NCBI RefSeq assembly: GCF_020165495.1
Contig: NZ_JAIUIE010000001.1
Coordinates: 1,116,001-1,180,000, forward strand
DNA: 64,000 bases
Origin: Mesorhizobium sp. BR1-1-16
GTDB lineage: Bacteria > Pseudomonadota > Alphaproteobacteria > Rhizobiales > Kaistiaceae
Direction: 5' to 3'
In this document: piece by piece, positions 1-64,000 of the stretch
Position numbering within the stretch: the stretch's first letter is position 1
How the letters are laid out: every line of letters begins with the position of its first letter
The notes under the pieces: model-generated
What the model saw: only the letters and a program-made list of their open reading frames with translations
Told to the model about the DNA's origin: nothing
The model's database searches: none
Program-made: the position numbers and the translations under genes

Positions 1-1
1 G

Positions 2-265
2 ATGCTGGTCGCCAGCAATTTCACGGGCCATCCCTGCCTGCATCTGCGCGCCGGCTTCCTCGATCTGGCAACCCGCGGCGCCGCTTCGCTCGGCGCCGGC
101 AAGCTGACCACCGGCGAGCCCGGCGGCGAGGGTCCGCTGTTCAAGGTGCCCCAGGGCATCTCGCTCTGGGGGCGCCTGTTCGAGGAAGGCCGGCTCGTGA
201 ATTTCGGTGTCGCGCTCGAACGCGCGCTCGGCGTCGCGTCCCAGCGTCCTCAGCTGCCGGCCTGA
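2..265 (+). CDS. Amidase family protein, C-terminal end (5' partial)
   Basis: The reading frame is open from the left edge, so only the last 87 or so codons are present. The tail contains NFTGHPCLHLRAGF and, after a glycine-rich stretch, ISLWGRLFEEGRLVNFG followed by ALERALG. This matches the end of amidase-signature proteins (GatA/AtzF-like), where an N-[LF]-TGHP strand and a GRLF-x-E-x-L helix close the fold. The catalytic Ser-cisSer-Lys region lies outside the window. It sits just before a peptide-type ABC importer and an M20 amidohydrolase, so it may act on an imported amide or peptide; that is inference. The ATG at position 2 is internal, not a start. Confidence 0.75.
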   Translation: MLVASNFTGHPCLHLRAGFLDLATRGAASLGAGKLTTGEPGGEGPLFKVPQGISLWGRLFEEGRLVNFGVALERALGVASQRPQLPA

Positions 266-341
266 TCAAGCCAATCGCATGCCCCGGCAAGGTTCGGGTT
301 CAGTCATTCTTTCAACCGCATCGCCGCAAGAGGATTTTCCA

Positions 342-1886
342 ATGAACCGCAGAGAGTTCCTGAAGACCACGGCCCTCCTGGGCGGCGGCGCGCTGATGAT
401 GACGGGCTGGCCGGGCGCACTCCTGGCCCAGGAGACACCGAAGAAGGGCGGCACGCTGATCTGGGGGCACTCAGAGACAACGCAGAGCCTCGACATGCAC
501 GTCACCGGCTCGGCCTCGACGCTCCGCCTGCTTGAGAACATCCACTGCCCGATCGTGACCGTCGACAAGGCGTTCAACGTCATCCCGATGCTCGCCGAGA
601 GCTTCGAGGAGAGCCCCGATGGAATGACCTACACGTTCAAGCTGCGCAAGGACGTCAAGTTCCACAACGGCAAGACGCTGGATTCGGCAGACGTCAAATA
701 TTCGTTCGACCGGGTGCGTGACCCCAAGACCGGTGCCGTCAATTTCGAGGTGTTCAAGGATGTCACCTCGATCGAGACCCCCGATGCGAACACCGTCATC
801 GTCAAGCTCGGTCGCGTCAATGCGCCGTTCCTGAGCCGCCTTGCCGAGAACGGCGCCGGCGTGATCATGCCGGCGGATTCCGGAGAGGGTCAGGCGAACA
901 TGCCGATCGGCGCCGGGCCGTTCAAGTTCGTCCGCCGCGAGTTCGGCCATGAAGTCGAGCTGGTTCGGTTCGACGATTACTTCGGGGGCCCCGCTTATCT
1001 CGACAAGGTGATTTCGCGCGAGATCACCGAGCCGACCGTGCGCCTGACCGGGCTGCGCACCGGCGAACTGCACATGATCAACGACATCCCGGCCGATCGC
1101 GTTTCCGAGGTCGAGGGCATCGACACGCTGCAGACGCTGAAGTGGTTCCCGCTCAATTTCGACTTCCTGAACTTCAACCACGACTACGAGCCGTTCAAGG
1201 ACGCCCGTGTCCGCCAGGCCTTCGATCTGATGATCGACAAGGAGCAGCTGCTGCAGGGCGCGCTTTGGGACCAGGGCAAGCTGACGGCCTCGCCGAGCTT
1301 CCCGACCTCTAGCTCCTACGACGCCGCCCTTCAGCAGCGTCCGCAGGATATCGAAAAGGCGATGGCGCTGCTCGCCGAGGCCGGCTACGGGCCGGGCAAG
1401 CTGAAGCTCGTCTTCAAGACGACGACCAACTATCCGTATCATGTGGAGTCGGCGCAGATCATGGCCGAATGGTTCCGCGCTGCCGGCGTCGAAATGACGA
1501 TCGAGCAGTTGACGTGGAGCGACTGGCTCAGTCAGGTCTGGGTGAACCGCGACTTCCAGATCTCTATGATGAACTTCTTCACGCTCTGGGAGCCGGACTT
1601 CCTTTATTACAGCCTTTGGAATTCAACCGGCGCCTTCAACTATCGCAACATCAAGGACGCCGACATCGATACCTGGACGCAGGAAGCACGCGGCACGGTC
1701 GATCCGGCCGCTCGCGCGGAGCTCTACAAGAAGGTGCAGCAGCGCATCTCCGATCAGACGCTCGACGTGATCCTCTGGTTCCGCAACGGAACGATCGGCG
1801 CCCAGAAGTCTGTCGGAGGCCTCGATACGATCGTTCATCCGAACGGCAGCAACCTGAACTTCCACAAGGTCTGGCTCAACAGCTGA
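342..1886 (+). CDS. ABC transporter substrate-binding protein, peptide/opine family (SBP_bac_5), Tat-exported
   Basis: Periplasmic binding protein of a dipeptide/oligopeptide/opine-type ABC importer, 514 aa. The N-terminus MNRREFLKTT followed by a hydrophobic stretch and a cleavage region around GALLAQE is a twin-arginine (Tat) signal. The mature part carries family features such as LAESFEESPDGMTYTFKLRK (substrate-cleft lobe), DARVRQAFDLMIDK and AEAGYGPGK. I chose the ATG at 342 because the signal peptide begins there; the frame stays open upstream to 207, but that extension is not signal-like. Downstream come two permeases and a double ATPase in the same direction. The substrate is unknown; neighbouring amidase and M20 genes suggest an amide- or peptide-like ligand. 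Confidence 0.93.
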   Translation: MNRREFLKTTALLGGGALMMTGWPGALLAQETPKKGGTLIWGHSETTQSLDMHVTGSASTLRLLENIHCPIVTVDKAFNVIPMLAESFEESPDGMTYTFKLRKDVKFHNGKTLDSADVKYSFDRVRDPKTGAVNFEVFKDVTSIETPDANTVIVKLGRVNAPFLSRLAENGAGVIMPADSGEGQANMPIGAGPFKFVRREFGHEVELVRFDDYFGGPAYLDKVISREITEPTVRLTGLRTGELHMINDIPADRVSEVEGIDTLQTLKWFPLNFDFLNFNHDYEPFKDARVRQAFDLMIDKEQLLQGALWDQGKLTASPSFPTSSSYDAALQQRPQDIEKAMALLAEAGYGPGKLKLVFKTTTNYPYHVESAQIMAEWFRAAGVEMTIEQLTWSDWLSQVWVNRDFQISMMNFFTLWEPDFLYYSLWNSTGAFNYRNIKDADIDTWTQEARGTVDPAARAELYKKVQQRISDQTLDVILWFRNGTIGAQKSVGGLDTIVHPNGSNLNFHKVWLNS

Positions 1887-1894
1887 TCCCCCGG

Positions 1895-1924
1895 CCGGCC
1901 GGGCTGCTTCGGCGGCCCGGTCGG
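1895..1924 (+). other. Intercistronic hairpin with UUCG tetraloop behind the binding-protein gene
   Basis: A 13-bp stem (two G-U pairs) closes on a C-UUCG-G tetraloop, loop at 1908-1911, starting 8 nt after the stop codon of the binding-protein gene. There is no T-tract, so it is not a classical intrinsic terminator. Such hairpins after binding-protein genes commonly stabilise the upstream mRNA or attenuate the permease genes. This role is inferred from position and structure. Confidence 0.55.
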
Positions 1925-1970
1925 CTTCCCGATGCCGGCCGGGCAACCCTGCCCATGACCCACCGAGCCG

Positions 1971-2912
1971 ATGACCTATCTCCTCAATCGCCTGTTTTCG
2001 ATCGTCCTGACACTTTGGCTCATCTCGGTCATCACTTTCGCCGTCACCAGCATCCTGCCCGGCGACGTCGCGATGATGATCCTGGGTACGCAGAGCAATC
2101 CCACCGCGCTCGCCGGTCTGCGTGAGCAACTCGGACTCAATGATCCGCTCGTCGCGCAATATGGCCGCTGGATCGGCGGCATGCTCACCGGCAACTTCGG
2201 TCATTCGCTGGTGTTCAAGGAGCCCATCGCCGATCTGATGGCGCAGAAGATGAAGGCGAGCGCGCTCATCGTCGTCATGTCGATGGCGATCGCGCTCATC
2301 TGCGCCGTGCCTCTCGGCGTGTGGGCCGCAGTTCACCGCAAGAAATGGCAGGACACCGTCTCGTCGAGCGCCGCACTGTTCGGCATCAGCCTGCCGGATT
2401 TCTTCTGGGGCATCGTCCTGATCCTCCTTTTCGCGCGTACGCTTGGGTGGTTTCCCTCAAGCGGCTTTACCGACCCGTCGGTCGATTTCCTTGGCGCCAT
2501 CCGTCATGCCTTCCTGCCTTCGCTCGCGCTTGGTCTCGGCCTGATGGCACACCTGACCCGCGTGACGCGTTCGACGATGACCGGCATCCTGAATCAGGAA
2601 TTCATCCGCGTCGCCCGCGCCAAGGGGCTTTCGGAGAAGAGCGTCGTCTGGAGCTACGGCCTCAGAAACGCGGTCGGGCCGATCATGACCGTGGCCGGCT
2701 TGCAGGTCGGCTATCTCTTCGGCTCGATCATCGTCGTCGAAACGCTGTTCAACTACACCGGCATGGGCTGGATCACCTATCAGGCGCTGCTCAATCGCGA
2801 CGTGCCACTGATCCAGACCTCGGTGTTCTTCATCGCCGCCGTGGTGATGCTCACCAATTTCGTGGTCGACCTGCTCTACCTGCTCGTCGATCCCCGCATC
2901 AGGATGCAATAG
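1971..2912 (+). CDS. ABC transporter permease, DppB/OppB type
   Basis: Inner-membrane permease, 313 aa, of the peptide-type importer. It starts MTYLLNRLFSIVLTLWLIS, the usual first helix of DppB proteins, followed by LPGDVAMMILG and the periplasmic loop with LRE-QLGLNDPL-x-QY. The cytoplasmic coupling segment FIRVARAKGLSEKSVVWSYGL is the EAA-type loop that contacts the ATPase. Its stop is 2 nt before the GTG of the next permease. The start at 1971 lies 84 nt after the binding-protein gene. Confidence 0.93.
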   Translation: MTYLLNRLFSIVLTLWLISVITFAVTSILPGDVAMMILGTQSNPTALAGLREQLGLNDPLVAQYGRWIGGMLTGNFGHSLVFKEPIADLMAQKMKASALIVVMSMAIALICAVPLGVWAAVHRKKWQDTVSSSAALFGISLPDFFWGIVLILLFARTLGWFPSSGFTDPSVDFLGAIRHAFLPSLALGLGLMAHLTRVTRSTMTGILNQEFIRVARAKGLSEKSVVWSYGLRNAVGPIMTVAGLQVGYLFGSIIVVETLFNYTGMGWITYQALLNRDVPLIQTSVFFIAAVVMLTNFVVDLLYLLVDPRIRMQ

Positions 2913-2914
2913 TC

Positions 2915-3730
2915 GTGAAGCGCTTTCTCACCCCGCAAGGCGTGATCGGCTTCACGCTGATCGTCATCATCGTTGCGATCGGCATTTTCGCGCCGCTGAT
3001 CATCCCGCCGGACATGGCGACCAAGATGAAGATGACGATGCGGTTGAAGCCGCCGAGCATGGGCTATCCGTTTGGCACGGATCAGCTCGGTCGCGACATC
3101 TTCTTCCGTGTGCTGCTGGGCGCCCACACCTCGCTCGGCATCGCCGGCGCGGCCGTGGCCATCAGCGTCCTGATCGGCCTGCCGCTCGGCATCATCTCGG
3201 GCTATGCACGCGGCGCCCTCGACAATGTGCTGATGCGTTTCGTCGATACGCTGCTGAGCTTTCCGGCCCTGCTCCTGGCTCTGACGATCTCGGCGATGCT
3301 CGGGCCAAGCATACCGAACACCATCATCGCGATCGGCATCGCCTTCACGCCGTTCCTCGCCCGGATCATCCGGGGCGAGGCCCTGCGGGTTTCGGCGATG
3401 CCCTATGTCGAGGCGGCGCGTGCGGCCGGGACCAATGACGCGGCGATGATCTGGCGGCATATCCTTCCGAATGTGATGCCGCTCGTGATCGTGCAGGCCA
3501 CGATCAGTCTCGCTTTCGCGATCCTCGCCGAGGCGGGCCTGTCCTTCCTTGGCCTCGGCACGCAGCCGCCCAATTCCTCCTGGGGCCTGATGATCCAGGC
3601 CTCGCGCGACTATCTCGATGTCGCGCCCTGGACCGCGCTCGCGCCGGGCGCCGCCGTGGCGCTCACTGTGCTGGCGCTCAACATGTTCGGCGACGTCCTT
3701 CGCGACGTGCTCGATCCGAGGGCACAGTGA
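2915..3730 (+). CDS. ABC transporter permease, DppC/OppC type
   Basis: Second inner-membrane permease, 271 aa. The GTG at 2915 gives VKRFLTPQGVIGFTLIV, the first transmembrane helix expected for DppC; the frame stays open upstream to 2321, but that part overlaps the DppB-like gene and is a shadow. It contains the conserved GTDQLGRDIFFRVLLGAHTS loop and the EAA-type segment YVEAARAAGTNDAAMIWRHI. It overlaps the ATPase gene by one base, consistent with translational coupling. Confidence 0.92.
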   Translation: MKRFLTPQGVIGFTLIVIIVAIGIFAPLIIPPDMATKMKMTMRLKPPSMGYPFGTDQLGRDIFFRVLLGAHTSLGIAGAAVAISVLIGLPLGIISGYARGALDNVLMRFVDTLLSFPALLLALTISAMLGPSIPNTIIAIGIAFTPFLARIIRGEALRVSAMPYVEAARAAGTNDAAMIWRHILPNVMPLVIVQATISLAFAILAEAGLSFLGLGTQPPNSSWGLMIQASRDYLDVAPWTALAPGAAVALTVLALNMFGDVLRDVLDPRAQ

Positions 3731-5589
3731 TGACCGGGGCGACAGCCATGCATCCAGCCGAAGGTCACCCGATCATCAAGGTCTCGGGTCTCCGGGTCGA
3801 GTTCCAGACCGATGACGGCATGGTCGCCGGCGTCAAGGATGTCAGTTTCGAGATCCAGCCGGGCGAGACGCTTTGCGTCGTCGGCGAGTCCGGATCGGGC
3901 AAGTCGGTGACGTCGCTGTCGATCCTGCGCCTGATCGAATTCGGCGGCGGCCGGATCGCGGGGGGATCTCTCGAATTCGCGCGTGGCAGCGGCGAGGTGA
4001 TCGACCTTGCCAAGGCCGAGCCGGACGTGATGCAGAGCATCCGCGGCAACGAGATCGGCATGATCTTCCAGGAGCCGATGACCTCGCTCAACCCGGTCTT
4101 CACGATTGAGCGGCAACTGACCGACGGCCTGAAGCGCCATCGCGGCCTGACCGGCGAAGACGCGCGGGGCAGGGCGCTCGAACTGCTGAAGGAAGTCCGC
4201 ATTCCCGAGCCAGAACGGCGGCTCACGCAATATCCGCATGAGCTTTCGGGCGGCATGCGCCAGCGCATCGTCATCGCCATGGCGATGGCCTGTCGGCCGC
4301 GGCTGCTCATTGCCGATGAGCCGACCACCGCGCTCGACGTCACGATCCAGGCCGAGATACTCGGCCTGATCGATCGGTTGAAGCGCGAGAATGGCATGGC
4401 CGTGCTGTTCATCACGCATGACATGGCCGTCGTGGCGCAGATGGCCGACCGCGTCGTCGTGATGTATCGCGGCGACGTGGTCGAAGAAGGCCCGGTCCGT
4501 GACATCTTCGAGCAGCCGCGCGAGGCCTATACCAAGGCGCTCCTCGCAGCCGTACCGAAGCTCGGCGAGATGCGCGACAAGCCGGCGCCGGAACCGATGC
4601 GCATTCTCGGCGACGAGACGTTGCGGTCAGCCGCGCCGCCGCCCACTATCGGGACACGGCGCGAGCCGCTGCTGACTGTGAAGAACCTGACGACGCGCTT
4701 CCCGGTCAAGGGCGGCCTGATGCGGCGCACGGTCGCCAATGTCCATGCGGTCGAGGATGTCAGCTTCCAGCTCGCGAAGGGCGAGACATTGTCGCTGGTC
4801 GGCGAATCCGGCTGCGGCAAATCCACTTGCGGCCGCTCGATCCTGCGCCTGGTCGAAGCCGATTCCGGCGAGATCCAGCTCGATGGATGGAATGTGCGCG
4901 GCCTCAGCCGGCTCGATCTGCGGCATGCCCGGCGCGACATGCAGATGGTGTTTCAGGACCCGTTCGCCTCGCTCAACCCCTATCGGCGCCTGCTCGACCA
5001 GGTTGCGGAACCGTTGGTGAACTTCGGCCTCGCCTCGGGGAGCGAATTGCATGATCGCGTCGCGCATCTCTTCGACCGGGTGGAACTGCCGCGCAGCTTC
5101 CTGCGCCGTTTCCCGCATGAGCTTTCCGGCGGCCAGCGCCAGCGCGTGGCGATCGCACGGGCGCTCGCGCCAAACCCGAAGCTGATCGTTGCCGACGAAA
5201 GCGTCTCGGCGCTCGATGTGTCGGTGCAGGCGCAGGTCCTGAATCTGCTGATGGAGCTGCAGGCCGATCTCGGGCTGTCGTTCCTGTTCATCAGCCACGA
5301 CATGGCGGTGGTCGAGCGCGTATCGCACAATGTGGCGGTGATGTATCTGGGGCGCATCGTGGAAATCGGCCCGCGCGCCGCGGTGTTCGAAAACCCGCGC
5401 CATGCCTATACGCGCTCGCTGCTCGACGCCGTGCCAATCGCCGATCCGGCGCGGCGGCGGCCGCATGACGATCGCAGCTTCCGGCCGCTCTCCTCGCCCA
5501 TCTTCCCGGTCGGTGCTCCCGTCGAGCCGTCCAGCTATGACGAGGTGGCTCCGGGCCATTTCGTGCTGCGCCCGCTCGCGGCCGCCTGA
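3730..5589 (+). CDS. ABC transporter ATP-binding protein, fused DppD-DppF type
   Basis: Double ATPase of 619 aa that powers the importer, resembling GsiA/YejF-type fusions. The first half has Walker A GESGSGKS (about residues 52-59), signature LSGGMRQR and Walker B LLIADEPTTALD. The second half has Walker A GESGCGKST, signature LSGGQRQR and Walker B LIVADESVSALD, where Ser replaces the usual Pro after Glu. The oligopeptide-family C-terminal extension follows each domain (for example YTKALLAAVPKLG and YTRSLLDAVPIAD). ATG 3730 shares one base with the upstream stop; GTG 3727 and ATG 3748 are alternatives. Confidence 0.93.
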   Translation: MTGATAMHPAEGHPIIKVSGLRVEFQTDDGMVAGVKDVSFEIQPGETLCVVGESGSGKSVTSLSILRLIEFGGGRIAGGSLEFARGSGEVIDLAKAEPDVMQSIRGNEIGMIFQEPMTSLNPVFTIERQLTDGLKRHRGLTGEDARGRALELLKEVRIPEPERRLTQYPHELSGGMRQRIVIAMAMACRPRLLIADEPTTALDVTIQAEILGLIDRLKRENGMAVLFITHDMAVVAQMADRVVVMYRGDVVEEGPVRDIFEQPREAYTKALLAAVPKLGEMRDKPAPEPMRILGDETLRSAAPPPTIGTRREPLLTVKNLTTRFPVKGGLMRRTVANVHAVEDVSFQLAKGETLSLVGESGCGKSTCGRSILRLVEADSGEIQLDGWNVRGLSRLDLRHARRDMQMVFQDPFASLNPYRRLLDQVAEPLVNFGLASGSELHDRVAHLFDRVELPRSFLRRFPHELSGGQRQRVAIARALAPNPKLIVADESVSALDVSVQAQVLNLLMELQADLGLSFLFISHDMAVVERVSHNVAVMYLGRIVEIGPRAAVFENPRHAYTRSLLDAVPIADPARRRPHDDRSFRPLSSPIFPVGAPVEPSSYDEVAPGHFVLRPLAAA

Positions 5590-5613
5590 CCATCCTCTGC
5601 CAAAGGACAGCCC

Positions 5614-6792
5614 ATGCCCATCGTCAACCGCATCGCCGACTTCCACGCCGACATGACTGCCTGGCGTCAGGATCTGCACCGCCATCCAGAAGTGGCGCTC
5701 GAGGAGCATCGGACCAGCGCGGTGATCCAGGAGAAGCTCAAGGAATTCGGCGTCGATGAGATCATCACCGGGCTCGCCGGGACCGGCGTCGTCGGCGTGA
5801 TCCACGGCGCGAAGCCGGGCCGGGCGATCGGCCTCAGGGCGGATATCGATGCGCTGCCGATCCACGAGGAGAGCGGCGTTCCGCACGCCTCGACGACGGC
5901 AGGGGTGATGCATGCGTGCGGCCATGACGGCCACACTGCGATGCTGCTGGGTGCGGCGCGCTATCTCGCCGAGACGCGCAATTTCGACGGTACTGTTTAT
6001 GCGATCTTCCAGCCAGCCGAGGAACTGCATGGCGGCGGCGGCATGATGGTGCGCGAGGGCTTGTTCGAGCGCTGCCCGATGGACCTCGTCTTCGGCATGC
6101 ACAACTGGCCGAAGGCCCCCGCCGGTGAATTTCTGTGGCGCGTTGGTCCGACCATGGCGGCCGTCTCTCGCTTCACCATCACGATCACCGGCCGCGGCGC
6201 CCATGGCGCGCAGCCGCATGACGGCGTCGACCCCATCGTCGTCGCCGGCGCGATCGTCGCAGCTTTGCAGAGCATTGTCGGGCGCAATGTCCCGCCGCTC
6301 GAAAGCGCCGTCGTCACCATCGGCGAAATCCGCGGCGGCGGCGCATTCAACGTCATTCCCTCGGAAGTGATGATGCGCGGCACGACGCGCTGGTATCTGC
6401 CGGAGATTGGCGACCTTATCGAGAGCGCGATGCAGCGCATCGTCCGCGCTACCGCCGAGGCTTACGGCGCGACGGCCGAACTCGTCTATGAGCGGACTTA
6501 TCCGGCTACCATCAATGACGGTCCGGCGACCGAACTCTCGAAGCGCGCGGCGGAAGCGGTCGCTGGCGAACGCGGCGTCTCGGAATTGCCGCAGCCAACC
6601 ATGGGCGGGGAGGACTTCTCCTTCATGCTCAACGCGAAGCAGGGCAGCTACATCATGCTCGGCAGCGCCCGGACGGACGACGATCCCCAGCTTCACCACC
6701 CACGTTACGATTTCAACGACGAGGTCCTGCCGGTCGGCGCGAGCTATTGGGCGACATTGGCCGAGCAGCTTCTGCCGCGCAGCGCGGCCTGA
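5614..6792 (+). CDS. M20 family amidohydrolase (hippurate hydrolase/aminoacylase-like)
   Basis: Metal-dependent hydrolase, 392 aa, of the M20D group that cleaves N-acyl amino acids or related amides. Visible landmarks are RQDLHRHPEVALEEHRTS at the N-terminus, LRADIDALPIHE, the metal-site motif MHACGHDGHTAMLLGAA, QPAEE, and C-terminal MGGEDFSFML, all typical of HipO/AbgA/IAA-amino-acid hydrolases. It begins 24 nt after the ATPase stop behind an AAAGGA ribosome-binding site, so it is the last gene of the transporter operon. It probably acts in the cytoplasm on the imported compound. The exact substrate cannot be told from sequence. Confidence 0.92.
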   Translation: MPIVNRIADFHADMTAWRQDLHRHPEVALEEHRTSAVIQEKLKEFGVDEIITGLAGTGVVGVIHGAKPGRAIGLRADIDALPIHEESGVPHASTTAGVMHACGHDGHTAMLLGAARYLAETRNFDGTVYAIFQPAEELHGGGGMMVREGLFERCPMDLVFGMHNWPKAPAGEFLWRVGPTMAAVSRFTITITGRGAHGAQPHDGVDPIVVAGAIVAALQSIVGRNVPPLESAVVTIGEIRGGGAFNVIPSEVMMRGTTRWYLPEIGDLIESAMQRIVRATAEAYGATAELVYERTYPATINDGPATELSKRAAEAVAGERGVSELPQPTMGGEDFSFMLNAKQGSYIMLGSARTDDDPQLHHPRYDFNDEVLPVGASYWATLAEQLLPRSAA

Positions 6793-6810
6793 CCGCGGTC
6801 GGCGGTTGAT

Positions 6811-7236
6811 TTACGCGCTGGCGCAGAGGACGATCTCGCGCCGGTGCGGTCGATCGCGATGCTCGAAGAGATAGAGGCCCTGCCAGCGGCCGAGCATCAT
6901 TCGTCCATCGAGCACAGGGATCGATAGCGACACCTGCGTCAGCGCCGATTTGATATGCGCCGGCATGTCGTCGGGGCCTTCGAGGCGGTGGACGAGATAG
7001 GCCATTGAAGGGTCGGTCGCCGGCGGTACGAGCCGTGCGAAGAATGTCTTGAGATCGCGCACCACATCGGGATCGGCGTTCTCCTGCACCAGCAGCGAGG
7101 CCGAGGTGTGTCGCACCAGCAGCGTCAGAAGTCCGGTCTCGATGTCCGAGCGGGCGAGGAAATCCTCGGCCGCGTCGGTGAACTCGTAGAGACCTTGGCC
7201 CGAGGTTGGAATGATGATCGTTTCGATGATTGCCAT
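6811..7236 (-). CDS. YjbQ/UPF0047 family protein (secondary thiamine-phosphate synthase family)
   Basis: Small single-domain protein, 141 aa. It shows the family motif VRHTSASLLVQENADPDV and a C-terminal LDGRMMLGRWQGLYLFEHR-type strand. Family members form trimers; some have weak thiamine-phosphate synthase activity, but the true role is unsettled. It is convergent with the M20 gene and divergent from the debranching-type gene, so it is probably its own transcription unit. It lies apart from the later genes with thiamine-pyrimidine-like binding proteins, so I draw no pathway link. Confidence 0.88.
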   Translation of the reverse strand: MAIIETIIIPTSGQGLYEFTDAAEDFLARSDIETGLLTLLVRHTSASLLVQENADPDVVRDLKTFFARLVPPATDPSMAYLVHRLEGPDDMPAHIKSALTQVSLSIPVLDGRMMLGRWQGLYLFEHRDRPHRREIVLCASA

Positions 7237-7389
7237 GTGTCAGGCGTAACGGCCGAGCGGCGGCTGTCAAGCGCCCCCGGCTCGGAGGTCGCCGTTCCGA
7301 TTTACGCGGAACGCGGCTCCAGCCGGCGCATTGCTCCAGAGCACGTCCACGGCGGTGGGGCAGGGCGGCGATGCAATGGAGCGGAATTC

Positions 7390-9606
7390 ATGAACAAGCA
7401 TGCGGCCGAGGAGGTTCCCCATGCCGTTGTCACGGCAGGTCCAGAGGTCACCGCCACGCCCCAATTGTTCATTCCCTCCACGGCCTCGTTGCAGGAGCGA
7501 CGGCCGCGCACGCTGAAGCATGGCGATACGTTCGGCGTCTTCGATCACAATGGCGACGCCGCCTCTGGGCCGGGCAGCCCAGAGGGGGTGTATCACCGCG
7601 ACACCCGTCATCTGTCGCATCTGGCGCTTAACGTTGCGGGCAACAGGCCGATCCTGCTCAGTTCGACCCTGCGTGACGACAACGCGACGCTGACCTGCGA
7701 TCTCGCCAATCCCGATCTCTTCGGGCCGGACGGCACGCGCGTGCTCGATCACGACCTCATCCATATCCGCCGGTCGCGGTTTCTCTGGAACGCCACCTGT
7801 TTCGAGCGTATCGCCGTCCGCAACTTCGATCAGGTTCCGCACCGCATCACGCTTACGATCGATTTCGCGGCGGATTTCGCCGACCTGTTCGAGGTGCGCG
7901 GCACCAAGCGCGATCGACATGGCGAGCATCATCCTGCCGAGATCAGCGAGGACGGCGTCGTGCTCGCCTATACCGGCCTCGACGGCGAGCGCCGGGAGAC
8001 CAGTCTCCGTTTCGATCCCCGCCCGGAAACGGTGACGGCAGACCGTGTCACGTTCACGATCGACCTCGCGCCGAATGCGGCCGAGCTGCTGTTCGTCGAA
8101 ATCCGCTGCGGCGCCCATGAGACGGCTACGGCATCCCGCCGGACCTTCTTCCTCGCGCTCCGCGACGCGCGACGCGCCCTTCGGGCCTCATCGAGCCGGG
8201 CGACGGCAATCACGACCTCAAACGAGCTTTTCGACGAGGCGGTTAGGCGCAGCGTTTCGGATCTCTATATGCTGATCACGGAAACGCCGGAGGGGCCTTA
8301 TCCCTATGCCGGAATTCCCTGGTACAGCACCGTGTTCGGCCGCGACGCGCTGATCACCGCGCTGCAGACGCTTTGGCTTGATCCCGCGATTTCGCGCGGC
8401 GTGCTGCTGCATCTCGCGGCCAATCAGGCGACTGTCTATGATCCGGCCGCCGATGCCGAGCCGGGCAAGATCCTGCATGAAGTTCGTCGCGGCGAAATGG
8501 CGGAACTCGGCGAGGTGCCGTTCCGCCGCTATTACGGCAGCGTCGATTCCACGCCGCTGTTCATCATGCTGGCCGGCGCCTATCTCGACCGCACCGGCGA
8601 TGTCGCGACCATCGCGCGCCTGCTGCCGCATGTCGAGGCGGCCCTTCGCTGGATCGAACAGGATGGCGACCGGGACGGCGACGGCTTCGTCGAATATGGC
8701 CGCAAGCGCGCCGAGGGTCTCATCAATCAGGGCTGGAAAGACAGTCACGATTCGATCTTCCATGCCGATGGACGGCTCGCCGAGGGGCCGATCGCCGTGG
8801 TCGAGGTACAGGCCTATGTCTATGGCGCCTGGCGTGCCGCGGCCCGCATCGCGGCGACGCTCGGGCGGATTGATGACGCGGCGATGTATGAAGGAAAGGC
8901 GGAGGCGCTGCGCCGCCGTTTCGACGAGCATTTTTTCGACGAGGCGCTCGGCACCTATGCCCTGGCGCTCGACGGCGCCAAGCGGCCCTGCCGCGTGCGC
9001 AGCTCGAATGCCGGTCATGCGCTCTATACCGGCATCGCCTATCCCGAACGCGCGGCAACCCTCGTCGCGACGCTAATGGATAGTGCGTCCTTTTCCGGCT
9101 GGGGCATTCGCACGATCGCCTCGACCGAGGCGCGCTATAATCCGATGAGCTATCACAACGGCACCGTCTGGCCGCATGACAACGCGCTGATTGGTGCCGG
9201 CTTTGCGCGCTATGGCTATCGCCGCGAGGCGGCGCGCCTCGCCGAGGGCCTGTTCTCAGCGTCGATCTATATCGAGCTCAGGCGCCTGCCCGAGCTCTTC
9301 TGCGGCTTTCCGCGCCAGCGCAGCCGCGGTCCCACTTTCTATCCCGTCGCTTGCTCGCCGCAGGCCTGGGCAGCCTGCTCGCCGCTCTCGCTGATTCAGT
9401 CCTGCCTCGGCCTTCGCTTCGATCCGGCCGCTGGCGAAATTCTCTTCGACGAGCCGGTGCTGCCGACTTTTTTGGATGAAGTGGTGCTGCGGCGCCTTCG
9501 CGTCGGCAGCGGCCGCATGGATGTCGCGCTCAGGCGAAGCGGGCAGGAAGTGGTCGTGAATGTGCTCGCGCGCGAAGGCCGGGTGCGGGCGCTGACGCGC
9601 AGCTAA
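7390..9606 (+). CDS. Amylo-alpha-1,6-glucosidase / glycogen debranching N-terminal domain protein
   Basis: Predicted cytoplasmic glycoside hydrolase, 738 aa. The N-terminal part (roughly residues 45-230) carries GDTFGVFDHNGDA and GVYHRDTRHLSHLAL, hallmarks of the GDE_N_bis domain. The C-terminal (alpha/alpha)6 catalytic part has WYSTVFGRDALITALQ and SYHNGTVWPHDNALI. Such proteins are usually annotated as debranching enzymes, though many bacterial ones are uncharacterised. The start is taken as ATG 7390; the frame is open upstream to 7108 but that part overlaps the divergent YjbQ gene. It stands alone with no glycogen genes beside it. Confidence 0.88.
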   Translation: MNKHAAEEVPHAVVTAGPEVTATPQLFIPSTASLQERRPRTLKHGDTFGVFDHNGDAASGPGSPEGVYHRDTRHLSHLALNVAGNRPILLSSTLRDDNATLTCDLANPDLFGPDGTRVLDHDLIHIRRSRFLWNATCFERIAVRNFDQVPHRITLTIDFAADFADLFEVRGTKRDRHGEHHPAEISEDGVVLAYTGLDGERRETSLRFDPRPETVTADRVTFTIDLAPNAAELLFVEIRCGAHETATASRRTFFLALRDARRALRASSSRATAITTSNELFDEAVRRSVSDLYMLITETPEGPYPYAGIPWYSTVFGRDALITALQTLWLDPAISRGVLLHLAANQATVYDPAADAEPGKILHEVRRGEMAELGEVPFRRYYGSVDSTPLFIMLAGAYLDRTGDVATIARLLPHVEAALRWIEQDGDRDGDGFVEYGRKRAEGLINQGWKDSHDSIFHADGRLAEGPIAVVEVQAYVYGAWRAAARIAATLGRIDDAAMYEGKAEALRRRFDEHFFDEALGTYALALDGAKRPCRVRSSNAGHALYTGIAYPERAATLVATLMDSASFSGWGIRTIASTEARYNPMSYHNGTVWPHDNALIGAGFARYGYRREAARLAEGLFSASIYIELRRLPELFCGFPRQRSRGPTFYPVACSPQAWAACSPLSLIQSCLGLRFDPAAGEILFDEPVLPTFLDEVVLRRLRVGSGRMDVALRRSGQEVVVNVLAREGRVRALTRS

Positions 9607-9711
9607 TTGTAGATGCCGGCCATGAAAGCCGCTCGGCGCTTGCGTCCGCGGCCGACTTCACGACAATCGTTGCTGTGCTCGCGATCGGGCTCGGTGACGG
9701 CGGGGTGAAGC

Positions 9712-10659
9712 GTGGCGGAACAAGAGGGCGGCAAGCGCGGCGGGATCGATCCGGCTGGACGGTCGGCAGTCGTCGATCTCATTGCCGTGCTCGTCGCCGT
9801 CACCGCGGGTGAGCCCCGCGTGATGACGCTCGACGGTGGCCGTGCCTTGCCGTCCGGACCGTTCGAACTCGCCCATCGCTCGCTGCAATCCGGCCTCCGC
9901 GACTGGGTCGAGCAGCAAACGCATCATCCGCTCGGCTATGTCGAACAGCTCTACACCTTCGCTGATCGTGATCGCGGCGCGGGACCGGCGGCAGCGCGCG
10001 TCATCTCGATCAGCTATCTCGGACTGACCCGCGAGGAAGTCGGCCGCGACAGCGCCCAAGGCTGGCGGAGCTGGTACGACTATTTCCCATGGGAGGACTG
10101 GCGCTCCGGTCCGCCGGCCGTGATCGAGAAGGTCGTCGCGCCGGCGCTCACGGTCTGGGCCGAGACGGGCAGTGCCGAGCGACGCCACCGGGTCGCGCTC
10201 GCCTTCGGTCTCGGCGGCAATCCCTGGAACGAGGACCTGACGCTGCAGCGCTATGAGCTGCTCTATGAAGCCGGCCTCGTTGCCGAGGCACAACAGCCGC
10301 GCGCGGATGAACAGGGCTCCGGCGTCCCCGGACGCGCGATGCTGGCCGATCATCGGCGCATCCTCGCGACGGGAATCGCCAGGCTCCGGGCCAAGATCAA
10401 ATATCGCCCCGTGGTTTTCGAGCTGATGCCGCCAATGTTTACGCTGCTGCAGCTGCAGCGCTGCGTCGAGGCGCTCGGCGGCCGGCTCGTGCACAAGCAG
10501 AACTTTCGCCGTTTGGTTGAGCAGCAGGAACTCGTTGAAGAAACAGGCGAAACCGCTGCCGAAACTCTCGGTCGGCCGGCCAAGCTGTTCCGCTTCCGCC
10601 ATGCCGTCGAGGTCGAGCGCGCCATCGCCGGAACGAAATTACCGCTGATCCGGTCTTGA
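9712..10659 (+). CDS. nadQ: Nudix-fold transcriptional regulator of NAD synthesis (NadQ/NrtR-like)
   Basis: Predicted repressor of 315 aa with a degenerate Nudix-like N-terminal half (VVDLIAVLVAVTAGEPRVM, later PLGYVEQLYTFADRD and ISISYLGL) and a C-terminal winged-helix region containing QLQRCVEALGG and KQNFRRLVE. This is the layout of NrtR-type regulators and of the COG4111 group that I recall being named NadQ in alphaproteobacterial regulon work. No full Nudix box is visible, so catalysis is unlikely. It lies directly upstream of nadA-nadB-nadC, and two matching palindromes sit between them, strongly supporting the assignment. The start is GTG 9712. Confidence 0.8.
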   Translation: MAEQEGGKRGGIDPAGRSAVVDLIAVLVAVTAGEPRVMTLDGGRALPSGPFELAHRSLQSGLRDWVEQQTHHPLGYVEQLYTFADRDRGAGPAAARVISISYLGLTREEVGRDSAQGWRSWYDYFPWEDWRSGPPAVIEKVVAPALTVWAETGSAERRHRVALAFGLGGNPWNEDLTLQRYELLYEAGLVAEAQQPRADEQGSGVPGRAMLADHRRILATGIARLRAKIKYRPVVFELMPPMFTLLQLQRCVEALGGRLVHKQNFRRLVEQQELVEETGETAAETLGRPAKLFRFRHAVEVERAIAGTKLPLIRS

Positions 10660-10685
10660 CACGGCTTATGCTCAGCGTAAGCATA
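10656..10685 (+). promoter_or_regulatory. nadA promoter -35 region and first NadQ-type operator
   Basis: TTGACA at 10656-10661 overlaps the end of the regulator gene and is a plausible -35 element; no clear -10 is visible at the expected spacing. At 10667-10685 lies TATGCTCA-N3-TAAGCATA, a palindrome with one mismatch per arm to the consensus TATGCTCA-N3-TGAGCATA. A bound repressor here would cover the core promoter. The repressor is inferred to be the adjacent Nudix-fold regulator. Confidence 0.7.
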
Positions 10686-10694
10686 TGTCCAACT

Positions 10695-10713
10695 TATGCT
10701 CAAAGTGAGTATT
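10695..10713 (+). promoter_or_regulatory. Second NadQ-type operator before nadA
   Basis: TATGCTCA-N3-TGAGTATT repeats the same palindromic pattern 28 bp (centre to centre) downstream of the first site. The left arm is identical in both copies. An ATG at 10696 falls inside this element, which argues that the true nadA start is the ATG at 10717. Confidence 0.7.
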
Positions 10714-10716
10714 GTC

Positions 10717-11724
10717 ATGGACGCTCCCGCCCCGCACACCGCCGCATCGCTCACGGCGCTTCTCGATCGTACCGCAGCGCTCTACGCGCCGATCCGCAGC
10801 GTCGTGCCGCCGGCCGATTGGGCGCTGTTCGCCGAGGACGTCGAGGCAATCCTGGCGCTGAAGCGCAAGAAGAACGCGGTTATCCTCGCGCACAACTACC
10901 AGACGCCGGAGATCTATCACTGCGTCGCCGACATCGTCGGAGACAGCCTAGCGCTCGCTCGCGAGGCGATGAATGTAGAGGCCGACATCATCGTCCTCGC
11001 CGGCGTCTCCTTCATGGCAGAGACCGCGAAGCTGATGAATCCGGCCAAGACCGTGCTGATCCCGGACACCGAGGCTGGCTGCTCGCTCGCCGATTCGATC
11101 ACGCCAGCCGATATCCGCCTGATGCGCGAAGCCTATCCGGGCGTGCCGATCGTCGCCTATGTCAACACGACCGCCGCCGTGAAGGCCGAGGTCGACATCT
11201 GCTGCACCTCGGGCAATGCCAAGCGCGTCGTCGAGTCGCTCGGCGTGCCCAAGGTCATCATGCTGCCGGACCAGTATCTCGCCCGCAACGTCGCCGCCGA
11301 GACCGGTGTCGAGATCATAACCTGGGCCGGACAGTGCGAGGTGCACGAGCGCTTCACGGCCGAGGACGTCCGCGAACTGCGCGCCGCTCATCCGGGCGTC
11401 ACGGTGCTCGTCCATCCCGAATGTCCGCCCGAAGTGGTGGCCGAGGCCGACTTTGCCGGTTCCACCGCCGCCATGACGGACTATGTCGCCGACCATCGGC
11501 CGCCGCGCGTCGTGCTGCTCACCGAATGCTCGATGAGCGACAACGTTGCGGTCCACTACCCCGATCTCGAATTCATCCGCCCCTGCAATCTCTGCCCGCA
11601 CATGAAGCGGATCACGCTGAAGAACATCCGCCGCGCGCTCGAGGAAAACCGCAACGTCGTCACCATCGATCCCGAAATCGCGGATCGGGCCCGCCTCTCC
11701 GTCGAGCGGATGCTGGCGGTATGA
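10717..11724 (+). CDS. nadA: Quinolinate synthase NadA
   Basis: Condenses iminoaspartate with dihydroxyacetone phosphate to quinolinate in de novo NAD synthesis; a [4Fe-4S] enzyme of 335 aa. Recognisable are ILAHNYQTPEIYHCVADIVG, GVSFMAETAKLMNP, DICCTSGNA, HPECPPEVVAEAD and the C-terminal CNLCPHMKRITL with a cluster cysteine. I chose ATG 10717 because the in-frame ATG at 10696 is within an operator and AGTGAG lies just upstream of 10717. It overlaps nadB by four bases. Confidence 0.96.
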   Translation: MDAPAPHTAASLTALLDRTAALYAPIRSVVPPADWALFAEDVEAILALKRKKNAVILAHNYQTPEIYHCVADIVGDSLALAREAMNVEADIIVLAGVSFMAETAKLMNPAKTVLIPDTEAGCSLADSITPADIRLMREAYPGVPIVAYVNTTAAVKAEVDICCTSGNAKRVVESLGVPKVIMLPDQYLARNVAAETGVEIITWAGQCEVHERFTAEDVRELRAAHPGVTVLVHPECPPEVVAEADFAGSTAAMTDYVADHRPPRVVLLTECSMSDNVAVHYPDLEFIRPCNLCPHMKRITLKNIRRALEENRNVVTIDPEIADRARLSVERMLAV

Positions 11725-13268
11725 GCGCCGATCTCGCGGGGCTGCGCGGGCAGCCCGTCATCGTCGGCGCTGGTCTCGCGGGGTTGGCGACGGCGCTGTT
11801 TCTTGCGCCGCAGCCAGTCGTTCTGGTCACCAAGGCGCCGCTCGGCGGCGAGGCTTCAAGCCCTTGGGCGCAAGGCGGCATGGCTGCGAGCATGGGCGAC
11901 GACGACAGTCCGGCTCTGCATCATGAGGATACGCTCGCGGCCGGCGACGGGCTCTGCGACCCGGCGGCCGTGCAGCGCATCGTCGAAGCCGCTCCGGGCG
12001 CGATTGCCCGGCTTGCCGCCCTCGGCGTCGGTTTCGATCGTCACGAGGGCGGCTTTCGCCTCGGGCTCGAGGCCGCGCACAGCCGTAACCGCATCGTTCA
12101 CGCCGATGGCGATGGCACCGGCCGCGAGATCATCCGCGCGCTTGTCGCCGCTGTCCGGCGGACCCCCTCCATCACGGCGCTCGAACATGTCGAAGCGCGT
12201 CGCCTCGTGCTCGACGGTGAGGGCAGGGTGGCGGGCATCGTTCTCGCAGGCAGCTCTGGCGCGACGGTCCTCTCGACGACGCGCGTTATCCTTGCGACCG
12301 GGGGAATTGGCGGTCTCTATGAGGAGAGCACCAATCCGCTCGCCTGCTTCGGCCAGGGTCTTGCCTTGGCGGCCCGCGCCGGGGCGGTGATCGCCGATCC
12401 CGAATTCGTGCAGTTTCATCCGACCGCCTTCGCCTCGGCGGCGCGGCCGATGAAGCTGATCAGCGAGGCGGTCCGCGGCGAGGGCGCAAAGCTTGTCGAC
12501 GAGAGCGGCCGGCGCTTCCTGGCCGGCGAGCCGGGCGCCGAACTCGCTCCGCGCGACGTCGTCGCCCGCGCCGTCTGGCGTGAGCTTGCCGCGGGCCACA
12601 GCGTGTTCCTCGATGCGAGAGAGCATCCGGGCGCCGGCTTCAGTGCGCGTTTTCCTGCCATCGCGCGCTTCTGCCGCGAGGCCGGCCTCGATCCATCTAT
12701 CGATCCCATTCCGATCCGCCCCGCCGCGCATTACCACATGGGCGGCATCGCTGTAGACGCGGACGGCCGCAGCAGCGTCGAGGGCCTCTGGGCCGCTGGT
12801 GAAGTCGCCTCGACCGGGCTGCACGGCGCCAACCGCCTTGCGAGCAACTCGCTGACCGAGGCAGCCGTCGCGGCGGCGGCCGTCGCTGAAAGCGTTGCTG
12901 CGACGCTCGGACGGCAGCCTCGCCCGGCACCGCTTGCCGAGGTGCCGGTAACTCCCGATCCATCTTTCGTGCGGCCCCTGCTGTCGCGCCATGCCGGGGT
13001 CCTCCGGGACGGCGAAGGGCTGAGGGCCGCCATCGCCGCGCTGCTGCCACGCGCACTCGGCCACTCGGCCGCCGCTGATCCGGCGCTTGTCGGGTTGATG
13101 ATCGCCGTCGCCGCCTTCGAGCGCCAGGAAAGCCGCGGCGCGCATTCCCGGACGGATTATCCCGATCGAGCGGCCGGGGCCGTACGAACCCGTATCACGG
13201 CCGAAGCGGCGCTTGCTGCCGCCAGCGTTATTGCAGAACCCGCCTTTCAAGCCGCCCGGAGCGCCTGA
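11721..13268 (+). CDS. nadB: L-aspartate oxidase NadB
   Basis: FAD enzyme of 515 aa that oxidises L-aspartate to iminoaspartate, the substrate of NadA. It shows the dinucleotide-binding start VIVGAGLAGLATALF, the aspartate-oxidase signature SSPWAQGGMAAS, HEDTLAAGDGLCD, and YHMGGIAVDADGRSSVEGLW with GLHGANRLASNSLTE near the C-terminus. ATG 11721 overlaps the nadA stop in ATGA, indicating coupled translation. The C-terminal helical domain is somewhat short but present. Confidence 0.95.
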   Translation: MSADLAGLRGQPVIVGAGLAGLATALFLAPQPVVLVTKAPLGGEASSPWAQGGMAASMGDDDSPALHHEDTLAAGDGLCDPAAVQRIVEAAPGAIARLAALGVGFDRHEGGFRLGLEAAHSRNRIVHADGDGTGREIIRALVAAVRRTPSITALEHVEARRLVLDGEGRVAGIVLAGSSGATVLSTTRVILATGGIGGLYEESTNPLACFGQGLALAARAGAVIADPEFVQFHPTAFASAARPMKLISEAVRGEGAKLVDESGRRFLAGEPGAELAPRDVVARAVWRELAAGHSVFLDAREHPGAGFSARFPAIARFCREAGLDPSIDPIPIRPAAHYHMGGIAVDADGRSSVEGLWAAGEVASTGLHGANRLASNSLTEAAVAAAAVAESVAATLGRQPRPAPLAEVPVTPDPSFVRPLLSRHAGVLRDGEGLRAAIAALLPRALGHSAAADPALVGLMIAVAAFERQESRGAHSRTDYPDRAAGAVRTRITAEAALAAASVIAEPAFQAARSA

Positions 13269-13270
13269 TC

Positions 13271-14116
13271 GTGTCGATCAACCCTTTGCCACTCATCATG
13301 ATCGAGCCCCTCGTCAGGGCGACTCTCCTTGAGGATCTCGGCCGCGCCGGCGATCTCACGACCGATGCCGTCGTTCCCGCGGACGCGTTGACTGAGGCGC
13401 GGCTCGTCGCGCGCCAAGAGGGCGTCGTCGCAGGCATCGATCTGGTGCGCCTCGCGTTTCGTCTGATAGACGAAAAGATCGCGGTCGAAGTGGCGCGGGT
13501 CGATGGCACTCAAGTTGCGCCGGGTGATCTGATCGCAACGATCAGCGGGCCGGCGCGCGGCATCCTGACGGCGGAGCGGACGGCGCTCAATTTTCTTTGC
13601 CGGCTGTCAGGCATTGCCAGCGCGACATCGGCGATCGTCGCCTCGGTCGCCGGTCACAAGGCGCAGATCGTCTGCACCCGGAAGACCACGCCCGGGCTCC
13701 GCGCGGTCGAGAAATATGCCGTCAGGGCTGGCGGCGGTGCCAATCACCGCTTCGGTCTCGATGACGCGGTGCTGATCAAGGATAATCACATCGCCATCGC
13801 CGGCGGCATTCGCCCAGCGCTCGAAAGAGCCAAGGCGCATGTCGGCCATCTCGTGAAAATCGAGCTCGAGGTCGACACCCTCGACCAGCTCGCTGAGGCG
13901 CTGGAACTCGGCGTCGACGCTGTTCTGCTCGACAACATGGACCCGGCGATGCTGACGCGCGCCGTCGCGATGGTCGATGGCCGCGCGATCACCGAGGCGT
14001 CCGGCCGCGTTAACCCAACAACGGCGCCCACGATCGCGGCCAGCGGTGTCGACCTGATTTCGGTTGGCTGGCTGACGCATAGCGCGCCGATCCTCGATAT
14101 CGGCCTCGACTTCTAG
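13271..14116 (+). CDS. nadC: Nicotinate-nucleotide diphosphorylase (carboxylating) NadC
   Basis: Converts quinolinate and PRPP to nicotinate mononucleotide; 281 aa. Motifs include AERTALNFLCRLSGIASAT, the PRPP/quinolinate-binding TRKTTPGLRAVEKYAV with GGGANHRFGLDDAVLIKDNH, ELEVDTLDQ, LLDNM and ITEASGRVN. GTG 13271 starts 2 nt after the nadB stop; ATG 13301 is an alternative. It completes a nadABC operon, presumably repressed by the NadQ-like protein. Confidence 0.95.
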   Translation: MSINPLPLIMIEPLVRATLLEDLGRAGDLTTDAVVPADALTEARLVARQEGVVAGIDLVRLAFRLIDEKIAVEVARVDGTQVAPGDLIATISGPARGILTAERTALNFLCRLSGIASATSAIVASVAGHKAQIVCTRKTTPGLRAVEKYAVRAGGGANHRFGLDDAVLIKDNHIAIAGGIRPALERAKAHVGHLVKIELEVDTLDQLAEALELGVDAVLLDNMDPAMLTRAVAMVDGRAITEASGRVNPTTAPTIAASGVDLISVGWLTHSAPILDIGLDF

Positions 14117-14245
14117 GCCCGGAAACAAATCGTAACGGGAGATGTCGCGGTCCCCTCACGGACATGCTCCGACACGAAACGGCCAGCTGCAGCAATATTG
14201 AGTGTCTTTCGGACCTACGAGGCACACACTCTTGCGCTAGCTATC

Positions 14246-14263
14246 GGGCTTACATTGTAGCCC
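14246..14263 (+). promoter_or_regulatory. Palindrome upstream of the RND efflux operon (candidate TetR-type operator)
   Basis: A near-palindrome GGGC-T-TACA-T-TGTA-GCCC lies 67 bp upstream of the efflux adaptor start. The inner TACA-T-TGTA is perfect and resembles the TNTACA half-sites of TetR-family efflux repressors. No regulator gene is adjacent. The rest of the 214-bp gap after nadC shows nothing else I can support. Confidence 0.3.
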
Positions 14264-14330
14264 GTCGTCAGATCTCGCTCGTAGAACGTCGAGATTTGTC
14301 GTGGCGTCGTTTCTTTGCCGGAGATCTTAT

Positions 14331-15527
14331 ATGAACACGAGCACCTTCAGGCCTCTGCTCTTGCTTGGCCTCCTGGCCGGGCTGGCTGCCTGTTCCGGCG
14401 AAAACGCGCCGAGCGGACCTCCGGGCGGGGGCACCGTCGAGGTTGGCTTCGTGACACTGAAATCGGGGCCGGTTCCGATCACCGTCGAAATCGCGGGCCG
14501 CACTACCGCCTCGGCAGTGGCCGATATTCGGCCGCAGGTCGATGGCATCATCAAGAAGCGCGTATTTACCGAGGGATCGACCGTCAAGACGGGCGATCTC
14601 CTCTATGAGATCGATCCGCGCACCTATCAGGCAACCTACGATTCCGCCGCGGCGTCGCTGCAAAAGGCGGAGGCCGCTGTTCCAAGCGCCCAAGCGAAGG
14701 TCGATCGCTACAACCAGCTCGTCGGCGTCAATTCGGTTACCGCCCAGAGTCTTGACGACGCCAAGGCGACGCTGGCGCAGGCCAAAGCGGATGTGGCGGC
14801 TGCCCAGGCTGCGCTGGAGGCGGCAGAGATCAATCTCGGCTTCACCAATGTGAAGGCCCCTATCGGCGGGCTGATCGGCACGTCGACGGTGACCGAGGGG
14901 GCGCTGGTGACGGCGAACCAGACAACCGCGCTCGCGACCATCCGTCAGATCGACCCGATCTATGTCGACGTGACCGACTCGACGACCAGTCTTCTGCGCA
15001 TTCGCGCCATGCTCGATAGCGGACGGCTTCAGCGTTCCGAGGGACCGCCCCCGATGAAGCTCATCCTCGACGATGGCAGCACCTATGATCAGACAGGGAC
15101 GCTGCAATCGTCCGAAGCGACCGTCAGCCAGACGACCGGCACCTTCTCGATGCGAGCGACCTTTGCCAACCCGACGCGACAGCTGCTGCCCGGCATGTAT
15201 GTTCGCGCCATCGTCAGCCTCGGCGATGACAAGGCGGGCTTCCTCGTCCCGCAGCGCGCTGTCGATCGCAATGCGAAGGGCGCTGCCACGGCCATGTTCC
15301 TGACGTCGGACAACAAGGTGGAGACGCGGATCCTCGATACGGTTCAGGCTGTCGGCAACAACTGGCTGGTCGACGAGGGCATCAAGGATGGTGACCGCCT
15401 GATCGTCGACGGCTTGCAGAAGATCCGTGATGGAGCCGCAGTCACGCCCGTCGCCGTCACGCTCGACGAAAACGGCGTGGTCAAATCGGAGCCGGCAGCT
15501 TCTGGCGAGAAGGAGACAGCGAAATGA
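14331..15527 (+). CDS. RND efflux periplasmic adaptor (AcrA/MexA-like), lipoprotein
   Basis: Membrane-fusion subunit of 398 aa. [21 protein letters not shown] has an LAAC lipobox, so it is probably lipid-anchored in the periplasm. After it come the lipoyl-like half [17 protein letters not shown], a coiled-coil hairpin (about 100-175, rich in Ala/Gln/Lys with [18 protein letters not shown]), the second lipoyl half [18 protein letters not shown], and beta-barrel segments ending [18 protein letters not shown] seven nt before ATG 14331 supports the start. It overlaps the pump gene by four bases. No outer-membrane channel gene is in the window. Confidence 0.94.
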
Positions 15528-18500
15528 AGCGCGGTTCGATCGCTGACTTTTTCATTGCCCGTCCGATCTTCGCCTGGGTGCTTGCGATTGCCGTAATGCT
15601 CGGCGGACTGCTCGGCATCTATACGCTGCCGATTGCGCAATATCCCGAAATCGCGCCGACGACCGTGCGCATCTCCGCCAGCTATCCGGGCGCCAGCGCC
15701 GAGACGGTCGAGAACTCGGTGACGAAGGTCATCGAGCAGGGACTAACTGGGCTCGAAAGTCTCGACTACATGTCCGGATCGAGTTCCGCGACCGGTTCAT
15801 CTTCGATTCAGCTCACCTTCGCCAGCGGCGTCGATCCCGATATCGCGCAGGTTCAGGTCCAGAACAAGCTGCAACTGGTCGAGTCACAGCTTCCCGACGC
15901 CGTGGTCAACCAGGGTATCAGCGTCACCAAGTCGAGTTCCGGCATCCTGATGGTCGGCGCGCTGGTGTCGAAAGACGGCAGCCTGTCGTCGCAGGATCTT
16001 GGAGACTATTTCTCGTCGACATTTGAAGATGTCATCAAGCGCGTCGAGGGCGTCGGCGACATCAACGTCTTCGGCTCGGGCTTTGCGATGCGCATCTGGC
16101 TGGATCCGGCGAAGCTCGCCAAGTACCAGCTCATGCCGAGCGATATCTCGACTGCGATCTCAGTCCAGAACAGGCAGGTTTCGGCGGGCCAGCTTGGCGG
16201 ATTGCCAAGCCCGGCCGGGCAGCAGCTCAATTTCACGGTGACGGCGCAGAGCCAGCTCCAGACACCTGACCAATTCCGTAACATCATCCTGAAGACGGCG
16301 ACCGACGGCTCGATCGTGCATCTTGGCGACGTCGCGCGGGTCGAGATCGGCTCGGAGAGCTACGGCTCGTACTCGCGCTACAACGGGCTGCCGGCGGCGG
16401 GATTTGGTATCAACCTCGCAACCGGGGCGAATGCGATCAACACCTCGGCCGGCGTCAAGGCGGCGATGGAGAAGCTGTCGGCCGGTCTGCCGTCGTCGAT
16501 CGAGGTTGTCTACCCCTATGACACGACGCCCTTCGTCAAGCTCTCGATCGAGAAGGTGGTCGAGACGCTTGCCGAGGCCGTTGTTCTGGTCTTCCTCGTG
16601 ATGTTCCTGTTCCTTCAGAACATTCGCGCGACGCTGATCCCGACCATCGCGGTGCCCGTCGTCCTGCTCGGCACCTTCGGCGTCCTCGCCTACTTCGGCT
16701 ATTCGATCAACACGCTGACGATGTTCGCCATGGTTCTGGCGATCGGCCTTCTCGTCGACGACGCGATCGTCGTTGTCGAGAATGTCGAGCGCGTGATGGC
16801 GGAGGAGGGGCTGTCGCCGCGCGAGGCCACGAAGAAATCCATGGGCGAGATCACCGGCGCGCTGATCGGCATTGCCATGGTGCTCTCGGCCGTCTTCCTG
16901 CCGATGGCGTTCTTCTCCGGCTCGGTCGGCGTCATCTACCGCCAGTTCTCGGTCACGATCGTCACGGCGATGGTGCTCTCCGTTCTGGTCGCTATCGTGC
17001 TGACGCCGGCGCTATGCGCCACCATGCTCAAGCCTGCCAAGCATGGCGAGCGAAAAGGGCTGTTCGGCTGGTTCAATCGCAATTTCGATCGCGGCACCGA
17101 CAGCTATGTCCGCGGCGTCGGCGGCATCATTCGACGGCCGGGGCGCTTCCTTGCCCTGTTCCTCATCATGGTCGCCGGCGTCTACTTGCTCTTCGTGCGG
17201 CTTCCGAGCTCCTTCCTGCCGGAGGAGGATCAGGGCGTGCTGATGACGATGATCACGTTGCCATCCGGTGCCACGCAGGCCCGAACCCTCGATGTGGTCA
17301 AGCAGGTCGAGGCGCATTTCCTCAACGAGGAAAAAGGCGATGTCGACGCGGTGTTCTCCGCGCTCGGCTTCGGCTTCAATGGCAGTGGCCAGAACTCGGC
17401 GATGGCCTTCATCAAGCTGAAGGATTTCGACGAGCGCAAAGGCAAGGACCAGACTTCTGCGGCGATCGCGGGACGCGCGATGGCTGCCTTCTCGAAGATC
17501 CGCGACGCGCAGGTCATCGCTCTGGCGCCGCCTGTCATCCCCAATCTCGGTCAGTCGAACGGCTTCGAGATGTATCTGCAGGATACGGCCGGGGCTGGTC
17601 AGGACCAGCTGAAGGCGGCGCGCGACCAGTTGCTCGCTGCAGCGGCCAAGGATCCGCTCGTCGTGGGCGTCCGTCAGGGTGGTCAGGAGGATCAGGCCCA
17701 GTTCAATGTCGATATCGACCAAGCCAAGGCAAAGGCACTCGGCGTCGATCTCGCTGACATCAACAGCACGATCTCGGTCGCCTTCGCGGGCTCCTATGTC
17801 AACGACTTCATCGATCGCGGCAAGGTGAAGCCTGTCTATGTGCAGGGCGACTCCGAATTTCGCACAGAACCTGGAAGTTTCGACAGCTGGTTCGTTCGCA
17901 ATGCGAGCGGCGAGATGGTGCCCTTTTCAAGCTTCATCGCATCGAGTTGGACGCGGGCGTCGCCGAAACTCGACCGCTACAACGGCATATCGGCGGTGAG
18001 CATCCAGGGTTCGTCCGCAGCAGGTGTCAGTTCCGGCACGGCGATGGACGAGATGCTGACGCTCGTCTCGGAGCTCCCATCGGGCTTCACGGCGGCTTGG
18101 ACCGGCCTTTCCTATCAGGAGCAGCTCTCCGGTAACCAGGCGTCGGCGCTCTATGCGATCTCGATCCTCGTCGTCTTCCTGTGCCTCGCGGCACTTTATG
18201 AGAGTTGGTCGATTCCGTTTTCGGTCATGCTTGCCGTGCCGATCGGCGTCCTTGGCGCGCTCGTGGCGGCGAAGCTGTTTGGCCAATCGAACGACGTCTA
18301 CTTCAAGGTTGGCTTGCTGACGACGATCGGCCTTTCGGCCAAGAACGCGATCCTGATCGTCGAATTCGCGCGAGACCAGCAGGCCGCCGGCAAGGAACTG
18401 GTCGAGGCGACGCTCCTCGCCGCGCGTCAGCGCCTCCGTCCCATCTTGATGACGTCGCTGGCCTTCATTCTTGGCGTGCTGCCGCTCGCCATCGCGACGG

Positions 18501-18673
18501 GCGCCGGCTCGGGCGCGCAGAATGCAGTCGGCATCGGCGTGATGGGCGGCATGCTCGCGGCGACGTCGATCGGCATCTTCATGGTGCCGATGTTCTATGT
18601 CGTCGTCCGCCGCGTCGCCGATCGCCGGAAGCCGAAGCCTGCGACGCCCGAGACAGTCGCTCCGGCGCACTGA
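15524..18673 (+). CDS. RND multidrug efflux pump, inner-membrane subunit (AcrB/MexB-like, HAE1)
   Basis: Proton-driven trimeric exporter, 1049 aa, the normal length for HAE1 transporters. Landmarks are the N-terminus [48 protein letters not shown], the TM4 proton-relay segment [17 protein letters not shown] with its Asp pair, [29 protein letters not shown] and a second set of helices at the C-terminus with [14 protein letters not shown]. It is cotranslated with the adaptor. Substrates are likely hydrophobic compounds or drugs but cannot be specified. Confidence 0.96.
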
Positions 18674-18692
18674 TCCGATCCGCAAAAAAGAA

Positions 18693-18716
18693 CGGCCGCC
18701 CTGCTGAGGGCGGCCG
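18693..18716. terminator. Bidirectional intrinsic terminator
   Basis: A perfect 10-bp GC-rich stem (CGGCCGCCCT paired with AGGGCGGCCG) closes on a GCTG loop. On the plus strand it is followed by a loose T-rich run (CTTTCCGTTTT); on the minus strand the AAAAAAG at 18684-18690 supplies a U-tract. It lies between the convergent efflux and ECF S-component genes and can stop both. Confidence 0.88.
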
Positions 18717-18743
18717 CTTTCCGTTTTGGTCGTGATCGCCGGA

Positions 18744-19316
18744 TCAGGCTTTCGTGTAGGCGAAGAAGGGCAGGCCGGTCGTGAAGTTCCGCGGCAGGCG
18801 CGTCGCGATCAGCCAGGCGATGACCGCCGTGATGATCTTGTCGGCGAGGTTCTGCACGAGGTTCGAGATCGCGACAGACTGGATGAGCTGCGTGCCCATG
18901 GCCAGGAGATAGGCTGTGGCGAAGTCGGTGCCCGAGCCCGTCACACCGCCGAACATGTAGACGATGATCGGGATGGAGACGATCGTCGAGATGACCGCGA
19001 TGATGGCGCCCGAAACGACCGTCTTCCAGAGGCTGGAGAACCAGCCATAGCGGGCAAGGATGCCGGCAGTGGCGCCGATAACCAGCGCGACGGGAAAGAA
19101 TGCGGCCGCGACCGGATCAAGGATCAGGCCCCAGATCAGGCATGCCAGCGTGCCGACAATGGCGCCGGCGATCGGACCAGCTAGGATGCCGACCAGGACC
19201 GTCCCGATCGAATCGATGAACAGAGGGAGTTTCAGCCAGGCGACGATCTGGCCGACGACGATGTTGATCACGATGGCTGCCGCCATCAGCACGAGCGTTC
19301 TGTTGTCGAACTTCAT
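18744..19316 (-). CDS. ECF transporter substrate-specificity (S) component, orphan copy
   Basis: Integral membrane protein of 190 aa with about six hydrophobic helices. It begins MKFDNRTLVLMAAAIVIN and has KLPLFIDSIGTVLVGILAGP, WGLILDPVAAAFFPVALVIG and IPIIVYMFGGVTGSG. It is strongly similar along its whole length to the S component at 48525-49097, which sits with the T and A subunits, while this copy has none beside it. It follows a nucleoside hydrolase on the same strand (120-bp gap with hairpins), which hints at a nucleoside- or base-like ligand. It probably shares the EcfT/A/A' module encoded at 46-48 kb. Confidence 0.85.
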   Translation of the reverse strand: MKFDNRTLVLMAAAIVINIVVGQIVAWLKLPLFIDSIGTVLVGILAGPIAGAIVGTLACLIWGLILDPVAAAFFPVALVIGATAGILARYGWFSSLWKTVVSGAIIAVISTIVSIPIIVYMFGGVTGSGTDFATAYLLAMGTQLIQSVAISNLVQNLADKIITAVIAWLIATRLPRNFTTGLPFFAYTKA

Positions 19317-19406
19317 GATGTTCCCCAGAGAAGAGAGACCCTATCCGGCCGGCCATTCGGTCGGCATCCTTCTTGGCCTTCAGCGTTCCCCCGCCTCTGG
19401 CAACCG

Positions 19407-19422
19407 TGGGACGATCGTCCCA
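19407..19422. repeat. 16-bp perfect palindrome next to a small hairpin
   Basis: TGGGACGATCGTCCCA is a perfect palindrome. It abuts AAGCG-TTT-CGCTT (19422-19434), so the minus-strand transcript could form two stacked hairpins directly after the nucleoside hydrolase stop. There is no U-tract. It may be an operator for the S-component gene or an mRNA-processing hairpin. Confidence 0.45.
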
Positions 19423-19436
19423 AGCGTTTCGCTTGA

Positions 19437-20396
19437 TCAGCCGATCGGGCGCGTCACCGCGTCGGTCAGCATCTTCATGAACCTGTCGCGCGAGGCGATA
19501 TCGACGACGGTGGCGTTGACCGGCTTGCCGGCATGCAGCTTGCGATCGACGATCGTCTGGCCGAGCGCGGGGCCGTCGGCGTTCACAACCTCGACGTAAG
19601 CCTCGCTCGACTTCACGACGATGGACGGATCGATGGCGATCGCCATGGTGATCGGGTCGGGCAGGTCGATGCCCGGCAGGCCCGAGATCTTGGTCGAGAA
19701 CTCGACCAAGCAGCGCTGGATATCGACACAGAAGTCGCCGAGCTTGCCCCCGATGCGCTTCAGTTCGTCCGTATCGGCCGGCTCAACGACGGCATGGCGG
19801 CAGGAAATCTCCCACCCGCACATCACGATCGGCATGCCGGACTGGAAGACCATACGAGCGGCGTCCGGGTCGGCATAGATGTTGAATTCCGCCGCCGGCG
19901 TGACATTGCCGGGGCCATCGCCGATGCCGCCCATGATGATGCAATGTTTGACCGCCTGTGCGAGGCGCGGCTCGCGCGCGAGCGCCACGGCCACATTCGT
20001 GAGCGGCCCGAGCGTGACCAGAGTGATCTCGCCCGGGCGCGACAGGATCACCTCGATCATCTTGTCGACGCCGTGGCCTTCATCAGGCCTACGCCCGGAG
20101 AGCGGCAGGCCGATATCGCCCATGCCGTCCTCGCCATGCACATTGACGGCGTCGAACGGCCCGCGGATCAGCGCCTTGCCGATGCCTGCATAAACGGGCA
20201 CATGCGTGGCCCCGCAGATCTCGCGCGTGTAGAGCGCGTTCTGCAGCGCCTTTTCCAGCGAGCAATTGCCCATCACGACCGAGATGCCGGCGATCTCGAC
20301 GGTGGGGTTCATGAAGGCCATGACGAGCGCGACGGCGTCGTCCGAGCCGGTGTCGGTGTCGATCCACAGCGTCGTGGCCGGAGCGTTGAGGGGCAT
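19437..20396 (-). CDS. Nucleoside hydrolase (inosine-uridine-type family)
   Basis: Predicted N-ribohydrolase of 319 aa that would split a nucleoside-like compound into base and ribose. The N-terminal Ca-binding motif is IDTDTGSDDAVAL (Asp13, 15, 19, 20), followed by LVTLGPLTNVAVAL, IIMGG and GNVTPAAEFNIYADPDAA. The residue just before the C-terminal metal-binding Asp (Asp247) is Pro246, where the classical family has the catalytic His, so activity or substrate may differ. It starts right at the end of the aldo/keto reductase gene (no gap) and is followed by an S component. Cytoplasmic; no signal peptide. Confidence 0.88.
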   Translation of the reverse strand: MPLNAPATTLWIDTDTGSDDAVALVMAFMNPTVEIAGISVVMGNCSLEKALQNALYTREICGATHVPVYAGIGKALIRGPFDAVNVHGEDGMGDIGLPLSGRRPDEGHGVDKMIEVILSRPGEITLVTLGPLTNVAVALAREPRLAQAVKHCIIMGGIGDGPGNVTPAAEFNIYADPDAARMVFQSGMPIVMCGWEISCRHAVVEPADTDELKRIGGKLGDFCVDIQRCLVEFSTKISGLPGIDLPDPITMAIAIDPSIVVKSSEAYVEVVNADGPALGQTIVDRKLHAGKPVNATVVDIASRDRFMKMLTDAVTRPIG

Positions 20397-21467
20397 TCAG
20401 GCGGTCTCCCTGGATTGGAGCACGGGCGGCTCCTTGTTGGGCGTCGGCGCGGCTGGATCGAGCAGGCCCTCGGCCTTGAGATCGCTCCAGAGGCCTTCGG
20501 GAACAGGATGGTCCAGCGCGGCGAGATTGCGGGCGATTTCGGCCGGCTTGACGGCGCCGAGCACCAGCGAAGACACCGCCGGATGGCCGAGGACAAACTG
20601 CACCGCCGCACGCGCCAGCGGCACGCCATGCGCTCGGCAGACGGCCTCGATGCGGGCGACGCGATCGATGATCCCGGGCGGCGCGGCCTCGTAATTGTAG
20701 CGGGCACCCGGAATGGCGCCGGTGGCGAGGATGCCAGAATTGAAGATGCCGCCGAGCATGATGCCGACGCCTTGTTCGAGCGCGAGCGGCATCAAGGTGG
20801 CCAGCGCTGGCTGCTCGAGCAGCGAATAGCGGCCGGCGAGCAGAACGGCGTCGAAATCGGCGGCGCGCAGGAAGCGCTCGCACCAGTCATGATCGTCGAG
20901 CCCGAGCCCGATCGCCTTGACGCTGCCTTCCGCGCGAAGCTGTTCGAGCGCACGATAGCCGCTGTCGAGCGCCTCGCGGTAGCGCACCTCGACCTGATCC
21001 TCGCCATGCGTCCACGCGTCAATGTCGTGGATCAGCAGAATGTCGATGCGATCCGTCCCGAGGCGCAGCAGCGACTGCTCGAACGAGCGCATGACGCCAT
21101 CATAGGAATAATCGAAGCGCGGCCGATGCGGCAGGCTGCCGACAAAGCCCCGCGCCGGCGGCGGGGCCGAGCCGCCAGCAAGCGTCGCGGGGTTCATCAC
21201 GCGACCGATCTTGGTGGATATCACCACGCTCTCGCGCGGCATGGAACGAAGCGCCGTTCCAATCCGGTGCTCCGCGAGTCCATTGCCATAATGCGGCGAC
21301 GTATCGACCAGCGTGATGCCCGCGGCAAAGGCTGCCGCGACGGTCGCGATCGCTTCGCCTTCGTCCAGCCTTTCGAAGAAGTCGCCGAGGGGCGCCGAGC
21401 CGAAGCCGACGCGCGATACGGTCAGCTCCGACCGCCGCCCGAGCGGAACCTGGGCGATCGGAGCCAT
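20397..21467 (-). CDS. Aldo/keto reductase (D-threo-aldose / pyridoxal 4-dehydrogenase-like)
   Basis: NAD(P)-dependent oxidoreductase with a TIM-barrel, 356 aa. The N-terminus LTVSRVGFGSAPLGDF, the Asp-Tyr pair in LVDTSPHYGNGLAE, the Lys in STKIGR and the His in ILLIHDID give the full AKR tetrad. The long FDYSYDGVMRSFEQSLLRLG segment is characteristic of the L-fucose/D-threo-aldose dehydrogenase subgroup that also includes pyridoxal 4-dehydrogenases. ATG 21467 overlaps the preceding stop; the next gene starts immediately after its stop. It likely oxidises a sugar-like or ring aldehyde in this pathway; the substrate is not known. Confidence 0.88.
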   Translation of the reverse strand: MAPIAQVPLGRRSELTVSRVGFGSAPLGDFFERLDEGEAIATVAAAFAAGITLVDTSPHYGNGLAEHRIGTALRSMPRESVVISTKIGRVMNPATLAGGSAPPPARGFVGSLPHRPRFDYSYDGVMRSFEQSLLRLGTDRIDILLIHDIDAWTHGEDQVEVRYREALDSGYRALEQLRAEGSVKAIGLGLDDHDWCERFLRAADFDAVLLAGRYSLLEQPALATLMPLALEQGVGIMLGGIFNSGILATGAIPGARYNYEAAPPGIIDRVARIEAVCRAHGVPLARAAVQFVLGHPAVSSLVLGAVKPAEIARNLAALDHPVPEGLWSDLKAEGLLDPAAPTPNKEPPVLQSRETA

Positions 21468-22573
21468 CACGATGCGGGCCGCCTGAACTGCAGATAGAAC
21501 GCATAGCGTTCGGGCAGCACGAAATCGGGCCTTTCGATGCCGAGCGCCCCGGCTGCGCGATGCGCGAAATTGGAATCGGCCAGCAATTCGCGGCCGATCG
21601 CAACCAGATCGGCCTTGCCGCTGGCGATCACGTCCTCTGCCTGTTCGGGCTCAGTGATGGCACCGACCGCCATGGTCGCAATTTCCGCTTCCTCGCGGAT
21701 GCGCGCGGCGAAACCGATCTGGAAGCCTGGGCCTTCCTGGATGTGGCCGGGATTGGTGCGCACCAGAATGCCGCCGGCCGAGCAATCGACCACATCGACG
21801 CCGACCGTTTTCAGCGCCTTGGCCAACACAACCGCGTCGGCGAGTGTCAGTCCCGCGTCTGGGATGCGGTCGATGCAGGAGGCGCGATAGAAGAGCGGCA
21901 TGCCCTCTGGGATCGCCGCCCGGATCGCGGTGGCCACCTCGACGGAGAGGCGCATGCGGTTCTCCGCCGTGCCGCCATAGCGATCCGTCCGCTGGTTGGA
22001 GACCGGCGAGACGAAGCTGTGAAGAAGATAGCCATGCGCGCCATGGATTTCGACGAAGTCAAAGCCGGCCGTAACCGCCCGCTTCGCGGCTTCTACAAAC
22101 GCCGCGACAATGTCGGCGATCTCGCTTTTATTGAGCGCATGCGGGACCGGCCAGTCCTCGTGATAAGCGATGGGAGACGGCGCGACCGTCTGCCAGGCGG
22201 CGGGATCTTCGGCCGGGATCGCCCAGCCGCCTTGCCACGGTGCCGTCGAGCTTCCCTTCCGCCCGGCATGCGAGAGCTGAATGCCGATCGCCGCGCCCTG
22301 ACGATGATAGGTCGCGACGATCCGCGCGAGGCCGTCGACATGTCGATCGTCCCAGATGCCGAGGCAATCAGGCGTGATGCGGCCATCCGGCGTGATGCCG
22401 GTCGCCTCGACGAGTGCACCGCCGACCCCGCCAAGCGCGAAGCGTGCGTGATGATCGAAATGCCAGTCCGTCGCGAAGCCATCGATCGCGGCGTACTGGC
22501 ACATCGGCGAGACAACGATGCGGTTCTTGAAGGTCACGCCCCTGATGGTCAGGTGCGCAAAGAGGCTTGCCAT
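21467..22573 (-). CDS. NADH:flavin oxidoreductase, old yellow enzyme family (YqjM-like)
   Basis: FMN-dependent ene-reductase of 368 aa. Features are VSPMCQYAAIDG with the Cys typical of the YqjM/thermophilic-like class, GIQLSHAGRKGS (active-site His), FDFVEIHGAHGYLLHSFVSP, SNQRTDRYGG and a C-terminal KADLVAIGRELLADSNF. Such enzymes reduce activated C=C bonds or nitro groups. It is the first enzyme gene downstream of the binding-protein gene and overlaps the aldo/keto reductase by one base. Confidence 0.92.
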   Translation of the reverse strand: MASLFAHLTIRGVTFKNRIVVSPMCQYAAIDGFATDWHFDHHARFALGGVGGALVEATGITPDGRITPDCLGIWDDRHVDGLARIVATYHRQGAAIGIQLSHAGRKGSSTAPWQGGWAIPAEDPAAWQTVAPSPIAYHEDWPVPHALNKSEIADIVAAFVEAAKRAVTAGFDFVEIHGAHGYLLHSFVSPVSNQRTDRYGGTAENRMRLSVEVATAIRAAIPEGMPLFYRASCIDRIPDAGLTLADAVVLAKALKTVGVDVVDCSAGGILVRTNPGHIQEGPGFQIGFAARIREEAEIATMAVGAITEPEQAEDVIASGKADLVAIGRELLADSNFAHRAAGALGIERPDFVLPERYAFYLQFRRPAS

Positions 22574-22602
22574 GAATTCAAGACCGTTGCCGGCCGTCCT
22601 GG

Positions 22603-23586
22603 TCAGAGTTCAGCGAGGATGCTCGTATCGAACAGACTCTTGTCGGCCTTGACGCCAACCTTGTCGAGGGTGGCGAGGTTGCTGGCGATCCACGCGTCAT
22701 CCATCGCAAACACGCCATTCGGGTTCTTCATGAGATCGACCTGAATGCGTGAATGGTAGAGTGCTGCTTCCGGCGTGTAGCCATTGCCCTTGAACCAGGT
22801 GTTCTCATATTCCTTCGTGTATTTTTCCGGATTGGCGAAGTCCTCGTCCCAGCCCTTGCGACTTGCGCGCATGAACGCCACGATATCCTTGCGCCGGGTC
22901 TTCAGCGTCTCTTCATTGACCGTGACGAGGTCCTGGCCGAAGGGTAGGCCGAAATCGTAGAACAGCAGATAGCTCGCCTTCTTGCCCGAGGTCTGCTCGA
23001 CGATGAACGGCAGCGACGTCATGAAATCGACGACGGCATCGACCTGGCCGGTCGCGAGCGGCGTCGGATCGAAGGCATAGGGGACGATCTTGAGCTGATC
23101 CTCGGTGACGCCGTTGAGGCCGAGCAGCACTTTGAACGTGCCGAGGCTGAGCGGCGGGCAGGCGACCGTCTTGCCGACCAGATCCTTGATCGACTTGATG
23201 CCGGTGGCTTCGAGGCTGATGACGCTGTCCGGGCTCTTCTGGAACTGTGCGCCGATGATCTTGAACGTCGCGCCCTTTTCTGAAACGGCCGACGCCGTCT
23301 CGATCAGCGAGGTCAGCGCGATGTCAGCCTTCCCCGTCAGCAAGGAGGCTTGCGGGATGACATCGGGGCCGCCCGGCAAATAGGTCAGGTCGAGGCCCGC
23401 CTCTTTGTACCAGCCTTTGTCGATAGCGATGAAATAGCCGATGAATTCGGGATCGTTGATCCAGATCGACTGGAAGGCGAGCGGCGTCTCGGCCGCGCGG
23501 GCGCGTCCCATCGGGGCGAAGGCCGCAGCGGCGAGACCTGCGAAGGCAGCTTTGCCGAAGGCGCGGCGGGTCTGCGTGAGCATCAT
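22603..23586 (-). CDS. ABC transporter substrate-binding protein, NMT1/THI5-like
   Basis: Periplasmic binding protein of 327 aa. The signal TRRAFGKAAFAGLAAAAFAP contains twin arginines, suggesting Tat export. The mature part has WINDPEFIGYFIAIDKGWYKEAGLDLTYLPGGPDV and TGKADIALTSLIET, the pattern of proteins that bind thiamine-pyrimidine, riboflavin-like or other ring compounds. AGGAG seven nt before ATG 23586 supports the start. The cognate ATPase and permease lie upstream at 24.4-26.8 kb, separated by a 353-bp gap, so it may have its own promoter. Confidence 0.9.
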   Translation of the reverse strand: MMLTQTRRAFGKAAFAGLAAAAFAPMGRARAAETPLAFQSIWINDPEFIGYFIAIDKGWYKEAGLDLTYLPGGPDVIPQASLLTGKADIALTSLIETASAVSEKGATFKIIGAQFQKSPDSVISLEATGIKSIKDLVGKTVACPPLSLGTFKVLLGLNGVTEDQLKIVPYAFDPTPLATGQVDAVVDFMTSLPFIVEQTSGKKASYLLFYDFGLPFGQDLVTVNEETLKTRRKDIVAFMRASRKGWDEDFANPEKYTKEYENTWFKGNGYTPEAALYHSRIQVDLMKNPNGVFAMDDAWIASNLATLDKVGVKADKSLFDTSILAEL

Positions 23587-23822
23587 GGATCGACTCCTGT
23601 ATCAGCGGAGGGGTTTGACATTCCGCGAAGGCGTGCCGGCCCCGAGGGAGGCGGAGCGGCATCGGCCTTTGGCGGCGCGAACGGATTGTGTGGTCGACGG
23701 TCCAGCTTCGACTGGCCCTCGGTCGTCCCGGAGGCCAGATCGCGGCGGCAGTCGGTTCGACCCGAATTCTCGGTCGATCGGAACCTTGGATACGGAGTTT
23801 ACCGTCAGGGCATCCAGGTTCA

Positions 23823-23880
23823 ACTGCCTAATATGCAGACTGAATGAATCTTGCGTCCAAGTTATAGGCAGTGACTGCCC
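23823..23880. promoter_or_regulatory. Palindromic operator candidate in the 353-bp gap upstream of the binding-protein gene
   Basis: GGCAGT-G-ACTGCC at 23867-23879 is a perfect palindrome, and a further inverted copy ACTGCCTA (23823-23830) pairs with TAGGCAGT (23865-23872). Three ACTGCC half-sites within 58 bp suggest a regulator-binding region for the NMT1-like gene. The rest of the gap 23587-23939 shows no ORF or RNA gene that I can support. Confidence 0.45.
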
Positions 23881-23939
23881 AAACTTGCGAGAACCAGCGC
23901 TGTTGTCGGGCAGGGCGATCGGAGCCACGGCGTTGCGCC

Positions 23940-24389
23940 TCACATAGCAACCATGTCGAGATGCTCGATCTCGAAGAAGGCGCCGCCGGGCGCGCGGCAA
24001 TAGATCGAGCGGCCACCGGGAAAATCGATCGCGCGGCCGAGCACGCTGGCGCCGTGATCGACGGCCAGGGCGACGACGCCGTCGAAATCATCGACATGAA
24101 AGGCGACATGGCCAACGCCCGGCCGCCACGGCAAACTATCGGCTTCCGGGCGCGGCTCGGCGCTCGAATGAAATGCGATCAGTTCGAGGATCAGCGGATA
24201 GGCATCGGAGCGCATCTGCGTGAAGTCGCAGGAAAGGCCGGCCTGCCCCGTCAGGGCGATGATATCGTCGCGCATGTCGCGCTCGATGAAGAGCGGGGTA
24301 AATCCGAATACGGCGCTGAAGAAAGCGATGGCCGGATCGATCGCGGCAACCGTCAGCGAGGCATGATGCCAGCGGATCGCGGCGGTCAT
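23940..24389 (-). CDS. VOC (glyoxalase/bleomycin-resistance/dioxygenase) superfamily protein
   Basis: Small metal-dependent enzyme or binding protein of 149 aa with two beta-alpha-beta-beta-beta modules. The first module starts IRWHHASLTVAAIDPAIAFFSAVFGF, the second GVGHVAFHVDDFDGVVALAVDHG; likely metal ligands are the early His, Glu in LILELIAF, the His in GHVAF and the Glu in GGAFFEIEH. It overlaps the permease gene in ATGA and ends the transporter operon. VOC members include ring-cleaving dioxygenases, epimerases and lyases; the function is not determinable here. Confidence 0.85.
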   Translation of the reverse strand: MTAAIRWHHASLTVAAIDPAIAFFSAVFGFTPLFIERDMRDDIIALTGQAGLSCDFTQMRSDAYPLILELIAFHSSAEPRPEADSLPWRPGVGHVAFHVDDFDGVVALAVDHGASVLGRAIDFPGGRSIYCRAPGGAFFEIEHLDMVAM

Positions 24390-25936
24390 CGGCCAACCTT
24401 TCGTTCGATGAAGCCGACCGCCTCATAGGCGGCGACTGAAATGAGAATGGAGATCAGCGCGCCGGCCCAGATCATGTCGTAATCGAGCCCGCCGCGCGAC
24501 ACATTGAGGAGATTGCCGAGGCCAACACCCGAAAGCAGCCATTCGGCGACCATGACGCCGAGCAGCGCCTGCGGTGCCACGAGCTTGGCGGCCGCGAACA
24601 GATGGCCGACCGAATAGGGCACCGCGATATGGACGAGTTGCTTCCACCGGCCGCCGCCATAGGCGCTGACGAGATCGCTCGCCGCGCGCGGCACTGTCGT
24701 GAATCCCTGATGCAGCAGGACATAGGCCGGGAAGAAGACGACCAGCATGGCCATGAACACGGAAGCCGTGACGTCGCGGCCGAAGATCAGCACCACGAAG
24801 GGGACGACGGCGACGAGCGGCATGTTCTGCGCAACGAGCGCGATCGGTAGCAGGGCCCGCGCAACGGCCGGCGCGAGCAACGAGAGCGCAGCGAGCGCGA
24901 AGGCAAAGGCCAGGCCGGCCAGCAGACCCAGCAGAGCGACCGGCAGCGTCTGCCCCAGCGCCGTCAACAGCGCGGCGCGCGCGCCGGCAGCCTGCCGGCC
25001 CTCGATCAGGAACATAACCGTGCGGCCAGGCCCGGGCGCGATGATCGGGCTGACATGCGTGAGCGTGACGGCCAGCCACCAGATGACAAAAGGCAGAGCG
25101 ACAGCGATGCCCGCAAGCGCGATCCGCTGCCAAGCCCAGCCACCGGATGGCCGCGCCGCCTTCTGCACGGCCGCGAGCGTCACGGCTGTGCTCGAGGCCG
25201 AGAGGCGGCGGGCCGGCAGCAGGAACAGCGCATAGCCGGCGAGCGCGATGGCGCTTGATGCGAGGCCGATGCCCCAGAGCCGCGCGGGATTGCCCTGCGG
25301 CAGGGCGGAAAGCAGGAACGCGCCAAAGCCCCAACGCGTGCCCGACCCGAACTCGCCGAGCACAGCGCCGAGTACGGCAAGCGGCGCCGCCACGCGAAAG
25401 CCAGCGAACAGGTCGGGCAGGGCGCCGCGCAGCCGCACATATCGCATCAGCTTCCCCTCGCCGCCGCCATAGGCCGCGACGAGATCGGCTATGCGCGGAT
25501 CGACCGTCCGAAGGCCGAGCAGCGTCGCCGACATCGCCGGGAAATAGACCATCAGCGCCGCCAGCACAGTCTGTGGCCAGTCACCCTTCAGAAATAGCAC
25601 CAGCAGCGGTCCGATAACGATGGCGGGCGTCGCGAACAGGGCGATATTGATGCCGCGAAATGCGAGCTCCAACCTTGGCGACAGGCAGAACAGCAGCGCA
25701 GCGACCACCGCGACGGTGACGCCGATCGCGAAGCCGATCGCGGAGGTCTGGATCGTGGCGGTGCCATGCAGCCAGTAGAGTTCTCGGTCGGCGAAGGCCT
25801 GCATCAGGATGCGTGAAGGCGCCGGGACCATCGCGATGCCCCACGATGTCGTAGCGCCGAGAAACTCCCATATCGCGAAGAAGATGAGCGTTCCGAACAG
25901 GATGCGGGCGTTTTCGCGCGCAGGCTGCGTCTTCAT
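24386..25936 (-). CDS. ABC transporter permease, two SsuC/ThiX-type domains fused
   Basis: Inner-membrane permease of 516 aa made of two homologous halves, each about 250 aa. Each half has the binding-protein-dependent transport fold with an EAA-type loop: ADLVAAYGGGEGKLMRYVRLRG in the first and SDLVSAYGGGRWKQLVHIAVPY in the second. The second half ends with AEWLLSGVGLGNLLN, typical of the SsuC/TauC family. Usually these permeases form homodimers or are separate genes, so this is a fusion of a heterodimer. ATG 25936 overlaps the ATPase stop; open frame upstream of it is shadow of the ATPase gene. Confidence 0.9.
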   Translation of the reverse strand: MKTQPARENARILFGTLIFFAIWEFLGATTSWGIAMVPAPSRILMQAFADRELYWLHGTATIQTSAIGFAIGVTVAVVAALLFCLSPRLELAFRGINIALFATPAIVIGPLLVLFLKGDWPQTVLAALMVYFPAMSATLLGLRTVDPRIADLVAAYGGGEGKLMRYVRLRGALPDLFAGFRVAAPLAVLGAVLGEFGSGTRWGFGAFLLSALPQGNPARLWGIGLASSAIALAGYALFLLPARRLSASSTAVTLAAVQKAARPSGGWAWQRIALAGIAVALPFVIWWLAVTLTHVSPIIAPGPGRTVMFLIEGRQAAGARAALLTALGQTLPVALLGLLAGLAFAFALAALSLLAPAVARALLPIALVAQNMPLVAVVPFVVLIFGRDVTASVFMAMLVVFFPAYVLLHQGFTTVPRAASDLVSAYGGGRWKQLVHIAVPYSVGHLFAAAKLVAPQALLGVMVAEWLLSGVGLGNLLNVSRGGLDYDMIWAGALISILISVAAYEAVGFIERKVGR

Positions 25937-26769
25937 GGCGAGGCGTCCCCGCCATGCAGGCTCTCGGTCAGCCGGTCGCACAGCGCGTGAAAATCGGGGC
26001 TGCTGAACAAACTCGGCAGGCGCGGCCGTGCAAAGGGAACGTTGACGATTTCGGCGATGCGGCCGGGCTGCGCATGCATCACCACCACGGTATCCGCGAG
26101 GAACACGGCCTCGTCGATGCCATGCGTCACCAGAAGGGTCGTCGTCTGCCGCGCCGCCCAGATGCGCTGCAGTTCGACATTCATCGCGCGGCGAAGGATC
26201 TGGTCGAGCGCGCCGAACGGCTCGTCGAGCAGCAGCACGGACGGGTCGGTCACAAGCGAGCGGGCGATGGCGACGCGCTGCCGCATGCCGCCCGAAAGCT
26301 GGCCCGGCAGCGCCGCCTCGTAGCCCTTGAGGCCCACCAGGTCGATCAGCGACTGGATCGTCGCGGCGTGCCGCTTGACCGGTCGGCCGAGGATCTGCAG
26401 CGGAAACGCGATATTGTCGGCGACGCTGCGCCAGGGCAGGAGGGCCGGATCCTGGAAGGCGATGCCAAGTTCGCCCTCCTTGCGGAACTGCTCGGGATGC
26501 TTGCTGCGCACCAGCACCGCGCCGCCCTCGTCGGGTTGCTCCAGGCCGGCGATCATCCTCAGCAGCGTGGACTTGCCGCAACCCGAGGGACCGATCAGCG
26601 CGACGAAAGCACCGCGCGGCACTTTCAGCGAAATGGGGTCGAGCGCCCGTATGGGTCCGCGTACTGTCTGGAACGTCTTGCCGGCCTGATCGATGATGAC
26701 GTCGACTGGCCCCGTCGGTTCGGTTCCTTCGGGTGCGGTCAGGCTTTCTCGCGCGGGCAGGGCGTTCAT
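25933..26769 (-). CDS. ABC transporter ATP-binding protein, SsuB/TauB/ThiZ type
   Basis: ATPase of 278 aa. It has Walker A GPSGCGKST, Q-loop AFQDPALLPWRSV, signature LSGGMRQRVAIARSL, Walker B SVLLLDEPFGALD and H-loop VTHGIDEAVFLAD. This set is characteristic of nitrate/sulfonate/taurine and thiamine-pyrimidine importers. It is cotranscribed with the fused permease (ATGA overlap) and lies 22 nt after the 8-oxoguanine-deaminase-like gene, tying transport to purine-type catabolism. Confidence 0.93.
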   Translation of the reverse strand: MNALPARESLTAPEGTEPTGPVDVIIDQAGKTFQTVRGPIRALDPISLKVPRGAFVALIGPSGCGKSTLLRMIAGLEQPDEGGAVLVRSKHPEQFRKEGELGIAFQDPALLPWRSVADNIAFPLQILGRPVKRHAATIQSLIDLVGLKGYEAALPGQLSGGMRQRVAIARSLVTDPSVLLLDEPFGALDQILRRAMNVELQRIWAARQTTTLLVTHGIDEAVFLADTVVVMHAQPGRIAEIVNVPFARPRLPSLFSSPDFHALCDRLTESLHGGDASP

Positions 26770-26791
26770 GGCTGGCGTGCGGTGTCCTTCG

Positions 26792-28138
26792 TCAGAGTGC
26801 GGTCAGGAAAGCGCGGGCGGCGGCGCCATGCTCATGCCGCAGCCTCGCAAGATCCACGCCGACCGGCGCGCTGTCGATCACGCGCCAGTTGCCGCCGACC
26901 ATGACACGGTCGGCCGTGTGGGCGCCGCAGAGGACGAGCGCGGCGATAGGATCGCCAGCACCCGAAAAGCGCAGTTCGTCGAGCGTGAATAGCGCAAGAT
27001 CAGCCTCCATGCCCACCGCGATCCGGCCGATATCGGACCGGCCGATGCAGGCGGCCGAGCCTTCGGTGGCCCAGCGGAGTGCGTCGAGATGGGTCACCGT
27101 CGCCGCATCGTAGCGCAGCCGGCCGATCATCAGGGCGTGGCGCACCGCCTCCATCATGTTGGAGCTGTCATTCGAGGCCGAGCCGTCGACGCCAAGCCCG
27201 ACGATGGCGCCGGCCGCTTCCAGTTCCTTGGTCCGGCAGATGCCGGAGGCGAGCACCATGTTCGATGTCGGGCAATGGCAGATGCCGACGCGGTGGCGGC
27301 CGAGCCGGGCAACCTCCGCGTCATCGAAATGGATGCCATGCGCCAGCCAGGCGTGGTCGTTCAGCCAGCCGACCTCCTCAAGATAATCGAGCGGCCGCAT
27401 GCCGAAGCGCGAGAGGCAGAAATCGTTCTCGTCCTCGGTCTCGCCGAGATGGGTATGCAGGCGGCAATCGTGCTTCTCGGCGAGCTCCGCCGCGGCGCAC
27501 ATCATTTCGCGGGTGACGTTGAAGGGCGCGCAGGGCGCGAGCGCGACCGTCGAATAGGCGCCGGGGCGGCGGTCGTGATAGCGGCCGATGACGCGCTCGC
27601 AATCGGCCAGCACGACATCGTCGTCCTGCATCAGACGCTCGTCGGCGATACCGCCCTTGGTCATGCCGAGATTGATCGCACCCCGCGTCAGCGCAACGCG
27701 CATGCCGAGCTTCGCAGCTTCCTCGACCTCGATGTCGACCGCATCCGGCATGTCGGCCGGGAAGACGAAGAGATGGTCGGATGCGGTCGTGCAGCCCGAA
27801 AGCAGCAGTTCCGTCAGTGCGAGGCGCGTCGCGAGGCGGAAGCTGTCGCGGTCGAGATGATCGCCCCAAAGCGGATAGAGCGCCTTGAGCCAGGGAAACA
27901 GCTCCCTGTTGATGGCGGCCGGATGGGCGCGCGTCAGCGTCTGGAAGAAGTGATGATGCGTGTTGACGAGGCCGGGTAGCACGACATGGCGGCTGGCATC
28001 GAACACGTCGTCATGCTGCGGATCGGGATCATCGCGGCCCACCAGCGCAACGATCCGGCTTCCATCGACGACGATGCCGCGTTCGGCGCCATCAGTGAGG
28101 ATAGCGATCGGGTGCTTGATCCAGAGACGCTCGCTCAT
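26792..28138 (-). CDS. Amidohydrolase, 8-oxoguanine deaminase-like
   Basis: Zinc-dependent deaminase of the TRZ/ATZ amidohydrolase superfamily, 448 aa. The segment LPGLVNTHHHFFQTLTRAHP followed by INRELFPWLKALYPLW is very close to characterised 8-oxoguanine deaminases, which convert 8-oxoguanine to uric acid; later metal and substrate residues are in HTHLGETEDE, AHGIHFDD and GLGVDGSASNDSSNM. ATG 28138 overlaps the aldehyde dehydrogenase stop. The neighbouring ABC importer may bring in the purine-like substrate. An isoform acting on another aminopurine or aminopyrimidine is possible. Confidence 0.85.
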   Translation of the reverse strand: MSERLWIKHPIAILTDGAERGIVVDGSRIVALVGRDDPDPQHDDVFDASRHVVLPGLVNTHHHFFQTLTRAHPAAINRELFPWLKALYPLWGDHLDRDSFRLATRLALTELLLSGCTTASDHLFVFPADMPDAVDIEVEEAAKLGMRVALTRGAINLGMTKGGIADERLMQDDDVVLADCERVIGRYHDRRPGAYSTVALAPCAPFNVTREMMCAAAELAEKHDCRLHTHLGETEDENDFCLSRFGMRPLDYLEEVGWLNDHAWLAHGIHFDDAEVARLGRHRVGICHCPTSNMVLASGICRTKELEAAGAIVGLGVDGSASNDSSNMMEAVRHALMIGRLRYDAATVTHLDALRWATEGSAACIGRSDIGRIAVGMEADLALFTLDELRFSGAGDPIAALVLCGAHTADRVMVGGNWRVIDSAPVGVDLARLRHEHGAAARAFLTAL

Positions 28139-29574
28139 CGTTCCGCCTCCGCGTCCCAACCCAGCACGGTTTTCACCTCGAGAAACTCGCGCATGCCGTG
28201 ATCGCCGAGCTCGCGACCGTTGCCGGATTGCTTGTAGCCGCCGAAGGGCGCCTCGAAATCGAACCAGGGATTGTTGATGAAGACGCGACCGGCGCGGATG
28301 CGGCGGGCCGTGGCGCGGGCATGGTCTTCGTCGCTCGAATAGACATAGCCGGCAAGGCCATAGACGCTGTCATTGGCGATCCGCACCGCCTCGTCCTCGT
28401 CCTGATAGGTGAGGATCGAAAGAACGGGCCCGAAGATCTCCTGCCGCGCGATCGTCATGTCGGATGTCACGTCGGCGAAGATCGTCGGGCGCACGAAATA
28501 ACCGCGATTGAGATCCTGCGGGCGTCCGGGTCCGCCCTCGACGAGGCGTGCGCCCTCGGCGATGCCGGCCTCGATCATCCCCTGCACCTTGGCGAACTGG
28601 GCGCTTCCGGCGACGGGCCCCATGGTGGTTTCGGCGCGCGTCGGATCGCCGACGATCATGGTTGCAGCCACCGTACGGGCGCGGTCGATGACCTCGTTCA
28701 GCTGCGAGGCATGAACGAGCATGCGCGTCGGGGCGATGCAGGACTGGCCTGAATTGATGAAGCAGCGCTTGACGCCATCAGTGACCGCGAGATCGAGATC
28801 GGCGTCTGGCAGCACGATATTGGCCGATTTGCCGCCAAGCTCCTGATGCACGCGCTTCACCGTGTTGGCCGCGGCCTTTGCGACGGCGATGCCGGCGCGG
28901 GTCGAGCCGGTGAAGGAGACCATGTCGACATCAGGATGGGCCGAAATCGCAGCGCCGACGACAGGTCCCGTGCCATTGACGAGGTTGAAGACTCCGGGCG
29001 GCACGCCTGCTTCATGCATCACTTCGGCGAGGATGAGGGCCGAAAGCGGCGAAAGCTCGGATGGCTTCAGTACCACGGTGCAACCCGCAGCGAGGGCCGG
29101 AGCGAGCTTGGTGACGATCTGGTTCAACGGCCAGTTCCAGGGCGTGATCAGCCCGCAGACGCCGATCGGCTCATGCGTGATCAGCGATTGTCCATGCGGC
29201 ACGTCGAAGGCGAAGGTGCGCAGCACTTCTGCCGCGCTTTCGAAATAGATGATGCTCGACGCCGTCTGCAGCTCCCAGGAGAGCCATTTCGGCGAGCCCA
29301 TTTCTGCCATGACAGCTGCGGCCAGATCCTCTCGGCGAGCCGTGAATGCCGCGACGATGCGGGCGAACAGCGCCAGCCGTTCTTCCCGGCTTGTCGCCGC
29401 AAAGGCAGGGAAGGCGCGCCTTGCGCTTGCGACCGCGCGATCGACATCGGCCGCGTTGCCGAGTCCGATCGTTGCGATCGTTTCTTCCGTGGCCGGGTTG
29501 ATGACGGGCGCCCGTTCGCTTGAGAGCGGAGCGACGAAGGCGCCGTCGATATAAAAGCTGGTGGTCGCGGCCAC
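28135..29574 (-). CDS. Aldehyde dehydrogenase (NAD(P)-dependent)
   Basis: Soluble dehydrogenase of about 479 aa that oxidises an aldehyde to an acid. Key parts are ITPWNWPLNQIVTKLAPALAAG, VSFTGSTRAGIAV (cofactor site), catalytic Glu in QELGGKSANIV, catalytic Cys in FINSGQSCIAPTRM and EIFGPVLSILTYQDEDE. I prefer GTG 29574 because it is preceded by a purine-rich AGAAAGAAG and begins right at the conserved FYIDGAFV strand; ATG 29616 would overlap the upstream gene by 29 nt. It follows the deacetylase and aminotransferase, fitting oxidation of an aminoaldehyde. Confidence 0.92.
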   Translation of the reverse strand: MAATTSFYIDGAFVAPLSSERAPVINPATEETIATIGLGNAADVDRAVASARRAFPAFAATSREERLALFARIVAAFTARREDLAAAVMAEMGSPKWLSWELQTASSIIYFESAAEVLRTFAFDVPHGQSLITHEPIGVCGLITPWNWPLNQIVTKLAPALAAGCTVVLKPSELSPLSALILAEVMHEAGVPPGVFNLVNGTGPVVGAAISAHPDVDMVSFTGSTRAGIAVAKAAANTVKRVHQELGGKSANIVLPDADLDLAVTDGVKRCFINSGQSCIAPTRMLVHASQLNEVIDRARTVAATMIVGDPTRAETTMGPVAGSAQFAKVQGMIEAGIAEGARLVEGGPGRPQDLNRGYFVRPTIFADVTSDMTIARQEIFGPVLSILTYQDEDEAVRIANDSVYGLAGYVYSSDEDHARATARRIRAGRVFINNPWFDFEAPFGGYKQSGNGRELGDHGMREFLEVKTVLGWDAEAER

Positions 29575-29587
29575 GGCGTCTTCTTTC

Positions 29588-30709
29588 TCAGTGGCCCGCA
29601 AGCCGCGCCTCGACACTGCGGATCGCGGCGTCCTGATGCGGCTGCAGGTCTTGGCCGGTCATGCCGGCGATGATTGGCTCGAAGGGGTCTTCGACGCTGC
29701 CCTTGAGGCCGGACAGTGTCTCTATGATGGCCAGGCCAAGGAACGGAACCGAGGGCCGGTGATAGCCGCCCTCATGGGTCAGCAAAAGACGCCCGTCGCA
29801 ATAATCGTCTGCAACGTCCATGACACGCCGCGTCATCGCGGCGAACGCGCTGCCGCCGAGCATCATGCGCCCCTGCGGATCATAGGCGCCAGCATCGAGG
29901 CCCGACGCGATGATGATCATGTCCGGCGCGAAGGCCCTCAGCCTCGGCAGGATGACGCGGTCCATGGCGGCGAGATAGGCGCCGCTGCCGGAGCCGGGCG
30001 GCAGCGGCACGTTGAGATTGAACCCGGCGCCCGGTCCCGCGCCAAACTCGTCGATCAGTCCCGACCGTGGCGGATAGCAATTGTCCTGGTGGATTGAGAT
30101 CGTCAGGACGCTCGGATCGGTCCAGAAGATCGATTGCGCGCCGTTCCCGTGATGGACGTCCCAGTCGAGGATCGCGACGCGTCTGAGGCCATGCGCCAGC
30201 TGCGCGTGGCGCGCAGCGAGGGCGCCGTGATTGAAGATGCAGAAGCCGAAGCCACGGGCCGCTTCGGCATGGTGGCCGGGCGGCCGCAACAGCGCATAGG
30301 CATTGGCGACGCGGCCCTCGACGATCGCGTCGACGGCTTCGAGGATGCCTCCCGCTGCCAGGGCAGCGATCTCGTAGCCACCGGGCCCGAAGGGTGTCAC
30401 GCCGACTGGATCGCCGAGGGCCGCGTCGCCGCCATCGGCATCGCTCATCGCCTGCAGCCGCGCGATATAGTCGGCATGGTGAACGCGGCGCAGTTCTTCC
30501 TCTCGCGCCGGCCGCGGCTTGATGAGATGCAACTGCTCGGTCAGTCCCGCGACATCCAACAGGTTCTTGATCCGCCGCTTGCCTGCTGCGCTTTCTGACG
30601 GCTCGTCGGGCTCGATCACGCCCCGGCCGGCTTGCATGAAGCCGGCCAGCGCATGCGTATCGTGCCACATCAGCAGCTCATGCCAGACGAGGCCGGTCGG
30701 CTTGGTCAT
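29588..30709 (-). CDS. Class II histone deacetylase-like / acetylpolyamine amidohydrolase
   Basis: Zinc amidohydrolase of 373 aa of the arginase/deacetylase fold. Motifs are HHADYIARLQ, RPPGHHAEAARGFGFCIFN (tandem catalytic His), ILDWDVHHGNGAQSIF (Zn Asp and His), SIHQDNCYP, IIIASGLDAGAYDPQG (second Zn Asp) and THEGGYH. Bacterial relatives remove acetyl groups from polyamines or amino-side-chain compounds. Overlap with the aminotransferase (ATGA) and the following aldehyde dehydrogenase gives a deacetylate-transaminate-oxidise order, consistent with acetylated diamine catabolism. Confidence 0.9.
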   Translation of the reverse strand: MTKPTGLVWHELLMWHDTHALAGFMQAGRGVIEPDEPSESAAGKRRIKNLLDVAGLTEQLHLIKPRPAREEELRRVHHADYIARLQAMSDADGGDAALGDPVGVTPFGPGGYEIAALAAGGILEAVDAIVEGRVANAYALLRPPGHHAEAARGFGFCIFNHGALAARHAQLAHGLRRVAILDWDVHHGNGAQSIFWTDPSVLTISIHQDNCYPPRSGLIDEFGAGPGAGFNLNVPLPPGSGSGAYLAAMDRVILPRLRAFAPDMIIIASGLDAGAYDPQGRMMLGGSAFAAMTRRVMDVADDYCDGRLLLTHEGGYHRPSVPFLGLAIIETLSGLKGSVEDPFEPIIAGMTGQDLQPHQDAAIRSVEARLAGH

Positions 30710-32085
30710 GCCGCCACGCCGAAATGCTTGGCGGTTGCGTCGAGTGCTTCGCGGGCGATGTCGAAGATCGTGTCGAACTGCTCGATCGTTGTGACGAGCG
30801 GCGGCATGAGGCTCATGGTGTCGCCATTGGCCCGGAAGGCTAGGCCGCGCTTCAGGCCCTCAGCGGCGCAGAAATCGCCAATATGCGCCTCATATGGGAA
30901 TGCTTCGCGCGTCGCCTTGTTCTGCACGATCTCCAGCCCGCCCATCAGGCCGACCGAACGGACGTCGCCGATCAACGGATGTTCGATGAACGCATCGAGC
31001 TTCGTCTTGAAATAGGGCGCCAGCGTCGCGCCGGCATTCTCCACCAGCTTCTCCTCGTCGAGGATGCGGATGTTTTCCAGCGCAACGGCACAGCAGGTCG
31101 GATGGCCGGAATAAGTGTAGCCATGCGCCCACTCGCCGCCCTTGTCGATGAGGAGATCAGCGATGCGGTCAGAGATCACGGTAGCCGAGAGCGGCAGGTA
31201 GCCAGAGGTGATTGCCTTGCCGAGCTGCAGGATATCAGGCTCGATCCCATAGCGGCGATGCCCGAACCAGTGGCCGGTCCGGCCGAAGCCCATCACGACC
31301 TCGTCGAGGATCAGCAGAACGTCGTATTTCTTGCAGATGCGCTGGATCTCGGGCCAGTAGGTCTCGGGCGGGCAAAGCGCGCCGCCGGCGCTCTGGGCCG
31401 GCTCGGAGATGAAGGCCGCCACGTTGTCGGGGCCGAGTTCGAGGATCTTGTCCTCAAGCCAGCTTGCGGCGAGCACGCCGAACTCGGCCGGGTCCATGCC
31501 GAAGCCGTTGCGATACTGATAGGCGGTCTTGATATGGGTGACGCTCGGCATCGGGATATCGCCGCCAGCACCGTACATTGGCGGAATGCCGGAAAGGCTC
31601 GCCGCCATATGCGTCGAGCCGTGATAGGCGAGCTCGCGCCCGATGATCATCCGTTTCTGTGGCTGGCCGGCGAGGTCCCAATAATGGCGAGTGAGGCGGA
31701 TCGCCGTCTCGTTGGCCTCGGAGCCGGATGACTGGAAGAAGACGTGGTTGAGGCTGTCAGGCAGCATCGAGGTCAGCTTCTCGGCGAGCAGAACCGCCGA
31801 GCGGTGCGTCGTCTTGAAGAAGGACTGGCAGTATGAAAGCTCGAGCATCTGCTCGGCCGCCACCTGCACCAGTTCGCGCCGGCCATAGCCGATATTGACA
31901 TTGCCGAGACCCGAGAGCCCGTCGATGATCCGCGTGCCCTCGGTATCCCAGACATAGATGCCCTCGCCACGCACGGCGACGCGTGCGCCGCCCTGCCGGA
32001 GGCCAGCATGGTCCGTGAAAGGGTGCAGATAATGGGCGCGGTCCAGCACCTGCCAGCCCTGCGTGTCCATTTCCCGGTAGGCCAT
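30706..32085 (-). CDS. Class III aminotransferase (PLP-dependent, omega-amine type)
   Basis: Fold-type I transaminase of 459 aa. It shows the N-terminal HYLHPFTDH, GEGIYVWDTEGTRIIDGLSGLGNVNIGYGR, LILDEVVMGFGRTGHWFG and the PLP lysine in LGKAITSGYLPLSATV. This matches SpuC/putrescine-pyruvate and related omega-aminotransferases. It is the first gene of a four- to six-gene run, 105 nt after the AraC-type regulator gene; that gap may hold its promoter but I see no clear element. Confidence 0.93.
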   Translation of the reverse strand: MAYREMDTQGWQVLDRAHYLHPFTDHAGLRQGGARVAVRGEGIYVWDTEGTRIIDGLSGLGNVNIGYGRRELVQVAAEQMLELSYCQSFFKTTHRSAVLLAEKLTSMLPDSLNHVFFQSSGSEANETAIRLTRHYWDLAGQPQKRMIIGRELAYHGSTHMAASLSGIPPMYGAGGDIPMPSVTHIKTAYQYRNGFGMDPAEFGVLAASWLEDKILELGPDNVAAFISEPAQSAGGALCPPETYWPEIQRICKKYDVLLILDEVVMGFGRTGHWFGHRRYGIEPDILQLGKAITSGYLPLSATVISDRIADLLIDKGGEWAHGYTYSGHPTCCAVALENIRILDEEKLVENAGATLAPYFKTKLDAFIEHPLIGDVRSVGLMGGLEIVQNKATREAFPYEAHIGDFCAAEGLKRGLAFRANGDTMSLMPPLVTTIEQFDTIFDIAREALDATAKHFGVAA

Positions 32086-32190
32086 GTTCGTCTGCTCCTC
32101 GCATCTTCAGGAGCGCATTAGGCGGTCTGGGCCGCTAGGGCGAAAGTGCTGTGCTGGCGCAAAAGCATGGCGATGCGTGCGCCTCTCCGC

Positions 32191-33156
32191 TCAGTGCGTC
32201 GAGGTTGCGCGAAAGGCGCCCGGTGCGACGCCGAATTGGCGCCGGAAGGCCCGGCTGAAATGCGAGAAGTCCTTGAAGCCGCGGCGAAGAGCGATGGTGT
32301 TGATCGGGAGGCCGCGCATCAGCGGATCGGCCAGCTCGCGGCGGATCCGGTCAAGCCGCTGGGCCTGCACGAAGCGGGCAACCTGCTGTTCCTCACCCTC
32401 GAAGAGTTCATAGAGCCGCCGCAGCGAGATGCCATGCGCCGCCGCGATATCGCGCGGCGACAGGTCGGCATTGTCGAGATGAGCGAGAATATAGGCCTTG
32501 ATCCGGTCGAGCTGCGAAACGCGGGAGACCGAAATGGCTTCGCCGCTTCCGACATCCATCAATGCCGTTGCCGTCAGTTCCAGCACATGCTGCTCCAGCC
32601 GGCTCGACAGCGTGGCGGGAATGTCGTTTGGCCGCTCGCAGAGCCCGCTGGCGAGATCGTAGATGAAGCGGCCTGGAATGCGGTCGGCAGCAAGATGCAG
32701 CGCCACCAGCCGGTCGACGGAGGGCACGCGTTCGCGCAGTGCCGCGCGCGGCACCTTCAGTGAAACCTGCCGGTATGGCCCGCGGAAGCGCATCTGGTAG
32801 GGCCGGCGGCTGTCATAGAGAACCATCGATCGCGGGCCGGTCACGATATCGCGGCCATCCTGCGAGAAGGCGCATTCGCCGTCGATCTGGATCGTCAGTT
32901 CATACCAGCGATCATCGCCCGAATGGATCTCGCGCTCGCTGCGCACGACATCGAGACTGGTCGAGACGATATCGGCGATCGTGACCTCTCCGAGGCTGAG
33001 CCAGGCGACATGGCCATAGAAACCCTCGAAGCCGTCGCGGCGAAGCTGCGTCGGCGGGAAGAGGCTGTTGGTCGCCTCCCGCCAGTAGTCGAGCCTCTCG
33101 GCAGCCGGAACGGCGTCGGTCGAGAGATCGCGCCAGCCGAAGCCCGAAACCGTCAT
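32191..33156 (-). CDS. AraC family transcriptional regulator
   Basis: DNA-binding regulator of 321 aa. The N-terminal two-thirds is an AraC-binding-like sensor domain (WREATNSLFPPTQLRR, ELTIQIDGECAFSQDGRD, MVLYDSRRPYQMRF). The C-terminal about 100 aa has two helix-turn-helices: DLSPRDIAAAHGISLRRLYELF and NTIALRRGFKDFSHFSRAFR. AAGGAG upstream of ATG 33156 sets the start. It lies between the phthalate-decarboxylase-like gene and the aminotransferase gene on the same strand, so it could control either side. Confidence 0.9.
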   Translation of the reverse strand: MTVSGFGWRDLSTDAVPAAERLDYWREATNSLFPPTQLRRDGFEGFYGHVAWLSLGEVTIADIVSTSLDVVRSEREIHSGDDRWYELTIQIDGECAFSQDGRDIVTGPRSMVLYDSRRPYQMRFRGPYRQVSLKVPRAALRERVPSVDRLVALHLAADRIPGRFIYDLASGLCERPNDIPATLSSRLEQHVLELTATALMDVGSGEAISVSRVSQLDRIKAYILAHLDNADLSPRDIAAAHGISLRRLYELFEGEEQQVARFVQAQRLDRIRRELADPLMRGLPINTIALRRGFKDFSHFSRAFRRQFGVAPGAFRATSTH

Positions 33157-33169
33157 CGCATGCTCCTTC

Positions 33170-34144
33170 TCAGGTGGCCAGAATATCCGCGCCATCGAAC
33201 AGGTCTTCCGGCCTGAAAGCGGTCGAGATCAGCCCGTCCTCGTTCAGATAACGGATGATGACCTCCAGCATCGCACGGTTCTTGGCAAACCCAACCGGCC
33301 AATAGTCAGTCCCGAGCTCGCGTTCGGCTTCAAGCAGGGATTCGAGCGCCCAGGGCAGCATGGTCGACAGCGCCACCTGATCGAACAGCTTCGCCCGTGC
33401 CACGGTCTGCGCTTCCGCAAAAGCATCGAACAGAGCCTTGGTGAGGCCAGGGTTGGCCTCCGCGATCGGCCGCTTGACCGCGAGGATGTGCATCGGCGGA
33501 AAGATGCCGGTCTTGCGGAAATAATCGAGTTCGGCCGTCTTCGGGTCCTCGAACAGCCGCCCTACGCTGGCCGACGGCCATGTGCTTGGCGCGCGAGCCG
33601 TGTAGAGCGCGTCGATCTCGCCGCTCGCCAGCATCTGAGCGAGCGGCTTGTCGGTTCGCTCAACCTTGAATTGCGCGGGATAGACCTGCGGATGCTCGTC
33701 GCCGGCGCGCGGCGCTTCCAGCCCGCCGGTAACGTAGATTGGCGCGGTACGGTCGAGGCCGTAGTGTTCTTCGAAGAAGCCACGCTGCCAGACGGCGGCG
33801 GCCATGTCGAACACCATCAGGCCGATCCGCTTGCCGGCCATGTCGGCCGGCTTCTCGATGCCGCTCGCCTTGTTGATGAACACGCTCGAAAAGCGGAAAT
33901 GGCGCGAGGGAAAGATCGGCACCGCGAGATAGGGCCGATCTGGCCGCTCCAGCGTGCGCAGATAGGTGGCGAGCGGAAATTCACAGGCGTCAAAATGATG
34001 CGAGCCGAGCTGCTTGTTGAACAGCGCCTGCACGCCCATCAGCGTCACGTCGGGATCGACCCCGGCAATCGTGACCTCGCGATTGGCGATAGGCCGGGTA
34101 CGGTCGCTGTCGCTGGCGCCGATGGTGAGTTTCAGGAGCGTCAT
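33170..34144 (-). CDS. 4,5-dihydroxyphthalate decarboxylase (Pht5)-like protein, leaderless PBP-II fold
   Basis: 324 aa, no signal peptide. It has VTLMGVQALFNKQLGSHHFDACEFPLATYL-type sequence in short pieces such as FDACEFPLATYL, PIFPSRHFRFSSVFIN, GKRIGLMVFDMAAAVWQRG and LASGEIDALYTARAPSTW, the layout of Pht5 and related cytoplasmic periplasmic-binding-protein-fold enzymes. Pht5 removes a carboxyl group from a dihydroxylated aromatic acid. It begins 2 nt after the ArcS-motif gene, implying one operon with it and the flavin monooxygenase. The actual substrate may be a heteroaromatic acid. Confidence 0.8.
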   Translation of the reverse strand: MTLLKLTIGASDSDRTRPIANREVTIAGVDPDVTLMGVQALFNKQLGSHHFDACEFPLATYLRTLERPDRPYLAVPIFPSRHFRFSSVFINKASGIEKPADMAGKRIGLMVFDMAAAVWQRGFFEEHYGLDRTAPIYVTGGLEAPRAGDEHPQVYPAQFKVERTDKPLAQMLASGEIDALYTARAPSTWPSASVGRLFEDPKTAELDYFRKTGIFPPMHILAVKRPIAEANPGLTKALFDAFAEAQTVARAKLFDQVALSTMLPWALESLLEAERELGTDYWPVGFAKNRAMLEVIIRYLNEDGLISTAFRPEDLFDGADILAT

Positions 34145-34146
34145 TC

Positions 34147-35172
34147 TCAATGGTCCTTGTAGTCGCGTAGCCGCGCGACGAGCACGTCGAGCAATTCGGG
34201 AAGCGCGAGCGGCGTCGCGTTCGCGCCGCCGCGGGCGTAAATGCCGGTCGCCTGAACCGTGTCGATACCGAGCCGGGCCGACAGACGGTCGATGGCGTCC
34301 TTGCACTGGTCGAGCGTCGGCAGGCAGACGATGGCGGCGCCTCCGCCCAGATGATCGTTGGCGCCGATGAGGTCGACGCGGCCGGAGGCGACCTTGCGGG
34401 TCGCGGGCACATTGTTGGCGGCGCGTTCTCCTTTGCCGATGACAAAGCTCCGATGCGTCAGGCCCGGCGCGACCCAGGAGACGACGTCGTCATAGTGATG
34501 CCCGATGCGCCCGACGACGACCGCAACCGCCTCGGCCATGGCGTTATGCATCAGGGCATAGTGTCGGCGCTCCTCATCGCCCCATTTCCAGCGCGTCTTG
34601 GAAATGGCAACAGCCGTCGAATCCGGGCGCCAGGGCGACACGGCATTGCCGCGCTTTTCGAAGAGTCCGGGGTCGTCATAAGCCGTGGCCGGCGAGGCGC
34701 CGCCGGGATAGTCGATGATGTGTTCATAGGGCACGACGCCCATCGGCTCGGAGATCACCATCCGGTGGATCAGCGTGCCGGCATCGTCGATCAGCGGCGA
34801 GAGATTGAGGACGTCCTGCGAGAATTCCGGTTCGAGCCGCGCCTGCAGCTCCTGCGGCAGGGCATGCCGTGCCGTCGGGCGGAAGCCGCTATCGGCCAGA
34901 CGCTGGTTGATCGCCTTGTGCTCGGATGAAAAGGGATAGGGCTTGGTCTTCGTGCAGGGCATGAAGAGCAGCACCTTGCGCTTCGCAGCCGGCAGCTCCG
35001 GTTCGTAGTGGTCTCTGATAAAGTCGAGCCAGGCTGCGATGCGCGGATGGGTCAGACTGTCGACATTGTCCTGCGGGCTGTAGAGACAGAGCGTCGGATC
35101 GAGGACGAACGGGCTTTCGATCTTCTCGGCGGATTCAGTGATGCGCTGGGCGCGGTCGGTGACGGTGACCAT
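34147..35172 (-). CDS. Protein with archaeosine-synthase (ArcS/DUF5591) core motif
   Basis: 341 aa, soluble, of unsettled function. Residues 72-85 read PCTKTKPYPFSSEH, exactly the pattern PC-x3-KPY-x2-S-x2-H described as diagnostic for the core domain of archaeal ArcS, which modifies the nitrile of preQ0 in tRNA. It is preceded by DHYEPELPAAKRKVLLF, as in that domain, and followed by VISEPMGVVPYEHI. There is no PUA or TGT domain. An ArcS-type function in a catabolic operon of an alphaproteobacterium is unexpected. Neighbours are a flavin monooxygenase upstream and a decarboxylase-like protein downstream (2-nt gap). Confidence 0.65.
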   Translation of the reverse strand: MVTVTDRAQRITESAEKIESPFVLDPTLCLYSPQDNVDSLTHPRIAAWLDFIRDHYEPELPAAKRKVLLFMPCTKTKPYPFSSEHKAINQRLADSGFRPTARHALPQELQARLEPEFSQDVLNLSPLIDDAGTLIHRMVISEPMGVVPYEHIIDYPGGASPATAYDDPGLFEKRGNAVSPWRPDSTAVAISKTRWKWGDEERRHYALMHNAMAEAVAVVVGRIGHHYDDVVSWVAPGLTHRSFVIGKGERAANNVPATRKVASGRVDLIGANDHLGGGAAIVCLPTLDQCKDAIDRLSARLGIDTVQATGIYARGGANATPLALPELLDVLVARLRDYKDH

Positions 35173-35190
35173 TCGCTTTTATTCGTCCTT

Positions 35191-36639
35191 TTAGGCGACC
35201 TTCGCAGCGCGGGCGGCGCGCCGCGCTTCGAAGGCGGAGATGTCGAGTTCGACCTCGTCATACTGATCGAGACCAGCGATGAAGGCTTCTGCATCGTCGC
35301 GGAAGAGCTGGCGCGTGATGCCAAAGGCGATGCGTTCGGTGGAGAATTTGAGCTGAGAGATGCCGGCAGTCGCGCCGAGGCTCATCATGGCGCCAAAGGA
35401 ATGGCAGTAGAGCCGCGCCAGAAAGGGCGCTGTGCCCGGTTCCTTCTCAGTGAACTGGAACGCGCCCGAGAGATAGGGATAGGCCCCGAGCGTCGGGCTT
35501 TCGTCGCCTTCCGGCGGTTGATGGCGATCCGACCACCGGGCGATCTTGTCTGCAAAGCGCGCAAGCTCAGGCCGCAGGCTCAAATCGATGACGAAGCCCG
35601 TGCCGACGATCAGAAAATCGTAGTCGAACACGCCGCCGGGTGTGCCGAGGCGAACGCTCCGGTCATCAAACGAAACGCTCTCAAGCGGGCTGCCGAGATG
35701 GAGGTCGAAGGCGTCGAAACGGGCGCAGCGCTCGAACGTATCCTGCGGCGGCGGCTGGTTGAGCGCGAAATAACGGCGCATGAAGCGCCATTTCAGGGTG
35801 TCGTCGAGGTCGGCGAAATGGCGGATATAGCCAGTGGTTTCGATGTAGCGGTTCGGGTTCACCTTCGGCAGCGACTTCCGCCGCGCGAAGAGGTCGACGG
35901 CGCGCGCCCCGCCTTCGAGCGCCATCGCGGCGTTATCGAAGGCCGAGGCCCCGGCGCCGATGACGGCAACGCGCTGGCCGTTCAGCGCGGCAAAATCGAT
36001 CGGTTCTGACGTGTGGGCATAGCGCTCCCTGGGTAAGGCATCCGCGATCATGGCAGGCACCTGCCATTGCCCCGCGCCCTCGATGCCGGTTGCGAGCACG
36101 ACATGCCGCGCCAGCAGCCGCTCCGGCTTGCCGGCGATCACGGAGTGGACGGCGAAGAGGTCGTCCGCCAGCGGCTCGATATCGGTCACCGCGGCGTCGT
36201 TGGTGACGTCGATCCCGGCCATGGCCTGCAACCAGCGAAGATAGTCGTGCCAATGCTGGCGCGGGATCTTGCCGATGCCGGCCCAGGCCTCTGCCCCGAA
36301 TTTCGCCTCATACCAGGCGCGGATGGAGAGGCTTGGCAGGCCGAGTTCCGGACCCGAAACATGCTTCGGCGTCCGCAGCGTCTGCATGCGGGCATAGGTA
36401 ATCCATGGCCCGGCCTCGCCGGCCGGGCTCCGGTCCAGCACGCGGATATTGGTGACGCGCTCGCGGAGCAGCCGGAAAGCGAGGGAGAGGGCGTTCTGGC
36501 CGCCGCCAACGATGAGCACGTCCAGTACCGCCTCGCCATCCCGCGAACGCGGCGCCACCCATTCACGCGCCGGATAGGCGACGCAATCGAGCTCGAAGCG
36601 GACTCGCTTCGCCAAGTCGTCGAGGCAGTTCATCGTCAT
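35191..36639 (-). CDS. FAD/NAD(P)-dependent monooxygenase-like oxidoreductase
   Basis: About 482 aa. The FAD site is VLDVLIVGGGQNALSLAF; a second Rossmann site VAVIGAGASAFDNAAMALE binds NAD(P)H; between them is VVLATGIEGAGQWQVP, and FLIVGTGFVIDLSLRPEL follows. This resembles flavin-containing or N-hydroxylating monooxygenases (FMO/SidA class) more than a disulfide reductase. The likely start is ATG 36639, with ATG 36633 an alternative. It heads the operon with the ArcS-motif and Pht5-like genes. The 223-bp region upstream, up to the CobW gene, shows no other gene. Confidence 0.85.
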   Translation of the reverse strand: MTMNCLDDLAKRVRFELDCVAYPAREWVAPRSRDGEAVLDVLIVGGGQNALSLAFRLLRERVTNIRVLDRSPAGEAGPWITYARMQTLRTPKHVSGPELGLPSLSIRAWYEAKFGAEAWAGIGKIPRQHWHDYLRWLQAMAGIDVTNDAAVTDIEPLADDLFAVHSVIAGKPERLLARHVVLATGIEGAGQWQVPAMIADALPRERYAHTSEPIDFAALNGQRVAVIGAGASAFDNAAMALEGGARAVDLFARRKSLPKVNPNRYIETTGYIRHFADLDDTLKWRFMRRYFALNQPPPQDTFERCARFDAFDLHLGSPLESVSFDDRSVRLGTPGGVFDYDFLIVGTGFVIDLSLRPELARFADKIARWSDRHQPPEGDESPTLGAYPYLSGAFQFTEKEPGTAPFLARLYCHSFGAMMSLGATAGISQLKFSTERIAFGITRQLFRDDAEAFIAGLDQYDEVELDISAFEARRAARAAKVA

Positions 36640-36871
36640 GCGACGCACTCCAGACTCGTCCGCACCATGGGCTTGCGCCAGACGGACGACTTCGCGGCGC
36701 TGCGCGCCGGGCTATTTGTTCGGGAATGCCCGATCCGGTTTTCCGGTCGATCGGACGAAACTCTTCCAAGCAATCCGCATACCAACCGATGGCGGCCAGA
36801 TACCGGACGGGGCTATCGGTCTGCTGCCGAAACGCTGTGCATCGGCTGCCCATGGATCAATCGACCGACCC

Positions 36872-37864
36872 TCACTGAGCGATATCGACGCCTTTGTCAG
36901 CCGTCACATGACGATGAAACGAGGCGACCAGCCGTTCGTGATCGAGGCCGCGCGCGATGACCACCAGCGCGGTTCGAGGTGCGTCGGGGTCGGCCGGTAC
37001 ATGCTCGGGCTTATGCACGACATGTCGCACCGACTGGACCACCACGCCGATGGACCCGTCGGCCGTCTCGATACCGACAGATCCCTTGACCCGCAGGATC
37101 GTGTCGCCATGCCGATGCAGCAGCAGCGACAGCCAGGCGGCGAAGCGCGCCCAGGCGACAGGCGCGTCTGTTGTCAGCACGGATGCGGCGATCCGATCAT
37201 GGATCGGCGTTGCCGCCGTCGCCGTGAACGAGCGGGCGGCTCGGGGCGGCAGGGCCTGATCCGGCAGGAGTGCGCGATCGAACGGATCAAAACCTCCGGC
37301 CGCGAAAGTGCGGGCGATCGGGTTGATCGCGCCGATACGGTCGGCGAGGCGCTCAGCCGCTCCGGCCTCGGCAAGCTCGGCCTTGGTCAAGAGGACGATA
37401 TCGGCGGCGATGAGTTGCGCCATGGCCTCGGCGGATTCGTCGAGCGTCGCTGCGCCGTGGCAAAGATCGATCAGTGTCACGACGCGGCCGAGTCGGACGC
37501 GAGCCTTGAGGATGGGATCGGTCGCAAGCGTCGCGATCAGCGGAGTCGGATCGGCGATGCCGGACGTCTCGATCAGGATGCGGCGGAACGACGGCGTCCT
37601 CCCGTCCGCCTGCCCCTCGATCAGCGCGACGATGGCGGCGCGCAGATTGCCGTCGGTGACGCAGCAGAGGCAGCGGTCGCCGATGACGGAGGCGGAGGCC
37701 CCGGAAAGCCCGATCAACTGGCCATCGACGGGCAGGTCTGCGAATTCGTTGACGAGGATCGCGGTCTCGCGAAGCGCACGCCCCTCGACCAGCCGCCGGA
37801 TCATGCTTGTCTTCCCGCTGCCGAGAAAACCGGTGAGAATATCGACTGCGATGGGTTCGTTCAT
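36872..37864 (-). CDS. CobW/P47K family GTPase (COG0523 metallochaperone)
   Basis: 330 aa. Walker A GFLGSGKT is at residues 12-19, the metal-binding CLCC motif at 65-68, and ILIETSGIADP and LLTKAELAE (guanine-binding-type loop) follow. The C-terminal CobW_C domain contains GDTILRVKGSVG and VVQSVRHVVHKP. Such GTPases deliver Zn or other metals to client enzymes. Several metal-dependent hydrolases lie nearby and could be clients. It overlaps the small upstream gene by four bases. Confidence 0.92.
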   Translation of the reverse strand: MNEPIAVDILTGFLGSGKTSMIRRLVEGRALRETAILVNEFADLPVDGQLIGLSGASASVIGDRCLCCVTDGNLRAAIVALIEGQADGRTPSFRRILIETSGIADPTPLIATLATDPILKARVRLGRVVTLIDLCHGAATLDESAEAMAQLIAADIVLLTKAELAEAGAAERLADRIGAINPIARTFAAGGFDPFDRALLPDQALPPRAARSFTATAATPIHDRIAASVLTTDAPVAWARFAAWLSLLLHRHGDTILRVKGSVGIETADGSIGVVVQSVRHVVHKPEHVPADPDAPRTALVVIARGLDHERLVASFHRHVTADKGVDIAQ

Positions 37865-38133
37865 CGCCGGGGCTCGCCGAGCGGATCCGGCTGCGCCCGG
37901 CCGAGCCGATCGATGGCGCGCCAGAGCGCTGCGAGATCAGCCACGATCTCGGTGCGTCCAGTCGGCCCGATCACACGGAACCCCTGACCCCAGACGGCGA
38001 TGCGCACGCCGGATTCCGCTGCAATTTCGGCGGCGGCCGCCGCAAGCTGGGTTCGACCGAGACCGGGGCGGGCTGTCGATACAGGCGCGGCCGTCCAGTG
38101 CATTTCGGTGAAGATTCCGCAGAGGCCGCACAT
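37861..38133 (-). CDS. Small CobW-linked conserved protein starting MCGLCG
   Basis: 90 aa, overlapping the CobW gene in ATGA so clearly cotranslated. It begins MCGLCGIFTEMHWT, with a CxxC pair at the very N-terminus that could bind metal or, if Met is removed, expose an N-terminal Cys. A middle strand reads IRIAVWGQGFRV-like sequence (RIAVWGQGFRV) and it ends with LAALWRAIDRLG. I recall short proteins of this kind beside CobW genes elsewhere, but no function is established. It may be a client or co-chaperone of the GTPase. Confidence 0.7.
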   Translation of the reverse strand: MCGLCGIFTEMHWTAAPVSTARPGLGRTQLAAAAAEIAAESGVRIAVWGQGFRVIGPTGRTEIVADLAALWRAIDRLGRAQPDPLGEPRR

Positions 38134-38225
38134 CGAAGGACTTTACCCCGGGAGGTTATGGGAAACCCTCGAGCGGGTTGCCGGTTGACGATATCCTGTC
38201 TAGCGAAAAGCAAAGGAAACGCATC

Positions 38226-38618
38226 GTGGAACAATTCGACGGTGGATGCCTGTGCGGCGATGTCCGTTTCGTCGTTTCGGGCCGTCCCTATAGGGTCGGC
38301 ATCTGTCACTGCCTCGACTGCCGCAAATTTCACGGCGCCCTTTTTCACGCCTCGGCGATCTTTCCTGAACACGCGGTGACAGTCGAGGGCGAAACGCGAT
38401 CTTATGCCGGCCGTTTCTTTTGTCCCCGCTGCGGTTCGTCGGTCTATGCCCGCACCGACGACGAAATCGAGATCAATCTCGGCTCACTGGATGCTCCAGA
38501 CCAGATGCAGCCCACTTACGAAAGCTGGACCATCCGCCGCGAGTCCTGGTTGCCGCCCTTTCCGCTGGCAAGGCGATATGAACGCGACCGCGAGACCTCG
38601 GGCCGAACCGAGGAGTAG
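38226..38618 (+). CDS. GFA family protein (glutathione-dependent formaldehyde-activating-like)
   Basis: 130 aa. Zinc-binding cysteines occur in GGCLCGDVRFVVSG, CHCLDCRKFHGA and FFCPRCGSSVYA, the standard GFA/CENP-V pattern. GTG 38226 is chosen for its AAAGGAAA ribosome-binding site; upstream codons lack similarity. It is the only plus-strand gene in this region and is divergent from the CobW pair. Family members bind glutathione adducts, but most, like this one, have unknown substrates. Confidence 0.88.
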   Translation: MEQFDGGCLCGDVRFVVSGRPYRVGICHCLDCRKFHGALFHASAIFPEHAVTVEGETRSYAGRFFCPRCGSSVYARTDDEIEINLGSLDAPDQMQPTYESWTIRRESWLPPFPLARRYERDRETSGRTEE

Positions 38619-38663
38619 GTCGCATGCCCGCTGCGCATGCAGCCGCTCTGCTGAACCGGCCGC

Positions 38664-39560
38664 CTACGGCTTCGGGCCAGGCGTTCCCTTGGGATGGCGC
38701 ACAAGGAAGTCCTTGGCGATATCCTCGAAGGTGACGAACTTGACGCCCGGGTGCTTCGTCATATGGCCGAACAGGCGCTCATGCATCATGAGAACCTGCG
38801 GGCGGCCGGAAACGTCTGGGTGAATGGTGATGGTGAACACGGCATAGTCGTATTCGCGATAGACCCAGTCAAACTGGTCGCGCCAAAGCTCTTCGATATC
38901 GCGCGGATTGACGAAGCCGTGGCTGTTCGGCGCGGCCTTCATGAACATCATCGGCGGCAGGTCGTCGATATACCAGGACGCCGGAATTTCGACGAGCGGC
39001 GTCTCCGTGCCGCGGTTCATAGGCGTCATCCAGGTCTCGGCCGGCTTGCCGTAGTCGATCTTCGACCAGCTTTCCCCAGTACGGGCATAGTAGGGGAAGA
39101 AGTCGTTATGCATCAGCGAGTGGTCGTAGATGATGCCGCGATCGATCAGCATCTCGATCGTCGTGTTGGAGAACTCCCACCACGGCGCGACATAGCCTGA
39201 AGGTTTGCGACCCTGCAGCTTCTCGATGAGCGCGATCGACTTGTCGAGAACGGCGGCCTCCTGGTCGCGCGTCATCATCAGCGGGTTCTCATGGCTGTAG
39301 CCATGCATGCCGATTTCGTGCCCGGCCGCCGCGACCGCCGCCATCTCGTCGGGGAAGGTCTCGATCGAATGGCCGGGAATGAACCAGGTTGTCTTGATGC
39401 CGAAGCGATCGAACAGCTTCAAAAGACGCGGCGTGCCCACTTCACCGGCAAAGACGCCGCGAGAAATGTCGCAGGGACTGTCCTCGCCGCCATAGGAGCC
39501 CAGCCAGCCGGCGACAGCGTCGACATCGATACCGTAGGCGACGAAGATTTCCTTGGCCAT
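38664..39560 (-). CDS. Polysaccharide-deacetylase-fold hydrolase (cyclic imidase / HpPgdA-like)
   Basis: 298 aa, no signal peptide, so probably a cytoplasmic enzyme rather than a wall deacetylase. Motifs include [54 protein letters not shown] (metal His pair) and [11 protein letters not shown]. This subgroup includes Helicobacter PgdA and, as I recall, the cyclic imide hydrolase of Pseudomonas putida. The gene ends the HpaB operon and follows the racemase-superfamily gene by 29 nt. In this context hydrolysis of a cyclic imide or amide ring is more likely than sugar deacetylation (inference). Confidence 0.82.
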
Positions 39561-39589
39561 CACTTCCCTCTTTCAGTCATTTTCCATCT

Positions 39590-40327
39590 TCAGGCCGAAG
39601 CCGCAGCTTCCGATGCAAGGAGCTTGCCCCAGCCGGCCACGGGGGCTGAAATTCCTGCAAGCCTGCAGGCCTCCCAGAATGTGACGGCGATGGAATCGAC
39701 GATGGGAATGCCAAGTTCGGCTTCCATTTCCTCGACGAGTTCAGTGGCGTTGAAGTTGGTGCACACGACGGCAATGCAGTCCGGTCCGCTTGCGGCCGCC
39801 GAACAAAGCACCCTGCGGATCTCGTCGGCAGGCGCGGCACCGATGTCGACATTCTCGCGGATGCCCAGTGAGGCCGAGCCGGTGACTGGAAAGCCCTGAC
39901 GCGTATATTCGTTTGCGATGTCCCGGGTGATGTCCTCGGTATAGGGAACGGCGAGCGCTACGCTCTTCCAGCCGAAGGTTCGAAACGCGCGGTAGAAGGC
40001 GAGCGTCGAGGTCGAGGCGGGCAGGCCCGTCTCGCGGGTGATCGCCTCGCAGAGCGCGATATCGTTCTCGAGCCCGCGCCAGCTCGCCGAGGTGCCATTC
40101 CAGATGATGCCGGTCAGCGGCGCGTCGGCCAGCAGCCGGGCGCCGGTGAGCATCGTCTCGAGCCGGAACTGGGCGTCCGAGGCGGCCTCGAGCGCCAGAT
40201 GGGTGACGCGGATGCGCGAGAAATGATGCGCGAGCTGCCCATCGAGCGCGCGGTTCATCGCATAGGTAAGCGGCTCGAGGTGCGTGTTGGAGGAGGGCGT
40301 TATATGGCCGATGCGCGCGATGCTCAT
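39590..40327 (-). CDS. Asp/Glu racemase superfamily protein (maleate isomerase / arylmalonate decarboxylase-like)
   Basis: 245 aa. The N-terminus GHITPSSNTHLEP is typical of the maleate isomerase/AMDase group. At the first catalytic position there is WNGTSAS (Gly78-Thr79-Ser80), not Cys, while the second has VCTNFNAT (Cys189). Arylmalonate decarboxylase likewise has Gly74 with Thr75-Ser76 and Cys188, whereas racemases and isomerases carry two Cys. A cofactor-free decarboxylase-like reaction is therefore plausible. The gene begins 5 nt after the flavin reductase stop. Confidence 0.82.
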   Translation of the reverse strand: MSIARIGHITPSSNTHLEPLTYAMNRALDGQLAHHFSRIRVTHLALEAASDAQFRLETMLTGARLLADAPLTGIIWNGTSASWRGLENDIALCEAITRETGLPASTSTLAFYRAFRTFGWKSVALAVPYTEDITRDIANEYTRQGFPVTGSASLGIRENVDIGAAPADEIRRVLCSAAASGPDCIAVVCTNFNATELVEEMEAELGIPIVDSIAVTFWEACRLAGISAPVAGWGKLLASEAAASA

Positions 40328-40332
40328 GAAAA

Positions 40333-40827
40333 TCAGCTCTTTTCGAAGGCGTGAAAGCCGGCCGAGAGGCGGCCGTTGAAGAAGATCAGCGGGTCGCCCT
40401 CGCGGGCGGACAGAGCGACGACTTCGCCGACCATGATGCGGTGATCGCCGCCATCATGGATCGCTCGCGTCTCGCATTCGAGATGAACAAGAGCGCCGGG
40501 AAGCAGCGGCAGGCCACGCTCCGAAATCGCCATCGGTTCGCCGTCGAACGCCTCCAGCGTGTGCTTCGAGAAATGGCGCGCCTCGTCCATCTGCTCGCTC
40601 GAGAGCACGTTGACGGCAAAACGGCCGGCGCCCTCGAAAATCGCGCGCGAGCGGGCATTCTCCCGGATGCTCCAAAGCACCAGCGGTGGCTGAAGGGAGA
40701 CGGAAGCAAAGGAGTTGATCGTCATCCCTGCAAAGACGTCGCCGTGATGCGTCGTGACGACGGCGACTCCGGTGGGAAAGAACGAACAGGCGCGGCGGAA
40801 GTCCGTCGGGTCGACAGGGCTGGTCAT
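40333..40827 (-). CDS. Flavin reductase (HpaC-like), partner of the HpaB-type monooxygenase
   Basis: 164 aa, FMN-binding split-barrel domain. It contains RRACSFFPTGVAVVTTHHGD, GMTINSFASVSLQPPLVLWSI, FAVNVLSSEQ and a C-terminal GRLSAGFHAF. Such proteins use NAD(P)H to supply free reduced flavin. ATG 40827 overlaps the amidohydrolase stop; an open frame continuing upstream is shadow. The HpaB-type oxygenase in the same operon is the natural partner. Confidence 0.9.
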   Translation of the reverse strand: MTSPVDPTDFRRACSFFPTGVAVVTTHHGDVFAGMTINSFASVSLQPPLVLWSIRENARSRAIFEGAGRFAVNVLSSEQMDEARHFSKHTLEAFDGEPMAISERGLPLLPGALVHLECETRAIHDGGDHRIMVGEVVALSAREGDPLIFFNGRLSAGFHAFEKS

Positions 40828-42329
40828 GACTGGATTTCCCCTTCGACGGACAGGAAACGATTGATGGGCAGCGGCTTGTTGCGCTGGCTGCGCGCGAAGG
40901 CGACGACATGGGGTTCGAGCCGCCCCGCGATCGCGCGCGCTTCGGCGAGGCTGTGGCCAAGCCGGGCGACGGCTTCGGTCGCACGGGTGCGCAAGCTGGC
41001 CAGATCGACCCGTGTGAGTTGACGGTCCCGCAGCGCAAAACGGCCATCGACCATGACATCGCTGATCGCACCGGAATCGGCCGCCGTTACAACCTGGTTG
41101 AGCGGGTCGACAAGCGGCAGGAAATCGATGTGGCCAAGGTCGAAGAAGGCGAGATCGGCCGATGCCCCGACCTCGATCCGGCCGGAGCGCGGCAGGCCGA
41201 GCAGATCGGCGCCGCCTTCCGTGGCGAGGCGGAGCGTTTCCGCGGCGCCAAGCCAGCTCTCGCGCGGCGCGTGGAACATGCGCGAGGCATAAGAGGCGAG
41301 GCGGATCGCTTGCGTCATCGAGAGCGCGTCCGAGGAATTGGCGCCGTCCGTCGCGAGGCCGACACCGATGCCTCGTTCGAGCATGGGCCGCACATGCGCG
41401 ACGCCGGCCCCAAGGCGGAAATTCGAGGCCGGGATATGAGCGACGCGGCAACCATGGCTCGCCAGCAGGTCGAGATCGGCGCCGTCGAGCCAGACCGCGT
41501 GTGCCGCGATGAAATGCGGCCCGAGCACGCCGCGCTCCGCGAGATAGGCCACGGGCGATTGGCCCCAGAGATCACGCGCGACAGTGGCCTGCAGTCTTGA
41601 TTCCGCGACATGCATATGAAGTGGCAGGCCATGCCGTTCGGCCAGGTCAGCATGTCGGAGCAGAAAGCCTTCCGAGCAGTGATGCGGAATGGTCGGTGCG
41701 AGTGCCAATGAAATGCCGGGCGGCAGGTTTGCCCGTTCGGCGATGATGGCCTCGACCGCTTCGAGCGTCCCCTCGCCATTGCCGAGCGCGAAGCGGCCGA
41801 CCGTCTCGCGAAGGTCCGGCGGGAGAGACTCAGTCAGGCCTGGAATGGCCGTAAACAGCGTCTTGTCGGCGACCATCGGCGCGAGCGCGGCCTTAATGCC
41901 AGAGTCAGCATAGGCCCGCGCTACTGCCATGAAGCCCGCCACGGTCGGGCGTGGGAATTCGTAGACAAGGTCGAAACAGGCGGTGCAGCCTTTCGACAGC
42001 ATGTCCACGGCGCCGATCAGCGTCGAGAGATACATCGTCTCCGCGTCGCGCGCGCCGCCCATCCAGGGGCCATTGGTGAGTGAGACTTCAAGCGTCCAGC
42101 GGTCGGCGACGCCCTTGACGAGGTTGGCATGGCCGTGGGTATGGCTGTTGACGAAGCCCGGTAGGATCAGCCTGTCCGTGGCATCGTGAACCAAGCAATC
42201 GACGGCCTCGATGTGGCCGGGCGGCTCGATCGCGGTGATACGGCCGTCATCGATCAAAAGGTCGCGCGCCGTCGCCGTTCCCGTTGCAAGATCGGCGACG
42301 AGCCCGCCTGTGATGACCATCATTGTCAT
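40824..42329 (-). CDS. Amidohydrolase family protein (cytosine deaminase / atrazine hydrolase-like)
   Basis: 501 aa. Metal-site segments are LPGFVNSHTHGHANLVKG, LHMHVAES, FIAAHAVWLD and GLATDGANSSDALSM, placing it in the TRZ/ATZ group of deaminases and hydrolytic dechlorinases acting on N-heterocycles. The start MTMMVITGG at 42329 overlaps the preceding stop. Position between a PuuE-like hydrolase and a flavin reductase suggests it deaminates or hydrolyses a ring intermediate. The precise substrate is unknown. Confidence 0.88.
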   Translation of the reverse strand: MTMMVITGGLVADLATGTATARDLLIDDGRITAIEPPGHIEAVDCLVHDATDRLILPGFVNSHTHGHANLVKGVADRWTLEVSLTNGPWMGGARDAETMYLSTLIGAVDMLSKGCTACFDLVYEFPRPTVAGFMAVARAYADSGIKAALAPMVADKTLFTAIPGLTESLPPDLRETVGRFALGNGEGTLEAVEAIIAERANLPPGISLALAPTIPHHCSEGFLLRHADLAERHGLPLHMHVAESRLQATVARDLWGQSPVAYLAERGVLGPHFIAAHAVWLDGADLDLLASHGCRVAHIPASNFRLGAGVAHVRPMLERGIGVGLATDGANSSDALSMTQAIRLASYASRMFHAPRESWLGAAETLRLATEGGADLLGLPRSGRIEVGASADLAFFDLGHIDFLPLVDPLNQVVTAADSGAISDVMVDGRFALRDRQLTRVDLASLRTRATEAVARLGHSLAEARAIAGRLEPHVVAFARSQRNKPLPINRFLSVEGEIQS

Positions 42330-43246
42330 GACGTCGCCTCGGCCGGATGCGTGGCGATCCAGTGCCGGGCGACCTCTGAGCGACCGGCACACCAAACATC
42401 GGCATGGCTGGCGACCAGATCAAGAAAGCGCTGCATCGCCTCGAAGCGTGAGGGCTGGCCGGATATGCGGCTGTGCAGGCTCACCGTCATCATGCGCGGG
42501 CGCCGCGCGCTTTCGGCATGCAGCACGCGGAAGGCGCTCGCGAGGTGATTGTAGAAATCTTCGGCGGTGCCGAGCTTGGCTGTCGCAAGGCGATTGTCGT
42601 TATGTGTGAAGGAGTGCGGAACGACGAGGTGCGGCGCGCCGCCGAGCGTCACCCAATAGGGCAGGTCGTCCGCATAGCTGTCTGAATCATAGAGAAACCC
42701 GCCATGCTCGACGAGCAGCGCGCGCGTCGCCTCGCTGGACGAATAGCGGCTCTGCCAGCCGAGCGGCGGCCGTCCGATCAGGTCGACGATGCCGCTATAG
42801 GCGGCGGCGATCGCGGTGCGCTCCTCGGCTTCATCCATGCGGTAATGGCGGACGAAGCGATCGCCATGGCAGCAAAGATCGAGCCCGCCCTCCCGGATCG
42901 CGGCAGCAATCTCGCTGTTGCGGCGGAGCGCAGCCGCGCAGGCATTGATTGTGAGCGGCACGCCACGGGCTGCGAAGAGGTCCGTGAGCCGCCAGAACCC
43001 GACGCGCGATCCATATTCGAACAGCGTCTCGGCCACGAAGTCGCGGCGCCCGCCGCCGACTTCGCCCGGGATGGCGTCGGTCAGCGCGGCCTCGCTGGCC
43101 TCGTCGCCGTCTGGGATCGATGGCTCGGCTCCCTCTTCGACATTCAGCACGACGACGAGCGCAAGCTTCGCGCCGCCGGGCCAGTGTGGATCGGGCGGCG
43201 TTCGGCCATAGCCGACGAAGTCACGGATGCCGTCTGCGATGGGCAT
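42326..43246 (-). CDS. Polysaccharide-deacetylase-fold hydrolase (PuuE allantoinase-like)
   Basis: 306 aa, no signal peptide. The N-terminus FVGYGRTPPDPHWPGGAKLA then VVLNVEEGAEPSIPDGDEASE and YGSRVGFWRL is the pattern of metal-independent PuuE-type allantoinases. Later it has LDLCCHGDRFVRHYRMDE, where the equivalent of the deacetylase metal site sits. These enzymes open the hydantoin ring of allantoin. ATGA overlaps exist on both sides (amidase upstream, amidohydrolase downstream). The ligand may be another cyclic ureide or imide. Confidence 0.85.
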   Translation of the reverse strand: MPIADGIRDFVGYGRTPPDPHWPGGAKLALVVVLNVEEGAEPSIPDGDEASEAALTDAIPGEVGGGRRDFVAETLFEYGSRVGFWRLTDLFAARGVPLTINACAAALRRNSEIAAAIREGGLDLCCHGDRFVRHYRMDEAEERTAIAAAYSGIVDLIGRPPLGWQSRYSSSEATRALLVEHGGFLYDSDSYADDLPYWVTLGGAPHLVVPHSFTHNDNRLATAKLGTAEDFYNHLASAFRVLHAESARRPRMMTVSLHSRISGQPSRFEAMQRFLDLVASHADVWCAGRSEVARHWIATHPAEATS

Positions 43247-44457
43247 CACACGCCAGCCTTGCGTGTGAGGTCGCCCATGGTTTCGGCAAAAGCGATCAAC
43301 CGTTTCTCGCTGCGCGGTCCGCCGATCAGCGACAGGCCGATCGGGCAGCCCTCGAATGTCGTGGCGGGTATGGCGAGCTGTGGCAGTCGCGTCAGGCTGG
43401 CGACGGCTGTCAGCGCCAGCGTCTTTTCGCGGAAGGCGATCTGCGCTGATACGGGCGCATCGCGCAACGGCGGGAGGTCATGCACCGTCGGCAGGATGAT
43501 GATGCCGTCATCGCCGAGCAGGGCGAGGAGCCGGTCGGTCAAGGCCTCGCGGCGGGGCATTGCTGCGGCGACGGCCTCAGCCTTGACCGTTGCGGCGAGC
43601 GCAAACCGTTCGGCGACGGCCTGCGACAGCCGCCGGCCCGGCTCTGCCGCAAAGGCGCCGAGCGTCGCGTAGAGATCGTGCAGTTGCAGCGGACGGAACG
43701 TCTCTAGCCAGAACTGGACACCCTCCTCATAGAGCGTGATTTCGGTGGAGACGCCGAGCCCCTTCGCGATCGGCAGCAGCGCCGCGCCGATGCCATGCTC
43801 GGGGATATCGAAGGCATCGCGGGCAATCATCAGCCGAGGCGCCGCCGCAGGCTCAATGGTGCCGAAATAGCAGGCGCTGACCCGTTTCATCATGGCGATG
43901 TCGCGCGTCAACCAGCCGATGGTATCGAAGCTCGGCGCCATCGGCATCACGCCGGCGACAGAGACGCGACCATGCGTCGTGCGCAGCCCATAAAGGCCGC
44001 AGAAGCTCGCCGGTACGCGGATCGATCCGCCGGTGTCGGAGCCGAGCGCGAAATCGGCAAGCCCCGCCGCGACGGCCGAGGCAGAGCCGCTCGATGAGCC
44101 GCCAGGCACACGATCCGGCGCCGCCGGGTTGATCGGGATGCCGAAATGCGGGTTCATCCCGAACATGCCGCAGGCAAGTTCGTCGGTCGCGGTCTTGCCG
44201 GCCATGCGCGCGCCGGCCATCAGCGGCACCAGCACGGCCGGCGCCGTGGCGATTGCCGGTGGCGTATCGCGCAGACGGTCGGGATTGCCCCAGCCTGAGC
44301 GATAGCCGGCGACGTCGATGAGGTCCTTCACCGCAAAGTCGAGCCCAGCGAGCGGACCGTCGCTCGCAAGCTGAAGGCTGTCCCGGCCATGATCAACGAA
44401 TGCGAGATGCGCGATCATCTCCCGGGACGGCGTTTCCGCGAGGTCCATGACGCTCAT
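43246..44457 (-). CDS. Amidase (amidase-signature family)
   Basis: 403 aa. It has the Ser-cisSer-Lys machinery: Lys in DFAVKDLIDVAGY, cis-Ser in RVPGGSSSGSASAVAAGL and nucleophile Ser in GSDTGGSIRVPASFCGLYG. It is shorter than GatA and has no transamidosome genes nearby, so it is a catabolic amidase. It overlaps both the HpaB-like gene and the PuuE-like gene by four bases. In the proposed pathway it would hydrolyse a linear amide formed after ring opening (inference). Confidence 0.92.
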   Translation of the reverse strand: MSVMDLAETPSREMIAHLAFVDHGRDSLQLASDGPLAGLDFAVKDLIDVAGYRSGWGNPDRLRDTPPAIATAPAVLVPLMAGARMAGKTATDELACGMFGMNPHFGIPINPAAPDRVPGGSSSGSASAVAAGLADFALGSDTGGSIRVPASFCGLYGLRTTHGRVSVAGVMPMAPSFDTIGWLTRDIAMMKRVSACYFGTIEPAAAPRLMIARDAFDIPEHGIGAALLPIAKGLGVSTEITLYEEGVQFWLETFRPLQLHDLYATLGAFAAEPGRRLSQAVAERFALAATVKAEAVAAAMPRREALTDRLLALLGDDGIIILPTVHDLPPLRDAPVSAQIAFREKTLALTAVASLTRLPQLAIPATTFEGCPIGLSLIGGPRSEKRLIAFAETMGDLTRKAGV

Positions 44458-45932
44458 TCCGCGGCCGAACGGAGACCGGGGGCCGGCAGGCCATAGGTCT
44501 CCATGAAACCGTCGACCGCGCCCTTGACGCCATCCCAGTCGAAGAAGCGGAACGAGTTGCCACGCGTCACAAAGGTCGGGCCGGAATAGAACATCTCATA
44601 TTGCAGGTGCCGCGAGCCGAATTCCGAGCCCACGGCGTCCCAGGCGAGCTTCATCAGCTTCACGCGCCCTTCGGAATTGGTGACGATGGAGCGCTGTGTC
44701 TTCTCGATGATCGCGCGTGTCTCCGGCGTCTCGAAATCGGCATAGGAGGAGGGCACCATGATCATGCCGCCGCCTGAAAGCGTCCGCAGCGCCTCGACCA
44801 CTTCGGGATAGGTGGTCTGTGCGATCACCTGCGCGGTGCAGAGGATCGTTCGGTTCGGGACGTAATAGCCATTGAAATGCTCGCCCGCCGCCTCCATCGC
44901 GACGACGAGCGCCTCGATATTGTTGACCTTGGCCGCGACGAGACCCAGCGTTTCACGGACCTGCGGATAGTTGATGATGTTGTTGGTCTCAGCGATCTTG
45001 CGCGTGATGCCGAGCAGGAATTTCAGCTTCACCATCAGGCGGATCATGCACTGGTAGTTCTGCATCACATGCGCGCGGCTGTCGTGCCACTGCGCCTGCG
45101 CCATCTTGAGGTCCTTGTAGACGAAGACGTGATCCCACGGGATCTTCACGTCGTCGAAATAGACCACGGCGTCGTTCTCGTCGAAGCGGGCCGACAGCGG
45201 GTAGTCAAACTCCGACGTCGCCGCCTGCTCGTAGCTGCGGCGCGACATCAGCGTCAGGCCCTTGGCGCCGATCGGTAGCACCGCCGTGAACGCATAGGCT
45301 TCATCGCCGGCCTGCAGGGCGTTGAAGCCCGAGACCATGATCTCGTTGGCCATAATGCCGCTGGTCGCCAGCATCTTGGCGCCGCGGATGGTGATGCCGC
45401 CTGCGTCCTCGTCGACGACCGACGCCACGAGATGCGCGTCCGGCTGCCCGCTGGCCGACTTCGCCTTGTCCGACTGCGGATTGATGATGACGTAGGAGAG
45501 GTAAAGGTCGTTATCGCGCGCATAGTCGAAATAGGATTCGACCGCGCCAGCCCGCGCCGGATCATAGTCGCGGAAGGCTGGCAGCCCCATGCGGAAGCCG
45601 GCCAGCGTCGAAGCGACATGATCGGGCGAACGGCCGACCATGCCGCAGGTCATTTCGGCCCAGCGCGTCAGCGCCTCGCGCCGTTCGACCAGTTCGCGAT
45701 GATTGCGCGGCAGGTGCCAGGCGCGGCTGACCTGGTCGCCAGAGGTCGGCGAGCGGAAGGTCATCGCCTCGATATTCTCGGGCGCGGCCTGGTAGTCGTA
45801 GAACGCGGCCGACGTCGCGACGGCATTCGCGAAGGCCGGGTCTGTGGTCACGTCGGCAACCTTGCGCCCGTCGATATAGATCGTGCGGCTGTCGCGAAGG
45901 CTGGCGAGATGCTGCTTGCCGTCTTTCACCAT
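44454..45932 (-). CDS. HpaB/PvcC-type flavin-dependent monooxygenase (4-hydroxyphenylacetate 3-hydroxylase family)
   Basis: 492 aa, large oxygenase component of a two-component system using free FADH2. Family segments are REALTRWAEMTCGMVGRSPDH, NPQSDKAKSASGQPDAHL, GITIRGAKMLATSG, VKIPWDHVFVY, CMIRLMVKLKFLLGITRKIA and LSGGGMIMVPSS. It starts at ATG 45932 with AGGA upstream. The matching reductase is at 40333-40827. A 164-bp gap separates it from the ECF A' gene, and I see no clear promoter there. It likely hydroxylates the imported (hetero)aromatic compound. Confidence 0.92.
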   Translation of the reverse strand: MVKDGKQHLASLRDSRTIYIDGRKVADVTTDPAFANAVATSAAFYDYQAAPENIEAMTFRSPTSGDQVSRAWHLPRNHRELVERREALTRWAEMTCGMVGRSPDHVASTLAGFRMGLPAFRDYDPARAGAVESYFDYARDNDLYLSYVIINPQSDKAKSASGQPDAHLVASVVDEDAGGITIRGAKMLATSGIMANEIMVSGFNALQAGDEAYAFTAVLPIGAKGLTLMSRRSYEQAATSEFDYPLSARFDENDAVVYFDDVKIPWDHVFVYKDLKMAQAQWHDSRAHVMQNYQCMIRLMVKLKFLLGITRKIAETNNIINYPQVRETLGLVAAKVNNIEALVVAMEAAGEHFNGYYVPNRTILCTAQVIAQTTYPEVVEALRTLSGGGMIMVPSSYADFETPETRAIIEKTQRSIVTNSEGRVKLMKLAWDAVGSEFGSRHLQYEMFYSGPTFVTRGNSFRFFDWDGVKGAVDGFMETYGLPAPGLRSAAE

Positions 45933-46096
45933 GGCGGATCCTGCTTTCCAAGCTGGATGCCGACGCCAGGCTTCATGCCCTTCGCAATCGGGGGACGAAT
46001 TGAAACGAACTCTCTTGATGTCGCGATCACTGCGGCACCTCCCGTTCTCGGGTTCGATGCTGCATTGCAAAAGTTATTCGGGCAGGACACGCGGCG

Positions 46097-46900
46097 TCAA
46101 GCCTGCTCGCGCGCCATAAAGGCCTCGGCGAAAGCTGCCGGCGTCAATGCTGGCGGCAGTCCGAGCGCCGCCGAGAGTGCGAGCACGTCCGGCACCTCGA
46201 CGCCGATCGAGGCCGTCAGTTCTGCATCGGTGAAGAATGCTTCGGTCGGCAAGTCAGCGGCAAGCCGGCCGCCCGCCAGCCCCAGCACCCGGTCAGCCTG
46301 GCGGGCGACGAAATCCATGTCGTGGCAGACGAGGATGACGGCTGTCCCGCGCGCCTTCTCGGTTTCGATGATGGTGGAAAGCCGGTTGATCGCGGCCTTG
46401 TCGAGCCCGCGCTGCGCCTCGTCCAGCAGCAGGATCGGCGGCTGCATGGCGAGCACCGAGCCAATCGCCACCATGCGCCGCGCCGACTGGTCGATGTCGA
46501 GCGGATGGGCGTCGGCCTCGGCTAAAAGTCCGATGCGCTCCAGCACCTCGGCGACCCGGGCCTCCAGGGCCGCGCCGGTGAGCCCCAGCTGTTTCGGACC
46601 GAAGGCGATCTCGTCACGGACGCGCGGATTGAAGATCTGCTGCTCCGGCGCCTGGAACACCGTGCCGATCGAGCGGGCGAGGACGTGCACCGGCGTATCC
46701 GAAGTCGCGTTGCCGGCGACGATGATGGCGCCTGTCTCCGGTTGATACAGCCCGTTCAGCAGGCGGAGCAGTGTGCTCTTGCCGGCACCGTTGCGACCGA
46801 CGATGGCCACGACCTCGCCGGCTGCGACCTTGAAATCGATATCGGCCAGCACGGGCGCGCCCGCGACATAGGAAAAGGTGACGTCGTCAACGGACAGCAT
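46097..46900 (-). CDS. ECF transporter ATPase A' with degenerate signature motif
   Basis: 267 aa. Walker A GRNGAGKS (35-42), Q-loop FQAPEQQIFN, Walker B ILLLDE (156-161) and H-loop CHDMDF are intact. Where LSGGE/Q is expected, it reads PLDIDQSARRM (134-144), and the D-loop region is DEAQRGLD. One of the two composite ATP sites in the A/A' heterodimer would thus be non-canonical. It overlaps the EcfA gene by 14 nt. About 60 C-terminal residues after the NBD are typical of EcfA proteins. Confidence 0.88.
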   Translation of the reverse strand: MLSVDDVTFSYVAGAPVLADIDFKVAAGEVVAIVGRNGAGKSTLLRLLNGLYQPETGAIIVAGNATSDTPVHVLARSIGTVFQAPEQQIFNPRVRDEIAFGPKQLGLTGAALEARVAEVLERIGLLAEADAHPLDIDQSARRMVAIGSVLAMQPPILLLDEAQRGLDKAAINRLSTIIETEKARGTAVILVCHDMDFVARQADRVLGLAGGRLAADLPTEAFFTDAELTASIGVEVPDVLALSAALGLPPALTPAAFAEAFMAREQA

Positions 46901-47738
46901 CGGGTACCTTCAAGGTCTGGAGCGCGTCGTCCAGCGTCAGCGGAAGCGGTCGCCCGCTCTCCCAGCCCCCAGCGCCCTGAATGCGCCAGGCCGCCTCGGT
47001 GATCGCGGTCATGCCGAGTGTCTCGATGCAGCGTGGATGCGTCAGGACATCGAGCGCTGATCCATCGGCCGCGATCCGGCCACCATCGAGCAGCAGAAAG
47101 CGGTCGGCGAGCGCCAGGGACGGCCGAAGCGCGACTTCAAGCACGACGATCGTCAGCTCGCCCGGCAGAAGTTCGAGCTGCGCCAGCAAGTCATCACGCG
47201 ATTCTGGATCGAGATTGGAGGTCGGTTCGTCGAGAACGAGCACGCGCGGCTTCATGGCCAGCGCCGCGGCGATCGAGAGCCGCTGCTGCTCTCCGCCAGA
47301 GAGGGTGAACGGATCGCGGTCGACGAGATGGCGCAGGTTGCAGACCGTCATCGCTTCGTCGACCCGGGCACGGATTTCCGCCTCGGGTAGCGCGAGATTG
47401 CAGGGCCCGAAGGCAATCTCCTCGAACACCGTAAACGCGCAGCCGGTCATCTGCTGCGACGGCACCTGGCCGACATACTGGATGGCAGCGGATCGTTCGG
47501 CGATGTGCCACTCCGTCCAGTCCTTGCCGTCCATGCTGACATGGCCCCGCTCGGCCTTCAGCACGCCGTCCGGCAGCAATCCGGCCAGCCAGCGGGCAAG
47601 GGTCGTCTTGCCACCGGCGTTAGGCGCAAGGATCGCGACCCGCTCGCCGCGCTCGACCGAAAGCGAGACACCGTCGAGCACTGCCGTTTTCGCGCGCGGG
47701 AAGAGGAAGACGAGATCGTGGACTTCTAGAAGCGCCAC
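46887..47738 (-). CDS. ECF transporter ATPase A
   Basis: 283 aa. Walker A is APNAGGKT (38-45, Ala in the first position), the Q-loop region is YVGQVPSQQMTGCAF, the signature LSGGEQQRLSIAAAL and Walker B VLVLDEPTSNLD. GTG 47738 gives the expected short N-terminal strand LLEVHDLVFLF and overlaps the EcfT gene by 13 nt. With A', T and S it makes a complete energy-coupling-factor importer for a small, vitamin-like molecule. Confidence 0.9.
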   Translation of the reverse strand: MALLEVHDLVFLFPRAKTAVLDGVSLSVERGERVAILAPNAGGKTTLARWLAGLLPDGVLKAERGHVSMDGKDWTEWHIAERSAAIQYVGQVPSQQMTGCAFTVFEEIAFGPCNLALPEAEIRARVDEAMTVCNLRHLVDRDPFTLSGGEQQRLSIAAALAMKPRVLVLDEPTSNLDPESRDDLLAQLELLPGELTIVVLEVALRPSLALADRFLLLDGGRIAADGSALDVLTHPRCIETLGMTAITEAAWRIQGAGGWESGRPLPLTLDDALQTLKVPDAVR

Positions 47739-48520
47739 AGCAGCGGGATCCCAAGTTGGAGAATGGCGATGGCGAGGAGAATGCGCCGGAACCAGACCTG
47801 AAAGGTCGAGTCGTGCGGCGCGTTGATCACGGTGCGCCGGGGATAGGCGCGAAAAGCCCTGCCCGAAAGGATCGACGCGCGCTGGTCTAGATCCGAAAGC
47901 GCCAGCGTGATCAGGGGCATCAGGAGGACCGGCAGCGCGGTGATCCGTGCCTTCCACGAACCGGTGAGGTCGAGCCCGCGCACGCGTTGCGCATCGCGAA
48001 TGGCCTTGGCGCGATCCGAGAACGGCTCGATCAGCAGCAGCGGGCTTGCGACGAGATAGCCGACGCCGGGAGGCACGCCGCGCTGGTCAAGCGCCTTCAG
48101 CATCTCGGATGGATGCGTCGTCGTCACGAAGAGCAGCGTCGCCATCAGCATCGCCGCGACCCGCATGAACACCTTCAGCGCATAGTCGAGGCCGTCAGGA
48201 CTGACGGCGATAAAGCCGATATTCGTCTCGTCGGGTCGCTCGATGAGCAGTCCATGCACGACGATCAGCGCGACGCCGATGGGCGTCATGGTGAGAAGCA
48301 GCCGCTTGACCGACCGCTTTCCGACGCCCGTCGCCATCGACACCGTGATGGCCGCCAATACGAGGATCGCTGTCCCGGCCGTTGGGAGAACCGCGGCGGC
48401 CGAGATCATCCAGAGCATGATGACCAGCGATGTCAGCGGATTGGCCTTGTGGAGCAGACTTTCGCCGGGCGTGAAGAGAAGACTCTGCTTACCGGCTTCC
48501 TGTTTGCTCCCGCTTGCCAC
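47726..48520 (-). CDS. ECF transporter transmembrane component EcfT
   Basis: 264 aa, several hydrophobic helices. It starts (GTG 48520) with FTPGESLLHKANPLTSLVIML, the T-component pattern with His-Lys-x-Pro near the first helix. Later ALDQRGVPPGVGYL and AQRVRGLDLTGSW are the short Arg-Gly coupling motifs that touch the ATPases. It lies 4 nt after the S-component stop. Confidence 0.9.
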   Translation of the reverse strand: MASGSKQEAGKQSLLFTPGESLLHKANPLTSLVIMLWMISAAAVLPTAGTAILVLAAITVSMATGVGKRSVKRLLLTMTPIGVALIVVHGLLIERPDETNIGFIAVSPDGLDYALKVFMRVAAMLMATLLFVTTTHPSEMLKALDQRGVPPGVGYLVASPLLLIEPFSDRAKAIRDAQRVRGLDLTGSWKARITALPVLLMPLITLALSDLDQRASILSGRAFRAYPRRTVINAPHDSTFQVWFRRILLAIAILQLGIPLLWRF

Positions 48521-48524
48521 CGCC

Positions 48525-49097
48525 TCACACCCTCGAATGTTCGAAGAAGCCGAAATTGCTCGTCAGACGCAGCGGCAAGCGGCTTGCGACGATCCAGGCG
48601 ATGAGCGCGGTGACCGCCTTGTCGATGATGTTGATGCCAAGGTTGGAGAATGCCACGGACTGCACCAGTGATTGCCCGACTGCCAGAAGATAGGCTGCAG
48701 CAAAATCGGGGCCGCCGCCAGTGACGCCGCCAAACATGTAGACGATGATCGGAACCGCCACGATCGTGCTTGGCACGGCGACGATGGCGCCGGAGATCGT
48801 TGCCTGCCACCAGGTCCGGAACCAGCCGGCGCGGGCGAGCAATCCGGCGACGACGCCGATCACCAGGGCCACCGGCGCAAAGGCCGCGGCCACGGGATTG
48901 AGGATCAGGCCCCAGACGAGATTGGTGACCAGGCCGGTGATGCCGCCTGCCAGCGGTCCGCCGAGGATCGCAACCAGGATCGTCCCAATGGAGTCGAGGT
49001 AGAGCGGGAGCTTCAGAAAATGGGCGATCTGGCCGCCGATGATGTTGATGACCACCGCGGCCGCCATCAGAATCAATGTTCGCGTGTCGAACTTCAT
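48525..49097 (-). CDS. ECF transporter substrate-specificity (S) component
   Basis: 190 aa membrane protein, MKFDTRTLILMAAAVVIN, KLPLYLDSIGTILVAILGGP, WGLILNPVAAAFAPVALVIG, VPIIVYMFGGVTGGG. It heads the S-T-A-A' set and is a close paralogue of the orphan S component at 18744-19316. The D-x-IG-T segment after the first helices resembles the riboflavin/nucleoside-type S family (PF07155-like), but I cannot fix the ligand. It starts 22 nt downstream of the PPC/DUF296 gene. Confidence 0.88.
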   Translation of the reverse strand: MKFDTRTLILMAAAVVINIIGGQIAHFLKLPLYLDSIGTILVAILGGPLAGGITGLVTNLVWGLILNPVAAAFAPVALVIGVVAGLLARAGWFRTWWQATISGAIVAVPSTIVAVPIIVYMFGGVTGGGPDFAAAYLLAVGQSLVQSVAFSNLGINIIDKAVTALIAWIVASRLPLRLTSNFGFFEHSRV

Positions 49098-49118
49098 GGT
49101 CTGCTCCTCAAAAGGCTG

Positions 49119-49556
49119 TCAGGACCGAGGGGAGACGACGAGCTCGTCCCAGGTTGAAAGCGGGCAATATTCGCGGCTGAAGGCCATGTCGGTCAGTTCG
49201 ACCAACACGAGTTCGCAAGTCGTGCGCACCAGGCATCCGGACAGCATGTGGCCGCCGAACATGTCGCCATTCTCGTCCGAGCAGGAGATATGGACGTGGC
49301 AGCCCGTCGGCTCGATGGTCCCGATCAGCGACACGATCTCGAACAGCCCCTCGCGCAATGCTCCGACCGGGCGCGCGGCATAGCGGATCATGGCGTGCGT
49401 CAGGCTGCCGACGCTGGTGACGATGCCGACCGCCTTCAGATCGTTTGCCGCGACGAAGGCTTGCAGCGCATCGAGCACATCCTCGCCGGGTTTCAGGCGC
49501 ATCGCGAAGAACCGTCCGCTACTCATGAGAGGGCGGGGCGAGGAGACTGCTGTCAT
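49119..49556 (-). CDS. PPC/DUF296 domain protein
   Basis: 145 aa. The body, about LDALQAFVAANDLKAVGIV to the C-terminus, is a PPC fold with GCHVHISCSDENGDMFGGHM, including the conserved His and Gly residues. Bacterial stand-alone members have no AT-hook and are of uncertain function, possibly ligand sensing. It is first in the ECF/HpaB gene run, so it may sense or bind the pathway compound (inference). ATG 49556 is preferred to an upstream TTG. Confidence 0.85.
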   Translation of the reverse strand: MTAVSSPRPLMSSGRFFAMRLKPGEDVLDALQAFVAANDLKAVGIVTSVGSLTHAMIRYAARPVGALREGLFEIVSLIGTIEPTGCHVHISCSDENGDMFGGHMLSGCLVRTTCELVLVELTDMAFSREYCPLSTWDELVVSPRS

Positions 49557-49790
49557 ATCTGATGTCCACGCAGATGCGGTTTCTGTATGCAACTATTCAT
49601 TCTCCGCATAAGCATGGTCAAGGCCGCTGCGTGCGGAAATAGCAGTCTCCGCGTGCTGTCGCTTTGAGCATGATCCGGAGAAGGTGAGGGCATAAGCTCG
49701 TGTCCATGGGATCAGTAATTGGCTGGGCTGTCGCGCAACGCAGGTGCCTCAGTGGCGCCTCCTTCTGAAAAAGTGGTCTCCGCAGTCGTC

Positions 49791-50561
49791 ATGGCGGGGG
49801 ACGGTGCGGCTATCCCCGTTACGGTGCATGGCAATGCTGGGCCGGTCGTCATCCTGGTTCATGGCTGGAGTTGCAGCGCGGCCTTCTGGGACCGGCAGAC
49901 GGAGTATTTCGCGCGCGACTTTCGTGTCGTGACCCTCGATCTGCCGGGGCATGGACGGGCCAACCGGCTTCGCCCGTCGGGCCGCTGGTCTATGGCTCAG
50001 TACGGCGCCGATGTCGCGGCGGTCGCCGACTGGACTGGTGCCGACCAAGTGATTCTGGTCGGGCATTCGATGGGCGGCGCCGTAGCGCTCGAGTCCGCGC
50101 TTCGGCTCGGTTCGCGGTGCCGAGGACTGATCGGTGTCGATACGTTCACGGAGGCGGCGTTCTATGCAGGGCGGCCGAGCTACGAGATCTCGGAACGGCA
50201 GGCGGTGTTCGGCTCCGATTTCGCGAGCACGATGCGCGGCATGATCGCGGCGATCACCGGGGAGAGCACCGACCCGGACCTTATCGATTGGATCGGCAGC
50301 GCCATGGCGGCAACAGACCCGCAAGCTGCGCTCAGTGCGCTTGAGGCGCTGCTCTCATGGGACATCCGGCCCCGCTGGAGCCTCTGCAGTTTGCCGGTGA
50401 CGACGATCAACTCAGCAGTTCTCGCCAGGCGCAACGAACTCATCGAACTTGCCGGGATCGATCTTCGCCTGATGGAAGGCGTGGGTCATTTCCCGATGCT
50501 GGAGAACCCAAGCGAATTCAATGCGTTGCTGTCGGATGTTCTCAAGGAGCGTCTCGCCTGA
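49791..50561 (+). CDS. Alpha/beta hydrolase
   Basis: About 256 aa. Landmarks are VVILVHGWSCSAAFWDRQ (oxyanion strand), LDLPGHGRANRL, the nucleophile elbow LVGHSMGGAVAL and the catalytic His in GVGHFPMLENP. Start choice is uncertain: ATG 49791 is used, but GTG 49752 and TTG 49719 are in frame and no clear ribosome-binding site decides. It is alone on the plus strand, convergent with the GntR gene (17-nt gap). Substrate unknown; esterase, lactonase or C-C hydrolase are all possible. Confidence 0.85.
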   Translation: MAGDGAAIPVTVHGNAGPVVILVHGWSCSAAFWDRQTEYFARDFRVVTLDLPGHGRANRLRPSGRWSMAQYGADVAAVADWTGADQVILVGHSMGGAVALESALRLGSRCRGLIGVDTFTEAAFYAGRPSYEISERQAVFGSDFASTMRGMIAAITGESTDPDLIDWIGSAMAATDPQAALSALEALLSWDIRPRWSLCSLPVTTINSAVLARRNELIELAGIDLRLMEGVGHFPMLENPSEFNALLSDVLKERLA

Positions 50562-50578
50562 ACGTATGTCCCCCAGGA

Positions 50579-51304
50579 TCAGGACGCCTGCGTCAGGGCC
50601 GGCGGCAGCGAGGAGATGAAGTCTGCCATGTCGTCGCCGAGCAGGTTGACATGCTCGCTGGCTGCGCGGAACGCGCCTTCGGCATCGGCGTGCTCGATGG
50701 CCTCGAGAATACGGGCATGTTCGCCGATCGTCGCTGCCATCCGGCCGGGCTGATGGGTGACATGGCGGCGATAGGCGGCGACCCGGCGCCGTAGCTGGCG
50801 GGTCTGGCCGGCGAGAAAGTGCGTATGGGCCGCGTCGTAGAGCGCATCGTGAAAGGCGTGGTTGATGGCATAGAAACGCTCGGGCTCGCTCGCGTCCAGC
50901 GCCTCGATCAGGCGGCCATGGATGGCGCGCAGATTGGCTTTTTCCGATGTCGTGGCGCGCCGCGCAGCCAGCTTGGCGCAAAGGCCCTCGAGCGCTGCCA
51001 TCATCTCGAACATTTCGAGCAGGATCGGGATCGAGATCGTCGCGACGGTGACGCCCTGGCGGCTCTTCACCTCGACAAGGCCTGTGGCGATCAGGGCCTT
51101 GAGCGCCTCGCGCACCGGTGTCCGCGACACCTTGAACCGGGCCGCGATCTCAGCTTCGTCAAGGCGCGTCCCAGGCTGCAGCTGGCCGGAGACGATCATC
51201 TCCTCGAGCGCTGACCGAAGATCCTCGGAAAGCGTGCTGCCGCGTCCGCGAAGGGGGGCAGCCTCGTCTGGATCGCTGGCCGCGATGGCGTCTCGCGCTG
51301 TCAT
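50579..51304 (-). CDS. GntR family transcriptional regulator, FCD subgroup
   Basis: 241 aa. The winged helix-turn-helix is at about 25-90 (DLRSALEEMIVSGQLQPG, LDEAEIAARFKVSRTPVREAL, SRQGVTVATIS). The C-terminal all-helical FCD effector domain includes LRAIHGRLIEALDA, FYINHAFHDALYDAAH-like sequence and a distal EHARILEAIEHADAEGAF, with His residues typical for metal-linked ligand binding. It is the last gene of the aldolase/ABC operon and probably controls it together with the divergent amidase operon. Confidence 0.92.
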   Translation of the reverse strand: MTARDAIAASDPDEAAPLRGRGSTLSEDLRSALEEMIVSGQLQPGTRLDEAEIAARFKVSRTPVREALKALIATGLVEVKSRQGVTVATISIPILLEMFEMMAALEGLCAKLAARRATTSEKANLRAIHGRLIEALDASEPERFYAINHAFHDALYDAAHTHFLAGQTRQLRRRVAAYRRHVTHQPGRMAATIGEHARILEAIEHADAEGAFRAASEHVNLLGDDMADFISSLPPALTQAS

Positions 51305-51389
51305 GATTATCCGTCACCGTGTGCAGGACCGCTTGAAACGGCCATTCGACCATAGGAAGCCGATTGTGCATCCAACCGGCCGATTCGGC

Positions 51390-52175
51390 TCAATTTCGAT
51401 AGGAAGGATCGATCCGGTCCAGAAGGCGGATGAAGGCCGGCCATTCGCGCGATCCGGGCGCGCGGATATCGCCGTGATGATCGTTGAACTGCCGCGCCGC
51501 CTTGTCGGTGACCTCCGCCGCCGGAACGGCAAAATGCGCCCCGCCGGCAACGGCGCCTTGAGCGAGCAACTGCACGCGCGCCGCCTTTTCGAAATAATAC
51601 ATCAGGATGAAGGCCTCCTGGATCGTCTGGCCGACGGTGAGCACGCCGTGGTTGCGAAGCACCAGCGTGTTGTGCGGACCGATATCGTTGATGAGGCGCT
51701 GGCGTTCGTCGGTGTCGATGGCAACGCCCTCATAGTCGTGCAGTCCCATATGCCCCTGATAGCGCATGGCGAACTGGCTGAGAGGCAGCAGTCCCTCCTC
51801 AAGCGCCGAGATGGCGGTCGCTGCTTCCGAATGGGTGTGCAGCACGCAGAGCGCATCTTCGCGGCCGGAATGGATGGCACTGTGAATGATGAAGCCGGCC
51901 TGGTTCACCTCAAGCTCGCTCGGCTCGACCTTGTTGCCGTCGAGATCGATCTTGACGAAGGACGACGCGTCGATCTCCGAAAAGAGCAGGCCGTAAGGAT
52001 TGATGAGGAAATGGTGTTCCGGGCCGGGGAGACGGACGGAGATGTGGTTGTAGATGAGGTCGTCCATGCCGAAATGGGCGACGAGGCGGAAGCAGGCGGC
52101 GAGCTGGATCCTGAGCGCCGCCTCGCTTGTCGGGGCCACTTCGAGCGCTGGATCCATATTGGTCGGAAACGCCAT
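51390..52175 (-). CDS. Class II aldolase/adducin family protein
   Basis: 261 aa. The fold is marked by FRLVAHFGMDDLIYNHISVR, PEHHFLINPYGLLFSEI, VLHTHSEAATAISAL (zinc His pair) and LVLRNHGVLTVGQTI (third His). GGAGG five nt before ATG 52175 supports that start. Members cleave sugar phosphates or decarboxylate hydroxy acids; here the gene sits directly downstream of two ABC permease genes (2-nt gap), so it likely processes the imported compound or its sugar part. Confidence 0.9.
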   Translation of the reverse strand: MAFPTNMDPALEVAPTSEAALRIQLAACFRLVAHFGMDDLIYNHISVRLPGPEHHFLINPYGLLFSEIDASSFVKIDLDGNKVEPSELEVNQAGFIIHSAIHSGREDALCVLHTHSEAATAISALEEGLLPLSQFAMRYQGHMGLHDYEGVAIDTDERQRLINDIGPHNTLVLRNHGVLTVGQTIQEAFILMYYFEKAARVQLLAQGAVAGGAHFAVPAAEVTDKAARQFNDHHGDIRAPGSREWPAFIRLLDRIDPSYRN

Positions 52176-52177
52176 CC

Positions 52178-52933
52178 TTACCTCCACCATACGAGTTTGC
52201 GGTCGATCGCGACCAGCACGCCATAGAGAGCGAGGCTGCCCAGCGATGCGACGAAAACCGCCGCCCAGACCGTGAGATAATCGACCTGACCGGTCGCCTG
52301 ATAGATGACCTGGCCGATGCCGCTATAGGCGCCCATCATTTCCGCGACGATGACAGCGATCGTGCTGCGCGCCAGCCCGACACGAAGACCTGTGACGAGA
52401 CCAGGCATGGCCGCCGGCAGCTGCAGGCGCCAGAGGATGCCAACCCGCCCGGCGCCGAACGAACGCATCAGATTGATCGCATCGGCTTCCGGCCGCTTCA
52501 ACCCGGCAAGCAGGTTCAGCAGCACGACGAGAACCACGGCCAGCGCGCCGATCGCGATCTTGGATTCCATTCCGAGGCCGAACCACAAAAGCACGAGCGG
52601 CACGAACGCGATCGACGGCACGGCGTTGATGACGACGGCGATCGGCATCAGCAGGGCTTCGAGCGGCGGCACCAGGATCATGAGGACGGCGAGCACGATC
52701 CCGATCGCCGCCCCGAGCAGAAAGCCGCCGATCGCTTCGATCAGCGTCACCATCAGCGCATTGCCGAGGAGCGGCCATTTGGCGACCGCAGTGACGGTGA
52801 TTTCGGCCGGGCGCGGCAGGATATAGGTCGGGATGTCGAGGGCCGCGGCGCCGAATTGCCACAGGAGCAGCAGCAGCGCGAGCGCAGCGACGACCGGCCA
52901 GGCGGAACGAAGGAATTTCAGTCCGCGCGCCAC
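52178..52933 (-). CDS. ABC transporter permease (SsuC/ThiX-like), second of pair
   Basis: 251 aa. GTG 52933 yields VARGLKFLRSAWPVVAALALL, a normal first helix; the frame is open upstream, but that part is shadow of the neighbouring permease. It contains AVPSIAFVPLVLLWFGLG, the EAA-type loop AINLMRSFGAGRVGILWRLQ and AEMMGAYSGIGQVIYQ. It overlaps the first permease by 16 nt. With that gene it probably forms a heterodimeric membrane channel. Confidence 0.9.
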   Translation of the reverse strand: MARGLKFLRSAWPVVAALALLLLLWQFGAAALDIPTYILPRPAEITVTAVAKWPLLGNALMVTLIEAIGGFLLGAAIGIVLAVLMILVPPLEALLMPIAVVINAVPSIAFVPLVLLWFGLGMESKIAIGALAVVLVVLLNLLAGLKRPEADAINLMRSFGAGRVGILWRLQLPAAMPGLVTGLRVGLARSTIAVIVAEMMGAYSGIGQVIYQATGQVDYLTVWAAVFVASLGSLALYGVLVAIDRKLVWWR

Positions 52934-53673
52934 CAGACGAACCTCCGTTCGAGAAGGGAAAGAGCACCATAGAGCAGGGTTCCCATGGCGCCGCAGGCGA
53001 TGATCAGCATCCAGACGCGCGGAATCTGCTCGAAATAGAGCGCCTGCAGCAGCATGACGCCAAGGCCGACCGTATCCCCGAACCACTCCCCGACGATTGC
53101 GCCGGCAAGGCTTAGCGCGACGGCGAGCTTCATGCCGATCAGGATGTTGGGCAGGGCCGTCGGGAGCGCAAGCTTGAGGAACAATTGCAGCCGCGACGCG
53201 CCGAAGCTCTTCATCAGCGCGATCCGCTGCGGATCGACGAGTTCGAGCCCGCGCAGCGTGTTCACAGCGACCGGGAAAAAGGCGAGATAGAGCGCGATAA
53301 CGACCTTTGCCATGATCGTATTGCCGAACCAGATCACCACGATCGCGCCGAACGCGATGACCGGTATCGTCTGCAGCGCCACGAAGATCGGCAGGAATGC
53401 GCGCTCCATGATGCGCGAGGCCGAAAAGGCGATGCCGAAGCCGACGCCGAGCGCGACGCCTGCAAGGAAGCCGAGCACGGTCTCGATCAATGTGCGCCAG
53501 AAGCCTGCGACAAGGTCGGGCCAGACCGAAATCCCATCGGCAATGACCACCGGCAACGGCGGCAGATAGCGCGGCTCGATGCGGAACAGCGGCACCAGCA
53601 CCAGCCACGCGATCGCGACATAGACGATCGATGCGACGGGCGAGCGGGCGAGGGCGCTGAGGCTCATGCTCAT
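52918..53673 (-). CDS. ABC transporter permease (SsuC/ThiX-like), first of pair
   Basis: 251 aa. It has TLIETVLGFLAGVALGVGFG, QTIPVIAFGAIVVIWFG, the EAA-type loop ALMKSFGASRLQLFLKLALP and GEWFGDTVGLGVMLL. ATG 53673 overlaps the ATPase stop in ATGA. It is a separate gene here, whereas the importer at 24-26 kb has both permeases fused. Confidence 0.9.
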   Translation of the reverse strand: MSMSLSALARSPVASIVYVAIAWLVLVPLFRIEPRYLPPLPVVIADGISVWPDLVAGFWRTLIETVLGFLAGVALGVGFGIAFSASRIMERAFLPIFVALQTIPVIAFGAIVVIWFGNTIMAKVVIALYLAFFPVAVNTLRGLELVDPQRIALMKSFGASRLQLFLKLALPTALPNILIGMKLAVALSLAGAIVGEWFGDTVGLGVMLLQALYFEQIPRVWMLIIACGAMGTLLYGALSLLERRFVWWRAD

Positions 53674-54518
53674 GCAGGCACCGCCGCGAATGTCTTCAGG
53701 CTTTCCTCTTCCACGACGGCGAGGAGCTCCTTCTTGATCGCCATGAATTCCGGGGTGGTCACGACGCCGGGATCACGCGGACGCGGCAGCGTGATCACCT
53801 CCTCGCATTTGATCGTGCCCGGCCGCGCCGTCATGACGACGACCTTGTCGCCAAGAAAGATCGCCTCGTCGATGTCATGCGTGATGAAGAGGACGGTCCG
53901 CCGGTGCTTCGCCCAGATGTCGAGCAGCCAGCGCTGCATCATGCTGCGCGTCAGCGCGTCGAGCGCGCCGAACGGCTCGTCGAGCAGGATCAGGTCGCGC
54001 TCGAACAGGAATGTGCGCATCAAGGCGACGCGCTGGCGCATGCCGCCGGAGAGTTGATGCGGGTAATGCTGCTCGAAGCCGCCAAGTCCGAATTCCGGGA
54101 ACAGCGCCTCCGCCTTGGCGCGGGCCTTGCGGCGCGGCATGCCCTCGACCTCCAGCGCCAGCGTCGCGTTGTCGAGCACGGTGCGCCAGGGAAAGAGCAG
54201 GTCGCGCTGTGGCATGAAGGCGATCTTGCCGAGCATCGCGCCGTCCTGCTGCACCTTGCCCTTGAGCAGCAGCGAACCGTCGGAGTCGGGCGGCAGCAGG
54301 CCGGCGATCATGCTGAACAATGTGGACTTGCCACAGCCGGACGGCCCGATCAGCGTCACGAAGGCGCCGGGCTCGATCGAGAGATCGACATTGCGCACGG
54401 CAATGGTCTGCTGCGGTTCCTCGCCGAAGCGCTTCCAGACATTGACGAGCTGGAGATGCGGCGTCGCTGCGGGCACGGTCGTCGGATCGGGCAAAGATCG
54501 GTCTCCTTCCCGGCGCAT
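53670..54518 (-). CDS. ABC transporter ATP-binding protein (SsuB/ThiZ-like)
   Basis: 282 aa. Walker A GPSGCGKST, Q-loop FMPQRDLLFPWRTV, signature LSGGMRQRVALMRTF, Walker B LILLDEPFGALD and H-loop ITHDIDEAIFLGD are all intact. It is followed, with overlaps, by two permease genes and preceded by the binding-protein gene 52 nt upstream. Together they form a complete importer of the thiamine-pyrimidine/riboflavin-like class. Confidence 0.93.
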   Translation of the reverse strand: MRREGDRSLPDPTTVPAATPHLQLVNVWKRFGEEPQQTIAVRNVDLSIEPGAFVTLIGPSGCGKSTLFSMIAGLLPPDSDGSLLLKGKVQQDGAMLGKIAFMPQRDLLFPWRTVLDNATLALEVEGMPRRKARAKAEALFPEFGLGGFEQHYPHQLSGGMRQRVALMRTFLFERDLILLDEPFGALDALTRSMMQRWLLDIWAKHRRTVLFITHDIDEAIFLGDKVVVMTARPGTIKCEEVITLPRPRDPGVVTTPEFMAIKKELLAVVEEESLKTFAAVPA

Positions 54519-54570
54519 GGCCGGCAGAACGAAGCCGCGGCGGCGTCTGATCGCGCCGCCGCGGCCGTGA

Positions 54571-55581
54571 TCACATCTTCTTGTCGGCAGCGGGGACCTT
54601 GTCCCAGAACGTGCTGTCGAAGGCGGCCTTGAGATCGACTGGGGTCTTCATGGCGCCGAACTTGATGAGGTCGGCCTGCACCGTCTCGATCGACTTCATG
54701 TCGATAAAGCCGAGCCCTTCGGTGGTGCCGGCCTTCGCGGTCATCACGCGCTCGATCTCGTCGAGCATCAGCTCCTGGTGCTTGCGCTCAAGGCCGGAGC
54801 CGGCAGCCATCACGATGTCGACCGCTTCGGCCTTATGCTCGAAGGCATATTTCCAGCCCTTGAGCGTCGCGTCGAGGAAGGCCTGAACTTCGGCAGGCTT
54901 GTCCTTGATCATCTTCTCGGAGGTGACGATCGCGTCCTGTTGTGTCGTGACGCCGCTGTCGTCGGGCATGAAGATCTTGATGTTGGTGATGCCCTGCTCC
55001 TTGAGCGTGTTCAGCTCGTTGTAGAGCGTGACCGTCGCGACATCGAACTGCTTGTCGATGAAGGGCTGCATCGAGAAGGGCTGCGAGACGATATTGACCT
55101 CGTCCTGCTTCAGGCCCTCGGCGGCGAGCACCGAATAGAGCGTGTATTGCGGACCGACCATCCACGTCGCCACACGCTTGCCCTTGAAATCCTTGACCGA
55201 ATTGATGCCGGTGTCGTCATAGGTGACATAGGCGAATGGCGTGATCTGCTGCGACATGCCTATCGCGACGAGGGGCAACCCCTTCTCGCGGGAATAGAGG
55301 ACGCCCTCCGTGCCCGAGGCGACGCCGAACGTATCGGCGCCGGAGGCAACCAGCGTCTCGACATTGACGTTGGGGCCGCCCGGATTGATGGTCATGTCGA
55401 GGCCGGCCGCCTCATAGAAGCCCTTGGCCTTGGCAACATAGACGCCGGCGAACTGCGCCTGCGCCACCCATTTCAGCCGCACCGAGGCAGCCTCACCGGC
55501 GGACGCTGCCGAAACGAATGCGAGCCCGGTGGTTGCTGCAAGCAATGCCGCGGCGACACCGCGGATAGTGAAATTCGACAT
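54571..55581 (-). CDS. ABC transporter substrate-binding protein, NMT1/THI5-like
   Basis: 336 aa with a Sec signal (VAAALLAATTGLAFVSAASA, cleavage near ASA). The mature start VRLKWVAQAQFAGVYVAKAK followed by GFYEAAGLDMTINPGGPNV is the pattern found in binding proteins for riboflavin-like and thiamine-pyrimidine ligands. GGAGGG upstream of ATG 55581 marks the start. It is the first gene of the minus-strand operon, and its promoter must lie in the 241-bp divergent region. Confidence 0.92.
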   Translation of the reverse strand: MSNFTIRGVAAALLAATTGLAFVSAASAGEAASVRLKWVAQAQFAGVYVAKAKGFYEAAGLDMTINPGGPNVNVETLVASGADTFGVASGTEGVLYSREKGLPLVAIGMSQQITPFAYVTYDDTGINSVKDFKGKRVATWMVGPQYTLYSVLAAEGLKQDEVNIVSQPFSMQPFIDKQFDVATVTLYNELNTLKEQGITNIKIFMPDDSGVTTQQDAIVTSEKMIKDKPAEVQAFLDATLKGWKYAFEHKAEAVDIVMAAGSGLERKHQELMLDEIERVMTAKAGTTEGLGFIDMKSIETVQADLIKFGAMKTPVDLKAAFDSTFWDKVPAADKKM

Positions 55582-55597
55582 GACGACCCTCCGTCTG

Positions 55598-55605
55598 TGT
55601 ATGCA
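55598..55605. promoter_or_regulatory. TGTATGCA site before the binding-protein gene
   Basis: TGTATGCA lies 17 nt upstream of the ATG of the ABC binding-protein gene. The same octamer occurs at 49584-49591 upstream of the DUF296 gene, and TGTATACA occurs at 55765-55772 before the amidase gene. FCD-type GntR proteins often bind such TNGTATACNA-like sequences. Individual octamers are weak evidence. Confidence 0.3.
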
Positions 55606-55708
55606 GAAAGGCCTCAGCAATATGCATGCCAGATCAAACATGCCGGTATGGGCTTCGTTTCCGCCAGATATCGCCGATCAGCACTGAACGATCCGCCATC
55701 ACGCCGTC

Positions 55709-55733
55709 AATCTGGGCGCGCCAAGCCCAGATT
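55709..55733. promoter_or_regulatory. Inverted repeat in the divergent promoter region
   Basis: AATCTGGGC (55709-55717) and GCCCAGATT (55725-55733) are perfect 9-bp inverted repeats separated by 7 bp, placed between the divergent binding-protein and amidase genes. A partial half-site AATCTTGGG follows at 55753. This is a good candidate operator for the locus regulator. Nothing else of note was seen in 55582-55822 apart from the TGTATRCA octamers. Confidence 0.5.
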
Positions 55734-55764
55734 ATGGGCATTCGTTATCCAGAATCTTGGGTAA

Positions 55765-55772
55765 TGTATACA
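55765..55772. promoter_or_regulatory. TGTATACA site before the amidase gene
   Basis: A perfect 8-bp palindrome TGTATACA, 50 nt upstream of the amidase start. It may be a GntR operator core, or its TATACA part may be the -10 element of the amidase promoter; the upstream -35 is weak. Confidence 0.3.
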
Positions 55773-55822
55773 GAACAAGGGGCGACCGTTCGGTCGACCC
55801 GCGACATGGGTCCGGAGGAAAG

Positions 55823-57226
55823 ATGCCCCAGCAGCAGCTTTGGAGCATGGAGCTCACCGAGCTGGCAGCAGATCTGAGGACGGGCGCGGTGACGTCGCTG
55901 GCCCTGACCGAACTCATGATCGCGCGCATCGAGCGTTATGACGCCGGCTTTCATTCCTTTATCACGTTTACCCCTGATGTCGCCCGCGACGACGCAGCGA
56001 AGGCCGACGCGGAAATCGCGGCAGGCCAGTGGCGCGGCCCGCTGCATGGCATCCCGATGGCGGTCAAGGATGTCTTCTATACAACCGACATCAAGACCGG
56101 CCTTGGCTCCTCGATCTATGACGCTTGGAAGGCGCCCTATGAATCAACCGCCACGGCGCGGCTAAGGGCGGCTGGAGCCGTCATGCTCGGCAAGCTGACC
56201 GCCACCGAAGGTGTCTATGCCGAGCACCATCCCTCGGTCATCGAGCCGATCAATCCCTTCGGCGCCGCCCATTGGACCGGCAATTCATCGAGCGGATCGG
56301 GCGTCGCCGTCACCTCCGGCTTTTCCTATGCGACGCTCGGGACGGATACCGGCGGATCGATCCGTCTACCGTCCTCGTGCTGCGGCATTGTCGGGATCAA
56401 GCCGACCTGGGGCCGTGTCAGCCGACATGGCGTGTTCCCGCTGGCGGAATCGCTCGATCATGTTGGTCCGATGGCGCGCTCGGCCAAGGACGCCGCTGCG
56501 CTGCTGGGCATCATAGCAGGCGCCGATCCGGCCGATCCGACGGCGTCGCAGATGCCGGTTCCCGATTATCTCGGCGAGATCGACAAGGGCGTCGCGGGCG
56601 TGACGATCGGCATCGATCGGGCCTTTATCGCGGCCAAGGCGACGGCGGAGGTCGCGGCCTCGATCGAGGCAGTCGTTGCGGTGATGGAAGGGCTCGGCGC
56701 GCGCTTTGTCGATGTTCACTTTCCCGAGACGCGGCCGATCCTCATCGGCTGGGCCGTGCAATGCGCCGTCGAGGCCGCGATCGCGCACCGCGACACGTTC
56801 CCCGCGCGCCGAAGCGAATATGGCCCGCGCCTGACGGCGCTTCTCGATCGCGGACATCGGTATGGCGCCATGGAGCTTGGCGACGCGCAGAAGGACCGGC
56901 GGGAATTCAACGGCGCGGTCGCTCAGATGTTCGAGGGGGTCGATCTCTTCTTGGTGCCTGGCCTGCCTGTTGCCGGCCCCTCGCTTGCCCATATGGCCTC
57001 GCTTGGCGAGGATCCCGATGCCATTCTGGCGATCGGTCCGTTCACGGCGCCCTTCGACGTCTGCGGCTATCCGACGATCACCGCGCCCTGCGGCGCCAGC
57101 GAGAACGGCATACCGATCGGTTTCCAGTTTGTCGGTCGGCCTTTTTCCGAAGCGCTGCTTTGCCGGGCCGCTCACGCCTATCAGGGCGTGACAAGCTGGC
57201 ATCGCCGCCGACCCGATCTGGTTTGA
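55823..57226 (+). CDS. Amidase (amidase-signature family)
   Basis: 467 aa. The catalytic Lys is in GIPMAVKDVFYTTD, cis-Ser in GNSSSGSGVAVTSG and nucleophile Ser in GTDTGGSIRLPSSCCG. GGAGGAAAG directly before ATG 55823 sets the start. It is the first gene of the plus-strand operon divergent from the ABC importer. It would hydrolyse an amide bond of the imported substrate or an intermediate; the substrate is not identifiable. Confidence 0.93.
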   Translation: MPQQQLWSMELTELAADLRTGAVTSLALTELMIARIERYDAGFHSFITFTPDVARDDAAKADAEIAAGQWRGPLHGIPMAVKDVFYTTDIKTGLGSSIYDAWKAPYESTATARLRAAGAVMLGKLTATEGVYAEHHPSVIEPINPFGAAHWTGNSSSGSGVAVTSGFSYATLGTDTGGSIRLPSSCCGIVGIKPTWGRVSRHGVFPLAESLDHVGPMARSAKDAAALLGIIAGADPADPTASQMPVPDYLGEIDKGVAGVTIGIDRAFIAAKATAEVAASIEAVVAVMEGLGARFVDVHFPETRPILIGWAVQCAVEAAIAHRDTFPARRSEYGPRLTALLDRGHRYGAMELGDAQKDRREFNGAVAQMFEGVDLFLVPGLPVAGPSLAHMASLGEDPDAILAIGPFTAPFDVCGYPTITAPCGASENGIPIGFQFVGRPFSEALLCRAAHAYQGVTSWHRRRPDLV

Positions 57227-57259
57227 GATGTCACGGCCTGGCTGAAGAGGAGACTTGCG

Positions 57260-58213
57260 ATGACGACCGTCGCCACGAAATCGTCCCCCGTTGACATGGC
57301 GGACATGCCGGTCCAGTTGCCGGGAGCGCCGGCCGGCGCGGCCGAAGCCCGGGCGCGTTTCTTCAATTCCGGCAATGCCTTCAACGTGAAGCTGCCGAAG
57401 GTCCCGGCAAGCTGCTTTCGTGCCGAGGCCGAAGCCGCCCTCGATGCAGGCGGGACTGGCCTTTATCCCTGTGACCAGTCGGCGGCGATCGGCACAGAAT
57501 TCGCGGCCACGACGCCACTCATGTTGGCCCGCTATGCCGCAATCGCCCCGCGCGACACGCTCGTGGCCGATTTCGCGGCGACGGGCGCGATCTGGTACGT
57601 CATGCGCGGCTCCGGCTCGGCCGAGATCGGCCCGGAGCGGATCGACTTCGGCCCCGGTGACGTCTTTCTCGCCCCAGGCGGCGTTCCGTCCAAGCTGACG
57701 GCGACCGACGGCGGCGCCGTGCTCTGGGTGGTAACCAACGAGCCGCAGCTTGCCTTTGATGGATCGCGGCCCGCGCCGGGCAGTGACGCGCCCATCGACG
57801 TGGTGCACTACCCGGCAGCCGAGATCGCCGCCCAGCTTGGTAAGGTGGTCGAGGCCGCCCAGAACGCCACCACGTCGGGCATCGCGCTGATCTTCTCATC
57901 CGATCGGCAGGAGAAAGCGCGCAACATCATGCCGACGCTGACGCTCTCCCTCAACACGGTGCCGGCCGGCGAGCAGCAGCGTGCACACCGGCACAACTCG
58001 GCTGCCATCACGCTGATCCTTCGGGGCGAGGACTGCTATTCGATGGTTGGCGGGGAGAAATGCGCGTGGTCGCCCTTCGCGACGCTTGTGACCCCGGCGA
58101 CAGAACCCCATTCGCATCACAATGACAGCGCCGAGCGGGCAATGTTCCTGATCGTCCAGGATGGCGGCCTGCATTACCACGCGCGAACCATGGGCTTCGC
58201 GTTCCTCGAGTGA
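57260..58213 (+). CDS. Bicupin protein (gentisate 1,2-dioxygenase-like)
   Basis: 317 aa with two cupin domains. The N-terminal cupin (about 115-165, IWYVMRGSGSAEIGPER and FGPGDVFLAPGG) lacks the usual His ligands. The C-terminal one has RAHRHNSAAITLILRG and TEPHSHHNDS, giving an H-x-H and further His for metal binding. Overall layout recalls gentisate or salicylate ring-cleaving dioxygenases, in which metal usually sits in the N-terminal cupin. It lies 33 nt after the amidase and 10 nt before the nucleoside hydrolase gene. Confidence 0.8.
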   Translation: MTTVATKSSPVDMADMPVQLPGAPAGAAEARARFFNSGNAFNVKLPKVPASCFRAEAEAALDAGGTGLYPCDQSAAIGTEFAATTPLMLARYAAIAPRDTLVADFAATGAIWYVMRGSGSAEIGPERIDFGPGDVFLAPGGVPSKLTATDGGAVLWVVTNEPQLAFDGSRPAPGSDAPIDVVHYPAAEIAAQLGKVVEAAQNATTSGIALIFSSDRQEKARNIMPTLTLSLNTVPAGEQQRAHRHNSAAITLILRGEDCYSMVGGEKCAWSPFATLVTPATEPHSHHNDSAERAMFLIVQDGGLHYHARTMGFAFLE

Positions 58214-58223
58214 GTGACACCCT

Positions 58224-59168
58224 ATGACGACGCGTCTGATCATTGATACCGACACGGCTGGCGATGACTGCTTTTCGTTGCTGCTGGGCCTTCGCCATCC
58301 TGCCGCGCGTCTCGAGGCGGTGACGATCTGCAACGGCAATGTCGCCTTCGACCAGCAGGTCGAGAACGCGCTCCATACCATCGAGGCCGCCGGCCGGGGC
58401 GGGGAGGTGCCGGTCTATCTCGGCAGTGCCCGCCCGCTGATGGGGCGCTGGGAGGCGGCAAGCTTCCATGGCTCGAACGGCATGAGCGAAATGGTGTTCG
58501 CCCCGGCAAAGCAGCGGCCTGAAGCCAAGCACGCCATCGACGCGATCATCGACCTCGTGATGGCCAATCCCGGCGAGATCTCGATCGTCGCGCAGGCGCC
58601 GCTCACCAATATCGCGCTCGCCTTCCTCAAGGAGCCCCGTATCGCCAAGGCGCTGAAGCATCTGTGGATCATGGGTGGCACCGACAACGCTGTCGGCAAT
58701 GTGACGCCTGCGGCGGAGTTCAATTTCTACGTCGATCCGGAAGCGGCGAAGATCGTGTTTGGCGCGGGTTTCAACATCACCTTGTCGACGTGGACGCTGA
58801 CCTTGAATTCTGGCTCCATCGATGCCGAAGCGGTCGGGCGCATCGAAGCGCTCGGCACCCCGCTTTCGAAGTTCTTCATGGACGTGACCGAAACACCGCG
58901 CCGCGTTGCTTTCGCACGCTATGGCAGCACAATCTCGACGCATCCGGACTCGCTCACCTGCGCCATGGCGATCGATGAGAGCCTGATCCTCGAAAGCGCC
59001 GATGCCGTCGTCGATGTCGAAGTCGGCGGCGAGACGACACGTGGATGGTCGAGCGTGCATCCGCCACGCCTTGTCGAGCGCTGGGCGGACCGCGACGCCA
59101 ACGCACGGGTCGTCAGGCGCGCCGACACCGCGGCCTTCACGGAAATGCTCCTCCAGGTGCTGAAATGA
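58224..59168 (+). CDS. Nucleoside hydrolase family protein
   Basis: 314 aa. The Ca-binding start is IIDTDTAGDDCFSLL (Asp8, 10, 14, 15), with VAQAPLTNIALAFL, IMGGTDNAVGNVTPAAEFNF and YVDPEAAKIV following. As in the copy at 19437-20396, the residue before the C-terminal Asp (Asp242) is Pro241 instead of the classical His, though a His precedes it at 240. The gene overlaps the monooxygenase gene by four bases. Cleavage of an N-glycoside in the cytoplasm is the likely role. Confidence 0.87.
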   Translation: MTTRLIIDTDTAGDDCFSLLLGLRHPAARLEAVTICNGNVAFDQQVENALHTIEAAGRGGEVPVYLGSARPLMGRWEAASFHGSNGMSEMVFAPAKQRPEAKHAIDAIIDLVMANPGEISIVAQAPLTNIALAFLKEPRIAKALKHLWIMGGTDNAVGNVTPAAEFNFYVDPEAAKIVFGAGFNITLSTWTLTLNSGSIDAEAVGRIEALGTPLSKFFMDVTETPRRVAFARYGSTISTHPDSLTCAMAIDESLILESADAVVDVEVGGETTRGWSSVHPPRLVERWADRDANARVVRRADTAAFTEMLLQVLK

Positions 59169-60460
59169 TGAAGCGCCAGATGCATCTCGGCCTGTTCATT
59201 CTCGGCACTGGCAGCCATGTCGCAGGCTGGCGGTATCCCGGGGCCTTCGACAGTTTCCAGGATTTCGCGGCAATCCAGGAGATCGGCCGCAGCGCCGAGC
59301 GCGGCAAGTTCGACCTCATCTTCATGGGCGACAATCTCTATGCCGATCCGGCGGCCCACCCGTCCTATACGCTGCGGCTCGAGCCGATGACGATGTTGTC
59401 GGCGCTGGCCATGACGACGAGCCATATCGGCCTTGGCGCGACCGCATCGACCACCTATGGCGATCCATGGTCGACCGCGCGGGCGTTCGCCTCGCTGGAC
59501 CATATTTCAAACGGGCGTGCCGCCTGGAACGCCGTCACCACCTCGAATGCGGCTTCGGGCGCCAATTTTGGCCGCGCCCATCCCGATCACAGCCTCCGCT
59601 ACGAGATCGCCGAGGAATTCGTCTCGACGGTGAAGGGGTTGTGGGACTGCTGGGCTGACGACGCCATTGTGAAGGACCGCGAAACAGGCCTCTATATCGA
59701 TCCGGCCAAGGTCCGGACGCTTGACCATGACGGGCCTTATTTCAAGGTGAAGGGTCCGCTCAATATCGGCCGCTCGCCGCAGGGACAGCCGGTCGTGCTG
59801 CAGGCGGGTGGCTCTGCCCCGGGCCAGAGACTGGCAGCGCGCACCGCCGATGTGGTCTTCTCCGTCGTTCAGGATTTCGACGAAGCCAAGGCGCAATACA
59901 CATCGTTCAAGTCGCTGCTGCCGGGTTTCGGCCGTGGGGCGGATGCGGTGACGATGCTGCCGGGCGTCATGCCTGTGGTCGGCCGGACTGACCGCGAGGC
60001 TTTCGACAAGCTGAAGACGCTGCAGAGTTTCGTCTCGTCGACCAATGCGCTCGCGATGCTCTCCGATCGGCTCGGCACCGATATGAGCGCTTATGACCTC
60101 GATGGTCCCGTGCCGGATCTCGGCGAAAACGACGCCTATCATGCCTTCGCCAAGGTGATGCTTGCCAAGGCGCGGCGGGAAAACATGACGCTCCGCGATC
60201 TCTACAACCTGACGGCTGCGGCGCGCGGCCACTGGGTGCTGGCCGGTTCGGCCGAGACGGTGGCCGACACGCTGCAATACTGGTTCGAGAACAGCGCCGC
60301 CGACGGGTTCAACGTAATGCCGCCTTATTTCCCCGCCGGCCTCGACGACTTCGTCGATCTGGTGGTACCGATCCTGCAGGAACGAGGCCTCTTCCGCGCC
60401 GACTACGAAGGGACCACCCTGCGCGATCATTTGGGACTCGATCGCCCGGAGCGGCCGTGA
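59165..60460 (+). CDS. LLM-class flavin monooxygenase, NtaA/SnaA/DszA family
   Basis: 431 aa, bacterial-luciferase-like TIM barrel. Signatures are HLGLFILGTGSHVAGWRYPGA, FDLIFMGDNLYADP, GLGATASTTYGDPWSTARAF, ISNGRAAWNAVTTSN and QPVVLQAGGSAPGQRLAA. These enzymes use free FMNH2 and O2 to cleave C-N, C-S or related bonds; the riboflavin hydrolase RcaE is, as I recall, of this class. No flavin reductase is in this operon; the HpaC-like one at 40.3 kb might serve. ATG 59165 overlaps the upstream stop. Confidence 0.92.
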   Translation: MMKRQMHLGLFILGTGSHVAGWRYPGAFDSFQDFAAIQEIGRSAERGKFDLIFMGDNLYADPAAHPSYTLRLEPMTMLSALAMTTSHIGLGATASTTYGDPWSTARAFASLDHISNGRAAWNAVTTSNAASGANFGRAHPDHSLRYEIAEEFVSTVKGLWDCWADDAIVKDRETGLYIDPAKVRTLDHDGPYFKVKGPLNIGRSPQGQPVVLQAGGSAPGQRLAARTADVVFSVVQDFDEAKAQYTSFKSLLPGFGRGADAVTMLPGVMPVVGRTDREAFDKLKTLQSFVSSTNALAMLSDRLGTDMSAYDLDGPVPDLGENDAYHAFAKVMLAKARRENMTLRDLYNLTAAARGHWVLAGSAETVADTLQYWFENSAADGFNVMPPYFPAGLDDFVDLVVPILQERGLFRADYEGTTLRDHLGLDRPERP

Positions 60461-61962
60461 TGACCGATAAAGACCTGATGCTCTCAGGCAGCATGCTGCA
60501 TATCGGCGGGGAATGGCGCGTCGCTTCCGGCACCGGCCGTATCGAAGTGGCGAGCCCGGCGAGCCGAGAAGTCTTCGGCGCCGTCCCGATCGGAGATGCA
60601 GCCGATGTCGCTGCGGCTGTGGCGGCAGCGGAAGCCGCCGGACCGCAATGGGCAGCGCTCGATGCGCTCGACCGCGGGCGGCACCTTCGCGCCATCGCCG
60701 AGATCGTGCGCCAGCGCATGGGCGAACTGGCGACGCTCGAATCCGCCATCACTGGCCGCGCGATCCGCGAGATGCGGGCGCAGATGAGCCGCATTCCCGA
60801 ATGGCTCGACTATTTCGGAGGCATCGCAGCCGGGCTCGAGGCGGAATCAAACCGTCTGCGCGGCGGCTTCCTCGCCTATACGGCCTATGAACCGCACGGT
60901 GTTTGCGCGCTGCTGACCCCGTGGAACCATCCGATCCTGATCCTGGTCAAGAAGCTCGCCGCGGCTCTCGCAGCAGGTAACACCGTCGTTATCAAGCCGT
61001 CCGAACTCGCGCCTGCGACGCCGCTGATGTTCTCTGCCTGGTGCACCGAAGCGGGGTTGCCGGCCGGTGTCGTCAACGTCGTCACCGGCGACGGCTCCAC
61101 CGGTGCGTTGGTCTGCGCCGCGCCCGAGGTCAGGCATATCGACCTGACCGGCGGCACGGCCACGGGCCGCAAGGTGGCTGCGGCGGCGGCGGAGCGGCTG
61201 GTTCCCTGCACGCTGGAACTCGGCGGCAAGACGCCGGTGGCGATCTTCGCGGACACCGATATCGAACAGGCGGCGGCCGGCGCCGCCTTTGCGGCCTTTG
61301 TCGCGGCGGGCCAGACCTGCGTCTCGGCGAGCCGTTTCATCGTCGAGGACAGCATTCACGATGCGTTCGTTGCGGCGTTTGCCAGGCGGGCGAGGGCGCT
61401 TCGCCTCGGCGACCCCGCCGATCCAGCGACGGATATGGGTCCCGTGATCTCGGCGGCCGCGCAGGCGCGCTGTCTCGGTCATATCGACGGCGCGGCGAAG
61501 GCCGGCGCACGGTGCGTCGCCGGTGGTGACGTGCCGGACTTACCGGAACCGTTTCATGGCGGCTTCTATGTCGAACCGACAATCTTCGACGGCGTCAAGC
61601 CAGACATGGCGCTGTTCCGCGAAGAGGTGTTCGGTCCGGTCGCCTCGGTCACGGCGTTTTCGGATGAAGCCGAGGCTCTGAGCCTTGCCAATGACTCGCC
61701 CTATGCGCTGGGGGCATCCGTCTGGACGCGCGACGTTGCGCGCGCACACCGCGTTGCAGGACGAATCCGCGCCGGCATGGTGTGGGTCAACGATCATCAC
61801 AAGAATGATCCGCGCTCGATCTGGGGCGGCTTCGGCGACAGCGGCTATGGCCGGGAGAATGGGTGGGATGCGCTTAAAAGCTACCAGCGCAAGCGCAACG
61901 TGGTCGTGAGCACGGCTACCGGCTTTGACGATTGGTTTGCCGGCGGCAAGCGCTACGGATGA
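60460..61962 (+). CDS. Aldehyde dehydrogenase (NAD(P)-dependent)
   Basis: 500 aa. It has LTPWNHPILILVKKLAAALAAG, IDLTGGTATGRKVA, catalytic Glu in LELGGKTPVAIF, catalytic Cys in AGQTCVSASRFIV and EVFGPVASVTAFSDEAE. ATG 60460 shares one base with the monooxygenase stop (GTG 60457 is the alternative). It probably oxidises an aldehyde released by the preceding steps. It is not a close duplicate of the enzyme at 28135-29574. Confidence 0.93.
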   Translation: MTDKDLMLSGSMLHIGGEWRVASGTGRIEVASPASREVFGAVPIGDAADVAAAVAAAEAAGPQWAALDALDRGRHLRAIAEIVRQRMGELATLESAITGRAIREMRAQMSRIPEWLDYFGGIAAGLEAESNRLRGGFLAYTAYEPHGVCALLTPWNHPILILVKKLAAALAAGNTVVIKPSELAPATPLMFSAWCTEAGLPAGVVNVVTGDGSTGALVCAAPEVRHIDLTGGTATGRKVAAAAAERLVPCTLELGGKTPVAIFADTDIEQAAAGAAFAAFVAAGQTCVSASRFIVEDSIHDAFVAAFARRARALRLGDPADPATDMGPVISAAAQARCLGHIDGAAKAGARCVAGGDVPDLPEPFHGGFYVEPTIFDGVKPDMALFREEVFGPVASVTAFSDEAEALSLANDSPYALGASVWTRDVARAHRVAGRIRAGMVWVNDHHKNDPRSIWGGFGDSGYGRENGWDALKSYQRKRNVVVSTATGFDDWFAGGKRYG

Positions 61963-62903
61963 ACGAGGCCGATATGAAGACGATCCGCATCCGCCTGCTC
62001 TGGCATCCGCAGCCGCAATTCGCCGGCTATCTCATCGCCGAACATGAGGGGCTCGGCCTCGATGCGGGCGTCGATATCCGCTGCGTCCCGCTCGATTTTG
62101 CCAAGGGGCCGATCGCAGCCGTGCTCGACGGCGACGTATCCTTCGCGGTGGCAAGCCCGGCACACATGATGGAGAGCGGCCGAGCCGATGAACTGGTCTT
62201 CCTGCTCACGATCCAGCAGGCTTCCTCGCTCGTCTATCCCGCCCGCCGCAGCCTCGGCATCGAACGGCCGCGCGATCTGGCCGGGCGGCGTCTCGGTGTC
62301 TGGCCCGGCCGCGAGGATCTCGAGCTCACATGGATGCTGTATCGCGCCGGCCTCGCGCCCGACGATTATGAGCGCGTAGCGGTCAATGACACCGTTTCGG
62401 CCATGCTGGATGGCAAGGTCGACTGCGCGCAGATGACGACCTATCACGAGATCCATCATCTCGAACACGCGGCCGGAACCCTCGACGATTTCATCATTTT
62501 CCGCGCCGCCGATTATGGAGCGTCGCTGCTGAAGGATGGGCTCGTGGCACGGCGCGATTTCGTGGAAGCCAATCCGGAGGCAACGCAGAGCGTCGTCAAT
62601 GCCGTGCTCGCCGGCTGGACCAAGGCGTTCCATGATCTCGACGCCGCGATCTCGCTGACCGTTCGCCTCAGGCCGGACATGACGCGACTGGAGCAGGAAG
62701 GGCAGCTCGCCGAGATAAGAGCCCTGGCCCTTGCCGGAGCGACGCTTTCGGAAGGCCTCGGCTATCCAGACCCTCGCCATATGGAACAGGCACTCCGCGC
62801 CGTCGCTGAAATCGAGGGCCATGCCGCGCCAGCCGATCCGGATCTCGTCGATACGCGCTTCTGGGCAGCGGCCCCCGAAGCCGTGCGGAGCCGGGTATGG
62901 TGA
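61959..62903 (+). CDS. NMT1/THI5-like binding-protein-fold protein without signal peptide
   Basis: About 314 aa. RIRLLWHPQPQFAGYLIAEHEG then VSFAVASPAHMMESGRADELVFLL and RDLAGRRLGVWPG follow the NMT1/THI5 periplasmic-binding fold, but the N-terminus (MNEADMKTIRIRLLW) has no export signal. It may be a cytoplasmic ligand-binding protein or an enzyme, as the yeast THI5 and Pht5 relatives are. ATG 61959 overlaps the upstream stop; ATG 61974, with CGAGG before it, is an alternative. It overlaps the FAD oxidoreductase gene. Confidence 0.85.
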   Translation: MNEADMKTIRIRLLWHPQPQFAGYLIAEHEGLGLDAGVDIRCVPLDFAKGPIAAVLDGDVSFAVASPAHMMESGRADELVFLLTIQQASSLVYPARRSLGIERPRDLAGRRLGVWPGREDLELTWMLYRAGLAPDDYERVAVNDTVSAMLDGKVDCAQMTTYHEIHHLEHAAGTLDDFIIFRAADYGASLLKDGLVARRDFVEANPEATQSVVNAVLAGWTKAFHDLDAAISLTVRLRPDMTRLEQEGQLAEIRALALAGATLSEGLGYPDPRHMEQALRAVAEIEGHAAPADPDLVDTRFWAAAPEAVRSRVW

Positions 62904-64000
62904 AACGCGCCGACGTTATCGTGGTCGGCGCTGGCGTGGTGGGTGCCGCGATCGCCGCGCTGCTCGGCAGGCGCGGGCGCCGTGTGCTCGTGATCGAGCA
63001 AGGCGTGCCGGGCGGCGCGGTTTCCGGTGCAAGCCTTGCCTGCATCGGCACGCATATGATGGACGAGGAAGAACTGCCGCTGCTCGCCTGGTGTTGCAAT
63101 GTCTGGGCCGAGCTCAATCGCCGCGCGCCGCGTTTCGAATATCAGCGCTGCGGACAGCTCCGCTTCCTGAAGCATGAGGGCGAGCGGCGTTCGGCCGAGG
63201 CCTGGATCGATATCGAGCGCGCTGCGGGGCTGCGGCCCGAAATGCTTGATCCAGAAGCGGTGCGGCGGATCGAGCCCGTGCTGACCGGCCCCATCGTGGC
63301 CGCGACATGGTCGCCGGATTCAGCCGTGGTGAACCCGTTTCTCGCCGTGCGGACGCTGATGGATGCCGCACGGGCCGGTGCAGGCGAAATCCTTTCGGGC
63401 GCGATGGCGACCGCGCTCGTGACGCGGGGCGGACGCATTGCAGGTGTCGAGACGTCAGTCGGGCGCTTCGAGGCCAGCATTGTCGTCATCGCGGGCGGTC
63501 CATGGACCCAGAATCTGGCTGCGACTGCCGATGTGGAACTTCCCATCGTGCCACGAAAGGCCCAGTGCCTCGCCACGGTCGGAACCGATCCCGTCATCCG
63601 TACGGTCGTCGGTGCCTGCAAGGCCGAGGGCGGGGTCGACGCCGGCTATACGCAGATCCAGCAGGCCGCAAGCGGTCAGGTCCTCTTCAACACCGTGCTC
63701 GAAGGCGGGGTGACGGCCATGGGCAGCCCCGATGTGTTGCCGGAAGTCGACCGGACCTTCGTGCACGATTCCGTCGCGACGCTGCTTTACCTCTTTCCCG
63801 GGCTCGCCCAGCTCGAACTGCTTCGCTCCTGGGTCCGCTACGAGGCGGTAACGCCGGATGATCGGTTCCTGACCGGTCCGGCCGGACCCGACGGGTTGTT
63901 CATCGCGGCCGGCGATGGCGGCACCGGCTTCGTGCGGTCCTTCGGCATGGCCCGGATCATCGCGGACCGCATCGACGGCAGACTGCCGCCCTTCCGGGAT
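62897..64000 (+). CDS. FAD-dependent amine/amino-acid oxidoreductase (DAO family), 3' partial
   Basis: The frame opens at ATG 62897, overlapping the previous stop, and runs without a stop to the window end (about 368 codons). The FAD-binding start is ADVIVVGAGVVGAAIAALLG followed by VLVIEQG; later it has SPDSAVVNPFLAVRTLMDAA and IVVIAGGPWTQNLA, and near the edge AAGDGGTGFVRSFGMARIIAD. This is the D-amino-acid/sarcosine/glycine oxidase (DAO) layout. It is probably nearly complete. It would oxidise an amine product of this locus, giving an imine or aldehyde. Confidence 0.88.
   Translation, partial: MVKRADVIVVGAGVVGAAIAALLGRRGRRVLVIEQGVPGGAVSGASLACIGTHMMDEEELPLLAWCCNVWAELNRRAPRFEYQRCGQLRFLKHEGERRSAEAWIDIERAAGLRPEMLDPEAVRRIEPVLTGPIVAATWSPDSAVVNPFLAVRTLMDAARAGAGEILSGAMATALVTRGGRIAGVETSVGRFEASIVVIAGGPWTQNLAATADVELPIVPRKAQCLATVGTDPVIRTVVGACKAEGGVDAGYTQIQQAASGQVLFNTVLEGGVTAMGSPDVLPEVDRTFVHDSVATLLYLFPGLAQLELLRSWVRYEAVTPDDRFLTGPAGPDGLFIAAGDGGTGFVRSFGMARIIADRIDGRLPPFRD

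Follow-up and report, generated by a model that had tools for sequence, protein, structure and literature searches.

A free-standing ArcS-core protein encoded in a conserved, putatively catabolic operon of Alphaproteobacteria

A 341-aa protein encoded at 34147..35172 (minus strand, ATG start) of the window, the whole 64,000-nucleotide stretch of DNA that was analysed, is by sequence and profile comparison a member of a free-standing ArcS-core (DUF5591) family. In Archaea, ArcS acts on preQ0 already bound to tRNA and modifies its nitrile. Homology to the ArcS core, a set of conserved residues, and an operon that is itself conserved were observed; the protein would carry out one step in the catabolism of a heterocycle resembling guanine, with a 7-deazaguanine of the preQ0, preQ1 or queuine type as the likeliest candidate, a reading to which a probability of about 0.35 is given. 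A bacterial ArcS core in a conserved operon for degradation would mean that this core is also put to use in breaking down small molecules. Should the substrate be a 7-deazaguanine, this would be the first known breakdown pathway for queuine-type bases (none was found in our literature search, and we know of none), and the protein would offer a compact soluble enzyme for the study of ArcS chemistry.

The gene and its relationship to the ArcS core

Plus-strand frame 1 of 34147..35172 is interrupted by stops. Translation of the minus-strand ORF bore out the first-pass annotation, which had placed an exact PC-x3-KPY-x2-S-x2-H motif, reportedly the published mark of ArcS, at residues 72-85: the segment reads PCTKTKPYPFSSEH and has no second copy when the whole window is translated in six frames. 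A second conserved block comprises ISEPMGVVPYE (140-150) and AYDDP (164-168). Relatives were found in genome contigs (n=14; 66-92% identity), with one more on a Rhizobium plasmid (71%). Within the 16-row family alignment A1, 152 of 357 columns show no variation and column identity averages 76%; all 15 rows of alignment A2 (bacterial family members) preserve the motif. By these relatives, invariant columns and the kept motif, the ORF is a real gene.

The ArcS core domain, DUF5591 (PF17884), scored 31.9 bits (Pfam gathering cut-off 26) over 48 residues of the protein and profile positions 2-45 of 150 only. It was the sole Pfam domain at E<=1; neither a TGT-like nor a PUA domain was detected at that threshold, in agreement with the earlier description of the protein as free-standing. 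Scores against the NCBIfam ArcS equivalogs were far below cut-off (NF040592, 28.8 against 600 bits; NF053620, 28.6 against 440), and since both these scores and the two domains fall short, the protein is not filed as ArcS. No partner radical-SAM enzyme RaSEA was present among the neighbours scanned with Pfam or NCBIfam.

Profile-profile comparison with shuffled controls placed the ArcS-core similarity of the family beyond the 14-residue motif, and the protein was found to belong to the core fold of PDB 2q07 (AF0587). The likeness to the ArcS core claimed in the first-pass annotation, which was staked on similarity not ending at the motif, therefore holds in both profile and structure. The ArcS-core profile A3 matched 2q07 at E 3e-20; viral, phage or archaeal sequences make up six of the ten rows of this profile, and HMMER with the bacterial family profile alone did not find this structure, so the match is not counted as independent evidence. 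Foldseek's own ranking was empty at E<=0.001, a phmmer search of the PDB with the single protein returned nothing relevant, and a PHROGs search returned a single match (E 0.025) to a family of unknown function. A chance or convergent motif in an unrelated protein could draw on three of these results, namely the family profile retrieving no ArcS-core structure by itself, the empty Foldseek ranking and the shortness of the DUF5591 match; it was rejected on the profile-profile comparison with shuffles and the 2q07 match, and we regard it as highly improbable.

Relative to the core, proteins of the bacterial family are extended at both termini and contain at least two insertions (about 99-134 and 173-198); AF0587, deposited as a protein of unknown function, lacks the insertions and the C-terminal extension. 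ArcS itself (archaeosine synthase alpha subunit) shares the DUF5591 core with the PC-x3-KPY-x2-S-x2-H motif, whereas the bacterial protein lacks the TGT-like and PUA domains and is encoded in a putatively catabolic operon of a bacterium. An ArcS homologue has been reported in Vibrio phage nt-1, in a paper whose networks are said to include homologues from bacteria and archaea for several families, ArcS among these (PMC6884629). The phage protein, taken to be VPFG_00169, is likewise a single-domain ArcS core; its motif is partly changed (CTTTRPYENSRKW), and it lies among preQ0-pathway genes in a phage whose DNA contains 7-deazaguanine (PMC6884629). Single-domain cores of Sulfolobus viruses STSV1 and STSV2 (185-187 aa; DUF5591 73.9 and 71.6 bits) have a SEPM-x-x-VP block in common with the bacterial family, in an archaeal virus rather than a bacterial operon. 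We know of no catabolic operon for these viral cores. The first-pass annotation had held that a bacterial enzyme of this kind would be new; a printed ArcS homologue in nt-1 (PMC6884629) and free-standing cores in nt-1 and the STSV viruses take away part of that claim, while the catabolic-operon setting was not found in the literature searched. Literature searches on DUF5591, CD3073, catabolism and pyridine degradation gave no match.

Free-standing ArcS cores were also seen in archaeal and metagenomic viral contigs (L044/L049, STSV1; L038/L050, STSV2; L040; L041), and for STSV1 and STSV2 a RefSeq feature beneath the ArcS-core match bears the name 'queuine tRNA-ribosyltransferase'. The STSV1 core also has weak matches (E 4e-4, 32%) in Synechococcus phages PP438428 and OM868081. 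Haladaptatus plasmid L051 encodes, close together, two tRNA-guanine-transglycosylase-annotated proteins with a C-terminal ArcS-like core (1522-3486, plus strand; 4200-6221, minus strand).

The operon and its conservation

The ArcS-like gene lies 18 bp downstream of a monooxygenase gene, and the ATG of the decarboxylase-like gene, at 34144, follows 2 bp downstream of its stop (Table 1). The operon partner at 26792..28159 belongs to the 8-oxoguanine deaminase family, within the group of 8-oxoguanine deaminase, AtzB and N2,N2-dimethylguanine hydrolase, which is not homologous to the ArcS-like protein and provides context only.

Table 1. Features of the ArcS-like operon and its surroundings (window coordinates unless a locus is given)
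Feature	Coordinates	Strand	Evidence
Inosine-uridine-type nucleoside hydrolase	19437..20396	minus	IU_nuc_hydro 294 bits; far edge of cluster
8-oxoguanine deaminase family amidohydrolase	26792..28159	minus	PRK08203 620 bits, cut-off 532
Aldehyde dehydrogenase family protein	28135..29616	minus	Best model TIGR01804 434 bits, below cut-off 668.6
Histone-deacetylase-fold amidohydrolase	29588..30709	minus	Hist_deacetyl 288 bits
Class III aminotransferase	30706..32085	minus	NF005682 628 bits, cut-off 510
AraC-type regulator	32191..33195	minus	Nearest model FeaR, below cut-off
4,5-dihydroxyphthalate-decarboxylase-like protein	33170..34144	minus	PDB 9jp7 (named 4,5-dihydroxyphthalate decarboxylase), E 2.5e-59
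FAD/NAD(P) monooxygenase relative	35191..36648	minus	Lys_Orn_oxgnase 52.9 bits, Pyr_redox_3 51.4 bits
CobW-type GTPase	36872..37864	minus	cobW 122 bits
Second deacetylase-fold hydrolase	38664..39563	minus	Polysacc_deac_1 63.7 bits
Arylmalonate decarboxylase / EutA / Asp-Glu racemase-like	39590..40327	minus	Amdase 81.9 bits, cut-off 25.9
Flavin reductase	40333..40890 (start approximate)	minus	FerA 144.5 bits, below cut-off 260
TRZ/ATZ amidohydrolase	40824..42395 (longest ORF)	minus	Amidohydro_1 172 bits
PuuE/allantoinase-like deacetylase-fold hydrolase	42326..43249	minus	TIGR03212 323 bits, below cut-off 424.6
Amidase	43246..44457	minus	PRK08310 432 bits, cut-off 391
HpaB-type oxygenase component	44454..45932 (chosen start; longest ORF reaches 46070)	minus	HpaB_N 283 bits, HpaB 195 bits
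ECF transporter (two ATPases, T component, S component)	46097..49097	minus	Directly upstream of HpaB operon
Cytidine-deaminase-fold gene, 197 aa	L013:7199-7792	same as ArcS-like gene	

Neighbourhoods were compared across 15 other loci (L002-L015, L023), in which many genes are cut off by the stretch ends. The FAD monooxygenase lies directly upstream of the ArcS-like gene in 13 of the 15 and the decarboxylase relative next downstream in 14; in L005 a 42% relative of the monooxygenase is located elsewhere. This survey of bacterial homologues upheld the operon with flavin monooxygenase and decarboxylase-like protein that the first-pass annotation had proposed, and showed it to be conserved. Presence of the other genes in the same 15 loci is as follows: amidohydrolase 14, 8-oxoguanine-deaminase relative 12, allantoinase relative 12, flavin reductase 10, aminotransferase 10, AraC 10, amidase 9, aldehyde dehydrogenase 9, HpaB 8, arylmalonate-decarboxylase-like 8, histone-deacetylase-like 7, second deacetylase 6 and CobW 5. 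HpaB and amidase are also found in longer stretches of two more genomes (L057-L060; L061), of which L061 is very likely the L002 genome. An idea that the histone-deacetylase-like enzyme hydrolyses a lysine adduct was set aside; its gene was not seen in 8 of the 15 loci.

The shortest version was found in four Bradyrhizobium loci, whose stretches end about 8 kb upstream, in the order 8-oxoguanine-deaminase relative, HpaB, amidase, allantoinase relative, amidohydrolase, FAD monooxygenase, ArcS-like gene and decarboxylase relative. This set reads as the core pathway. Neighbourhoods of HpaB and FAD monooxygenase relatives outside the operon indicated no clear substrate.

L013 has neither the monooxygenase nor the decarboxylase relative. 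The ArcS-like gene of this stretch is not part of the operon, and a cytidine-deaminase-fold gene lies directly 5′ of it, at a distance of about 200 bp. The closest solved relatives of the product of this neighbour are 7c3s and 2g84 (E 7e-7), followed by guanine deaminase 1wkq (E 1.6e-5), all weak matches; the 2g84 group is presumably one of guanine deaminases. With the 8-oxoguanine-deaminase relative of the operon, a putative guanine-type deaminase of either fold thus accompanies the ArcS-like gene in both contexts, the second being one case with weak E-values.

Proposed substrate and chemistry

We infer the substrate, the chemistry and the order of steps as follows. The core would bind a guanine-like base, and Cys73, aided by Lys77, Tyr79, Ser82 and His85, would attack the electrophilic carbon of the 7-substituent (the nitrile in preQ0). 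The resulting thioimidate could be taken over by an amine, ammonia or water to give an amide or amidine, which the operon amidase would hydrolyse. Decarboxylation by the dihydroxyphthalate-decarboxylase relative would then be expected, with deamination by the 8-oxoguanine-deaminase relative, hydroxylation by the FAD monooxygenase and HpaB, and ring opening by the allantoinase-like and TRZ/ATZ hydrolases. The cysteine-thioimidate step is proposed by analogy with QueF. In Thermococcus, ArcS transfers lysine to preQ0 nucleosides (PMC11298593).

As a set, the deaminase, the monooxygenases and the allantoinase-like hydrolases are reminiscent of a route for purine breakdown. That the whole operon is dedicated to 7-deazaguanine breakdown (preQ0, preQ1 or queuine, from tRNA or soil bacteria), the repurposed ArcS core acting on the 7-substituent ahead of amidase, decarboxylase and purine-like ring opening, is a doubtful possibility; the aminotransferase, aldehyde dehydrogenase, old-yellow-enzyme relative and aldo/keto reductase of the longer Kaistia version could then serve the cyclopentenediol side chain. 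Somewhat short of an even chance is given to the same ArcS-core chemistry (attack of Cys on a nitrile, amidine or activated carbonyl) within a catabolic operon for another N-heterocycle, such as a pyridine-, pyrimidine- or pterin-type alkaloid from plants or soil. HpaB with flavin reductase, the amidase, amidohydrolase, aldehyde dehydrogenase and dihydroxyphthalate-decarboxylase relative suit ring catabolism of this kind, the name or source of some hosts points to an association with plants (Bradyrhizobium; Rhizobium from Agave rhizosphere), and FAD monooxygenase relatives occur in 335 plasmid records, in other contexts where looked at. Against this alternative, all characterised relatives of the core that we know of act on 7-deazaguanine, and guanine-type deaminases accompany the gene in both genomic contexts. 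It is rather unlikely that the fold is kept for another reaction (hydrolysis, ring opening or glycosidic cleavage) or as a binding subunit, with Cys not the nucleophile.

Distribution, host background and flanking genes

The ArcS-like gene is present in 8 of 14 genomes of the window's genus and in none of 14 other genomes of the family outside it. Seven of 397 genomes in the order sample matched at E<=1e-20, six of them from the window's genus; the class sample gave a full match in one of 190 genomes and the A1 profile matched one of 398 in the phylum sample (Pseudomonadota), in each case the window's own, and PF17884 revealed no distant bacterial members among these 398 and 190 genomes, matching the own genome only. 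Named hosts are Kaistia, Bosea (MAG), Parvibaculum, Bradyrhizobium, Ciceribacter, Martelella, Rhizobium and two less defined MAGs, consistent with the alphaproteobacterial origin assigned beforehand. As this spread is patchy while the operon is conserved, horizontal transfer is suggested. Seven other genomes of the 190 gave weak matches (E 2.9e-4 to 9.2e-4). With both strands read, six of the seven loci (L016-L019, L021, L022) carry a WGPG segment in the long frame, five of these six also ADEINRA, and the frames inspected resemble MoxR-type AAA ATPases; all seven, including L020, were taken as chance.

In the own genome QueA adjoins TGT (C1:882778-884933), and no match to QueF was found. All 14 genomes of the genus have QueC family matches, which score 20.5-29.3 bits and exceed the curated cut-off in 12 genomes; the listed matches each span no more than about 55-80 of the 210 positions, at one end, and are taken as other enzymes sharing part of the domain. 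If so, the genus would depend on imported preQ1, and the own genome, with this gene content, resembles a preQ1 salvager.

The S component of the ECF transporter is nearest to the CD3073 family (127.9 bits, below the cut-off of 180). ECF T, ATPase and S genes lie upstream of HpaB in L061, as in the window, and T and ATPase genes in L057, where the S gene was not detected; L058 holds a 63% relative of the S component. An 89% identical copy of the nucleoside hydrolase is present in L058 and none in 21 other fetched stretches, most of which are too short to reach that far; L060 extends to the position and has no such gene. Pyrimidine nucleoside hydrolases predominate among the best solved relatives of this enzyme, and its gene fits a nucleoside substrate. 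A second nucleoside-hydrolase-like gene (~58230-59150, plus strand) matches it at 34.5% in tblastn. Beside the cluster, 50579-55641 (minus strand) encodes a GntR regulator, a class II aldolase-like gene and a second NMT1-type ABC transporter, a set kept in L057 and mostly in L061.
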